NCBI GenBank assembly: GCA_022821845.1
Contig: JAJECT010000007.1
Span: 1 to 47,565 of the forward strand
Length of the DNA: 47,565 bases
Direction: 5' to 3'
Origin: Rhodothermales bacterium
GTDB taxonomy: Bacteria > Bacteroidota > Rhodothermia > Rhodothermales > VXPQ01
The notes below the pieces were generated by a model that saw nothing but the letters and a program-made list of their open reading frames with translations, made no database searches and had not been told where the DNA came from. The translations under genes and the position numbers were made by a program. Of this stretch, positions 1-47,565 are shown one piece after another. How positions within the stretch are numbered: position 1 is the stretch's first letter; each line of letters opens with the position of its first letter.

Positions 1-1729
1 ATATGGCAAACCCCAAGTACACCCCCACCGCCTCGGCATAGGCTTTTGCGCCGCTGCCGCCCTCGCGCAGGGGCCGTGCGTTGACCTCGCTTTGCGGATT
101 GCCCGCGTCCGAACCGAAAAGAGGCATTGCATTCGCCGTCGAGGAAGCGCCCGAGGGAAAGGAAACATCCCCTGCGCCCGGGCCACCCTGCTCTCCGCTG
201 AGTGCAGCGGCCGCGTCCCTTTCGCTTGCAAGAAAATCCTCCCGCGCTCGCTCCTCCGCCTCCGCCACCAGGTCCGAAAACGTCGCGAGCGCCGTCAACT
301 GGCGGGAGGTGAAAAGGTCCGCCCATTGGAGCATTCCATATTCCTGGACGCGGAACCCGAGCGCTCTTGCCGGGAGATTAGTGGCTGGAGACCAGTCTGG
401 CTGCGCCTGCCGAGCAATTGCTTCATGCTCCTCCGTTGGACTCAAATACACGCGCCCGCGGTCTCCCTCGGCGACAATGGCCATCAACCGCGCGCCCATC
501 CGTCCGGATTTCGCCTCCGTTCGTAAATAATCGAACGGCATCGGCGATCCAGACATGAGGCAAAGAAAAGGACTGCCGCTTCCGCCCACTTTCGTCCCCT
601 TTTTCGCCGCCTCCGCATCCTCTGGCGTGCCCGTCCGCGCCTCGAAACGGTATCCGCGCCCCTCTATTACCGGCTCCACGTACGCCTCCTTGCCCTTCTT
701 CGTCGATAGCATGAACGTCGAACAAAGCGGCACCTCCACCTCCGCGAACGCCGGATTGGGACTCTTTACCGTCCGCGCCCAGAGCCATGCAATCACCGTC
801 AACTTGCGCCCCTCGTACCGCTGCAAGTCCGGGCGCCGCCGAACCGTCTCCGCCGTAATCTCAACCTTCGGATACAAATGTCCGATGCGCCGCGCCGCCT
901 CCTCGCGCATCCACTCGCCGTAGTAGCGCACGTCCTCCGCCAGCCCTTGCGCGCCTTTCCAGGTCCGCCCGAGCAGCGAGCCGTCCGCCCGCGCCTGCGG
1001 GTTCGCCGGCGCGCGATCCGCAAACCTTGGCGGAATCTCGATCATCGCCTTGTTGATCAAGACCGCCACCGGGTTCAAATCGCTGGCGTGGGCCTCCAGT
1101 CCGAGGCGCTGCGCTTCAAGCGGAATACCCCCCCCCCCCGCGAAGGGATCGTGAAAAGCAGGCAGCCGATCCGGGTCGAAAAGATTAGCGGCTTGCGCAT
1201 CGTCCGCATGGCGCTGGCATGTCCGCCGCCAACTCCGCCGAATTTCCTCCCGCGCCCGCGCCAGCACGGCCTCGTTCGTCGTGTTCTCCCACGTAACCAG
1301 GTCCTCCAGCAGGCCGAACAACCGCCCCCGCTCAATGTCCGCCGCTACCTCTTCGAGCGTCGGTTCCGATCCCGCCGCCTCGCCAATCGCCGGTTCCGTA
1401 TCTGCCGTTTCGCCAACCAACGATTCCGTATCTGCCGCATCGTCCGCCTGCGACGGTTTTTTCTTGTACGCCGCAATGCGTTTTTCGAGCGCCTCCTCCG
1501 CCTTGCGCCGCATCGCCGGGTCCGCCAGCAGTTCGTCTGCGTATTCGGACGGGTCGTCCGCCATCTGCGCGAAGATCACGGCCCGCGCCGCCGCAAGGGG
1601 CCGCCGCGCCCACCACAAATGCAGCGTACTCGGATGCCCGTGCCGGATGGATTTCTCCCGCGCCGACGCCTTGTTAATCGCGTCCAGCGGAAGGGCTACT
1701 TCAATGAGTTTTTTGCGGCCTGTCGTCAT
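1..1729 (-). CDS. DUF1156 family DNA methylase, partial (runs off left edge)
   Basis: An open frame of 576 codons from ATG at 1729 reaches the window edge without a stop. The N-terminus carries the DUF1156 hallmark [14 protein letters not shown] (about residues 37-50). The SAM-binding motif I reads [13 protein letters not shown] (194-206), followed by [15 protein letters not shown]. Near the edge is [14 protein letters not shown], typical of the C-terminal half of these adenine-specific methylases, so several hundred residues may be missing. The ATG overlaps the stop of the upstream nuclease-like gene (ATGA), so translation is probably coupled. DUF1156 methylases often sit in antiphage clusters with DUF499 and DUF3780 proteins; such partners would lie outside this window. 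The glycine motif is encoded by a 12-G run, so a one-base slip would kill the enzyme. Family call is firm; the system it belongs to is inferred. Confidence 0.93.
1128..1139. repeat. 12-base C/G homopolymer inside methylase motif I
   Basis: Twelve consecutive C on the plus strand (G in the methylase sense strand) encode part of the GGGG of motif I. The current length keeps the frame open on both sides. Runs this long are prone to slipped-strand mispairing and are also a common place for assembly errors. Confidence 0.9.
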
Positions 1730-2193
1730 ATGTCAAGAGCCTCCCTCAATCGATCACCGCATTTAATCACCGCTATGCTCTTCCGTTGTCCACGCAATCG
1801 CAGTTTCCTCGCGCGAAGTCTTTCGATATCTTTTCGATGGGGCGTTTTTCTGCACGCTAAGACAGGAACAAACTGGAAGGAAATTCCTTGGGGAAGCCAC
1901 ATATTCGCCATTCGTATTCCTCCTTCAAGTTGCTCCAGGACAGCACTAACGCTGAATTTTCCGCTCTTCAGTTCAATCGGAGCGACCCAGGTCACGTTGC
2001 TATCTTGGCCAACGAATAGATAATCGCACCGTTTTACAGCATTCGAAATCGACAGTGCTGTACAGTCCATATCGACAATGATCCGCACCTGCGGCGCCTC
2101 GTCCAAATCAACCCGGCATTTGTCTTTGTCGCAATGGGAAGTGCGGCAACTGCCGGGCACCATGCAGGCAATCTTTGCAACCGTATCACTCAT
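1726..2193 (-). CDS. Small PD-(D/E)XK nuclease-like protein
   Basis: 155 residues, unnamed. Residues D57 (in RCDYLFVG), E74 and K76 (in PIELKSG) have the spacing of a PD-(D/E)XK nuclease core, and Q88-L89 sit where the following helix often carries a conserved Gln. The N-terminus is cysteine-rich (C10, C16, C21, C26), which could bind a metal, though no standard zinc-finger spacing is obvious. Its ATG overlaps the stop of the upstream AAA ATPase and its stop overlaps the ATG of the DUF1156 methylase, both as ATGA. It could be the nuclease arm of an ATPase-nuclease-methylase defence operon. The fold assignment rests on three residues and their context, so nuclease activity is inference. Confidence 0.6.
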
Positions 2194-3671
2194 TCCGGCT
2201 CGCTGTCTTGTATGCGATTGGATATTTTTATGCCGTCGTTGTACAACTCCAGGCTTACATCGTCAAAATCCGTTTGGAAAAGACCCGTTTCCGTATCCAG
2301 TTCCAGTTCTTGCACGACCGCCCCCTTCGGGCGAGCGCCAGATTTAAACAACCATGCTCCGACCTGATCGGGACGGAGCGCCGGCTCTGCGCCTTCAATC
2401 CCTTTTCTTCGCTCTTTAGAAAGTCTCGACGCCTGCACCAGATTGGCGACCGTCTCCAGCACCCATTCGCTGTGCGTAGTAACAACCACCCGGATTCCTG
2501 CATGAACAAGCGCGGCGAGCTGGCGAGTGAATTCGACCTGCAAGGCCGGGTGGAGATGCGCTTCCGGCTCTTCGATAATCAACACGTCGCCCGGCTGGAT
2601 CACATGACGCAAATATAACACGACCGGCGCCAATTCCGATACCATGGAAGAGGCATGCATCAGGGGCAAGTCGTCTTTCCAACCTTTCGGACGGTACAGA
2701 AAATTTGGATAACCTACTATCCCCGACCTGTCGATGCGCACCGATCCGTCAAGAACGGATGCCTCGATTTTCTTGTCCAGATTGTGCTGTCGTTCGGACA
2801 GACCAACTCTTCTGCGCCCGTTCTTCCCGTGACCGAGATCGATTAATTCTTGCAGAAACGTCGCAAGCACACCCGAAAGCATGGGTAGACTGTTTCCCGG
2901 TCGCAGACCCGCCATGGGCGCGTTTCCGACAATCGCGCTGACGACTGTGCTATGCGCATGCATTATACCTGTCCGGTCAGCCGGGAGATAGAAAGCGCGG
3001 GAGTCAAGGGAGCCGAAGAGTCGAGGTTCGACACAATGGATAAAATATTCATACCACATTTCGCCTTCATCTAATTCTATCCTTGGATCCGTGTAACTTA
3101 GAAAATAGTTCTTGTCGAATCGGATCCGCAGCCCCTCGGGGATTGTAGTATTAACCTCGAACAGCTGCTTCCCGATAGCCAACTCCTGCTTAAATATATC
3201 CGAATTTCCCGATTCATGTCTTCGAAACCCGATGAATGCATCTTTCCGGCTTCCTTTGCGAATCAATGCATTCGCGTTATCCATGCCAAAACACAAACGG
3301 AGTTTTTCGCAGATATCCTTGCCGCGCCTGTCCAATATGCATCGCATTGCATCTCTCATAGCGTTGGGGATATTGATTACACTACCTCCAGCAGGCATTT
3401 TTTTGTCCGCAAAGGTATTTTTGCGCCACTCGGCGAGCGTTTTGGCGGTTTGGGATGAATTCCAGTTTTCAGGATGCCAAAACATAAAATCCCTTTGTTT
3501 CCGGTTGAAATGCCGATGCAGCGCATAGATCAGAACCGCCAGATACGACTTGCCCGTATTGCTCGGTCCAACGAACACCGTCAGCGGCCGCAAATCGATC
3601 CTGGCCCTGGCGATCGGACCAAAGTCCGTTACCTCGACCTCAAGCGTGTCTTTTGTGGATGAGTCGTTCAT
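2190..3671 (-). CDS. AAA family ATPase, ABC/SMC-like, defence operon
   Basis: 493 residues. The N-terminus has the strand pattern of AAA_15/21-type ATPases followed by Walker A GPSNTGKS (35-42). Walker B is LIIEEPEAHLHP (about 364-375), followed by the switch region VVTTHSEWVLE. This layout, with a long middle insertion, is shared by ATPases of OLD-like, PtuA-like and other phage-defence systems. No Toprim or nuclease domain is seen after Walker B, so a partner probably supplies the effector. The adjacent PD-(D/E)XK-like gene, overlapped by four bases, is the obvious candidate. The start ATG at 3671 overlaps the stop of a small upstream frame, again as ATGA. Confidence 0.88.
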   Translation of the reverse strand: MNDSSTKDTLEVEVTDFGPIARARIDLRPLTVFVGPSNTGKSYLAVLIYALHRHFNRKQRDFMFWHPENWNSSQTAKTLAEWRKNTFADKKMPAGGSVINIPNAMRDAMRCILDRRGKDICEKLRLCFGMDNANALIRKGSRKDAFIGFRRHESGNSDIFKQELAIGKQLFEVNTTIPEGLRIRFDKNYFLSYTDPRIELDEGEMWYEYFIHCVEPRLFGSLDSRAFYLPADRTGIMHAHSTVVSAIVGNAPMAGLRPGNSLPMLSGVLATFLQELIDLGHGKNGRRRVGLSERQHNLDKKIEASVLDGSVRIDRSGIVGYPNFLYRPKGWKDDLPLMHASSMVSELAPVVLYLRHVIQPGDVLIIEEPEAHLHPALQVEFTRQLAALVHAGIRVVVTTHSEWVLETVANLVQASRLSKERRKGIEGAEPALRPDQVGAWLFKSGARPKGAVVQELELDTETGLFQTDFDDVSLELYNDGIKISNRIQDSEPE

Positions 3672-3880
3672 TGGAAGCGTTTTATGCTCTTGGGTACGTC
3701 AAAATAGGCGTTGATTCCCTTGCGGACAAGCGCCGCCTTCCGGGTTGGCCTGTATGCTACGAAAGGTTCTCCGCTTGAAAAATCCTCGCCGCCGAGGCAT
3801 CGCAAGCTCAGCATGCCCAAGGGATATCCAGCATACCACCGCGCCTGTGCGATACCCTCGCTCGCGGCAAAATTTAATAA
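3668..3880 (-). pseudogene. Start-less small reading frame upstream of the AAA ATPase
   Basis: A frame bounded by TAA at 3881-3883 and TGA at 3668-3670 encodes a protein-like sequence containing SEGIAQARWYAGYPLG and ALVRKGINAYFDVPKSIKRF. Its stop overlaps the ATPase start as ATGA, the same junction seen at the next two genes, which argues it belongs to the operon. The first ATG (3814) would give only 48 residues and leaves plausible coding sequence upstream without a standard start. It is either a 5'-truncated gene whose upstream part is now an AT-rich intergenic stretch, or a short gene starting at 3814. No family is recognised. Confidence 0.45.
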
Positions 3881-3899
3881 TTAAGGTCCCGAAATGCAA

Positions 3900-3918
3900 A
3901 GGTTAAATTTTTTAACCT
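3900..3918. promoter_or_regulatory. AT-rich perfect inverted repeat
   Basis: AGGTTAA and TTAACCT arms (7 bp) flank a 5-base A/T loop. The element lies upstream of the leftmost operon and beyond the end of the NTF2-like gene. It could be an operator or a weak terminator; sequence alone does not decide. Confidence 0.4.
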
Positions 3919-3988
3919 GCCCTTTTCCATACTATCTATATCGTCCACAATCTAGCCCTTCTGCCCATGCGGGATCGCCCCATTCCCT

Positions 3989-4486
3989 CTACTCCACCTC
4001 ACACCCCGTCCGCCGCCGCGTATCGGTAATCTGCGTAATCTTCCAGACGGCGCCGTCGTGGAAAAAATGGAACGCGTTCACGCCGCAATGACTGAGCGTC
4101 TCGCCGAGAAAGAAGGCGTAATTCATCCACGCTTGGGCCAAATGCCCATCCACCGCAATCTCCACGTCCCATATCTTCTCGTCCCACGCCTCGTCATGGG
4201 GCGTTCCCACCGCCTCCACGAACCGATCCACGCTGCCGGTGGACAGCACAGGCTCCCCGGTCTCGGCGTGCACGAACGCAGATTGCAAGCGAGCCGCCGG
4301 GTGCAGCGTTTGGCGAACCATGGTGCTGTCCCCCGCCCGCATGCCGTCGAACAACTGGTCAATGACGACCCGAACCCCCTCAGGCGAAAGGCCGGAGGAA
4401 GGCAGGTCGGCGGAAGACTGCGCCGCCGCCGAAGGAGCCAGCGCAAGCAAGGCCAGCGTCAATATGGCGCGAAAAATGGAAGGCAT
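3989..4486 (-). CDS. Exported NTF2-like (SnoaL/DUF4440-type) protein
   Basis: 165 residues with an N-terminal signal peptide ending near AAAQSS. The mature part looks like a nuclear transport factor 2-like cone fold: a helical start (VIDQLFDGMRAGDSTMVRQ), then alternating strands ending in WKITQITDTRRRTGC. Proteins like this are common small periplasmic or outer-membrane-associated proteins in Bacteroidota. They usually lack a defined substrate. It is a single-gene unit between two accessory segments. The start at 4486 is supported by the signal peptide directly after it. Confidence 0.75.
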   Translation of the reverse strand: MPSIFRAILTLALLALAPSAAAQSSADLPSSGLSPEGVRVVIDQLFDGMRAGDSTMVRQTLHPAARLQSAFVHAETGEPVLSTGSVDRFVEAVGTPHDEAWDEKIWDVEIAVDGHLAQAWMNYAFFLGETLSHCGVNAFHFFHDGAVWKITQITDTRRRTGCEVE

Positions 4487-4830
4487 GGGTTTAAGGTAAA
4501 TAGCGACGGAATATCTCGCAAGCCCCTCCCTAAAAAGGAACCCGAACGCAGGAACCCGACATATGCTCGCTAATTAATGTACGAACGTGTCCCACACTTT
4601 GTTGGCACAGAGGGAAAGGCGCGGGGGACAAGGCTGAGCCACCCCAACCCCGGAAAGATCCGGAACCGCCCCATATCTCCTGAAAATTTGCCCCGCGTCC
4701 GCAAAGCGCTCAAATCGCCCGCCCCGCGGCATCCGGGGATTCGGGGAAATACCTGAACGGCGCAGGCGTTATCTTTGGAAAGGAATGCCTGTACCCCGCC
4801 GCGCTGCAAGACGCCTGGAAAAGAATCGAC
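4487..4830. other. Gene-poor stretch with possible 5' extension of the next gene
   Basis: No complete gene is seen. From TGA at 4681 the frame of the following ATPase stays open to its ATG, and the last part reads protein-like (GVIFGKECLYPAALQDAWKR), but no ATG or GTG precedes it. Bases 4690-4710 recur with one mismatch at 20132-20152, and 4738-4753 resembles 20105-20120, so the stretch holds short dispersed repeats. Confidence 0.5.
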
Positions 4831-5820
4831 ATGCCGCTCGTCAAGCAACTACAGGAAGTGTGGGATGCGCTAAGAGCGGACAATAGCCGGCGCGACCACG
4901 CGCTGCAATCCATCCGCATCCGAAACCTGCGGGGCATCCAGGACCTGCGCGTACCTTTTACGTATCCCGTCAGCGTACTGGCCGGGCCCAATGGATGCGG
5001 CAAATCCACGGTGCTGTTCGCCTGCGCCTGCGCATATCGGGATCCCAAGCGAAAACCGAAGGACCTGACGCCAAGCAGCCTCTTTCCCAATTTCGACAAT
5101 CGGCGGCAACAGGAACTTTCGGATTCGATAGAACGCACGGAACTGGCGTTCGACTACATCCACGAGGGCGCCAACTACCCCATGGACTGGAACCGGGGTA
5201 AATCCTGGAACCGCAGTTTCAGGGGACGAAAGGGCGGCAAGCAACCCGAGCGAACCGTATACCTGCGTACGCTGGCCAACCTCACGAACCCATCCGAAGT
5301 ACGCGGCTTGCTGCAACTTGCGCGCAAGGAGTTCGAGACGGAAACCCTCACGCCCGACCTGCTCATCTTTGCGCATCGCATCCTGCGGCGGCGCTATCGG
5401 AATCTGTCCGTCATCGCCTCGGGAGACCGGGATCTGCTGTTCGCCGAAACCGAAGACGAGCAAGCCGCGGAACGGTACGGACATCATGCGCGGCTCGTAT
5501 TCCTTCCTGGCGACGCCTCTCCGGAACACTGGGTATGGAATCGCCTTCGCGAACATCCGCAAGAATACGCCGCTGCGCTGGGCAGTACGCAGCCAGGCCT
5601 GGAGCGTAATATGCAAGAGATCGAGCAACTTGTCGAAGGGGGCGTACAGCAAACTTCTTTCATAAAATCGGCCCTGAATGCGCTGGGCGACAACCTGAAC
5701 CGCCCGCCCCAGGACATCGCCCGCCTTGCCGGACGCACGGAAGCGGAAAAGAAGCGTGGAGACATGGCGCGCTTCCTCGTGGAATTCGAAGAGCGCATCG
5801 CGGCCTGGCGGCAACCATAA
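4831..5820 (+). CDS. OLD-like AAA ATPase with apparent internal deletion
   Basis: 329 residues. An AAA_23-like N-terminus, with SIRIRNLRGIQDLRV and Walker A GPNGCGKST (52-60), runs normally to about residue 210 (FAETED). It then passes straight to HHARLVFLPGDASPEHWVWN, which resembles the C-terminal region of overcoming-lysogenization-defect type ATPase/Toprim proteins. The ABC signature, Walker B (an EEP- or DEP-type motif), switch histidine and Toprim acidic residues are all absent. Full-length relatives are usually about twice this size. The frame is intact, so either an in-frame deletion removed the catalytic centre or this is a shortened non-catalytic variant. It stands alone next to an accessory operon. 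The family call is moderately sure; the deletion is inferred from recollection of family layout. Confidence 0.65.
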   Translation: MPLVKQLQEVWDALRADNSRRDHALQSIRIRNLRGIQDLRVPFTYPVSVLAGPNGCGKSTVLFACACAYRDPKRKPKDLTPSSLFPNFDNRRQQELSDSIERTELAFDYIHEGANYPMDWNRGKSWNRSFRGRKGGKQPERTVYLRTLANLTNPSEVRGLLQLARKEFETETLTPDLLIFAHRILRRRYRNLSVIASGDRDLLFAETEDEQAAERYGHHARLVFLPGDASPEHWVWNRLREHPQEYAAALGSTQPGLERNMQEIEQLVEGGVQQTSFIKSALNALGDNLNRPPQDIARLAGRTEAEKKRGDMARFLVEFEERIAAWRQP

Positions 5821-5938
5821 GCGGCAACCGTAAGCCGCATCCTGCAACGCGTCCCGACCTCGGAAAATCCTTCCGAATGCAGGGGACGCCGCCCGAAAAG
5901 CGCAGCCCCGGCGCGCGCTACGCAAGGCCCACGCCGAA

Positions 5939-7564
5939 TTACCCGCTCCCGCCCTGCAACCGCACCACCTGATGTTCCGCCGTATCCATATCGAGCGTTT
6001 CGCGGAGCATCTCCAGAAAGTCCATGCCGTATTTATTGAGGAAATGTAGCGCGCACAGCCCCCGCTCCTGCAACACCCCGTTCGGATACACATTCGCCTG
6101 CGCCTTTTCGAGGCGGGCGCGCACGATCTCCTGTTTTTTCTTTTCGGCCCGAACCGCCTTCGCCCGCAACCGGGCCAGTTCGTCCGCCATCGCCTTCTCG
6201 GCCGCATCGGTCGCCTTGTCCAGCGTACCGTCCACCTTGCGCAACAACGCGCGCACCGGCCCCGTGGCCTCGCCAAGACGCCGCGCCGCCTCGTCGAACG
6301 TTTCGTCGAGCGTTCCCTGCATCGCGCCCGCCACGACGCGATGGAAGAGCTGGTCCGCATCCACTGAAAAATCCCCCACCGTCAAGCCATACGCATCCAG
6401 CGCCTTCGCCACATGCGGTTCCAGAAAAGTGGCGCTCGCCCGCGGATAAACAAGCGGCATGGGCAGCCCCGCCCAGGCGTACAGGGGGCGACACTGCGCG
6501 AAATAGGCGATCTCGCCCGGGCCGCCCGCATACATCGCCGTGGGCAGCAACAGATCCTGCATCAAAGGACGAAGCAATACGTTCGGACTGAACGATTCCG
6601 GAGATCGATGCACGAGGTCCAGGGCTTCCGCCCGCGTCATGCGCCGCCCCGCGCCCCGCGCCACAAAGTCCTCGCCGTCGAGATCGAGCGGAATGCGGCG
6701 CCCCGCGTCCAGCAAAAAAAGATTGGACGAACGAACGACCGCCTGCGCATGGTAGGCGCGTCCCAGCTCCTCCGAAACCGCGCGCGCAAGGGCCGCAGCC
6801 GTTTCTGCTTCCTCGATTTCTTGCGCGAAAAGCGGCGCCGCAAGTCGCTTGAGGGCCGCATCGTCAGGATCGACAATCACCAGTTCGGGAAAAAGGACCC
6901 GAAGCATCCGGGCGAACCCCTCGGAAAGCGTTGCGTCCGCCCCGTACGCCGCCCGAACCATACGCACTATATCCTCTTTGAAATCCGTATCGGGAAGAAA
7001 CTGCTCCAGGCGGTCCATAACTTCGTCGCCGGGCCGTATGCGACCGGTCGGGCCGGCGGACGCGGCGGCGTCTGCCGGCAAACGCACGGCGGCGGGACGA
7101 TTGCCGCGAAGCAAGACCGCGCTCGAAACCTCGTCCACATCGTGATCTTCGCCGCCCAGCCAGAACACCGGAACCGTACGCCGCCCCGTTTCTTCGGCAA
7201 GCCGTTCGGCCAATCGAATGGCGGAAAACGCCTTCAGAACGGCGTACGTCGGGCCCGTAAACAGACCCACCTGCTGCCCGGTCACCACCGCAACGGTATC
7301 CGGGGCGCGCAATGCCTCGACGCCGTCTCGCGCCGCATCGCTATCGCCCCAGTTCGCATGTTGCGCGGCAAGCGCATCCGCAAGCGCATGCCGGTCCCGC
7401 GTACGCGCCGCAGCCCGATCCGCCGCGCGCGCTCGTTCCGCGGCCTCGCGCCAGTCGCCCGCAAAGTAGTCCGCAAGCGCCTCGTAGCGCGTACAATAAT
7501 CCCGAAAAAGCGCCGAAAAGCCGTGCAAATCGGTAAACGAAATACGCGCTGCGGACGCCTGCAT
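5939..7564 (-). CDS. bshC: Bacillithiol synthase, cysteine-adding enzyme
   Basis: 541 residues, the normal BshC length. It adds cysteine to glucosaminyl-malate in the last step of bacillithiol synthesis, in the cytoplasm. Recognisable blocks are VVTGQQVGLFTGPTYAVLKA and FWLGGEDHDVDEV in the Rossmann-like core, a C-terminal coiled coil (about 440-500), and YPNGVLQERGL with FLNKYGMDFLEML near the end. It is the last gene of a tight minus-strand run after hisD, hisC and the DUF151 gene, with a 47-bp gap. Bacillithiol is the usual low-molecular-weight thiol of Bacteroidota relatives and Firmicutes, consistent with the other taxonomic hints. Confidence 0.96.
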   Translation of the reverse strand: MQASAARISFTDLHGFSALFRDYCTRYEALADYFAGDWREAAERARAADRAAARTRDRHALADALAAQHANWGDSDAARDGVEALRAPDTVAVVTGQQVGLFTGPTYAVLKAFSAIRLAERLAEETGRRTVPVFWLGGEDHDVDEVSSAVLLRGNRPAAVRLPADAAASAGPTGRIRPGDEVMDRLEQFLPDTDFKEDIVRMVRAAYGADATLSEGFARMLRVLFPELVIVDPDDAALKRLAAPLFAQEIEEAETAAALARAVSEELGRAYHAQAVVRSSNLFLLDAGRRIPLDLDGEDFVARGAGRRMTRAEALDLVHRSPESFSPNVLLRPLMQDLLLPTAMYAGGPGEIAYFAQCRPLYAWAGLPMPLVYPRASATFLEPHVAKALDAYGLTVGDFSVDADQLFHRVVAGAMQGTLDETFDEAARRLGEATGPVRALLRKVDGTLDKATDAAEKAMADELARLRAKAVRAEKKKQEIVRARLEKAQANVYPNGVLQERGLCALHFLNKYGMDFLEMLRETLDMDTAEHQVVRLQGGSG

Positions 7565-7611
7565 GTCGATGGGCGAAAGATGGAAACGCCGCAGCGCGAT
7601 GCGCCGCGACG

Positions 7612-8169
7612 CTAATTCTGCTGCCGCTCGCCTTGAAACCGCTTGATTTCGTCGCGGATTTCGGCGGCTTTCTCGTAATTTTCTTCCTGCACAGCCACGT
7701 CAAGCTGATGCTGCATTTGCTCCAGCTGGGTCATGGTCGCAGGCACGGCTTCCCGTTGTTCCCTGCGTATGCTGGCGTTTTGCATGATGTCGGAGGCCAC
7801 ATAAATGGGCGCGCCAACGCGAACGGCAAGCGCGATCGCATCGCTTGGACGGGAATCAAGATGAGCGGCCTTCCCGTTATGGGTATAGCAGATTTTGGCG
7901 AAGAACGTGCCTTCCCGCAGTCCGTCGATAACCACTTCGGTCACTTCGGCCTTGACCGCCTCCATCGAATCCCGCAGCAAGTCGTGCGTCAGGGGACGCT
8001 GCGGCTGCGTTTTGTCCAGTTCGAGCCCGATAGCATTCGCCTCGAACTGCCCGATGATGATCGGCAATCTGCGATCCCCGACCGCCTCGCCCAGAATAAG
8101 CGCATAGGCGGCGCCCCCACTCGAAGGAGTGGGAGCAAGCCCGATGATATCTACCTGGATGTATTTCAT
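7612..8169 (-). CDS. Bifunctional nuclease family protein (DUF151) with UVR motif
   Basis: 185 residues. Residues 1 to about 135 form a DUF151 domain: LPIIIGQFEANAIGLEL, the basic/acidic block HLDSRPSDAIALAVRVGAPIYV, and VVIDGLREGTFFAKI. The C-terminus is a UvrB/UvrC-type UVR helical hairpin, QLDVAVQEENYEKAAEIRD. Some DUF151 members have been reported as bifunctional nucleases, but the role in this lineage is unsettled. The ATG overlaps the hisC stop by four bases, so it is co-translated with the histidine genes and followed by bshC. Confidence 0.9.
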   Translation of the reverse strand: MKYIQVDIIGLAPTPSSGGAAYALILGEAVGDRRLPIIIGQFEANAIGLELDKTQPQRPLTHDLLRDSMEAVKAEVTEVVIDGLREGTFFAKICYTHNGKAAHLDSRPSDAIALAVRVGAPIYVASDIMQNASIRREQREAVPATMTQLEQMQHQLDVAVQEENYEKAAEIRDEIKRFQGERQQN

Positions 8170-9263
8170 GCCGACAGCGCATGTTCTAACGCCGTCATAA
8201 ATGCCTTGTTCTCAACTTCCGTTCCGGCGTTTACGCGAAGAAATTCCTGCAATTCGGGATATCCGGACATGGAGCGAACGAGTACCCCCTCCGCAAGAAA
8301 ACGCGCTTTCAGACGGTCCGCGTCCAGCGGCGTCCGAAACAGCGCGAAATTCGTTTGGGACGGCACCACATCCACCCCTTCCATGGCGGCAAGGGCCGAG
8401 GTAATCGCAAGGCAATCCGCTCGAATGCGACGCGCCCGCTCGGCAATCACATCTGGCCAGGAAGCAAGCAGGATGCGCGCCGCCGCAGAGGCCAGCGGAT
8501 CGATCATGAACGGCATCCTCGCCTTGCGCAGTTCGCGCAACACGTCGGGACGGGCTATGAGAAAACCGAGGCGCAGCCCGGCCAGGCCGCAGGCCTTGGA
8601 AAAAGTGCGCAACAAAATCAGATTCGGGTATTCGTCCATCAGCCGGAGCGCGCTGCCTTCCTCCGAAAATTCCAGATACGCTTCGTCCACCGCGACAAAT
8701 CCGTCTGAAACGTCCGCCACCGCCGCAATCTCTTCCAGCGTCATGGCCAGGCCCGTAGGATTGTTGGGCGTGGCAAGCACAACGAGCGCCGGACGGCGCA
8801 GCGCAATCGCCTTAACAAGGGCATCCGTATCGAATCGGAAATCTTCCCGGCAGGGGACTTCGAACAAATCGCCGTCGTGCAATAGCGCCACTTTGGCGTA
8901 GAGGGAAAACATGGGGCGCGGCAGCACCACGGACGTACCGCGCTCGATCAACGCAAGGCCCAGCAACCCGGCCAGGTCGTTGGACCCGTTGCCCACCATC
9001 ACCCCGTCGGGATCGCATCCGGCCCAGGCAGCGAACGTCTTCGTCAGCGGTTCCGCAAACTCGTCCGGATACCGATTGAACGAAATACGCGCAAAGGCCC
9101 GAAGCACCTCCTCCTTGACCTCCGGAGGAAGGTCGTACGGGCTTTCGTTCTGGTTTAATTTTACCGTGGTCGCCTCCGGGAGGCCCACCAGATACGGGCT
9201 GCGGCCGCGGACCGCCGGACGAATGCGGCGCACGAGCTCATCCATGCGGATTTGCGGACTCAT
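8166..9263 (-). CDS. hisC: Histidinol-phosphate aminotransferase
   Basis: 365 residues, class I/II PLP-dependent fold. It converts imidazole-acetol phosphate and glutamate to histidinol phosphate. Visible are the N-terminal KLNQNESPYDLP, the PLP-contacting ATPNNPTG (164-171) and DEAYLEF, and the Schiff-base lysine K223 in TFSKACGLAGLRLGF. It overlaps the hisD end by 26 bases and the DUF151 start by four. Only hisD and hisC are present here; the rest of the pathway must lie elsewhere. Confidence 0.95.
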   Translation of the reverse strand: MSPQIRMDELVRRIRPAVRGRSPYLVGLPEATTVKLNQNESPYDLPPEVKEEVLRAFARISFNRYPDEFAEPLTKTFAAWAGCDPDGVMVGNGSNDLAGLLGLALIERGTSVVLPRPMFSLYAKVALLHDGDLFEVPCREDFRFDTDALVKAIALRRPALVVLATPNNPTGLAMTLEEIAAVADVSDGFVAVDEAYLEFSEEGSALRLMDEYPNLILLRTFSKACGLAGLRLGFLIARPDVLRELRKARMPFMIDPLASAAARILLASWPDVIAERARRIRADCLAITSALAAMEGVDVVPSQTNFALFRTPLDADRLKARFLAEGVLVRSMSGYPELQEFLRVNAGTEVENKAFMTALEHALSA

Positions 9264-10581
9264 CCTTTTGCGTGTTCGATGCGCTGTGCGCGGAAATATC
9301 TTCTGCCAACCGGACCTCTACGGCGCGGGCGTGCGCCTCCAGCCCCTCCGCCCTCGCAAACGCAGCAATGCGCGGGGCGGTTCTTGCAAGCCGCGCTTCG
9401 GTCCATGCAATGACGGATTGCCGCCGCACAAAGTCGTCGACGCCCAGCGCCGAAGCATACCGGGCCGCGCCGCCGGTGGGAAGCACATGGTTCGGCCCGG
9501 CGAAATAGTCGCCGACCGGTTCCGGAGAAAACGGCCCCAGGAAAATGGCGCCTGCGTGTCGGATACGAGGCAAGACGGAAGCCGGATCCCGCGTCAATAT
9601 TTCGAGGTGTTCGGGGGCCAGTTCGTTCGCCGCCTGGATTGCCTCCTCCAGCGTATCGGTAACGATGCAAGCGCCATACTCGGCAAGCGAGGCCTCTACG
9701 ATGGCCCGGCGCGGCAAGGACGCCGTCATCTCGGCGGCATGGCGGCGGACCGCTTCCGCCAGCGCAGCGTCCGGCGTCGTCAACACCGCCGAAGCCCGGG
9801 GGTCGTGCTCGGCCTGCGCAAGCAAATCGGCCGCCGCAAAACGCGGATTGGCGGAAGCATCCGCCAACACGACGATTTCGCTCGGGCCCGCCACCGAATC
9901 AATATCCACCAGGCCGTAAACCTGCTTCTTGGCCGTCGCCACCCAAGCATTGCCTGGCCCCGCGATCTTGTCCACGCGCGGCGCGGTTTCCGTCCCGAAG
10001 GCAAACATGGCGATAGCCTGCGCGCCCCCCGCCGAAAACACATGCTCCACGCCAAGCATATGGGCCGCGGCCAATACAAGCGGGTGGGGCAAGCCGTCCG
10101 GCCCCGGCGGCGAGGCGAGATACAGATGTTCAACGCCCGCAACCTGCGCCGGAATCACGTTCATCAGCACGCTGGACGGATACGCCGCCGTGCCGCCGGG
10201 CGCGTACACCCCGACCCGTTCCATGGGCGTATAGCGCTGCCCCAATCCCGCGCCGTCCTCTCCGGTTTCAAACCAGGACGCCCGCCGCTCCTTTTCGTGA
10301 AACCGACGGATAGCGTCCGCCGCCTCGACAAGAATGCCGCGCAGCGAATCGTTCAGGCGTGCATGCGCCTCGGCAAGCCGCTCGGCGTCCACAAGCAAGG
10401 AAGCAGGACGCACCCCGTCGAAGCGCTCCGTACAATCCAGTACGGCGGCGTCGCCGCCCGAACGCACTTCTTCCAGGATGCGCCGCACCGCACCGTCGAT
10501 CTGATCGTCGAACACGGCGAGGCGCGAAAAAAGGCGTTCCAGTTGTTCCCGGCGCCGGGCGAAAGGTACGACAGGAAGCAT
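9238..10581 (-). CDS. hisD: Histidinol dehydrogenase
   Basis: 447 residues when started at ATG 10581, matching the family; a longer frame to 10701 adds 40 residues that look non-homologous. It oxidises histidinol to histidine in two NAD-dependent steps with a catalytic zinc. Conserved blocks: GPGNAWVATAKKQVYG, AGPSEIVVLAD, AQAEHDPRA, LAPEHLEI and GPNHVLPTGGAARY. It is the first gene of the hisD-hisC-DUF151-bshC run. The upstream sequence has no Shine-Dalgarno motif, as expected for this lineage. Confidence 0.95.
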   Translation of the reverse strand: MLPVVPFARRREQLERLFSRLAVFDDQIDGAVRRILEEVRSGGDAAVLDCTERFDGVRPASLLVDAERLAEAHARLNDSLRGILVEAADAIRRFHEKERRASWFETGEDGAGLGQRYTPMERVGVYAPGGTAAYPSSVLMNVIPAQVAGVEHLYLASPPGPDGLPHPLVLAAAHMLGVEHVFSAGGAQAIAMFAFGTETAPRVDKIAGPGNAWVATAKKQVYGLVDIDSVAGPSEIVVLADASANPRFAAADLLAQAEHDPRASAVLTTPDAALAEAVRRHAAEMTASLPRRAIVEASLAEYGACIVTDTLEEAIQAANELAPEHLEILTRDPASVLPRIRHAGAIFLGPFSPEPVGDYFAGPNHVLPTGGAARYASALGVDDFVRRQSVIAWTEARLARTAPRIAAFARAEGLEAHARAVEVRLAEDISAHSASNTQKDESANPHG

Positions 10582-10723
10582 GGCAAGAAGCAAAAGGGTA
10601 CGGAAGCGCGAAACGTACGGCGCCGAAATAGCCTCGCCCTGCCGATGCCCTGCATCTGCAACGGCGAAAGCCCTGCCGGTCTGGACGGCAGAGCTTCCCA
10701 TGCAAAAAACGGTTGCGCCCGCG

Positions 10724-11083
10724 TTAGCGGTACTCCGAACCGCCCGAGGAACGCCCCTGGTCGTCGATGCTGGTCAATTCCGGCAAATTGCGGAAATCGT
10801 AACCAGGCAGCCGTTCGTCCACAACATGCTTCACCACATCGTGCAACGCTGTAATAAACTTGCCAAAATCTTCCTTGTACAGGAAAACCTTGTGCTTCTC
10901 GTGCCGGTTTTCGGAAACGCGTTTGCTTTCCGTAATGGTTACGAAGAAATCTTCGCCTGATCGCGTCGTCTTGACGTCAAAGTAATAGGTTCGTTTCCCT
11001 GCGGGGACGCGCCGGGAATAAATTTCATCGCGGTAAGAATGCTGCGGCGGGACGTCGTGTCCATTCAACTCGTCGTTCGTCAC
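10724..11083 (-). CDS. PUR-domain DNA/RNA-binding protein (DUF3276)
   Basis: About 119 residues from the GTG at 11083; a longer frame to 11170 has an arginine-rich leader not expected in the family. The sequence fits the PUR-alpha-like DUF3276 family found in Bacteroidota and spirochaetes: IYSRRVPAGKRTYYFDVKTTRSGEDFFVTITES, then HKVFLYKEDFGKFITALHDVV. These proteins bind single-stranded nucleic acid and may act as small regulators. It sits between recX and hisD on the same strand, with gaps of over 100 bp on each side, so it is probably a separate unit. Confidence 0.85.
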   Translation of the reverse strand: MTNDELNGHDVPPQHSYRDEIYSRRVPAGKRTYYFDVKTTRSGEDFFVTITESKRVSENRHEKHKVFLYKEDFGKFITALHDVVKHVVDERLPGYDFRNLPELTSIDDQGRSSGGSEYR

Positions 11084-11282
11084 GTGCTCTGCGTACGTTT
11101 GTGCTTGGATGATCTTGAGGGTGATGCAGGCGCGGCGGCGTAGCCAACGACCCACGCGCTTTGCCCGCAATACATAATGGGATAGACTTTAATGAAAAGC
11201 CCATTCTTGTAATATAACGATTTTTTACAACCGGAGACATTTTTTTTGCGTTCCCGCCCCCGGCGGCCCAGGGATACCCTGA

Positions 11283-11960
11283 TTACGCGGCGCGATCCGC
11301 TTCGCGCGCCACGTCGAAGGCAACCCGATGCGCCAGGTCGGAAGGGTATCCCCGTCGCAGGAGATAATCGCAAACTTTTCTGGTTCGCTTCCTTGTGTCC
11401 GCCTCACTCGACAGGCTCCGCCACCGCGCGCTTCCCAGTTCCGCCGCGCGGTCCGCAAGCGCATCCTCTCCGGCAAAGACCTTGTCCAGCGCCTCGTCCA
11501 GCACAGCGGAGGCTACGCCTTTTTTCAGCAGGTCGGCGCGTACGCGGGCGGGCCCATGCCCTTCCTGCCGAAACCGGCGTCCGGCGTACGCTTCCGCAAA
11601 AGCCCGGTCGTCCAGCAAGCCCATTTTTTCAAGACGCCCAACCGCTTCGTCCGCTACTTCGTCCGAATACGCCTTCTGCAACCGCCGGCGCACCTCGGCG
11701 ACCGTACGATCGCGATACGCCACATAGCGCAAAGCGACGGCGCGCGCCTTCCATACCAGATCCCGGCGAACCATTCGCTCCTGTTCGCCTGCGCCAAGCG
11801 ATTTCCCTTTCGCCAATCCGAATTCAAGCACCACGTCCTGGTGCAGGGAGAATGCAAAGCGGTCGTCGATATGGACCGCAACGCGGTCGGGCGACCGGTT
11901 TACCGACCGCAGCGACGTAATGCGCCCCGGCTGAAAGTCGATGTCAATATCCTTTGTCAT
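11283..11960 (-). CDS. recX: Regulatory protein RecX
   Basis: 225 residues with the three-helix repeats of RecX, for example ALRYVAYRDRTVAEVRRRLQ, VGRLEKMGLLDDRAFAEAY and RVRADLLKKGVASAVLDEAL. RecX binds the RecA filament and tunes its activity. The ATG overlaps the stop of the DUF4249 lipoprotein gene (ATGA), an unusual coupling of a recombination regulator to a surface-receptor operon. An N-terminal extension of about 70 residues precedes the repeats, as in other Bacteroidota RecX proteins. Confidence 0.9.
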   Translation of the reverse strand: MTKDIDIDFQPGRITSLRSVNRSPDRVAVHIDDRFAFSLHQDVVLEFGLAKGKSLGAGEQERMVRRDLVWKARAVALRYVAYRDRTVAEVRRRLQKAYSDEVADEAVGRLEKMGLLDDRAFAEAYAGRRFRQEGHGPARVRADLLKKGVASAVLDEALDKVFAGEDALADRAAELGSARWRSLSSEADTRKRTRKVCDYLLRRGYPSDLAHRVAFDVAREADRAA

Positions 11961-12925
11961 GGAATCCGCTCTTCGGGCAATGCGCTACCGGGGATCAAGA
12001 CCGACTCCCCGGCATGATCCACCTGAACATGCACGGAATCGACCGAAACCGCCGCAAAAACGCCTATGCCCCCCGTAACATTGGAAAGAGGTTCGCGCCG
12101 ATCCGGATCGTCCCGGCTGGCGGCGAACCGGGCGTAATCCGCTCCGGAGCGCACCAGCGAAACGCGCAGGCCATGTTCGGGCAAGGGATCGGTTTCCCCG
12201 GGTACGCTGACGGCGTATACCCCGGCCCAGGACCTCTCCATCCCTTCGGTTTGCCGCGCTTGCTCCCGAAACACATCGTCGGAACGCAAAAACAAGTCCA
12301 CAATGGGCGAAGAAAACGTAGTGAACGGCTGCAATTGCGCCCGCACCCAGAGTTCTTCCGAAAACGCCCCCTCCTCTGGCGCAACCCATTCGATCGTGGC
12401 CTCAATGGGATAAATGTATCCGGTATAGGCGCCCGTCGCCAGCGTATCCGACAACGCCAGCGAATCAAGCAACACCGCCGAAACAGGTTCCGACGGAATC
12501 TTCAGCGATACGTCGCGGATGGCTATTTCGGGGGGAACATACCCGGATGCCGTTACCGTCGCATCCCGCCAACCGACGCGGAACGAGAACGCATCGCCGG
12601 CAGCGACCAGGCCCGCCCCGTTCCCCGACGGAACATACCGCCCGGCCTGTCCAGGATTCGGCACGTACCGCACAACCTTCTCCCCCAGCGTCACGGCCAC
12701 CTCGGCGTCCGCAACGCCCGCTCGCGCCATATCGTAAGGCCCCTGGGGCGACAAGGTCTGGCGCACCATAATGGGCTTCAAAGGCTGTCCGGCATCGAGA
12801 AAACCCTCCACGACGACCTGCCCCTCGTTCACCGGAGCGACCGTATCGCACCCCGCCGCGGCAAGGCACGCGCACAACATGCCTGCCCAGACGCCCCTTC
12901 TCCCGTGTATTGCCCGAAACGTCAT
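11957..12925 (-). CDS. DUF4249 lipoprotein
   Basis: 322 residues from ATG 12925, chosen because it overlaps the TonB receptor stop (ATGA) and gives a lipoprotein signal peptide ending LAAAGC at about residue 26. The mature protein is beta-rich and fits DUF4249, a family usually encoded directly after a TonB-dependent receptor in Bacteroidota. The beta-sandwich start EGQVVVEGFLDAGQPLKPIMVRQTL and internal SDTLATGAYTGYIYPIEATIEW support this. It probably sits at the outer membrane with the receptor. Substrate unknown. Confidence 0.82.
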   Translation of the reverse strand: MTFRAIHGRRGVWAGMLCACLAAAGCDTVAPVNEGQVVVEGFLDAGQPLKPIMVRQTLSPQGPYDMARAGVADAEVAVTLGEKVVRYVPNPGQAGRYVPSGNGAGLVAAGDAFSFRVGWRDATVTASGYVPPEIAIRDVSLKIPSEPVSAVLLDSLALSDTLATGAYTGYIYPIEATIEWVAPEEGAFSEELWVRAQLQPFTTFSSPIVDLFLRSDDVFREQARQTEGMERSWAGVYAVSVPGETDPLPEHGLRVSLVRSGADYARFAASRDDPDRREPLSNVTGGIGVFAAVSVDSVHVQVDHAGESVLIPGSALPEERIP

Positions 12926-15633
12926 AGTTGCATCCTGATTTCGAAGAGGGGCAAAATGGGCAAACCGCGACGATCCTGAATTTCCATGCCCTGATCCGAG
13001 GGAATATACTGCCGCGCCGTCACATTGCGGCGATTCGTCACGTTGTACAAATGCAAACGGGCAAACCAGGATGCGCCCAGCGCCCGAAAACGCCGCTCCG
13101 CAGCAATATCCAGCCGAAAATAGGGCGGCAAACGCCCATTGTTCAGGTAGGGCCGGTACAAATACCGATCCATTGCGTCCAGCGGATCGCCTATGGCGTA
13201 CTGCGCGACGGGCACGGTCGTCGGATATCCGCTGCGCGCCTCCAGCATGGAAAGGACGCGCCATTTTCCAAGTTCTCGCGCCGCCAGGACGCCCACAGCG
13301 CGGGGTACGTCGTATCGGGCAGGCCGAAACGACGCCTCCCCAAGGGAGGGAGAGCGCGTCAGGGACCTCCCCCCCGCATAGTTCAGGCGAAGGGACCAGG
13401 GACCCCGGTCCGCCTCGGCGGCAAGTTCCACCCCGTAGGCCCGCGCATTGCCCCGCACGTACTGCCCAAGCAACTCGCCCACGTCGATCCCGGGGCCCAC
13501 CAGTTCGTTCTTGCTGCGGAATTCGTCCTCCGGAAGCAAGACGTCCGTTACGTGGCGCCAGTATATATCTCCCTGGAGCGTTACTCCCCGCCAGGGCTTA
13601 CTCTCCACCCCTGCGGAACCCTGATAACCGGAGGACGGCGCAATATCTTCGCTGGCCGGAATCCAGCGGCTTGTCACCAGATCGTACGTAAAGGCGTACC
13701 TGTCGCGCAATCGGTGCAGATATTGCATGGTGCGGCTTGCCCCGGCGCGCAAGCGCAAGCGGCGCGAAGCCACGACATGCTCCACCGCAAGGCTGGGACT
13801 CACATCCGTGCGCAACCCGGTCCCGAACACATTGAGCCGTACGCCCGGATGGACGATCCACCGCTCGTTCAGCCGCCATACATCCTGCGCGTACAGGGCC
13901 AGTTCGGGCGCCGTCGCCTCGTTCGTCTGGGCATGCCGGTCCACCGCGCCCGCAGAACGGCGAATGATCGCATTGAGCGACGAGGAGAAATCGCGTACGC
14001 CGGCTTGCAAGCCCACCTGTATCCGGTGGGAAACGGATTGGAAATACTCAAGGTCGATCTTTGCGCCCGCATCCCGCAGGTCCACCTGGTAATCGGATTG
14101 CATGACCGCCGAAATCGTGGGCCTTAGCAAGGTGCTTTCGCGCGCGTCGTACGTGGAGAGATACGCCGTGCCCGTAACGAAAAAACGCTCGGAGAACAGG
14201 CGCTGGTAGCGTGCGCTGATCAACCGGTTGCGCCAATGCTGCGCCACCTCGAAGAAAAGATCCGCCGGGCGAAGCCAGGACGAAAAATCCAGCGACAAAT
14301 CGAAGGGCAGGCGCAAATCAAGGTCGTCGCCGCCTTGATAATAACTGATCGAAAGCCGATTTGCCCTCTTGAACCGGTGCGTATATTTTGCGCTTGCATC
14401 GTAGAAATGGTATCCCGTGCGAAGCGTGTCCCGCCGCCCTTCCGCATTCTCCACAGGATGCTCGCGGCCAATAATCTTGTCCAGATAGGACCTGCGCGCC
14501 GCCGCCATGAACGAACTGTTGGCGGTAACCGGCGATTCGATCACCATGCGCCCGCTAAGCGGACTCGCCGCCATGAGCGCGCGGGGTTCCTGCTGCGATC
14601 CGTCCTTCATCTGCGCGTCCAGCACCGACGATATCCTCCCTCCGTATTGCACGGGAAACGAGCCCCGGTACAGTTTGATGTCCTTGAACGTTTCGGTCTG
14701 AAAAATAGAAATGAGACTGAATGCGTGCCAGGGATGGTACACGGGCGCGCCGTCCAGCATATACAGGTTCTGATCCGGAGAGGCGCCGCGAATCAGCATG
14801 CCGCCGTGCAGCTCGCCCGTCTTGCGGATGCCCGGAAAATGCTGGAGGGCCTGGAAAAGGTCCGATTCCCCGGGAAAAGAGGGCAGTCGTTCAAGGCGAC
14901 GAACCGATTCTCTAAGCAAGCCCGGGGACGCGGCGGCTACCGCATAGTCCGCCCGTTCGTCTTCCACCACAATCCCGCCCCCTTCAAGGGCCAGCGGAGC
15001 AAGCGACACGATAACCGGGTCCGCCGTTTCCGCAACCCGCTGTTCCCCGGTCGCATACCCCAAAAAAGAAACTTGCGCCGAATACGCCCCCGGCGGCAGG
15101 GACGACAGCGCGAAATACCCGGCGTTGTTCGTTACCCCCCCGATGCGCAACTCGGAAAGGTAAATATGCGCGCCGGGCAACGCTTCGCCGGTTTCCCCAT
15201 CCAGCACGAATCCGCGCAAGGTCCACCGGCGGGCAGCTTGTTCGGAAGCCGGGCCGGAAGCGCGCACCACCACGTATTGTTTGCGGCGAACGCGCTGCGC
15301 TGCGAGCGCGACCGGACCAAGAACGCACGCAAGGGCCGCTTCCACGGAGGTCCCTTCGTACGCGCACGCCGTACGGCGGTCCTGGACCAGCGCCTCCGAG
15401 AACACGATATCGACGCCCGCCTGGTCCCGCACCGCAAGCAATACCTCGCGCAACGGCGCTTCGTCCGCCTCGATGCGAATGGTTTGCCCCGCCGCCACGA
15501 GCGGCGACAGAAGCAAAAAGGATATGACGAACAGCCAGCGCACGCCCCAAGATACCGATTTCCGCCCGGACGCGCCCCTTTCCGCGCCCTTTTCGCAAAA
15601 AGCCTTCCGGGAACGAAGGCGTCCCGCCCGCAA
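12922..15633 (-). CDS. TonB-dependent receptor with STN signalling domain
   Basis: 903 residues. After a signal peptide (hydrophobic about 31-48, ending near VAAGQT) comes an STN domain (about 50-105, IRIEADEAPLREVLLAVRDQ), then a carboxypeptidase-like beta-sandwich (LRGFVLDGETGEALPGAHIYL, about 133-215). A plug follows (LPSFPGESDLFQALQHFPGI, GGMLIRGASPDQNLYMLDGAP), and then a 22-strand-type barrel to the C-terminus. STN domains talk to FecR-type anti-sigma proteins, and an ECF/FecR pair lies just upstream, so this looks like a transducer that reports substrate binding. No ferric-siderophore-specific motif is recognised. It is followed by DUF4249 with a 4-base overlap. Confidence 0.93.
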   Translation of the reverse strand: MRAGRLRSRKAFCEKGAERGASGRKSVSWGVRWLFVISFLLLSPLVAAGQTIRIEADEAPLREVLLAVRDQAGVDIVFSEALVQDRRTACAYEGTSVEAALACVLGPVALAAQRVRRKQYVVVRASGPASEQAARRWTLRGFVLDGETGEALPGAHIYLSELRIGGVTNNAGYFALSSLPPGAYSAQVSFLGYATGEQRVAETADPVIVSLAPLALEGGGIVVEDERADYAVAAASPGLLRESVRRLERLPSFPGESDLFQALQHFPGIRKTGELHGGMLIRGASPDQNLYMLDGAPVYHPWHAFSLISIFQTETFKDIKLYRGSFPVQYGGRISSVLDAQMKDGSQQEPRALMAASPLSGRMVIESPVTANSSFMAAARRSYLDKIIGREHPVENAEGRRDTLRTGYHFYDASAKYTHRFKRANRLSISYYQGGDDLDLRLPFDLSLDFSSWLRPADLFFEVAQHWRNRLISARYQRLFSERFFVTGTAYLSTYDARESTLLRPTISAVMQSDYQVDLRDAGAKIDLEYFQSVSHRIQVGLQAGVRDFSSSLNAIIRRSAGAVDRHAQTNEATAPELALYAQDVWRLNERWIVHPGVRLNVFGTGLRTDVSPSLAVEHVVASRRLRLRAGASRTMQYLHRLRDRYAFTYDLVTSRWIPASEDIAPSSGYQGSAGVESKPWRGVTLQGDIYWRHVTDVLLPEDEFRSKNELVGPGIDVGELLGQYVRGNARAYGVELAAEADRGPWSLRLNYAGGRSLTRSPSLGEASFRPARYDVPRAVGVLAARELGKWRVLSMLEARSGYPTTVPVAQYAIGDPLDAMDRYLYRPYLNNGRLPPYFRLDIAAERRFRALGASWFARLHLYNVTNRRNVTARQYIPSDQGMEIQDRRGLPILPLFEIRMQL

Positions 15634-15654
15634 GAATCCGCGGGACTGCCACTT

Positions 15655-16260
15655 TCACTGGCGAATCAAAACGATTTCCAGGCCCGCCCGAACATAATAG
15701 GAAACATACCCGGTGTCTTCATGAAACGCGCGCCTGGCGCCCGCGGAAACAAAGAACTTTCCGTTCGGCAAAGTCATCAGGGAAAGATTGGCGTTTCCGT
15801 CAAGAACGAAACTTCGCGATCTGGACACAAGCGCTTCTGGCGAACTGAGTCTCTGTATATCGTACACATGCGTATTTAATCCGCCAAGCAAATTCATATA
15901 CAAAGGGACGCCTTTACTCTGCAATCTGACGCCTCCCATAATAGTCCATATTTGCGTGAAGGAAGAAGCCCCAATAAACGGCTCCGTTATTCTCGTAAAG
16001 GTTACCTGAGACACGGCGCGAATACCTTCGGCGACCTTCAGATTAAGCGTCAGAAGAGGGTTCAGGCGACTGGTATAATCGTATTTTACCTGATCAGGGG
16101 GCACAATGCCCAGTTCAAGGGGAGATTTCAGGCGCACGATGGAAGATTCAGACCCGGCGGAAAGGGAAAGAAAGTATTCCTTTCGCATCTCCTGGGACTG
16201 GACCGAGGCCGGAAACAAGATCAGGACAAAAAGAGCGGGTAAAATACGAACGCGATACAT
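15655..16260 (-). CDS. Small outer-membrane beta-barrel-like protein
   Basis: 201 residues with a clear signal peptide (VRILPALFVLILFPASVQSQ). The remainder alternates polar and hydrophobic residues, for example QIWTIMGGVRLQSKGVPLYMNLLGGLNTHVYD, as in small barrels of the OmpW/porin type. It lies 21 bp upstream of the TonB receptor gene on the same strand and 60 bp after FecR, so it is probably part of the same regulated unit. Base composition is slightly more AT-rich than its neighbours. No named family recognised. Confidence 0.6.
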   Translation of the reverse strand: MYRVRILPALFVLILFPASVQSQEMRKEYFLSLSAGSESSIVRLKSPLELGIVPPDQVKYDYTSRLNPLLTLNLKVAEGIRAVSQVTFTRITEPFIGASSFTQIWTIMGGVRLQSKGVPLYMNLLGGLNTHVYDIQRLSSPEALVSRSRSFVLDGNANLSLMTLPNGKFFVSAGARRAFHEDTGYVSYYVRAGLEIVLIRQ

Positions 16261-16320
16261 GCCACAGTGATACAGCTACGGAAGCAATAAGGTCAAGCCT
16301 CCCGGAATTTTTTCGGCAAC

Positions 16321-17559
16321 TCAGCGGGAAGATACGATGCGGTATCCCGCGTCGTCCGCCTTGACCGCAGCGCCGATAGCCAGCGCAACGATGTCCAGCG
16401 TTTCGATCAGCGGTTCGTCCTGCGCGAACCGGCCGGTTACTCGTTCGTCGAGCAACGCTTCCTCCGCCGAAATCGTCGCGCCGTAGTGCGCGGAAAGCAC
16501 CGGAAGGATGTCGCGCACCGCCGTAGTGTGAAACAGGAAAAGCCCCGTCCAGGCAAGCCGTTCATGAACCCGCACGGATACCGGATCGGAGGGAACACCC
16601 GCCGCCATGCGACTCATCTGACCGGGACCGAGCACAACGGAATGGTCCGCATCGTCTGCGCCATAGCGGGCGCGCATCCGCACGTTGCCTTCTACCAGCA
16701 CGATTTCCGTCCCGTCGTCGGCGGCGTGCGCCCCAAAGGACGTGCCGAGCACGGCGACCTCCGCATCCGGCGTAAGGAGCAGGAACGCATCGTCGCGCGG
16801 CGCAATGTCGAACAAGGCCCGGCCCTCGAAGGCTATGCTGCGCGCCCATTCCGGGCTCGTCCCGGCGGGCGAATACGTTACGCGGGAATCGCCAAGGAGG
16901 CGCGCGACGGAGCCGTCGGGCAATTCGACCAGGCGAACCTCTGCGGCGGCGGTCTGAATCGTTACGACGTCCGGCGAAGCGGACGGCCACAGCAAAACCC
17001 CCAGCGCAGCGAGCAACGCGGCGGCTACAAGGCCGACGCCCGCCTGCAAAACGCGCCGCCGCGAGCCGGAAGCGCCAACGCGCCGAAGAGGACGAGCAAG
17101 ACGAGCGGAGCGGGCGGGACGATCTGCGCGAGCGGGCGCAGCGACGCGGCCAGAAAACGGGCGCGACAGAGGCGACGCTTCTGGCGCGAACCAGGCCGCC
17201 CAATGCGCCTCGAAATCTTCCATATCGCGGCGCATGTCGCCGGCTACGGCCGCCATGCCGGGGCTATCCGCAAGCATGCGCCGAAACGCGGGCGCGATTT
17301 CTTCGGCCCGGGCCCGTTCAAAATCGGTCAACGCATCCGCTCGCCCGCACTCGTACATTGCGAACAGAACGAATTCCCCCAAATTCGCGTCTGCCCACCC
17401 GCTTTCGCGGGCCAGCAACGTACGTACGGCACGCCATTCCCGGAAGAGCGCAAGGGCAGCAGGATCGGAGGCCATAATATCCTGCAATTCCATGGCCCGT
17501 TCCGGGGTCAGGTCGCAATACAATGCGATAGCGGCAATATGTTCGAACGACGAAGGCAC
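16321..17559 (-). CDS. FecR-family anti-sigma factor with DUF4974 domain
   Basis: 412 residues from a GTG start. The N-terminal 165 residues form the cytoplasmic sigma-binding part. One membrane helix follows an arginine-rich stretch (RRVLQAGVGLVAAALLAALG). The periplasmic part holds a FecR domain (VVTIQTAAAEVRLVELPDGSVARL and onward) and a C-terminal DUF4974/STN-like domain (VRDILPVLSAHYGATISAEEALLDERVTGRF). It relays the receptor state to the sigma factor encoded 158 bp upstream. Confidence 0.9.
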   Translation of the reverse strand: MPSSFEHIAAIALYCDLTPERAMELQDIMASDPAALALFREWRAVRTLLARESGWADANLGEFVLFAMYECGRADALTDFERARAEEIAPAFRRMLADSPGMAAVAGDMRRDMEDFEAHWAAWFAPEASPLSRPFSGRVAAPARADRPARSARLARPLRRVGASGSRRRVLQAGVGLVAAALLAALGVLLWPSASPDVVTIQTAAAEVRLVELPDGSVARLLGDSRVTYSPAGTSPEWARSIAFEGRALFDIAPRDDAFLLLTPDAEVAVLGTSFGAHAADDGTEIVLVEGNVRMRARYGADDADHSVVLGPGQMSRMAAGVPSDPVSVRVHERLAWTGLFLFHTTAVRDILPVLSAHYGATISAEEALLDERVTGRFAQDEPLIETLDIVALAIGAAVKADDAGYRIVSSR

Positions 17560-17717
17560 GAATCAAATGCGGGCATAGAGCGGTGCGTTGACTTTCTGTT
17601 AAGCCGCTGTGGAGATCGGAAAAGTAACGCATTGCGTGAAAGAAAAAACGGGCCGGGGCGTACAGAAAATTGCCCGTGGAGCGAAACCGGCGGAGCGCCG
17701 TCCGGGCGCATGGCGGA

Positions 17718-18263
17718 TCAGGCGTCTCCTCCAGGCGATTCTTCAAGCGCCTTGCGCAACTTGCGAAGCGCGCGCTGCACCTGCATTTTCACGGCGGCTT
17801 CCGTCGTGCCGAGCGAGCGGGCGATTTCCGCATAGCGATAGCCGTATTCGCGCATTTCCAGAATCGTACGCGCCTTCTCTCCGAGCAGGCTCAGCGCTTG
17901 CTCCGCGTCGAGGCGCAGGTCCGCCTCCGGAACCGCTTCGCTCCATGCCGACAAGGCGTCCGGCTCCGCAAGATATTCCCGGGGACCATAGCGCCCCCGA
18001 TAATAATCCTGCGTTTCGAACAGCGCCGCCTTCATCGCAAACGCCTGCAACCGCTCGGGGTCCTGCAAATCCGGGAGGCTCCGGTGCAGACGCAGCAGCG
18101 TGTTCTGCACCAGATCGTCCACGGCCGCCCGCTGTCCGATCCGCGATACGAACCAGGCGCGCAACACAGGATCGAGTTGTTTCACGATCGCCTCGAACGC
18201 CGCATCGTCGCCGTCCCGCGCTTGCAGAACGAGGGCGGCGTCTATGGAACGGTGTCTGGACAA
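17718..18263 (-). CDS. ECF RNA polymerase sigma factor
   Basis: 181 residues. Region 2 includes DPVLRAWFVSRIGQRAAVDDLVQNTLLRLH and region 4 includes LLGEKARTILEMREYGYRYAEIARSLGTTEAAVKMQVQRALRKLR, a helix-turn-helix. It fits the Bacteroidota FecI-like group that works with FecR. It probably transcribes the FecR-OMP-TonB-DUF4249 genes downstream; no consensus promoter for it could be identified by eye. A 158-bp gap separates it from FecR. Confidence 0.93.
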   Translation of the reverse strand: MSRHRSIDAALVLQARDGDDAAFEAIVKQLDPVLRAWFVSRIGQRAAVDDLVQNTLLRLHRSLPDLQDPERLQAFAMKAALFETQDYYRGRYGPREYLAEPDALSAWSEAVPEADLRLDAEQALSLLGEKARTILEMREYGYRYAEIARSLGTTEAAVKMQVQRALRKLRKALEESPGGDA

Positions 18264-18374
18264 ATCGGAAATACCGGCAAGAACGATACAACGCGATGAA
18301 AATGGTGCAAACAGAAGATACTAACCGGGCAACGCCAGTCTTGTTTTGCGACGAAGAAAAGCGGGCGACGCCCC

Positions 18375-18482
18375 TCACGCGTTGCGGCCCCGCGCAATAC
18401 AACGGAGCGCTTCGTCGGCGGTAAGAAGCAACGCCCCATGCCGTTCGGCCAACGCAAGAAACAGGGCATCGTTATTCTCCAA
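18375..18482 (-). pseudogene. C-terminal remnant of a PIN-domain (VapC-like) toxin
   Basis: A frame ending at TGA 18375-18377 reads LENNDALFLALAERHGALL then LTADEALRCIARGRNA. This matches the last helix-strand unit of PIN nucleases (a D-A-x-Y/F-L-A-L-A-E block then L-T-A-D), including the two late acidic residues. The rest of the domain is missing: upstream the frame enters the 3' end of hipA. It is probably a leftover of a VapC gene cut by insertion of hipBA or by deletion. Too short to be active. Confidence 0.5.
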
Positions 18483-19689
18483 ACGCCGAAGCGTACGCGC
18501 CAATGTCCGGCGCGCCCATGCCCAATTGTCGCGCAATCTTGCGCCAGTCTTTCAGCGCCGCCGACACCTCTCCGAGAATAGTATTCGCCTGATCGCTTTT
18601 CAGGGCAAAATGCGATGCGGCCCTGCGGGCTTGATCCACGTTCGCCTCCGGCCCTTCTTCCGAAATCCAGGTGGTCAATTCCCGCGCTTTTTCCTCTACA
18701 GGCACCGGATTGAGATCGTAGGCGGGCGCGAGGCGCCACGCCCCCCGCCCGTCGTACAGGAATCCGTGGTTGCGTAAATGATCGTCCAGGTTGCCAGTCA
18801 ATACATTGAATACGATCCGCCGCCACAGTTCATGCAGGTCTTCGGTTGGAGCGCTGGACCAAAAACGAATACATTCGGCAATATCTATGTATGTGGCAAC
18901 GTCGCCATCCCGAAGGCCCAGCAAACTCATAGCGGACAAAAACGGAATGCGTCGCCGGCCGCATCTGTCAAACCGTTTTATGAGCGCGACGGGCCTTCCG
19001 GCGACATCCTCCAGGCGAGCCTCCGAAACCCGTACCCCGGCTTGGCGGGCCAGTGTCATGGCCAGTACTTCTCCATGCGGAACGCTGCGCAAATCGTCGG
19101 GCTTGGGGAACTTGGCGATGGACAAAGCGCCATCCTTGTCCTCGACGACCGATTTTGGGCGAGCGCCGCCAATGGGCGAGCCTTCATGCAACAACAACCG
19201 TATGTCTTCTGCCTCCTCGGTATGACCATGAATGGCGTCGGCAGCGTTCAGCAGCGCCGATAAGCGGAAAACGGGCGGTACGCGCCCAGCCGTTTGGCCC
19301 TGGTCGAAAGCTTCTTCTCCCTCACGACGATAACGCAGCGCCCCGGTGCGGGCCCTGTCTGTAATGGCAAGCAGGTAATCGATTTCCGACAGCGTACGCG
19401 ACCGCCCTTGCTTGCGAAGCGCGCGCCGGGCAAGCAATCGACCCCAGCGATCAGGCGCGGTATCGCGCAGCGCGCCCGGCAACGCCGATTTTTCCGACGA
19501 GGTGTAAAACGGACCGGTTTGCAACGGCAAATTCGCCGGATCGATGGCGAAGGCATTTGGCCTCTTCAGCCATTCGTTTGCATATTCAAAGACCGAACTG
19601 GGCCTTCCGCGCCGGCCAAAATAACGGCACCACCCGACCAGACAGGTTTGCTCGCCACAGTCGATATGCACCTCAATGGCGTCGCTCAT
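18472..19689 (-). CDS. hipA: HipA-type serine/threonine kinase toxin
   Basis: 405 residues. N-terminal HipA_N part (about 1-110), then the kinase domain. The phosphate-binding loop reads SPIGGARPKSVV, the catalytic loop FNVLTGNLDDHLRNHGFL, and the metal-binding motif APAYDLNP. HipA kinases phosphorylate translation factors such as glutamyl-tRNA synthetase and slow growth unless bound by HipB. All catalytic landmarks look present, so the kinase is likely active. It overlaps the hipB stop by four bases. Confidence 0.92.
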   Translation of the reverse strand: MSDAIEVHIDCGEQTCLVGWCRYFGRRGRPSSVFEYANEWLKRPNAFAIDPANLPLQTGPFYTSSEKSALPGALRDTAPDRWGRLLARRALRKQGRSRTLSEIDYLLAITDRARTGALRYRREGEEAFDQGQTAGRVPPVFRLSALLNAADAIHGHTEEAEDIRLLLHEGSPIGGARPKSVVEDKDGALSIAKFPKPDDLRSVPHGEVLAMTLARQAGVRVSEARLEDVAGRPVALIKRFDRCGRRRIPFLSAMSLLGLRDGDVATYIDIAECIRFWSSAPTEDLHELWRRIVFNVLTGNLDDHLRNHGFLYDGRGAWRLAPAYDLNPVPVEEKARELTTWISEEGPEANVDQARRAASHFALKSDQANTILGEVSAALKDWRKIARQLGMGAPDIGAYASAFGE

Positions 19690-20018
19690 GGGCGTTTCCG
19701 GCGACGGGAGTACGCGATGCGCCTGGGCAGGCGGTCTTCCTCGACGTCCAGTCCAAGCGTATCGTCCCGACGATCAGCCACATTCCCCAATCCTTCGGCC
19801 AAGCCCAGGATAGCGAGAACGGTGGCGTACATGCCCATAGATACGCTGGGGTCGCCTCTCTCCAGTTTGTAAAGCGTACCCCGGCTTATAAAAGCACGCT
19901 CCGCCATGGAAACGGTGGAGATTCGGCGTTTTTTGCGGGCCACGGCAATATCTTCGCCAAGTTTGGCCAGGCTTTCCCGAGCGACGCGGGGCAAGGTATG
20001 GTTTGCGGCAGATTTCAT
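19686..20018 (-). CDS. hipB: HipB-type XRE antitoxin
   Basis: 110 residues with a Cro/XRE helix-turn-helix: LAKLGEDIAVARKKRRISTV, then MAERAFISRGTLYKLERGDPSVSMGMYATVLAILGL. It binds HipA and represses its own operon. The gene precedes hipA, as usual. The C-terminus (RLPRRIAYSRRRKRP) is basic. A dyad-containing AT-rich stretch lies right before the start codon. Confidence 0.9.
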   Translation of the reverse strand: MKSAANHTLPRVARESLAKLGEDIAVARKKRRISTVSMAERAFISRGTLYKLERGDPSVSMGMYATVLAILGLAEGLGNVADRRDDTLGLDVEEDRLPRRIAYSRRRKRP

Positions 20019-20025
20019 GTTGTCT

Positions 20026-20060
20026 TATATTATGAGCAATACTTATTTTATTGTAATATA
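20026..20060. promoter_or_regulatory. Probable hipBA operator/promoter region
   Basis: The AT-rich stretch 8-42 bp upstream of hipB holds CAATA (20037-20041) and TATTG (20049-20053), an inverted repeat with 7-bp spacing. It lies inside outer arms TATATTA (20026-20032) and TAATATA (20054-20060). Short arms with 7-8 bp spacing resemble HipB operators elsewhere. Assignment is by position and symmetry only. Confidence 0.5.
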
Positions 20061-20179
20061 TATAAAACATTATTAAAAAATCCCGATTTTGCATATTTTC
20101 TCGGGAATCGGGGAAATATCCGGGCGATGCGGCCCCGCGTCCGCAAGGCGCTTCGGAAAAATGCGGCGAACGGGCGCGG

Positions 20180-20962
20180 CTACTTGGACGCGTTCTGCCC
20201 CACAAGCGGCCACTGCTCGATTTCAAAAACGGAGCCATTGACCGGACCCGCCTGGTCCGAAAGCCAGAACACGATGTGCGCCGCCGCTTCTTCGGGCGCG
20301 AAAATGCGCCCGGATGGCGCATGTTCGAGCGGAATGCGCTCCCACCAGCCTTCTTCGGACCCGTCCGCGACTTTGATCTTTTTCTCGTTTTCCGTAAGCG
20401 TCCATCCGACGTTGATTTGATTGACGCGAATGCCCTCGCTGGCCAGATACGCAGAAAGGTTGCGCGTCATCGTCATGAGGCCCCCTTTCGTCATCGAATA
20501 GACCAGGAGATTGCGCTCGCCGCCCAGCGCATTGATGGAGCCCACGTTCAGGATATGGCCCCCGCCCCCCTGCTTCCTGAACCGGGATACCGCAGCCTGC
20601 GCAAGCAGCAGCGGCGCCCGCAAATTCACGGCGACTTGCCTATCGAAAAGTTCGACCGACGCCGTATCCAGACTGGAGCGCGTCAGAAGCGCCGCATTGT
20701 TCACAAGCGCGTCCAGGCGCCCGAATCGCTCGGCGGCAGCCTCGACCAGATGCGCGGCCACCGCCGGATCCTGCAAATCGCCCAGCGCAAAATCGGCGGC
20801 GGCGGCGCCCAGTTCTTCCGCAAGCGCCGCGGCGCGCCCGGCGTTCCGCCCGTGAATCATGACCTTTCCGCCCTCGGCAACAATGCGGCGGGCGGCGTAT
20901 TCTCCGATGCCCGTCGTCGAGCCGGTAACGAGGATGACCTTATCCTTGACCAATTGTCCCAT
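20180..20962 (-). CDS. SDR-family NAD(P)-dependent oxidoreductase
   Basis: 260 residues, classical short-chain dehydrogenase. Cofactor motif TGSTTGIG (13-20), NNAA (88-91), and catalytic S142, Y155 and K159 (GSINALGG, YSMTKGG). The lid region has ENEKKIKVADGSEEGWWERIP. The substrate cannot be told; relatives act on sugars, polyols or ketoesters. It follows the phosphofructokinase gene on the same strand after 70 bp, so they may be co-transcribed. Confidence 0.9.
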   Translation of the reverse strand: MGQLVKDKVILVTGSTTGIGEYAARRIVAEGGKVMIHGRNAGRAAALAEELGAAAADFALGDLQDPAVAAHLVEAAAERFGRLDALVNNAALLTRSSLDTASVELFDRQVAVNLRAPLLLAQAAVSRFRKQGGGGHILNVGSINALGGERNLLVYSMTKGGLMTMTRNLSAYLASEGIRVNQINVGWTLTENEKKIKVADGSEEGWWERIPLEHAPSGRIFAPEEAAAHIVFWLSDQAGPVNGSVFEIEQWPLVGQNASK

Positions 20963-21032
20963 AGCGTTATCGGACGCCCTGCCCCGGCGGCGTACGCGGG
21001 TCGAAAATCTGTTCGACCGGCGCGCCCTCGCC

Positions 21033-22187
21033 TCAATACAGGAACATGGGCTTGTTCAGCACATGGTGCACCTTCGGACGATAGGCGTCCAGGTCGTAGA
21101 GTTCTTCCACGTCCACGCGCTTCACGCCCGTGGTGACCTCGTCCATGGGAATGTGCGTGTACACGCCGCCCCGCAAGGCCACCATCCTGCCGCTGGCGCC
21201 GCCTGCAAGCAGGTCCATCGCCATGTTGGCGTAGTTCAGACCCACCATCAGGTCGAGCGCGTCGGGCGGGCCGGAGCGCATCAGGTACGCAAAGGACTGC
21301 AACACGATCTTTTCGCCCGTAATCTTGCTCAGCGCCGTCCCCGTGGCTTCTCCGATGCCGCCCAGTTTGCGGTGCCCGTACGGATCGGCTTCCCCGCTTT
21401 CCATCACCTCGCCCCCGATCATATACGCGCCCTCGCTGATCGTCACCATGGCGTACCTGCTTGGATTGGCGCGCTTGTCTTCCATGACGAGGCCCGCCAG
21501 TTTCTCCGGATCGAACGGCACCTCGGAGATCAGCGCCCGGTCCACCCCGGCAAGATACGAACTGATGAGGCTGGTTTGGCCCGAATTTCTTCCGAAAAGT
21601 TCGATCACCGCGATGCGCTCGTGGGAACCCGTGCTGGTGCGAAGCTGGTGAATGAATTTGACGCTCCGGGTAACCGCCGTCCCGAACCCGATGCAATAAT
21701 CCGTGCCGTACACGTCGTTGTCCATCGTCTTGGGAATGGCCACGACCGGAAACCCTTCCCGATGCAGGCGTTCGCCGTAACTCAGCGTATCGTCTCCCCC
21801 GATGGGAATGAGCATGTCTATGCCGAGATGCTTCAGATTCGCGATCGCATGGGCCGTGAAATCGAACGTGCCCTCCGCCGTCGCCTCGGCGGTTCCCTTC
21901 AGAAAGTCAGGCACGTCGTTCGGCGACACGCGACCCGGATTGACGCGGCTCGTATGGAGCACGGTGCCGCCGCTGCGGTCGATCTTGCGTACGGTTGGAA
22001 AATCCAGCGCCACCGTATACTTGTCTATCGTGGCCGGGTCACTCCGGTCCATCCAGAGCAAACCGCCCCATCCGCGCCGAATGCCGACGACTTCGTTGCC
22101 TTGCTCCATGCCTCGCAGGGCGACCGCCTTGATGCAGGGGTTCAGGCCAGGCACGTCGCCGCCCCCGGTCAGTATGCCGATTTTCAT
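21033..22187 (-). CDS. 6-phosphofructokinase, likely pyrophosphate-dependent type
   Basis: 384 residues, PfkA superfamily. It phosphorylates fructose 6-phosphate at position 1. Active-site blocks: [13 protein letters not shown] (4-16), GGDDTLSYG (130-138), [12 protein letters not shown] (152-163) and ELFGRNSG. An aspartate after GGD (D133) and a lysine in PKTMDND (K153) are the residues that in characterised enzymes favour pyrophosphate; ATP enzymes normally have glycine at both. This points to a reversible PPi-PFK, but some ATP enzymes of this broader group share the GGDD form. Confidence 0.9.
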
Positions 22188-22264
22188 ATTCCTTTTTCCT
22201 CGGTTCGTATGGTTCAGGGAATTCGCTCAGCCTTCTAATATAAGACACGCTGATAAAAACTGCT

Positions 22265-23053
22265 TCAGGTTATCCGCGCCCAGGCATGCAGCAAAATGCC
22301 CGCGGCCACGGCAGCGTTCAGCGACTCGACGCCGCGCGATCCCGGCTTTTCGGCCTGGCGGGGCTGGCCCGGAATAAGCACCCGTTCGGTAATGCGCTCC
22401 CGAACAGCCGGGGAAATGCCGTGCGCCTCGCTGCCCAGCGCGAGGACGGACGGCAGCGCGGGCGTCCAGGCGTCCACAGGAGCCCCTTGCAGGTCTGCTC
22501 CGTACAGGGTAAATCCGCAGGCCGCCAATTCCGCAAGCAGCCTGCCCGGATCGGGCGCTTCGACGTGCGCGACGTCCCATACGCCTCCCATGGACGCGCG
22601 CACCGCCTTCGGGTGATAGGCGTCCGCAGAACCCGGCGCGGCGACCACGGCCTCTACGCCGAACCAGGCCGCCGTCCGAATAATGGTCCCTGCATTCCCC
22701 GGATCGCTTACGCCGTCGAGCAATACGATCCGCTGCATGGAAGCGAGCGCGCCCGCCGTTTGCCTGCGAATCCCCGCAACGCCCAGCACGCCCGGACTGG
22801 TTTCCAGCGCGGATACGGCGCGCAGTTCCCGCTCGGACACGACATACGCCCGATCCGGCGGAACAGCAAACCGCCGCGCAAACCGCTCCTGCGCCGATTC
22901 GGCCACAAGCAGCGCGCGCAACTCGGCCCCGGCGGCGAGGGCCGCTTCCACGGCGCGGGCGCCTTCGACGATGGTCTCCCCATGCCGGTCGCGATATTTT
23001 CTGTGCGCCAGCGAGCGGATTTGCTTCAGGCGACGCTGGGACAAGACATTCAT
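22265..23053 (-). CDS. TrmH/SpoU-family RNA 2'-O-methyltransferase
   Basis: 262 residues from ATG 23053. A small N-terminal substrate-binding domain (QRRLKQIRSLAHRKYRDRHGETIVEGARAV) precedes the SPOUT methyltransferase knot. Its three motifs are DGVSDPGNAGTIIRTAAWFG, LALGSEAHGIS and SLNAAVAAGILLHAW. It uses SAM to methylate a ribose 2'-OH in rRNA or tRNA; the target is unknown. An upstream in-frame extension to 23326 is not protein-like and was not used. Confidence 0.92.
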   Translation of the reverse strand: MNVLSQRRLKQIRSLAHRKYRDRHGETIVEGARAVEAALAAGAELRALLVAESAQERFARRFAVPPDRAYVVSERELRAVSALETSPGVLGVAGIRRQTAGALASMQRIVLLDGVSDPGNAGTIIRTAAWFGVEAVVAAPGSADAYHPKAVRASMGGVWDVAHVEAPDPGRLLAELAACGFTLYGADLQGAPVDAWTPALPSVLALGSEAHGISPAVRERITERVLIPGQPRQAEKPGSRGVESLNAAVAAGILLHAWARIT

Positions 23054-23241
23054 GCGCAGGGCGGCGCTGCGAGGATCAAACGCTGCATGAGGTTCTCGGC
23101 GCAAGATGGGTACAGGCTCGGAGATAAATATATAATGCCTATATAATACGCACGGCAGCGTCTTCTTTTTTTCCTTTTTAGGATGCATTCCGTTATTTTC
23201 CAGACAGCATCCTGCCCGCCATCCTTCCTTTCCGACCCGCC
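23054..23241. promoter_or_regulatory. Divergent promoter region with repeated TATATAAT
   Basis: This 188-bp gap separates the methyltransferase (minus) from the amidohydrolase (plus). It contains TATATAAT twice, at 23129-23136 and 23140-23147, exactly 11 bp apart. It also has GGATGC/GCATCC arms around 23181-23212. The gap probably holds promoters for both genes. Confidence 0.4.
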
Positions 23242-24378
23242 ATGACGCCCCGAAACGCCTTGCTCCGCCCGCCCATTCGCTTCCTTGCCGCAGCGTCCGC
23301 CTTCCTCGCGCTGGCGGTTGCCGCACCCATCCCCTCCGCGCAGGCCCAGGAGATGCAATGGGAAGACTACGCGCCCCGCTCCACGCTGGTCGTCGAAGGG
23401 CGCGAAGTGACCCGCGCGAAATTTCCGTTCGTGGACGCCCATGCGCACCAATGGCGCATCGGCGAGGCGTCCGCCGAGGATATCGCCGCCATGGTGGCGG
23501 ACATGGACGCCATGAACATGGCCGTCATGGTAAATCTGAGCGGGGGCAGCGGCGAAGAACTCCAGCAAAAAATCGCCAACACGGAGCGATATGCCCCGGG
23601 GCGCTTCGTGCACTACGCAAACATCGATTTCGGCCCCGTGGACGACCCGGATTTCGGGGAAAAAGCAGCGGCGCAGCTGGAAGAAGACGTGCGGCAAGGC
23701 GCCAAAGGATTGAAGATTTACAAAAATTTCGGCATGGACGTCTTCTACGAAAATGGCGAACGAGTCCATACCGACGACCCGAAACTGGACCCCATCTGGC
23801 AAAAAGCGGGCGAACTGGGCATTCCGGTGCTCATCCATACGGCGGACCCGGCCTCCTTCTGGGAGCCGCACGACCGGTTCAACGAACGCTGGTTCGAACT
23901 CAAGGAGCGGCCGCGCCGCAAACGCGATCCGGTTCCGTCCTGGGAAACCCTCATGGCCGAACACTGGAACCTGATCGCCCGGCACGAAAACACGATTTTC
24001 CTCAGCGCGCACCTCGGCTGGCTGGGCAACGACCTTGGGCGGTTAGGCGACCTGCTGGACAAAATGCCCAACATGTACACCGAACTCGGCGCAGTCATCG
24101 CCGAACTGGGACGTCAGCCGCGCGCCGCGAAAGCCTTCCTGACGCAATACCAGGACCGCGTACTCATGGGCAAGGATTCGTGGGAACCGTCCGAATACCA
24201 TGTCTACTTCCGCATCTTCGAAACGGCGGACGAATATTTTCCCTATTACCGCAAGCGACATGCCTTCTGGAGTATGTACGGCATGGACCTGCCGGACGAG
24301 GTGTTGCGGAAAATCTACTATAAAAACGCCCTCGAAATCATTCCCGGAATTGATCCGGCTTTCTTCCCTGACCCGTGA
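23242..24378 (+). CDS. Exported amidohydrolase-family protein (Amidohydro_2)
   Basis: 378 residues with a signal peptide (hydrophobic about 12-30, ending near AQAQ). The mature part is a TIM-barrel metal hydrolase of the Amidohydro_2 group. Metal ligands HxH are in FVDAHAHQW (H67, H69). Later blocks are GAKGLKIYKNFGMD, IPVLIHTADPASFW, FLSAHLGW and VLMGKDSWEP, the last giving the usual aspartate. Such enzymes hydrolyse or decarboxylate small carboxylates; the substrate is unknown. It is followed after 85 bp by the PQQ dehydrogenase gene on the same strand, so both may serve one periplasmic pathway. Confidence 0.85.
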   Translation: MTPRNALLRPPIRFLAAASAFLALAVAAPIPSAQAQEMQWEDYAPRSTLVVEGREVTRAKFPFVDAHAHQWRIGEASAEDIAAMVADMDAMNMAVMVNLSGGSGEELQQKIANTERYAPGRFVHYANIDFGPVDDPDFGEKAAAQLEEDVRQGAKGLKIYKNFGMDVFYENGERVHTDDPKLDPIWQKAGELGIPVLIHTADPASFWEPHDRFNERWFELKERPRRKRDPVPSWETLMAEHWNLIARHENTIFLSAHLGWLGNDLGRLGDLLDKMPNMYTELGAVIAELGRQPRAAKAFLTQYQDRVLMGKDSWEPSEYHVYFRIFETADEYFPYYRKRHAFWSMYGMDLPDEVLRKIYYKNALEIIPGIDPAFFPDP

Positions 24379-24463
24379 TTCTGCGGCATGGGAACTCCTG
24401 AAATTGGAATAGCCGTCGCAACCTGGCTTACGCGGCCCGCATTTTCATTCAACCTCTGACGAC

Positions 24464-26614
24464 ATGACCCGCTTTCTCTCCCGCCCGGCCGTTGTTGCGG
24501 CGCTTGCCGCCACCCTGTCCGCCTGTTCGGAAAGCCCCTCGCCCACGCCCGTCGGAGCCGGGGCGGACTGGGCGAATTACCTCGGCCATCCAAGCAGCAA
24601 CCAGTATTCCCTGCTCGACCAGATCGATACGGAAAATGTCCACCTGCTGGAAATGGCGTGGGCGTACGATACGGGGGAAGTGAGCGAATACCAATCCAAC
24701 AACCTCATTGTGGACGGCGTGCTCTACACAGCTACCCCGAACCGCAAAATGACGGCGCTGAACGCCGCAACGGGCGAACATCTGTGGACCTTCAATCCCG
24801 ACGAAACGAATCTCCACGCCGGCGGCATGCACCAGGGCGGCGGCCGACAACGAGGCTTCATACACTGGGAAGACGGGGAAAACGGGCGCATCTTCACGAC
24901 GAAAGGCCCCTGGCTGTACTCCCTTGACGCAGAAACAGGCGAGCTGGTCCCCGCGTTCGGCGAAGGCGGCTGGCTCCATATAGGCGACCGCATCGACTGG
25001 GAAGGCCGTCCGAACGTGGGCCTGAACTCGGGCGGATACGTCTACGAAGGCATGCTTGTTTTCGGCGTACGGGTAGCGGAAGACGTGCCCGGCGCGGTCA
25101 TTGCGCTCGACGCCCGCACCGGCGAGCGCGTCTGGATATTCCATACGCTGCCCCGTCCGGGGGAATTCGGGTCGGAAACATGGCCGGAAGGGTATCTGGA
25201 ACGCACCGGCGGCGCCTCGGACTGGTCTGGCATTGCGATGGATATGGAACGGGGCATCGTATACTCCTCCACGGAAACCGCAGGCCCCGACTTCTACGGC
25301 GGCGACCGGTACGGCGAAAACCTGTTCGCCAACTCCATTATCGCGCTGGACGCGCGCAACGGCGAGCGCCTGTGGCACTTCCAGTTCGTGCATCACGACC
25401 TGTGGGACATGGACAACCCGACTCCCGCCACGCTGCTGACGGTTCGGCGCGAAGGAGAATGGGTGGACATCGTCGCCCAGGGCACGAAGATGGGGCTTCT
25501 GTACGTCTTCGATCGGGTGACGGGCGAACCGCTCTGGCCCATCGAGGAACGCCCGGCCCCCGCATCGGAATTGCCGGATATGCAGGCGTGGCCCACGCAG
25601 CCCTATCCCACATGGCCTCCCCCGCTCATGCGGCAGGAATATACGCTGGACGACGTATCGAATATTTCGCCGGAAGCCCGGCAACTCACCACCGACCTGA
25701 TCACGCAGTCCGGGACGTACGGATCGTTCCCGCCGCCGAGTCTTGAGCAGAAAATCAAGTTTCCGGGATACGACGGGGGCATGGAATGGGGCGGATCGGC
25801 CGCTGACCCCGACGGCATATTGTACGTGAATATCAACGAGATACCGTGGTTCTACCAACTCATCCCGACAAGGCGGCCGGACGGTACGCCGCTGCCTCGC
25901 GGAGAACGGTACTACCGGTCGATGTGCGCGTCCTGCCACGGGCTGGACGGCAGCGGCGATCCGGGAGGCGGCTTCCCGGCGGTCACGGATACAGGCGAAC
26001 GCTATAGCCGGGAGCAGGCCATGACGCTGCTGGTGCAGGGCGGCGCGCGCATGCCTCCCTTCGACCAGGTCCCCGAGGATGTTCTGAACGCGATTCTCGA
26101 TCATCTCTTTGGCGAAGAAACGGTTGCGGAGGAAGACCCGGAAGACGAATATGTGCCGCCCTACGCCTTCCGGGGATTCCAGCGCTGGCTGGACCACGAA
26201 GGCTACCCGGCCATCAAACCGCCCTGGGGCACCCTGAACGCCGTGGACCTGAACACGGGCGATATCAAATGGACCGTGCCGCTCGGCGAATACGAGGAAT
26301 TGACGGCGCGCGGCATCCCGCAAACCGGGACGGAAAACTACGGCGGGCCGGTCGTAACGGCGGGCGGCGTGTTGTTTATCGGCGCGACCGCCGACGAGAA
26401 ATTCCGGGCCTTCGACAAGGAAACGGGCGAGACGCTCTGGGAAGCCGACCTGCCCTTCGGGGGAAACGCTACGCCCAGCACGTACATGGCGGACGGCAAG
26501 CAGTATGTGGCGATTTCGGCGGGCGGCGGCAAGTCGAACCGGCCTGTCGGGGGCATGCTGGTCGCGTTTGCGCTGCCGGACGAAGCGGCGAACGACGCGG
26601 ACAACGGCGAATAA
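24464..26614 (+). CDS. PQQ-dependent dehydrogenase (quinoprotein) with cytochrome c motif
   Basis: 716 residues. The signal peptide ends in a lipobox LSAC (C21), so it is probably membrane-anchored facing the periplasm. The rest is an eight-bladed PQQ propeller. Typical blade sequences are TALNAATGEHLWTFNPDE, IALDARTGERVWIFH and VDLNTGDIKWTVPLGEYEEL, with QFVHHDLWDMDNPTPATL near the active site. A heme c motif CASCH (488-492) lies in an inserted cytochrome domain (about 470-540). The layout matches quinoprotein glucose-dehydrogenase-like enzymes that pass electrons to the respiratory chain. The alcohol or sugar substrate is not known. Confidence 0.92.
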   Translation: MTRFLSRPAVVAALAATLSACSESPSPTPVGAGADWANYLGHPSSNQYSLLDQIDTENVHLLEMAWAYDTGEVSEYQSNNLIVDGVLYTATPNRKMTALNAATGEHLWTFNPDETNLHAGGMHQGGGRQRGFIHWEDGENGRIFTTKGPWLYSLDAETGELVPAFGEGGWLHIGDRIDWEGRPNVGLNSGGYVYEGMLVFGVRVAEDVPGAVIALDARTGERVWIFHTLPRPGEFGSETWPEGYLERTGGASDWSGIAMDMERGIVYSSTETAGPDFYGGDRYGENLFANSIIALDARNGERLWHFQFVHHDLWDMDNPTPATLLTVRREGEWVDIVAQGTKMGLLYVFDRVTGEPLWPIEERPAPASELPDMQAWPTQPYPTWPPPLMRQEYTLDDVSNISPEARQLTTDLITQSGTYGSFPPPSLEQKIKFPGYDGGMEWGGSAADPDGILYVNINEIPWFYQLIPTRRPDGTPLPRGERYYRSMCASCHGLDGSGDPGGGFPAVTDTGERYSREQAMTLLVQGGARMPPFDQVPEDVLNAILDHLFGEETVAEEDPEDEYVPPYAFRGFQRWLDHEGYPAIKPPWGTLNAVDLNTGDIKWTVPLGEYEELTARGIPQTGTENYGGPVVTAGGVLFIGATADEKFRAFDKETGETLWEADLPFGGNATPSTYMADGKQYVAISAGGGKSNRPVGGMLVAFALPDEAANDADNGE

Positions 26615-26790
26615 GGCGCGCCTTGCTCGAAACAGGGCACGGTTTCGTCGCGACGCGCTGCGCCGGAACGGCGGCGATGTCGCCATCAGGCTTGCAAAAG
26701 ATCATAGACGGCCCGGACGGCGCCAGAGCAAGGGATTCGGAATGGGCGCGCGGACCTGCAAAAGATGATGCAGGATTCCTGGATTTGCAT

Positions 26791-26834
26791 TTTACTCAGT
26801 GTATTGAGTATTTTTACTCAATATATTGAATAAA
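26791..26834. promoter_or_regulatory. Palindromic operator-like array upstream of DUF4143 ATPase A
   Basis: A perfect dyad TATTGAGTA - TTTT - TACTCAATA covers 26802-26823. A further half-site TTTACTCA lies to the left (26791-26798) and TATTGAATA to the right (26824-26832), so at least four related half-sites are tandemly placed 38-80 bp before the GTG start. The same 22-bp core recurs, in the same orientation to its gene, before DUF4143 ATPase C. Confidence 0.65.
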
Positions 26835-26869
26835 TTGTAAATATCCCGCCGCAAAACGACCAAGACGCA

Positions 26870-28081
26870 GTGCGCCACCACCCTGCAAAGCATATTCGCC
26901 CCCAGGCCGCCGAATTGCTGAAACGCTTACAGGAACCACGGCGTTTCATGCACATCGTGGCCGGACCGCGGCAGGTGGGCAAAACCACGCTGGCGTTGCA
27001 TGTAGCCGACGAATGCGGACTCCCTCACCATTTCGCCAGCGCCGACGAACCCACCCTCCGCGACGCGGCATGGATCGAGGCCCAATGGGAAACGGCGCGC
27101 CTGCTGGCCCGGGAAACCGATGGCCAGGGCGCCCTGCTTGTGCTGGACGAAATCCAGAAAGCGACAAACTGGTCCGAAGTCGTAAAGCGGCTATGGGACG
27201 AGGATGCCCGGCGCGGATGCCCGCTGCGCGTCATGCTGCTCGGTTCGGCTCCCTTGCTGATCCAGCGAGGATTGACGGAAAGCCTGGCGGGCCGATTCGA
27301 GGTCCTGCGGCTGCCGCATTGGAGTTTCCCTGAAATGCAAGCGACATTCGGCTGGACGCTGGACGAATATATTTTCTACGGAGCCTATCCTGGCGCCGCG
27401 CCGCTGGCGAAAGAGCCGAAACGCTGGGCGCGCTACATTCTGGACGCGCTTGTCGAAACAACCATTTCGCGCGACATGCTCCTGATGTCCCGGATAGACA
27501 AGCCCGCATTGCTGCGCAGGCTGTTCGAACTGGGATGCGCGTATTCGGGGCAAATACTATCGTACGCCAAAATGACGGGGCAACTCCAGGACGCGGGCAA
27601 CACGACCACCCTGGCGCATTACCTTGACTTGTTGGCCGGGGCGGGCATGCTCGCGGGCTTGCAAAAGTACGCCGGCGGCGCAGTCCGGCGAAGAGCGTCC
27701 AGCCCCAAATTGCAAGTCTTCAATACCGCATTGATCGGCGCGCAATCCGAACGTACGCTGGACGAAATGCGGACGGATCGCGCATCCTGGGGGCGCCTGG
27801 TGGAATCTGCGGTAGGCGCCCACCTGGTCAACGCCGCCATGACCGGGGATATTGCGCTCTACTACTGGCGCGAACGCAACCGCGAAGTGGATTTCGTCGT
27901 GCAGACCAGGCGAAACCTGATCGCAATCGAGGTGAAGAGCGGCGCAGCACGGCAAGGGCTGCCGGGGCTGGCAGCCTTCGAGCGAACCTTTGGCCCCGCC
28001 CGCAAACTGCTCGTGGGCGGAGACGGCGTCCCGGTGGAAGCATTTTTGTCCATGCCGGTGCAGGCGTGGACAGAAGAATAA
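26870..28081 (+). CDS. DUF4143-type ATPase A (AAA_14 + DUF4143)
   Basis: 403 residues from a GTG start. Walker A GPRQVGKTT (32-40) and Walker B LLVLDEIQKATNW (about 89-101) are followed by sensor-like LLGSAPLLIQRGLTESLAGRFE. The C-terminal DUF4143 domain ends in NREVDFVV and AIEVKSGAAR, an E-V-D/E-V-K pattern resembling a PD-(D/E)XK fold. Biochemical roles are unknown for this common family. It is closely related to the ATPase at the other end of the island (about 44.8-46.0 kb). Confidence 0.9.
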   Translation: MRHHPAKHIRPQAAELLKRLQEPRRFMHIVAGPRQVGKTTLALHVADECGLPHHFASADEPTLRDAAWIEAQWETARLLARETDGQGALLVLDEIQKATNWSEVVKRLWDEDARRGCPLRVMLLGSAPLLIQRGLTESLAGRFEVLRLPHWSFPEMQATFGWTLDEYIFYGAYPGAAPLAKEPKRWARYILDALVETTISRDMLLMSRIDKPALLRRLFELGCAYSGQILSYAKMTGQLQDAGNTTTLAHYLDLLAGAGMLAGLQKYAGGAVRRRASSPKLQVFNTALIGAQSERTLDEMRTDRASWGRLVESAVGAHLVNAAMTGDIALYYWRERNREVDFVVQTRRNLIAIEVKSGAARQGLPGLAAFERTFGPARKLLVGGDGVPVEAFLSMPVQAWTEE

Positions 28082-28232
28082 CGCCGTTCGCCATCCCTTG
28101 CGAAGGCCGCGCGCGAAATCCCTCGCGCCGGGAAACGCCCCTTGCATGCCGTAGTCCGGGCATACCCGACACGCCACGACAACAATCGGTGTAAATAACG
28201 AATTGGTTATAAAAATTTCTAATTTAAATATA

Positions 28233-28277
28233 AACTGGAAACAAATATTGCCAGTTATTATTATAAGTGGAAACAAA
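28233..28277. promoter_or_regulatory. Repeats upstream of DUF4143 ATPase B
   Basis: TGGAAACAAA occurs twice as a direct repeat (28236-28245 and 28268-28277). AACTGG (28233-28238) and CCAGTT (28251-28256) form a dyad within the same AT-rich 80 bp. They lie 28-72 bp before the start codon and look like an operator, different from the one at ATPases A and C. Confidence 0.4.
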
Positions 28278-28304
28278 AAATACTGATTGCAATCTCATGA
28301 CATC

Positions 28305-29630
28305 ATGTTCGATACGCTGAAGGAGATCATCCTCAATGGCCAGGAAGCCGAATACGATGCCGGAATCCCCCGGCGCATCGACATAAAACCCGTGCCTGGC
28401 AAGGCCACCGTATGCATGGGCGTACGGCGCAGCGGAAAATCGACGCTCCTGTTCCAGATCGTCCGGCGCCTGCTCGAACGCGGCGTGCCGCGACAAAATA
28501 TCCTTTTCCTGAATTTCTTCGACGACCGCCTTCGCGGCCTTCGGCAAGACGGGCTGGGCGTCATCCCGGAAGCCTATTTCTCGCTCTATCCGGAAAAGAA
28601 AAACACGGAAACGGTTTACTGCTTCTTTGACGAGATACAGACTGTTCCCGGCTGGGAGCCATTCGTTGACCGCCTGATGCGCACGGAGAAATGCGAAGTG
28701 TACATCACCGGGTCGTCTGCCCGGATGCTGTCCCGGGAGATCGCTACGCAGATGCGGGGGCGGGCTTTATCGCATGAACTGTTTCCTTTTTCGTTCCGGG
28801 AATTTCTCGATTACAAGGGACTCGACGCCGACGCCCCGCGCTCCAGCCGACAACGCCTTCTCGTGCAACAGGCTTTCGAGGAGTACATGGAAACGGGGGG
28901 GTTCCCGGAAGTGGCCGGGCTCGACCGGAATCTGCGAATCAGGACGCACCAGGAATATTTTAACGCCATGCTGTTTCGCGACCTGATCGAACGGCACAAT
29001 ATACCGTATCCGAGGGCGGTCTCCGACCTGGCGCACCGCCTGATGGACAACATCGGTTCGAAGTATTCCATCAACAAACTTACCGGGTACCTGAAATCGC
29101 TTGGGCATAAAGCCCCGAAAGACGCGGTTTCCGACTATCTGGAGTGGTTCGAGGACGCCTATGCCTTTTTCACGGTGCGCATTTTCGACGCCTCTCGTAC
29201 GCGCGCGAACGCCAACCCGAAGAAAATCTATGCGATCGATCATGCGCTCGCCACGTCCGTTGGGCCGGGCATACTGCGGAACGCAGGGCATTTGCTGGAA
29301 AACCTGGTCTTCCTGGCGTTGCGCAGAATCACGCCGAATATCTTCTACGTCCGAACCCGCAACGGGCGAGAAGTGGATTTTGCCGCCCGGATTCCGCATC
29401 CGTCTCTGCTGCTGGCGCAGGTCTGCGAATCCATGGCGCACCCGCAGACCCGCCAACGTGAAATCAGGGCGCTCACCGAAGCAATGGCCTCGCTGGACGT
29501 GCCCAGCGGCGTGATCGTAACCCGCAGGGAGCAGGAACGCATCCCGGTGGAGGCCGGAACCATCGACGTCCTCCCGGCATGGCGGTTTCTTCTGGATATT
29601 GAAAACGAAGGGGCGGACCCGGCGTGCTAA
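28305..29630 (+). CDS. DUF4143-type ATPase B
   Basis: 441 residues from ATG 28305 (a TTG six codons upstream is possible). Walker A GVRRSGKST (39-47) and Walker B VYCFFDEIQTVPGWEPF; the sensor region reads YITGSSARMLSREIATQMRGRAL. A DUF4143-like C-terminus has VFLALRRITPNIFYVRTRNGREVDF, but the E-x-K that follows in ATPases A and C is not seen, so any nuclease-like activity is less likely. It belongs to a different subfamily from A and C. Its stop overlaps that of the convergent DUF1080-like gene. Confidence 0.88.
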   Translation: MFDTLKEIILNGQEAEYDAGIPRRIDIKPVPGKATVCMGVRRSGKSTLLFQIVRRLLERGVPRQNILFLNFFDDRLRGLRQDGLGVIPEAYFSLYPEKKNTETVYCFFDEIQTVPGWEPFVDRLMRTEKCEVYITGSSARMLSREIATQMRGRALSHELFPFSFREFLDYKGLDADAPRSSRQRLLVQQAFEEYMETGGFPEVAGLDRNLRIRTHQEYFNAMLFRDLIERHNIPYPRAVSDLAHRLMDNIGSKYSINKLTGYLKSLGHKAPKDAVSDYLEWFEDAYAFFTVRIFDASRTRANANPKKIYAIDHALATSVGPGILRNAGHLLENLVFLALRRITPNIFYVRTRNGREVDFAARIPHPSLLLAQVCESMAHPQTRQREIRALTEAMASLDVPSGVIVTRREQERIPVEAGTIDVLPAWRFLLDIENEGADPAC

Positions 29631-30340
29631 TCGTCCGCTTCGGCCTCGTCTTCGTCCATTGCCGCTTCTTCCATTTCGGCTTCCTCCCCGCCCGGCGCCA
29701 CGATCTCCAGCCTGGATACATGGAGATTGAGGGCATGGTTTACCCGCATGCCGAACGCGCCCTCCACGCCAAGATCGGCCCGGGGCAGGGCAGCCACTTC
29801 CGCGTCGTTCACGAAAAACCGCACCGTTTCGGCGCCGGCTTCGAGCGCAAGGACATTCTTCACGGAAGACGCTTCCTCTTCGCGATCGGCCCAGCCGAGA
29901 ATCGCCTCGTGCCCCGTCCAGGGGTGAATGGTGGGCGCTTCCGCTCCGTCGCGGCGTTTAACAATGAACTCTCCCCCGTCGCGCAGCAGGAAATACGTGT
30001 ACTCAATGGCGTCTCCCGTCAGGTCCTGTCCGCCGACAAAGAGACCAAACGCTTCGCGGCGGCCCGACGGATCGAACAGGTACACTTCCATTTCCATCCG
30101 GTACTCGCCAGAGGCTTCCATATCCGGCCCCCAGTAGATCGCCGCGGGGCCGGACGTCACATGCCATCCGGGCGGCATCGCCACGAACATCTCCAGATCG
30201 TCCTCGGACGCTTCGGGGTTATCGAACCGGACTTGCCACCCCTCCGGGCGAACCAGGTCGTCCTGGGCCTGGACGGGAAAGGAAACGGCCAAAAGCAGCG
30301 CGGCGCAGGCGCATAGCGGAATGAAGCGGGATGGGCGCAT
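29627..30340 (-). CDS. Exported DUF1080/LamG-like protein with acidic tail
   Basis: 237 residues from ATG 30340, chosen for the signal peptide that follows (LCACAALLLAVSFPVQAQ). The mature part is beta-rich and resembles the concanavalin-like fold of DUF1080/3-keto-disaccharide hydrolase proteins (AFGLFVGGQDLTGDAIEYTY, NHALNLHVSRLEIV). The C-terminus is a highly acidic low-complexity tail (EEAEMEEAAMDEDEAEADD). Catalytic residues cannot be assigned. It is the only core-looking gene inside the accessory island. Confidence 0.65.
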   Translation of the reverse strand: MRPSRFIPLCACAALLLAVSFPVQAQDDLVRPEGWQVRFDNPEASEDDLEMFVAMPPGWHVTSGPAAIYWGPDMEASGEYRMEMEVYLFDPSGRREAFGLFVGGQDLTGDAIEYTYFLLRDGGEFIVKRRDGAEAPTIHPWTGHEAILGWADREEEASSVKNVLALEAGAETVRFFVNDAEVAALPRADLGVEGAFGMRVNHALNLHVSRLEIVAPGGEEAEMEEAAMDEDEAEADD

Positions 30341-30479
30341 GGCGGACGAGGCAGGATTGTGAAAAAGGCGAGCGTGAAAGATGAATCTCCCGAAAAGCGT
30401 CTCCGGGAGCCTGACAGCCAAGGTACGCCAGCCACAGGATAATACGCAAGGGGCGGCGGGCATTCGGCGGGGCGCTGTA

Positions 30480-30861
30480 TTAAAGGCTGCCTTGCGTATG
30501 GGGCGCGGCGGTCTCCATGTTAAAGGCAGCCTTGCGTATGGGGCGCGGCGGTCTCCATATTAAAGGCAGCCTTGCGTATGGAGCGCGGCGGTCTCCATAT
30601 TAAAGGCTGCATTGCGTATGAAGCGCGGCGGACTCCATGTTAAAGGCTGCCTTGCGTATGGGGCGCGATGGACTCCATGTTAAAGGCTGCCTTGCGTATG
30701 GAGCGCGGCGGACTCCATATTAAAGGTAGCCTTGCGTATGGGGCGCGATGGGTTCCATGTTAAAGGCTGCCTTGCGTATGGGGCGCGGCGGACTCCATGT
30801 TAAAGGCTGCCTTGCGTATGGGATTGCTTTCTTGTTATATTAAAGGCAGCCTTGCATATGA
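30480..30861 (+). repeat. 40-bp tandem repeat array, about 9.5 units
   Basis: Units begin at 30480 and every 40 bp to 30840. Units 1-8 are nearly identical over all 40 bases; unit 9 keeps only the first 23 bases and unit 10 about 20. Each unit holds two dyads: AAGG-CWG-CCTT (unit positions 4-14) and TATGGRG with CTCCATR (18-24 and 34-40). In the second dyad nearly every substitution is A/G opposite T, which keeps pairing in a plus-strand RNA through G-U wobble. Both halves being conserved, there is no spacer, so it is not CRISPR. It sits between the DUF1080-like gene and fic, ending 43 bp before the fic ATG. Confidence 0.95.
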
Positions 30862-30903
30862 CTGCAAATCTGCGACCACAGAAAAACCGCCATATTGAGA
30901 GCC

Positions 30904-32073
30904 ATGTCCATTCACCCGCAAGACATAGTCCGGCGATCCGGGCGTTACGAACCTCAGCCATCGGGATACCGCGCCTTCATGCCGGCGCCGTTACCTCCAG
31001 ACCCGCCCCTACACATGACGGAAGATCTGCAAACCTTACTGTCCAAGGCTGACCGCGCACTGGGTCGACTGGATGGTTCCGTTCAGACCTTACCGGACCC
31101 CGATCTATTCGTCTTTATGTACGTACGACGAGAAGCCGTGCTCTCAAGCCAGATCGAAGGAACGCAGAGTTCCCTGCAGGATGTGCTAAACGCCGAGGCA
31201 AATATCTTTGTCCCAAACCGCCCACGCGACGTACATGAGGTTATCAACTATGTAAATGCGATGAACTACGGGCTGAATCGTCTGCAAACGCTACCGCTTT
31301 CGATCCGACTCATCCGGGAAATCCACGAGCGACTGATGGAGGACGTACGCGGAGGAACGCTTCAACCCGGAGAACTTCGCCATTCTCAAAACTGGATCGG
31401 GCCTGCCGGCTGTACGCTCAACGAAGCCACTTACGTTCCTCCCCCCGCTCATGCAGTCCCGGATGCATTGAGCAAGTTGGAAAAATTTCTCCATGCCCGC
31501 GATCACCTTGCCCCCCTGCTCCGAATCGGGATGGCACATGCTCAATTCGAAGCCATTCACCCCTTCCTGGACGGAAACGGTCGAACAGGTAGACTGCTCA
31601 TCACCTTCTTTCTGTGCCAAAAGGAAATTCTCCTCAAACCTGTTCTTTATCTTTCCGTCTTTTTGAAAAAGCACCGCACAGAATACTACGAACGACTCCA
31701 AGCCATCCGGGACACGGGCGACTGGGAAGGCTGGCTTGCGTTTTTTTTACGGGGCGTGGCAGAGGTAAGCAACGAGGCTGTCGAAACCATCCGGCGGATA
31801 TTGACGCTACGGGAAAAACATCGAGGCATCATCACCGAACGTTTCGGAAGAAGCGCTGGTAACGGCCTGAAGGTTCTCGAACGCCTGTACCGATTGCCTA
31901 TCCTGTCCGTTACCGACGTTCAGGACATTACCGAAACGAGCTATACCGCGGCGAATCACCTCGTTGCCCGATTTGTCGATGCCGGGATTCTGCAGGAAGC
32001 TACCGGATACCAACGTAATCGCCAATTCCGCTATGCTTGGTATATCCGTATATTCTCGGACGAGGGGGAATAA
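30904..32073 (+). CDS. Fic/DOC-family AMP-transferase
   Basis: 389 residues from ATG 30904. The catalytic loop HPFLDGNGRTGR (219-230) is complete, so AMP transfer from ATP to a target hydroxyl is plausible. An N-terminal inhibitory-helix motif SSQIEG (81-86) makes it a class II Fic that is self-inhibited. A C-terminal winged-helix-like region (VTDVQDITETSYTAANHLVARFVDAGIL) may bind DNA or help dimerise. Fic proteins of this group are common in accessory regions. The 40-bp repeat array lies directly upstream and could form its leader. Confidence 0.93.
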   Translation: MSIHPQDIVRRSGRYEPQPSGYRAFMPAPLPPDPPLHMTEDLQTLLSKADRALGRLDGSVQTLPDPDLFVFMYVRREAVLSSQIEGTQSSLQDVLNAEANIFVPNRPRDVHEVINYVNAMNYGLNRLQTLPLSIRLIREIHERLMEDVRGGTLQPGELRHSQNWIGPAGCTLNEATYVPPPAHAVPDALSKLEKFLHARDHLAPLLRIGMAHAQFEAIHPFLDGNGRTGRLLITFFLCQKEILLKPVLYLSVFLKKHRTEYYERLQAIRDTGDWEGWLAFFLRGVAEVSNEAVETIRRILTLREKHRGIITERFGRSAGNGLKVLERLYRLPILSVTDVQDITETSYTAANHLVARFVDAGILQEATGYQRNRQFRYAWYIRIFSDEGE

Positions 32074-32096
32074 GGCGCTTGCCTCGGCATACAAGT

Positions 32097-32309
32097 TCAC
32101 GAATCGCCTCGCGTTTCGCTTAACAACTTCTGAAGTTCGTTCTCTGTGAGAAGAGGCTTCCTGCATGCGTATACTTCGGGGCGGTTGGGCGCTCCGAGAC
32201 GCACTTTTCCTTCCCGGGCGCGACGACACAGCCCCATGCGGGCCTCGGTCGCCAGCCGCCGCAGCCGCTGACGGCAATGCGCAAGAAATTTGCGTTGTGC
32301 GCTTTGCAT
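32097..32309 (-). CDS. Possible small basic protein, unknown
   Basis: A 70-residue frame within the roughly 390-bp gap between fic and the next outer-membrane gene. Sequence such as EGKVRLGAPNRPEVYACRKP and LLTENELQKLLSETRGD looks protein-like, but no family is recognised. It could be real, a remnant, or chance. Nothing else was seen in 32074-32465. Confidence 0.25.
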   Translation of the reverse strand: MQSAQRKFLAHCRQRLRRLATEARMGLCRRAREGKVRLGAPNRPEVYACRKPLLTENELQKLLSETRGDS

Positions 32310-32465
32310 GGTATTTTCAGGATATGCTGATCAAAGCCGCTTCGTAGCGGGCGCTGGACGCTTTCTTATACTGGATTGGTTCCATGAAAAGCCGCTACAG
32401 GGGAAACCCCGGCGCCCCTCGCCTTGTACAGGCGGCCTGTAAACCAGTTCACAACCATCATCCTC

Positions 32466-33419
32466 ATGCAAATCCGACACCCCAAACCCATGCCGCTCTT
32501 GCGCGCCGCGCTTATCGCCATGCTGTGTCTCCCGCTTGCCGGGATTCCGGCCTTCGCCCAGGAGGACGCCAACGGCGCCTATGCAGGCCTGTCCATAGGC
32601 GTCGCCAATTCCTCTGTTATCGAATCGACGGTGAGCGGACTCAGCCATCCGACGCGCTGCGATGTGATGTTGTACCCGGCTTCGGTAAGCCCACCCACCG
32701 GAGACCCGGCATGCCTCGACAACACGCCGGTCGTCATCACGGCCAACGAATTTGAGCCGGGCGCCGGCATGGTAAGCGGATTCATGGTCGGTTACAGGAC
32801 CGGCGGCCTGCGGTTCGAGGTGGAGTACCTGCATCGCTATATGGGCGACGACACGCAACTAATCGGCGGGGGGATGAACACGGTACTCCGGGACAAAAAC
32901 TCGGAATGGAGCAGCGACTATCCCCCGCACGAGTGGATCGGAGACTTCCGGGCGCATCAGTTCTTCGTCAATGCGTACTACGACTTTCTGAACGACTCCA
33001 GATGGACGCCGTACGTCGGCGGCGGGGCGGGCCTGGCCGTAACGAAACTGAGTTACTTCGCGCAATTCACGCGCAAGCCGGAAGCAGAATACTTGCAACT
33101 TGAATTCAACCCTGACTGGCTGGACGTCGCCAAAAGCGCCGCCGCGGGCACCGCCAGCATTATCGACACGGGCGTGAGCGACACGGTGTTCGGGTTCCAG
33201 GGATTGGCGGGCGTGGACTATGCGCTGAGCGAACGCACCTCGGTCGGCGTGACGTTGCGCTGGGCCCTGATTGGCGATGTGACAGGCCGCGAGGTCTGGG
33301 AAACCATCCGCAGCCACGAACCGGTGATCGCCGACGGGGTGACGCCGTTCGAGACGGACCTGGAATTCGTCAACGCCAGCTACCAGGCCCTGACGGTGAA
33401 TCTGAAGTACTGGTTCTGA
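32466..33419 (+). CDS. Outer-membrane beta-barrel protein
   Basis: 317 residues from ATG 32466, directly before a signal peptide (LLRAALIAMLCLPLAGIPAFAQ). Alternating beta strands (GAYAGLSIGVANSSV, WTPYVGGGAGLAVTKLSYFAQ, VFGFQGLAGVDYALSERTSVGVTLRW) and the C-terminal NLKYWF with terminal aromatic residue are typical of small porin/OmpA-barrel proteins. Ligand unknown. It sits between fic and the AAA/DUF4276 pair and may be a resident gene rather than defence cargo. Confidence 0.78.
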   Translation: MQIRHPKPMPLLRAALIAMLCLPLAGIPAFAQEDANGAYAGLSIGVANSSVIESTVSGLSHPTRCDVMLYPASVSPPTGDPACLDNTPVVITANEFEPGAGMVSGFMVGYRTGGLRFEVEYLHRYMGDDTQLIGGGMNTVLRDKNSEWSSDYPPHEWIGDFRAHQFFVNAYYDFLNDSRWTPYVGGGAGLAVTKLSYFAQFTRKPEAEYLQLEFNPDWLDVAKSAAAGTASIIDTGVSDTVFGFQGLAGVDYALSERTSVGVTLRWALIGDVTGREVWETIRSHEPVIADGVTPFETDLEFVNASYQALTVNLKYWF

Positions 33420-33491
33420 GGAATCCATACACATGGATGTGGCGTTTATATAGACCACGCCGAACCGAAAATCAAGCAACGCCACTTCATC

Positions 33492-34781
33492 ATGGCAAAG
33501 ATAGAAGGATTGCATATAAAAAATTTCAAGACCCTCAAGGACGTGGCACTGGGCCGTCTATGGGACAAGCAAAGAATCAAGCCGCTTACCCCCATGACGG
33601 CAGTCATTGGCAAGAATGGTGTTGGGAAAAGTGCTCTGTTCGATGCATTCGGTTTTCTTGCGGACGCGCTCAAGGCTGGTGTTGAGGAAGCTTGTGATAG
33701 TCGAGGACGAGGTGGATTTGACAAAATGCGAACACAAGGAAAAACGGGACCTATTGAATTTGAGATATACTATAGAGAGAACTCAAATGCCAGACCCATT
33801 ACGTACGAAGTCGCCATTGAGCCGGACAAATTCGGACGTCCCTACGTATTAAAGGAGCGTCTTAGACAAAGACGTAGAGGGCAAAGACACGGACGTCCAT
33901 TTTCTTTTTTAATACTCAATAATGGACGTGGCTTGGCATGGAAAGGAGAGCAAGAAGGACATCAATTTAATGAAGAAGAGGAAACATTTGATCCCGAAAG
34001 ACTATTGAATAAGTTAGGAGCAGAAAAAGAAGAATCTAGTGAAACTGAGATTGTCGAACTCGAAGATCGCCGAAAATTCGGCATTGCTACACTTGGTGCT
34101 TTGAAGCAACATCCAAGAATTTCTGCTTTTCGTCGTTTCATTGAGGGATGGTATCTTAGCTACTTCACCCCGGACGCAGCCCGGAGTTTACCACTGGCTG
34201 GACCTCAAAGTCGTCTAAATACTCATGGCGACAACCTCGGCAATGTTGTACAATTTATGAAGCGAGAACATCCGCAACGTTTCCAAGCTATCCTGAAAAA
34301 TATCGCTGGAAAAATTCCAGGTATAGATCGAATCGATACAGAAAGAACGAGTGATGGACGATTACTACTCTGCTTCAATGACAAAGGCTTTCACGACCCA
34401 TTCTATGCCCAGCAAATGTCCGATGGAACTTTGAAAATGTTCGCATATTTACTTTTACTCGAAGACCCATCCCCCCCTCCCTTCCTCTGTATTGAGGAAC
34501 CTGAAAACGGATTATACCATAAACTGCTTGAAACCCTTGCCGACGAGTTCCGCGAACACGCCGTACGTCGTAGAGGCGGTGGCTCACAGATTTTCGTTAC
34601 CACGCATCAGCCCTATTTGGTCGATGCTCTTGACCCGAACGAAGTCTGGATTTTGGACAAAGGCAGCGACGGGTTATCGACCATTCGCCGTGCAAGCGAC
34701 GATTCGCTCATAAATAACATGGTTGAAGAGGGATTGACCTTAGGCGGTCTCTGGTACAGCGATTATCTCAATGCGAGGTGA
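33492..34781 (+). CDS. AAA family ATPase of a two-gene ATPase/Toprim-like pair
   Basis: 429 residues. Walker A GKNGVGKS (40-47), Walker B FLCIEEPENGLY (about 331-342), then FVTTHQPYLVDAL. This is a COG4637-like predicted ATPase of the OLD/ABC group, without its own nuclease. The next gene supplies a DUF4276 Toprim-like protein, starting four bases after this stop. The DNA is visibly more AT-rich than the flanks from about 33700, suggesting recent transfer. Confidence 0.9.
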   Translation: MAKIEGLHIKNFKTLKDVALGRLWDKQRIKPLTPMTAVIGKNGVGKSALFDAFGFLADALKAGVEEACDSRGRGGFDKMRTQGKTGPIEFEIYYRENSNARPITYEVAIEPDKFGRPYVLKERLRQRRRGQRHGRPFSFLILNNGRGLAWKGEQEGHQFNEEEETFDPERLLNKLGAEKEESSETEIVELEDRRKFGIATLGALKQHPRISAFRRFIEGWYLSYFTPDAARSLPLAGPQSRLNTHGDNLGNVVQFMKREHPQRFQAILKNIAGKIPGIDRIDTERTSDGRLLLCFNDKGFHDPFYAQQMSDGTLKMFAYLLLLEDPSPPPFLCIEEPENGLYHKLLETLADEFREHAVRRRGGGSQIFVTTHQPYLVDALDPNEVWILDKGSDGLSTIRRASDDSLINNMVEEGLTLGGLWYSDYLNAR

Positions 34782-34785
34782 CCAT

Positions 34786-35445
34786 ATGCATTTTGAAATA
34801 CTCGTCGAGGGCATATCTGACAAGAAAGCGTTACAGGTTCTGGTTCCTAAAATTATCGGTGATCAGAATACTTTCAACATTTATTCTTACAGGGGAATTG
34901 GCCGTATACCCAAGAATATGACAGATCCTATTGTCGCAAAAAACAAGCTGCTGTTAAATAATTTGCCAAGGAGACTCAGAGCATACGGAAGAACATTTTC
35001 GAGTTATCCCAACAACTATTTAACAACAGTTATTATAATTTGCGACTTGGATAACAAATGTCTAAAAAAATTTCGCACAGAACTCTTTAGCGTTCTGAAT
35101 TCATGCAACCCAAAGCCAAGAACCCGATTCTGCATCGCCATAGAAGAAGGCGAAGCATGGCTACTCGGTGATATTTCCGCCATCAAAAAAGCATATCCGA
35201 AGGCGAAGAACAATATTCTCAATAGTTACGTAAACGATTCTATTTGTGGAACTTGGGAGTTATTGGCCAATGCAGTATTCGCCGGAGGAGCCGCAAAATT
35301 GATAAAGCGAGGTGGACAAGCCACAGGCAAAGAAAAATGTCAGTGGGCAGAAAAAATCGCGCCCCATATGGACGTAGACGCCAATAAATCGCCCAGCTTC
35401 CGCTATTTCCGGGACACGATGCGGGCGTTGGTTGGGATGTCGTAG
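34786..35445 (+). CDS. DUF4276-like Toprim protein, partner of AAA ATPase
   Basis: 219 residues from ATG 34786; an in-frame ATG at 34771 would overlap the ATPase end. The Toprim-like signature is E8-G9 in ILVEGISDKKAL and D87, D89 in VIIICDLDNKC. Later blocks FCIAIEEGEAWLLGD and APHMDVDANKSPSFRYF fit DUF4276-type proteins. With the ATPase it resembles ATPase-plus-Toprim immune pairs, where the nuclease is released or activated on sensing phage. Activity inferred only. Confidence 0.78.
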   Translation: MHFEILVEGISDKKALQVLVPKIIGDQNTFNIYSYRGIGRIPKNMTDPIVAKNKLLLNNLPRRLRAYGRTFSSYPNNYLTTVIIICDLDNKCLKKFRTELFSVLNSCNPKPRTRFCIAIEEGEAWLLGDISAIKKAYPKAKNNILNSYVNDSICGTWELLANAVFAGGAAKLIKRGGQATGKEKCQWAEKIAPHMDVDANKSPSFRYFRDTMRALVGMS

Positions 35446-35457
35446 AAAGTATGCTTA

Positions 35458-35577
35458 TTACAATCGCTCTATGAGTTGCGTTTTAACCGTTTTCGCCGCA
35501 TCATCCATATTCCATTGAAAATCCGGTATCCATGGCGCCTGGGAGCGCCACGCAGTAATGTAATCGCGTGGAATCAC
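35458..35577 (-). pseudogene. Shortened AbiEii-like toxin remnant
   Basis: A 39-residue frame starts with GTG that overlaps the AbiEi stop as GTGA. Its N-terminus VIPRDYITAWRSQAPWIPDF resembles the start of AbiEii nucleotidyltransferases. It then goes straight to QWNMDDAAKTVKTQLIERL and a stop, which resembles the far C-terminus of the same family. The nucleotidyltransferase core, about 250 residues, is missing, so the toxin is dead. The C-terminal match is tentative. Confidence 0.55.
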
Positions 35578-36377
35578 AGTTCTGCCTCCACATCGGCGTT
35601 GACGATAAGGTTCCAATCGGCAGCGCGATGCGAACCCTGTCCAGGAGATTCATTCAGGAGCAGTGCAGGACGGCAGGATGCCTGTTCAACATATTTTTTG
35701 AGCGCGCCGACGGTTTGTCCGGCGCCCACGCGCTCAAGAAGATAACCCAATCGCTGCGCCCAGGTAACAGGGGCGGTTTTCGCCGCGGCGACCAGCTTCC
35801 GCGAATCGATCCGTTCCGCAAGTTCGGACAGGATGGTCGCCACCTGATCCAGACCGCTGGCATGATGGTGGTATCCAACCAGATCGACAGCCGTTGCCTC
35901 GGGAGTGGAAACATGTATTACCCCGCGAGGCGTGTTGAAACGCTGCACTGGCACCTCGCCCAAGCGCTTGCGCGTAATGAACGCCACGCGCACAGGACCG
36001 CACTCAAGGAAACGCCGCGCCGTACTCAGAAATACCTGAAATTCTTGCGGACGGTGATGTGCAGCGCCGTGATATTGGGCAGCCGTAAGCAATCCCGCAT
36101 AGTAGGATAGGTTCAGGCGACCCATCAGCTCCGGGATAAACTGATCTGCCGGCAGGCAGCCAAGAGATCGGTATTCCGGGGGAACAATCACATAGAACCC
36201 TCTCGCCGGCGTCGCAACGAGATGTTGCCGCGCGAGGCGGTTCAGGGCCAATCTGGCTGCGTCCGCGGAAACGCCGAGCGCCTCGCACGCCTCGCCGGAA
36301 CAAAAATGATACCGTCCGGCGGCGGCAAGGTCGGCGATATAATCCCTGGCGCGTATACGTTTCTTTTTCGTTTTCAT
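35574..36377 (-). CDS. AbiEi-family antitoxin
   Basis: 267 residues from ATG 36377. An N-terminal winged helix (YHFCSGEACEALGVSADAARLALNRLARQHLV) precedes the AbiEi antitoxin domain (FYVIVPPEYRSLGCLPADQF, LNLSYYAGLLTAAQYHGAAHHRPQ). It represses the operon and, in intact type IV systems, neutralises the AbiEii nucleotidyltransferase. Here the partner is reduced to a short frame, so this is an orphan antitoxin. A strong dyad lies directly before the start. Confidence 0.9.
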   Translation of the reverse strand: MKTKKKRIRARDYIADLAAAGRYHFCSGEACEALGVSADAARLALNRLARQHLVATPARGFYVIVPPEYRSLGCLPADQFIPELMGRLNLSYYAGLLTAAQYHGAAHHRPQEFQVFLSTARRFLECGPVRVAFITRKRLGEVPVQRFNTPRGVIHVSTPEATAVDLVGYHHHASGLDQVATILSELAERIDSRKLVAAAKTAPVTWAQRLGYLLERVGAGQTVGALKKYVEQASCRPALLLNESPGQGSHRAADWNLIVNADVEAEL

Positions 36378-36379
36378 AT

Positions 36380-36410
36380 GCACAAAGTATCGAATTTTGA
36401 TACTTTATGC
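36380..36410. promoter_or_regulatory. AbiEi operator: large near-perfect palindrome
   Basis: AAAGTATC (36384-36391) and GATACTTT (36399-36406) form an 8-bp dyad around a 7-bp loop. Beyond one mismatched base, GCA (36380-36382) and TGC (36408-36410) also pair. It ends three bases before the abiEi ATG, where AbiEi antitoxins are known to bind for autorepression. Confidence 0.75.
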
Positions 36411-36451
36411 AATTAAAATGTAAAAAATCGTCATTTTCTTGCCCCCCCCTC

Positions 36452-39400
36452 CTACGCGGCCACATCCGTTTCCGTATCCCCGGCCTCAAGGGCGCTCATG
36501 TAGGCGAGGATCAGGTCGAGGGTACGGTAGCGACCGAATTGCTTCTCGTCTTCGCGGCGGACGATGGGGAAAGCGCTCAGTACGTACTCCGCGTCTTCCC
36601 GATCCAGTCCGTAAAGGTGAAAGTAGAGCGCGTCAAGCCGGGCCCGCAAGTGGCGGCGCTCCTCTTCGTCCCAGATGAAGGGCGGGCCGTCGTAGCCGAG
36701 GTCGCGGGCGAACGGCGCCATGTCGTGAGCCGTGTAGGTGAGCCGGAGCACATGGTCGCGAACCAGTTCGCGAGCGGTTTTGCGGCCAAACGGACGGTCA
36801 TAGTCGGCGGGGGCGATGACGGGGAGTTGTTCGACAATAAACCAATTGAGGTGCTGTCCCTGAACCTTCTGCCGACTTACAAAATCGAGAGCAAAGGAAT
36901 TAAAACCTGCGACAAACAGCCATGCATTCTCTTGATACGCAGTTATGTCCGCTGTATCAGGCATCAGAAACGGCAACGTGTTTCCAAAGCCTGATCTCGG
37001 AACTATCGATGCAATCATGGTCCGTACGTTCGTCGGCGCAGTTACGTCTTTAAATGCTACGACCCATTCCAAATCTTCAGGCCATTCGGCTGCATCCTTA
37101 CTCACCCAGAACTGAGGATCCGGCAACCAATCCGAATTCGCATGTTCTGCATCGGTGGCCTCGTGCGGCTGGGCGGGCCTGTTCAGGTTCTCGGGGTTGA
37201 CCACCACGCTGGCGGCCCGGTGGTCGAATGCCTGCACCATCTTGCCTTCATAGAGCGGCAGGTACAATTTTTCACCCCGTTTCCAGCGGTTGCCTTCGAC
37301 CGGATAAAAACCTTCGGCTTCGAGTAGATCGGCTGTATGGAAAAGTTGGGAATCATTGGTCATATCAAACATGCGCACATATTTCACCGGCCACGCCTTG
37401 CGCTCTCCGCCTCCCGAACGATCCACCAGCACCGGGTGCCTTTCGTAGATGCGGCGCGTGATGTCCGCGTCCCGGCGCGTACGAAAAATGGGCGCTGTGC
37501 CCGTATTCGGGTTCACGCGCATAAAATCGTCCGGGGTTAGCGGAAAGCAGCGATCTTCGTCCCGGATCACCCGTATGTCGTGCAAGAAAAAAGCGCACTC
37601 GGTCCGCTCGAATCGCCGCGCTTCTCCGCCAAGAATGAGCGCGCAGAATTTGAAGGAGGCGTGCACATCCTTGAAGAAAATTTTCTTGTTCTCAAAATCG
37701 AACAGCCCGGACACCCGCCCTTTCGTGGAAACGGACTGGAAGAAACGGGCCGCCGTTTTGTCCGCGTAAATCCCCGAAGGCGTCAACAAGCCCACAAATC
37801 CATCTGGCTTGACGAGATTCAGCGCCCGCTCCACAAACAGGGAATACAAATTGATGTCGCCGCCGCCAAGCAAGGGGTAATGCCCGGATTCCCGGACCAG
37901 GCAACCGAGCCGGTCCGAACGCCCCTTTGCGGCGTCGAATGCTGTCGCGAGAGGCGCTCCCTCTTTGCGCAATTGCTTGATGCCGTCCTTGCGCGCCTTC
38001 GCAGTCGGCGCCAGCGCAAGTTCCGGGGCGCGCGTAGCAAACCACTCCACCTCTTGCAACTTGATCTTGTCCCATGGCGGATTCCCGATGATGGCATCGA
38101 AACCCCCTTCTGGATGCGCATGCTGCCACCGCCGCCATACTCCCGGAAAAGCCACTTCCCAATGCAAAAAGCCTTCCCGGTTGGCAATGCCGCGGACTTT
38201 GAGCCACCGCTCGCAAAAAATTGCCCAATCCGCATCGTCGGAAGCAGGCGCGCTCTCGCCGAGATGCTCCGGGCCATGCGCCAGCAGTTCGTACGCATGT
38301 TCCGCTTGCTGCCCAAGCGTTTTCAGGAGCGGGGCTTCAAAATCAGCCTTCTCTCTCTTCTTCATGCCCGCCGTCAACCAGCGCCAACCGCAGAAAAAAT
38401 CCAGCAGGCCCCTGAGCTTGGCCGTCGTTTCCTCCACGGCGCTAAATAGCGACGCCGATTCGCGCACCTCCGCTATATCGGCATCGGACATCTCCTCGAT
38501 GCGTTGCATGCCGGTTGTAGCCGCTTCGGCTCCGGCTATGGCAGATGCAGCGAACACGCCGCCCAGCCGATGCATATCCTGCACCGCCTCCTGTACCCGC
38601 AAACCGATCAGCGAATCGCCGCAGCGCAAGTGATGATCCAGAAAAGACAGCGGCGCACCCACCGTGAAACTGTGCAGCCAAAGCGACACCTTGGCCAGTT
38701 CGACGGTCAGGCGGTTCTTGTCCACCCCGTAAATGCAGCGTTTGAGCACCATCCGGCGTACGATGGCCTGATCGGTGAGTTGGGCTTTATCCAGCACCCA
38801 GTCCGATTCGCTGGCCCGGCGAACGATTTCGCGGCGAATCGCCTCCACGCGCTCCACCAGCGGGGATACGTACTCTCCGCCCAGCCATTCTGGAACCGCA
38901 GGCACGTATTCGATCAATTCGGCAATGTAGTCCGACAGAAAATCCACCGCCGTGACCAGGAAGTGCCCGCTTCCCATCGCCGGGTCCAGCACCTTCAAAT
39001 CAAGCACGGCCTCCGCCGGGTCGAACTTGCGCAACTCGGCTGCCCGCTGCGCCCGGGGCCTGCGGTCGCTCGCCAATTCCTCGGCCTTTTTCTCGAAGGC
39101 GGCAAGCCGCTCCTCGGCCAGCGGCTTCAGGGTCCGCTCTACGATCAGATCGACCAGCTCCTGCGGGGTGTAAAAACTGCCGCTGTCCTTGCGGGCGTAA
39201 CTGTTGGGGCGCACCGAGATTTTCCCTTCGTCGTCCCGCACCGGCTCGCGCTCCAGCAACCGTTCGTAAATCGAACCGAGTTGCTGCACGGACATGTCGC
39301 GGTAGTTCACGAAATGGCGTACGCCCTGCGCATCCCGCGCATGACTCAGGTTGTAAACGATGGGGGCCACCTGCGCATCGGACAAGCGGATATCGTCCAG

Positions 39401-40492
39401 GAGCGGAGCCGCCTCCGGCGCAAACAATCCCCCATTGTAGGGCGGCAAACCAATGGAAGCATCCCCTTCGTCGATGATGCGAAAAAGATCGACAAGGCAG
39501 CTCCAGTAGTTCGCGGCCCGGGCGGAAAAAGTATCCTTGTCGGCCATTCTGCGCGCAATATCGTCCCGCACCCGCTTGCGCAGGCCATAATCGTCGTACC
39601 GCGCATCGTTCACGGGCAGCAAACCCCGATCCTCGGCATAGAGCACGAAAAGGAGGCGATAGAGAAAGATCAGCGCCGCATCCCGGCTTTTGTCGAGTTT
39701 CTTCCCGGATTCCCCGGCGATCGCATCGACAAGATTCGGAAAAACGCGCTCGAACACCACGCCCGAAAGGTCCTGCGCCACCCGTTCCTCGTAACGCTTG
39801 CCCTCGGCCAGCGCCCGTTCGAGAAATGTGGTCGCAGACCCCGGTTCGGGCACGAAAGCATCTCGGCGGAACAGCAGATAGAAAACCCGGAGCGCGTCTT
39901 CGTTGCCGGGTTCGAGCAAATCTCCGAGATTGGCCTCATAATAGCCGGCGGCGCGGGGGCGCGCACGGCCGTCGTAGAGACGCCACACGGCCCCATTGGT
40001 CAGGATGCCCCAGCGAATGCGTCCGTCCGTAACGCTCTCGGCGGTGGACAGATACTGCAATATCTGCCCGTGCGGGGTGCCGCGTTGAACCCGATCACTC
40101 CCATCGCGATTGTCGAGAGGCAGACCGAAACGCTTGCTCTCCTCTATCGCCAGCGCGTCCAGATAGCGGTCTTGCGAACGGGCGCGGGCAGCGGCCTGCG
40201 CTTTCGAGGCGGCATCCGCAAAAAGCAGATGGTCAGGAATGTCCTCGTTGCGGGCTGCGCCCTGCTGCGGCAGATAATCGTTCCACCCCAGCAACTCCAG
40301 CGCCGGACGAATCAGGTCCTGCTCCGTAACGGCTTCGTTGGGATCGCGCGATTGGCGAAGGACCTCATAGCGCCGGCCCACATTCTCTCTAAACGAAACA
40401 AGCGCCTCCGGGTCGGCTGCCGAAGCCTTCCATTCCGCCGTTTCGCGTATGCCGTCGGTCAGGAAGTAATGCGTGAACAGTTGGCCGGGCAT
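36452..40492 (-). CDS. Type IIG-like restriction-modification protein (Eco57I methylase domain)
   Basis: 1346 residues from ATG 40492 (an upstream ATG at 40549 adds 19 poorly conserved residues). An N-terminal nuclease-like region has PDHLLF and, about 30 residues on, LAIEESKRFGLPLD, giving D87...E118-x-K120. The helical linker is followed by an N6-adenine methylase: motif I LDPAMGSGHF (about 502-511) and motif IV GNPPW (about 803-807). A long C-terminal target-recognition region completes the single-chain restriction-modification layout. It is 88 bp after the STAND gene on the same strand and probably co-transcribed. PglX-type BREX methylases look similar but no other BREX gene is here. Confidence 0.88.
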   Translation of the reverse strand: MPGQLFTHYFLTDGIRETAEWKASAADPEALVSFRENVGRRYEVLRQSRDPNEAVTEQDLIRPALELLGWNDYLPQQGAARNEDIPDHLLFADAASKAQAAARARSQDRYLDALAIEESKRFGLPLDNRDGSDRVQRGTPHGQILQYLSTAESVTDGRIRWGILTNGAVWRLYDGRARPRAAGYYEANLGDLLEPGNEDALRVFYLLFRRDAFVPEPGSATTFLERALAEGKRYEERVAQDLSGVVFERVFPNLVDAIAGESGKKLDKSRDAALIFLYRLLFVLYAEDRGLLPVNDARYDDYGLRKRVRDDIARRMADKDTFSARAANYWSCLVDLFRIIDEGDASIGLPPYNGGLFAPEAAPLLDDIRLSDAQVAPIVYNLSHARDAQGVRHFVNYRDMSVQQLGSIYERLLEREPVRDDEGKISVRPNSYARKDSGSFYTPQELVDLIVERTLKPLAEERLAAFEKKAEELASDRRPRAQRAAELRKFDPAEAVLDLKVLDPAMGSGHFLVTAVDFLSDYIAELIEYVPAVPEWLGGEYVSPLVERVEAIRREIVRRASESDWVLDKAQLTDQAIVRRMVLKRCIYGVDKNRLTVELAKVSLWLHSFTVGAPLSFLDHHLRCGDSLIGLRVQEAVQDMHRLGGVFAASAIAGAEAATTGMQRIEEMSDADIAEVRESASLFSAVEETTAKLRGLLDFFCGWRWLTAGMKKREKADFEAPLLKTLGQQAEHAYELLAHGPEHLGESAPASDDADWAIFCERWLKVRGIANREGFLHWEVAFPGVWRRWQHAHPEGGFDAIIGNPPWDKIKLQEVEWFATRAPELALAPTAKARKDGIKQLRKEGAPLATAFDAAKGRSDRLGCLVRESGHYPLLGGGDINLYSLFVERALNLVKPDGFVGLLTPSGIYADKTAARFFQSVSTKGRVSGLFDFENKKIFFKDVHASFKFCALILGGEARRFERTECAFFLHDIRVIRDEDRCFPLTPDDFMRVNPNTGTAPIFRTRRDADITRRIYERHPVLVDRSGGGERKAWPVKYVRMFDMTNDSQLFHTADLLEAEGFYPVEGNRWKRGEKLYLPLYEGKMVQAFDHRAASVVVNPENLNRPAQPHEATDAEHANSDWLPDPQFWVSKDAAEWPEDLEWVVAFKDVTAPTNVRTMIASIVPRSGFGNTLPFLMPDTADITAYQENAWLFVAGFNSFALDFVSRQKVQGQHLNWFIVEQLPVIAPADYDRPFGRKTARELVRDHVLRLTYTAHDMAPFARDLGYDGPPFIWDEEERRHLRARLDALYFHLYGLDREDAEYVLSAFPIVRREDEKQFGRYRTLDLILAYMSALEAGDTETDVAA

Positions 40493-40580
40493 AGGGGAAT
40501 TTGGGGTTTGTTTTGGAACGGATATCGACTTTTTGCAAGGAAACGGCATCCGGGATTTCGCGTTGCCAGACGATTTCAGG

Positions 40581-43500
40581 TTATTTACCGGCTGATTTGC
40601 CTTCGGGTATGCTCACGTCGATAACGCATACCGAGATTTTGCGGGCTTGTTCGGGCGACAGCGACGCTTTCAGCCATTCCTTGATCTGTTTGGCGTTGTC
40701 CGGGGCCCCGTTCTCATGCGGAGTTCGGGTATACTCTGAGCCGAACCAGAAAACGAGATAAATGCCGTAGCCGTCCGCGCCGGGATCCACCGTATACTTC
40801 GCAATCAACTGGTCATGCATCGCGCTCCAGAGCTTCGGGTGCGCATTCTTCTTGATTTCTACGGGTACGTTGAAACCTGCATAGGAAACGCGAATGTCGG
40901 CCCGCTTGTCGTTGGCGTACTGCCCCTCGGGCTGGGCGTCTATGCCCAACGGCCTCAACTTTTCCTGCAAATCCGATAACAGATTGTCGCGGCATGCGTC
41001 CTCTGCTCTGTGAAATGGCGCTGAATCATGCGCATTTTCGGCATCCGCCGCTTCTTTTCGCAGCGGTCGATTGTACGAATCGACATTCCAATACTGCCGC
41101 CAATCCGAAGTAGGACCCCTTCGAATCTTGCTGCCGATTTCGTTCAGGCAATCCATCGCCAGCGCCGCGAGGTCGGCAGGGTTGGCGGGCGGCCCCCCAT
41201 CCAGCGTCTTGCAGACCTGCTCAACGTCGGGATCGTCGCGACGAATCGTGCGCTGGTTGTCTTGCGCCTTTTTTAGTACGTCGCGCCACCGCTCCAGCAC
41301 CGGGTCATCAACAAGGCGCGCAAGGGCATGGGTTACTGCTTCGTCGGGAGAATTGGTCAGGTCTTCAATCAGCATGTGCACAAGATCAGATGCATGGTCT
41401 CCCCCCCAATAAGGCCCGACAGCGCTGCCCAGAAGACGAATAAGCAATTCCCATAACGGAATATTCGCTACATCGAACCGAAACAATTCACGGCCTGCAT
41501 AGGACGGCATGTGCGCCTCCTCTTTAGAAGCGACTCCGTACACGCGACTCCCGAAGAACGCCTTGAGGTAACGAACACGGTTGTACCGTTCCTCCTGTAC
41601 GAAATCCTTCAGAATATCCGTGTATTCTTCGGGCCAAACCATAGCCGCCGCCGTCAGCCAACGCACCCTCTGAGCGGCCCGAATGCTCTTCAGGGATCGT
41701 TTTGTATCAATGAGCTCCCGGAACGAGGGCCTGTCGGCGTACTTGATGGCGGCCCATAACAAATGATTCAGTGCCGAAAGGTGGCTTTGCCGTTCTGGAG
41801 CGCGCAGAATCGGGAAGGCGCGAAGAAGAGGCAGAGTCGCGTGTTTGGCGACTTGCGCATGGTCGGAATCACGCTCAAGACGCTGAAATTTATCGACAAA
41901 AGGCGATGCGTAATCATGACCACCCCGAAATACGCAGCGACCGTACTGGATCAGCACATCCGCAACGATTTCAGCGCGCTCTGCAATAAGTTTTCGATAC
42001 CATTCGGGACAATATCCCTGCCCCGTGGGCATATGCAAATGATTTCCGTAACAGTAATAGAAAACGACTGCCTTGCGAATTCGATCATCAGTCCACGCTG
42101 CTGCATCGTCCTCGGGTGCTGTCCTTTGCATTTCTTCCAGGCCCGCCAGGAAAGGCAGGCCAAGGTAGTGCATACGACGCTCGCTTTCCAAGCCTAAAAC
42201 TTCCTCGACATCCGGTACATCTTCCCTGTCGATCACGCCGCGGAGGCCCTGCAAGGCCGCCTCGGTTAAATTTTGGTCGCCGTAAAGCCATTTTTCGACA
42301 GCCTGCACCCCGCCGCCGGGGCCTTCCTGTTCGACAATCGCAGGACGTTCTCTTGCAAGCTTTAATCCGCCGGAATTCGCGAACCCGCTAAAATACTTCC
42401 TCGCTATCTCGTAAAGCAGACCGGGATCAACCCGACTACCACGCAATGCGGCTTCGTTGGAACGAAAACGATCAAGCATAAATTGTTGCTGTTCTTGCCT
42501 TCTTCTCGCCCTCTGTTTGAATGTGTCAGAAGGCAGCGGAGGAGGTGGTAAAAGTCGCTCTACAATCGGGCGTAATACTTCGCGTTTTCCTGCTTGTTCT
42601 TGAAAGACCTTGCGCGATAGCCCCGCGTCGCCCTTTTGGCTTTCAAGTATACGGAAAGCCTCCCTTAACAGGTATTCCGCCACTCGAAATTTCGAGTCTG
42701 CCATATCAACAGCCTTTTCAAGACACCACAGGCCAATATCCGCGGGCAGGCGGGCGCCATGCAAACGATTTGGAACACCGCTTGCGCATAGCCTGAATTC
42801 GTCGGATTCGGGACAGCGAGACAGTCCTTCCAGAAGAACCGCCCTTTGCATATCGGGACGTTTTTCCAGCCATGCGCGGATTTCGGCGACAGCCTCATCG
42901 CGGTCCTGCCCTCCGAAATCGTCAACCCAACCCGCGTCAAGCCAATCATACAAGCGTTTCGTATCCAGTTTGTCGCCATACGCCTTCAGACCACGAGACA
43001 GAAGTTCCCAAGGAAGATCGTAAAAGTGTCGGCTTGCGATAACGGATCGCAAGCGGGGAAGCCGCTTGTTGAGCTCGTCAAGCAGTTCGGCCACTTGCTC
43101 ATCCGAGGACAACTCCACAAGGTCATGGAGCCAGAATTGGGTGTCTCCCCCCACATGCGCTTCTTCTAAAAGGTAATTCCACACCTCCGAGGGCGATAAA
43201 TGCCGGGGATATAAATGCGTCAGCAGCGTACCGAGAAGCACCTTGTTCAAATCGGCAACGCGCTCCGCCCGCACATCTTCCAGCAGCGTTTTTAGTTGCC
43301 TGATCGTATCCTCGTTATCCGGCGCGTTATGGATAAATGCGCCGAGGGCGGGGTAACGAATCCGCGGCCACCGCGTGTCGTCCCGAACAATTTCCAGCAG
43401 CAGCCCGGCAAGGCCCGGAAGCGGTTCGCCCGCCTGCAATACGCGCACCACCAGATCGACCACGTTTTGGTGCGCTTTCTCCCGACTGGAGTCGTCCAGA

Positions 43501-44789
43501 ATATCCCGAAGCAGAGGCTCCATGCTCTGCGCGGCAAGCGTCCGAAAGGCCACAGCCTGTTGCCACCCAGGAAAATCAAGCCGCGACGTCTCGCCCTTCA
43601 GTGCATGCAACAACGCGCGTTTTTCGTCGCGCAAGAACGTACTGATATCGCCGTATAGCCCGACGCCGACGGGATCCTGTTCGATGAGATACCCACGGGC
43701 ATCCTTGCTATGCGCGGCAAGCCAGGCAGACAAGCCCCGCATTTCCGTAACCACGATGCCATCCCTTCCGGTAATAAGCGCGATGATGCGGCGGGCGGGA
43801 ACGCCTTCTTCGATAACGCCGGCAAGATGCCGGGCCGCAAGAAATTCGGCGATGTGGCGATGGATCGGGAGAAAACGGTTAGCGCCAATGCCCTTGAACA
43901 ACTTTGTGGCGAGCGCTGAACGAAGCGCAGCAAGGTCGTAGCCGCACTGATCCAAATCGGGATACTTTGCGTCCGCCTCGCCGCGTCGCGTATACCCATA
44001 AGCACCCGAAATCAATTGCACGGCGCAAAGCCGACCGGCGGCGTCAAGCAATGGCTCCGAATCAAGCGTGTTTTGGCAATCCCGCGCCGCCCGGTGTTCT
44101 TCGTTATGCTCGCGAACCATCTTCTCGCACGCTTTTCCGAAGAGTTCCTTGCGGCTTTCGGGCCACGCATCGCCCGCCCCAACAACCTTGGCAAGCAAGG
44201 TAAGCGTCTGCGGATTCTCCAGAAACACGCCCATGCGTTTCTCTTGGGCTAAAGCAATGAATTTACTGGCATTGGGAATATCTGATCGGGCTTTCAAAAT
44301 TTTCTCGACATCGCCAAGAGTCAGTGGATCAAGTTGAAGAATAATCAGGTCAGAATCTCCAGTTATGGTCTTTAACTTATTCTCGTCGAGTCTTCCGCGC
44401 CAGTCAGCGTGGCGACACGATAAACGAAAACGCGGAGCATCAAGTGCGCGAAGAATCTTCCGAATTTCCCTGAACTGCGCTCCCATATCCTGAGAACCTG
44501 CCCGGACCTCATCCAGTCCATCAATGAAGATCGTCTTGCCTCGCCATTCATCTGGCAAATCATTTGCATCATATGACAGAAATTCATCGGCAGAAACCGG
44601 GCGGTGATAAGCCTCCTCCCAAAGCGCCTCGCATTCCATCTCGAACGCCGTCGTTTTGCCTGCGCCGGGATCGCCAAGCAACACATAGGCCGGAACGAAA
44701 CGGAAGGCTTCAAGGGGCCTGGAAACCCCCTCCTCGCGCCGTTCGCCGTCCTTTTCCCGAATCTCGGTGCATGTGCGGGATACTCTCAT
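40581..44789 (-). CDS. NACHT-like STAND ATPase with C-terminal PD-(D/E)XK domain
   Basis: 1402 residues. ATG 44789 was chosen because it overlaps the upstream DUF4143 gene stop (ATGA). The N-terminus has almost no effector region. Walker A GDPGAGKT (39-46), NACHT-like Walker B IFIDGLDE (87-94), and LSCRHADWRG as sensor-1-like. A long alpha-helical region of about 900 residues follows, probably the sensor. The C-terminus (about 1270-1402) has D1298 (RADIRV), E1311-I-K1313 (VPVEIKK), Q1327 and then strand GIYLVFWFG, the order expected of a PD-(D/E)XK nuclease. Known Avs proteins carry their nuclease at the N-terminus, so this order is unusual. Family and function are inference; no name is assigned. 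Confidence 0.82.
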   Translation of the reverse strand: MRVSRTCTEIREKDGERREEGVSRPLEAFRFVPAYVLLGDPGAGKTTAFEMECEALWEEAYHRPVSADEFLSYDANDLPDEWRGKTIFIDGLDEVRAGSQDMGAQFREIRKILRALDAPRFRLSCRHADWRGRLDENKLKTITGDSDLIILQLDPLTLGDVEKILKARSDIPNASKFIALAQEKRMGVFLENPQTLTLLAKVVGAGDAWPESRKELFGKACEKMVREHNEEHRAARDCQNTLDSEPLLDAAGRLCAVQLISGAYGYTRRGEADAKYPDLDQCGYDLAALRSALATKLFKGIGANRFLPIHRHIAEFLAARHLAGVIEEGVPARRIIALITGRDGIVVTEMRGLSAWLAAHSKDARGYLIEQDPVGVGLYGDISTFLRDEKRALLHALKGETSRLDFPGWQQAVAFRTLAAQSMEPLLRDILDDSSREKAHQNVVDLVVRVLQAGEPLPGLAGLLLEIVRDDTRWPRIRYPALGAFIHNAPDNEDTIRQLKTLLEDVRAERVADLNKVLLGTLLTHLYPRHLSPSEVWNYLLEEAHVGGDTQFWLHDLVELSSDEQVAELLDELNKRLPRLRSVIASRHFYDLPWELLSRGLKAYGDKLDTKRLYDWLDAGWVDDFGGQDRDEAVAEIRAWLEKRPDMQRAVLLEGLSRCPESDEFRLCASGVPNRLHGARLPADIGLWCLEKAVDMADSKFRVAEYLLREAFRILESQKGDAGLSRKVFQEQAGKREVLRPIVERLLPPPPLPSDTFKQRARRRQEQQQFMLDRFRSNEAALRGSRVDPGLLYEIARKYFSGFANSGGLKLARERPAIVEQEGPGGGVQAVEKWLYGDQNLTEAALQGLRGVIDREDVPDVEEVLGLESERRMHYLGLPFLAGLEEMQRTAPEDDAAAWTDDRIRKAVVFYYCYGNHLHMPTGQGYCPEWYRKLIAERAEIVADVLIQYGRCVFRGGHDYASPFVDKFQRLERDSDHAQVAKHATLPLLRAFPILRAPERQSHLSALNHLLWAAIKYADRPSFRELIDTKRSLKSIRAAQRVRWLTAAAMVWPEEYTDILKDFVQEERYNRVRYLKAFFGSRVYGVASKEEAHMPSYAGRELFRFDVANIPLWELLIRLLGSAVGPYWGGDHASDLVHMLIEDLTNSPDEAVTHALARLVDDPVLERWRDVLKKAQDNQRTIRRDDPDVEQVCKTLDGGPPANPADLAALAMDCLNEIGSKIRRGPTSDWRQYWNVDSYNRPLRKEAADAENAHDSAPFHRAEDACRDNLLSDLQEKLRPLGIDAQPEGQYANDKRADIRVSYAGFNVPVEIKKNAHPKLWSAMHDQLIAKYTVDPGADGYGIYLVFWFGSEYTRTPHENGAPDNAKQIKEWLKASLSPEQARKISVCVIDVSIPEGKSAGK

Positions 44790-46045
44790 GGCGACGCCTC
44801 CCCGAACCAATGTCCGGCGGGCAGGGAAAAAAACTCGTTGAGCGGTACGCCCCCCTCCCCGACAACCAGCGAATCCTGCGCGCGAAAACGCTTCTTGAAC
44901 TCGTCCATGCCGCGCAAGACGCCTCTGTGCAAACCGCTTTTGATTTCTACGGGAAGGATCCGCCTACCCTTTTGCAAGACAAAATCCACTTCAAAACGGC
45001 CTTCGCGCCAGTAATGCATCTTGATGTCGGGCGTTGCGGTATTCAGCAAATGCGCGCCCGCCGCGCTTTCGACAATGCGTCCCCAAAAGGTCCGATCCGC
45101 CTGCGCCTCCTTGAAGGAATACCCCGAGCCGGCTGTCATCAGGGCCGTGTTGAGCACAGTAAACTTGGGACTGGAAGATTTGCCAGGATGCGGTCGGTTC
45201 GCATACTTCGGCAATCCGGCAAGCAGCCCGGCGTTCGACAGCAAATCAAGATAACGCGCCAGCGTAGTCGTGTTGCCTGCCCCCTGGAGTTGACCCAGCA
45301 TTTTGTTGTAGGACAGAATTTGGCCGGAATACGCAGCGCCTAATTCAAAGAATCGCTTGAGCAAGGCAGGCTTGTCCACGCGGGTCATGTCGAGCAGGTC
45401 CCGCTCGATGGTTGGCTCAATAAGCGAACCGAGAACATAGCCCCGCCACCGGTCCACATCCCGAACGAAACGGGCCGCGCCCGGATACCCACCGAAATAG
45501 AGATACGTATCCAGATCGAAATCGAAGGCCCTGGCCATTTCCGGGAACGACCAATGCCTGACCGATATCGATTCGTAGCGCCCGGCAAGGCTCTCGCTCA
45601 ATCCCGACTGCATGCGCAGCGGAGCCGAGCCAAGAATAACCACATGCAGGGGGCAACCGCTGGCCCGGTCGGCGTCCCACAAGCCCTTGACGGTTTCCGA
45701 CCAGTCCTTAACCTTCTGAATCTCGTCGAATACCAGAACGAATTTCCCCAGGCGCTCCGCCTCGCGCCGGGCATATTCCCAATTACGCACAAGCCAGGTC
45801 GCGTCCTTCGTACCATGAGACACAGAAGCGGTGGTCTCGACCGCATCGAAAGGAGGACGAGGGATGAAAGAATCGGGTTCGTCCACAGCGCAATAGCGGT
45901 GCTCGCAGGAAATCCGCCCCAGCGCCTGACGCGCAATGATGGTCTTGCCTGTCTGGCGAGGACCGAACAGGGCGACCAGCTGACGAGGCGCTTCGCCCAA
46001 CCGCTGAACGAGGGCGCTAACTTGCATACGCTGGAAAGGGTTCAT
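44786..46045 (-). CDS. DUF4143-type ATPase C, first gene of the STAND operon
   Basis: 419 residues. Walker A GPRQTGKT (28-35), Walker B VLVFDEIQKVKDWSE, sensor block ILGSAPLRMQSGLSESLAGRYE. The DUF4143 C-terminus has FEVDFVLQKGRRILPVEIKSG. It shares many stretches with ATPase A (for example GAYSGQILSY-like and QGAGNTTTLARYLDLL blocks) and has the same palindrome upstream. The stop overlaps the STAND ATG by four bases. It might load, regulate or guard the STAND protein, or simply be a hitch-hiking member of its family. Confidence 0.9.
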   Translation of the reverse strand: MNPFQRMQVSALVQRLGEAPRQLVALFGPRQTGKTIIARQALGRISCEHRYCAVDEPDSFIPRPPFDAVETTASVSHGTKDATWLVRNWEYARREAERLGKFVLVFDEIQKVKDWSETVKGLWDADRASGCPLHVVILGSAPLRMQSGLSESLAGRYESISVRHWSFPEMARAFDFDLDTYLYFGGYPGAARFVRDVDRWRGYVLGSLIEPTIERDLLDMTRVDKPALLKRFFELGAAYSGQILSYNKMLGQLQGAGNTTTLARYLDLLSNAGLLAGLPKYANRPHPGKSSSPKFTVLNTALMTAGSGYSFKEAQADRTFWGRIVESAAGAHLLNTATPDIKMHYWREGRFEVDFVLQKGRRILPVEIKSGLHRGVLRGMDEFKKRFRAQDSLVVGEGGVPLNEFFSLPAGHWFGEASP

Positions 46046-46058
46046 ATCTGTAAATTAC

Positions 46059-46084
46059 GCTATTGAGTAAAAATACTCAATAGC
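46059..46084. promoter_or_regulatory. Palindrome upstream of DUF4143 ATPase C
   Basis: Arms GCTATTGAGTA and TACTCAATAGC (11 bp each) flank AAAA, 14 bp before the ATG at 46045. Read in the direction of the gene, its inner 22 bp is identical to the element at 26802-26823 before ATPase A. It is probably an operator shared by these two ATPase genes. Confidence 0.75.
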
Positions 46085-46173
46085 ATAATCATAATTTTTT
46101 TTCCTCCTGAAAACATAGCGTGGAGACGGACGCGGGAGCACTGCGCCTATTGGACGCTCAAAGGCAAGCAATA

Positions 46174-46275
46174 GGCGTTTTTGGCGCGTTTTTGGCGCGT
46201 TTTTGGCGCGATTTGGCGCGTTTTTGGCGCGTTTCTGGCGCGTTTTGGCGCGTTTTGGCGCGATGCTGGCGCGAT
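46174..46275. repeat. Phased T-tract repeats (GGCGCG + T4-5)
   Basis: GG dinucleotides of the GGCGCG-T-tract units start at 46174, 46183, 46194, 46205, 46215, 46226, 46237, 46247, 46257 and 46268. From the second to the last the mean spacing is 10.6 bp, close to one helical turn, so the T-tracts would bend DNA in phase. It lies between the divergent ATPase C and NirB-like genes. The remainder of the gap 46046-46370 shows nothing else. Confidence 0.85.
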
Positions 46276-46370
46276 GCATCGAAACGCAGCGGCTTGCGCA
46301 GAAAAGCGGCCCTTTCTATACTGGAAGGAGGAAAACGACAGCAGGCAATTCGCACCCCGAGACACATTGC

Positions 46371-47565
46371 ATGCAAACGCCGAAACCCCATAGCCCTTCG
46401 GAAACCGTGGAACCGGCTCGTCTTGCCGGGCGGCTGGTTGTGGTCGGGTTCGGCATGACCGCATACAAACTGATCGAGCGGATGCAGGCGCTGAACGCCC
46501 TGAAACGCTACGACGTCACCATTATCGGGGAAGAAAATTATCCGGCATACGACCGGGTCCATCTTACCGAGTGGCTGGAGCACCGGGACGCGCAACGCCT
46601 TGCGCTGGGACCGCCCGGATGGGCAGCGGCCGCAGGCATTCGGATCGTCGCAGGCAACGCCGCAACCTCTATAGATCGCGGGCGACGGACGGTTCGGCTT
46701 GCGGACGGCGAACGAATCGGATACGACCGCCTTGTCCTGACTACGGGTTCTGCGCCTTTCGTCCCGCCCATAGAAGGAGCGAACGCCGAAAACGTTTTCG
46801 TATACCGCACCATCGACGACCTGCGCCGCATCGGGCGGCGAGCGGAACAGGCGCGCAAGGCGATCGTGATCGGGGGCGGGCCGCTCGGACTCGAAATAGC
46901 CGCCGCGCTTCGACGCCTGGGCCCGGAAATCGTCGTGCTCGAAGCGGCGCCGTACCTCATGTGCGGACACCTCGACATAGCAGGGGCCGCCGTACTGAAC
47001 GATAAAATCCGCAAGATGGGGATACGCGCCATCGCCCCCGTCCTTGCCCGGCGGATAGAACCCGAGGGCGACCGGTTGCGCCTTTTCGTGCAACAGCTGG
47101 ACGCCCCCCTGACCGCCGACATGATCGTGATGGCTACCGGAATCCAGCCGCGAGACGAGTTGGCGCAAGACGCAGGGCTTGCGGTGGCGTCTGTATTCGG
47201 GGGCGTCGTCGTGGACGATACGCTTCGCACGACCGACCCTGCTATTTACGCCATAGGCGAGTGCGCGCGGCATCGGGACGCCCTGTACGGCCTGATTGCG
47301 CCGGGATACCGCATGGCCGAAACCCTTGCCGAAATTCTGGCGGGCCGCGAAAAGCGGTTTTCCGGCTATACTCCCGCGATCCGGCTGAGGCTTATGGATG
47401 CGGACGTCTGGGCGATGGGCAATCAGGACCAGCCCGGAGAACGAATCCGCTGGAACGAGCGCGGCGCGTATCGACAGATTACCGTATGGCGAAATCGCGT
47501 CGTCGCCGCCTCTTCCGTCGATGCCTGGGCGGAACGCGGGTTCGTACAGGATTTCATCCGAAAGG
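46371..47565 (+). CDS. NirB-like FAD/NAD(P)-dependent oxidoreductase, partial
   Basis: 398 codons from ATG 46371, open to the right edge. The N-terminal FAD-binding Rossmann motif is VVVGFGMTAYKL (23-34), with YPAYDRVHLTEWL typical of nitrite-reductase large-subunit N-termini. A second Rossmann motif IGGGPLGLE (167-175) binds NAD(P)H, and an ATG-type block MIVMATGIQP is present. The rest of the protein, possibly a siroheme/Fe-S half, is outside the window. NirB is one option; stand-alone nitrite/rubredoxin reductase-like flavoproteins share this half. Confidence 0.85.
   Translation, partial: MQTPKPHSPSETVEPARLAGRLVVVGFGMTAYKLIERMQALNALKRYDVTIIGEENYPAYDRVHLTEWLEHRDAQRLALGPPGWAAAAGIRIVAGNAATSIDRGRRTVRLADGERIGYDRLVLTTGSAPFVPPIEGANAENVFVYRTIDDLRRIGRRAEQARKAIVIGGGPLGLEIAAALRRLGPEIVVLEAAPYLMCGHLDIAGAAVLNDKIRKMGIRAIAPVLARRIEPEGDRLRLFVQQLDAPLTADMIVMATGIQPRDELAQDAGLAVASVFGGVVVDDTLRTTDPAIYAIGECARHRDALYGLIAPGYRMAETLAEILAGREKRFSGYTPAIRLRLMDADVWAMGNQDQPGERIRWNERGAYRQITVWRNRVVAASSVDAWAERGFVQDFIRK

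Follow-up and report, generated by a model that had tools for sequence, protein, structure and literature searches.

A HEC-04/OLD-like ATPase-Toprim gene lacking its catalytic middle in a Rhodothermales bacterium

Closest described systems and content of the short frame

HEC-04 (PDLC04149) and the 1557-bp ibfA, whose product IbfA belongs to IncI1 plasmids, are described in PMC12111858 as single genes in which an ATPase is followed by a Toprim domain. The present locus was also compared with the OLD family (Class 1 and Class 2 proteins, GajA and the retron Eco8 effector) and with the ATPase-Toprim protein of type I-B retrons; the Toprim glutamate, glycine and DxD motifs mentioned below follow the definition given in PMC6755086. 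For E. coli YbjD, PMC13261556 reports that the anti-phage phenotype is kept in the absence of the Toprim domain and in a Walker A mutant (lysine), and that it is lost in the absence of the ATPase domain.

The gene studied here lies in a 47,565-nucleotide stretch of contig JAJECT010000007.1 (the window) from a Rhodothermales bacterium (assembly GCA_022821845.1); the coordinates of its parts, and those of other genes of the window, are given in Table 1. As described in the original prediction, a Walker A motif and a C-terminal FLPGDASPEHWVW block are found in one intact frame of 329 aa. The E of SPE in this block is invariant in the eight aligned proteins (8/8), which comprise the window protein, its orthologue from a sister genome (see below), five further full-length relatives and one more distant protein. 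Pfam matches to the 329-aa protein were confined to residues 17-112, that is, to the N-terminal P-loop part, where AAA_23 (residues 27-112) passed the cut-off and AAA_15 (residues 25-63) fell slightly below it. HEC-04 was the best PADLOC model (E 6.6e-17), aligning to residues 20-209 through model positions 22-203 of 494, and the other 24 PADLOC models shown matched the region round the P-loop. In contrast to HEC-04, the window copy lacks the ATPase core and the catalytic part of Toprim, and most of the profile is left uncovered.

Table 1. Parts of the short ATPase-Toprim frame and other genes of the window.
Feature	Position in the window	Strand	Length or residues	Basis
Remnant frame of the HEC-04/OLD-type ATPase-Toprim gene	4831..5820	+	329 aa	
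Walker A GPNGCGKST	4984..5010	+	aa 52-60	
Retained N-terminal piece, first part of the ATPase domain	4831..5457	+	aa 1-209 = sister residues 1-210	
Deletion junction, one surviving copy of the 12-bp direct repeat, CGAGCAAGCCGC	5457..5468	+		DNA alignment to the sister
Retained C-terminal piece, predicted last Toprim strand and helical domain	5469..5817	+	sister residues about 404-520	Model of the sister protein
FLPGDASPEHWVW block	5500..5538	+	aa 224-236	
PD-T4-4_A-like AAA ATPase	2190..3671	-		
HEC-01B / DUF4276 protein	34771..35445	+		PADLOC, E 4.7e-92
AbiEii toxin gene remnant	35458..35577	-	39 codons	
AbiEi antitoxin, intact	35574..36383	-		
Type IIG restriction-methylase / DrmMI-like gene	36452..40549	-	1365 aa	
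Frame with P-loop-like GDPGAGKTT	40581..44810	-	1409 aa	

When the protein was aligned with the 520-aa sister protein, sister residues 211-400 were found to be missing from it. In sister numbering, and according to our own assignments from the alignment, this segment holds the signature HMSSGER (220-226), the Walker B LILIDEIEAG (242-247; D246/E247), the putative H-switch histidine H280 and the putative Toprim residues E332, G361 and D390xD392, all of them inside the lost block. The absence of the signature, Walker B and Toprim residues, which the original prediction had also claimed, was thus confirmed by the sister alignment, and no second Walker B was seen in the 329-aa frame. The segment PDLLIFAHR was considered as a substitute Walker B and rejected, since the sister contains it too, in addition to a Walker B of its own. 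Compared with OLD proteins, then, the window copy has the Walker A of an ABC-type ATPase and is without the signature, Walker B and H-switch histidine, and on the Toprim side it is without the glutamate, the glycine and DxD. Walker A alone in an open frame is no basis for annotating an active OLD ATPase.

The predicted structure of the 329-aa protein was poor (mean pLDDT 46.9, pTM 0.32). A scan for promoters and terminators gave one weak match each, none clearly above those of shuffled sequences. In its own genome and in relatives, the window protein also produced many weak matches round the P-loop, about 40-70 residues long and located in frames of 381-1302 codons; these were taken as other ATPases.

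The intact sister orthologue and the missing block

A collection of 84,980 genomes was pattern-scanned for the window protein, an approach within whose reach only close relatives fall; 29 stretches matched, one of which was confirmed as a close relative: JAJDWX010000042.1, a Rhodothermales MAG (the sister). The sister gene is syntenic with the window gene, lying between bshC and the same 165-aa gene, and its product has 520 aa from the start codon that matches that of the window, or 538 from an in-frame start further upstream. All six of the other aligned proteins keep the middle, and their signature, Walker B and Toprim motifs fall in the corresponding places. Like HEC-04 and IbfA, the sister is one gene (520 codons) that encodes an ATPase and then a Toprim domain; its best PADLOC match was HEC-04 (E 3.2e-44; residues 18-462, model positions 18-435), and the second best was the retron type I-B ATPase-Toprim PDLC02914 (E 2.3e-21). 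The locus differs from a type I-B retron in that no reverse transcriptase was present among the genes examined (window 1726-8169), which encode BshC, a bifunctional nuclease, a 493-aa AAA ATPase and two proteins (155 and 165 aa) that match no Pfam model.

The structural model of the sister protein was not good either (mean pLDDT 54.1, pTM 0.45), its alignment being as shallow as that of the window protein. It is confident mainly from about residue 330, and the low-confidence ATPase half was excluded from the evidence. The part of the model from about residue 320 to 520 could be superposed on the Toprim and helical regions at the C-terminus of two OLD nucleases, those of B. pseudomallei (Z 10.3, rmsd 5.0, 174 residues) and X. 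campestris (Z 9.5, rmsd 4.4, 175 residues), with 13-16% identity to these regions; the margin of these matches is modest, with the first unrelated structure at Z 7.1. T. scotoductus OLD was the best Foldseek match (E 3.9e-9), and the whole-model TM-scores from Foldseek were low (0.22 in the best row) because of the low confidence of the ATPase half. By sequence, the sister protein gave 16 matches in the PDB, including the OLD-family protein 6p74 and PtuA, a chain of which was the best match (E 3.9e-10). These results support the idea that the intact relative is closest to HEC-04 and that its C-terminal half resembles OLD nucleases; the OLD-like assignment of the original prediction is supported for the intact relative. 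The likeness to the OLD family resides in the C-terminal Toprim and helical regions of the sister model, whereas the window copy, by the alignment, would retain no more of them than the final Toprim strand and the helical domain. The ancestor of the Rhodothermales gene was probably anti-phage.

The DNA alignment to the sister revealed that the window is without one 570-bp block, equivalent to 190 codons and in frame. Both flanks of the gap align to the sister at the DNA level, and the C-terminal piece alone matched the full-length family profile (sister included) with E 2.3e-37, so chance resemblance is of no concern; the window copy is a broken HEC-04 member by descent. Plain local alignments gave a single 570-bp gap with flanks that overlap by 12 bp, and this was taken as the event. 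When run with a wide drop-off, affine-gap BLAST divided the gap in two (267 + 303 bp), and the plain local alignments were preferred. In the sister, each end of the block falls on a copy of CGAACAAGCCGC, the two copies being separated by 570 bp (L009 5630 and 6200), and no other exact direct repeat in the gene reaches their length of 12 bp; the copy that survives in the window carries one substitution with respect to both sister copies. The original prediction had placed the missing segment near 5450-5490, and the junction mapped by alignment with the full-length sister gene, at 5457-5468, falls there.

When a 570-bp deletion was slid along the gene, 12-bp homology between the ends was obtained in 13 of the 993 placements, all of which represent the same event, and the rest had 4 bp or less. 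A repeat of at least 12 bp was present in 17.6% of the codon-shuffled copies of the gene (n = 1000), so the repeat alone is unremarkable. Slippage or single-strand annealing between short direct repeats is an established cause of deletions in bacteria. A 570-bp gap ending on direct repeats is, judged from the sequence, the footprint of a deletion of this kind, for which replication slippage or single-strand annealing would be the mechanism. Among the papers brought up by literature searches, we recognised none that deals with the loss of a HEC-04 or OLD gene through short repeats.

Origin and fate of the short frame

We consider it very probable that the whole observation reflects a recent, lineage-specific loss of a HEC-04-like gene by an in-frame, repeat-mediated deletion. 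A single HEC-04-like gene (ABC-type ATPase plus Toprim nuclease, probably anti-phage) would have been present at the bshC site before the split between this species and the sister, and in the window lineage slippage or single-strand annealing between the 12-bp direct repeats would have removed the 570 bp in one event, with an in-frame outcome that by chance would be expected in 1 of 3 cases. This would have deprived the ATPase of its signature, Walker B and H-switch, and the Toprim domain of its catalytic half. Hydrolysis of the ABC type depends on the signature and Walker B, and the Toprim site on E and DxD; since these elements are missing, both activities should be gone, and the product would be expected neither to hydrolyse ATP in the ABC manner nor to use the Toprim metal site. 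The gene could then be regarded as a fresh loss-of-function allele that would not yet have acquired stops or frameshifts. Because a large part of its ATPase domain is lost, the window copy seems, by analogy, to resemble the inactive case of YbjD more than the active ones. We infer the slippage mechanism, the loss of function, its recency and the defence role of the ancestor; most likely, the short protein is dead and the finding itself ordinary. The locus would nevertheless offer a base-resolution view of a probable anti-phage gene lost in a wild lineage and caught before decay of the frame.

The retained 325 codons carry 33 synonymous and 11 nonsynonymous differences with respect to the sister (dN/dS 0.10), and the synonymous divergence is unequal between the two retained pieces (0.10 and 0.25). 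An intact paralogue of 516 aa is kept by the window genome on contig C35, and the pair that it forms with its counterpart on contig C26 of the sister genome gave a dN/dS of 0.046 over 516 codons. If the remnant has evolved neutrally ever since the deletion, the neutral share of the window branch would be at most 15-28% (from the 95% upper bound on the nonsynonymous count), a bound calculated with a fixed dS and with constrained ratios assumed to lie between 0.10 and 0.03. The low dN/dS and the neutral bound point either to a recent deletion or to constraint on the remnant, and the same values would be obtained from either. The in-frame deletion of the original prediction is supported by the syntenic orthologue, the 570-bp block and the 12-bp repeat together with the low dN/dS, and its recency is one of two readings.

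The other reading is that the short protein has been kept by selection, as a decoy or a regulator (both put forward in the original prediction) or as a dominant-negative partner; it might, for example, bind the C35 paralogue via the helical domain. The open frame with a dN/dS of 0.10 in the retained parts, the availability of the intact paralogue for regulation and the part C-terminal to the junction, which is kept whole, are consistent with such a role. However, at E 1e-40 the 114 genomes of the order and the 395 sampled from the phylum yielded no further short homologue, save one cut by a contig end. In the order there were nine matches in seven genomes, corresponding to seven frames of 525-569 codons, the window and a 209-aa frame in G418; the last of these was rejected as a second short copy since it ends 54 bases from the contig end. 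The genomes sampled from the phylum, which overlap the order sample, gave seven matches in five genomes (six long ones and the window), and within the genus 4 of 6 genomes had a match at E 1e-30, the short form being present only in the window. A family of short conserved homologues, which would speak against the original prediction, was thus absent from the order and phylum samples at a cut-off (E 1e-40) that a distant, lower-scoring short homologue could escape. No match was obtained in phage records at E 1e-10, none of the 50 pattern matches in viral contigs was confirmed, and plasmids gave three distant proteins of 27-28% identity. Only 3 of the 11 amino-acid differences could be polarised by the residue most frequent among the six other proteins; all three had changed in the window and not in the sister, too few to test. 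The poor model of the short protein says little on this point, the full-length model also being weak. Since the low dN/dS fits a recent loss equally well and no short homologues appeared in the genomes searched, the idea of a selected decoy or regulatory protein has gained no positive evidence, and we regard it as improbable.

It could also be argued that the species has the full gene and that the contig misjoins two parts of it or shows a minor variant, given that the window genome is a draft of 45 contigs. The word lengths of the usual (de Bruijn) assemblers exceed 12 bp, so a join at this repeat would need real reads that span it, and the single-base difference of the surviving copy from both sister copies also argues against a misjoin. 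In addition, when the lost 190 residues, as found in the sister, were searched against the window's own genome (95.8% complete, as estimated), the only strong match was the C35 paralogue (57% identity, E 3.5e-65), together with eight weak ATPase-like matches (E 1.1e-6 or worse), which indicates that the block was not simply placed on another contig. An assembly artefact is therefore very improbable in our view. As for the short form being ancestral and the middle having been gained by the sister, we find this scarcely credible: the alignment contradicts it, since 6 of the 6 other proteins have the middle with matching motifs. With the orthologue known from one genome, the deletion was polarised by the presence of the middle in paralogues rather than by a second orthologue.

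Locus setting and other defence genes of the window

In two other genomes (G003 and G004) no such gene lies between bshC and the 165-aa gene, and in a third (G002) this spot is taken by an unrelated 942-aa frame; the bshC match of a fourth (G005) was partial. Given that the spot is empty or carries another gene in G002-G004, the ATPase-Toprim gene is probably acquired cargo at a variable site.

Over the 39 kb aligned between the window and the sister, the window showed two clean losses of 100-1000 bp and the sister showed none, with a size range that was picked after the list had been seen. The same comparison contains smaller indels, a 4.1-kb stretch absent from the sister and three stretches that do not align. 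Both window-side losses are in frame and both affect defence genes, namely the ATPase-Toprim gene (570 bp) and AbiEii (669 bp). By chance, two deletions would jointly be in frame in 1 of 9 cases, and this counts against the account of a recent loss given above. In a second contig pair, of which 30 kb of 71 kb could be aligned, there was no loss of 100-1000 bp and one difference of 17.9 kb. Two events are too few for the claim of a pattern. It appears very improbable that internal, in-frame deletions which spare the protein ends are disarming defence effectors in this lineage, with the longer of the two remnants, at least, being kept to serve the intact paralogue as a regulator or dominant-negative partner. 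Together with the gutted AbiEii, the recent loss of the ATPase-Toprim gene would constitute a small, testable case of defence turnover beside intact housekeeping genes.

The AbiEii remnant has no Pfam match; the window is without 669 bp (223 codons) of this gene, in frame and with about 3 bp of homology between the ends, and the AbiEi gene beside it is intact. At the same spot, the sister has an AbiEii of 263 aa (PADLOC AbiEii, E 4.2e-113). The HEC-01B / DUF4276 gene adjoins the AbiE remnant, in a region where the DNA is only about 75% identical to that of the sister. Next to AbiEi in Table 1 is the Type IIG restriction-methylase / DrmMI-like gene, which is cleanly missing (4089 bp) from this spot in the sister. 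The restriction gene is adjoined by the 1409-aa frame, which had no Pfam match at E 1e-4 and no PADLOC match at E 1e-5. Lastly, the PD-T4-4_A-like AAA ATPase has a C-terminal third nearly identical to that of the sister and a P-loop end that is close to it, and its middle (window 2703-3465) is too diverged for DNA alignment, with a neighbouring 155-aa gene that is 98.7% identical; from the sequence, the middle looks like the product of exchange or rapid change.
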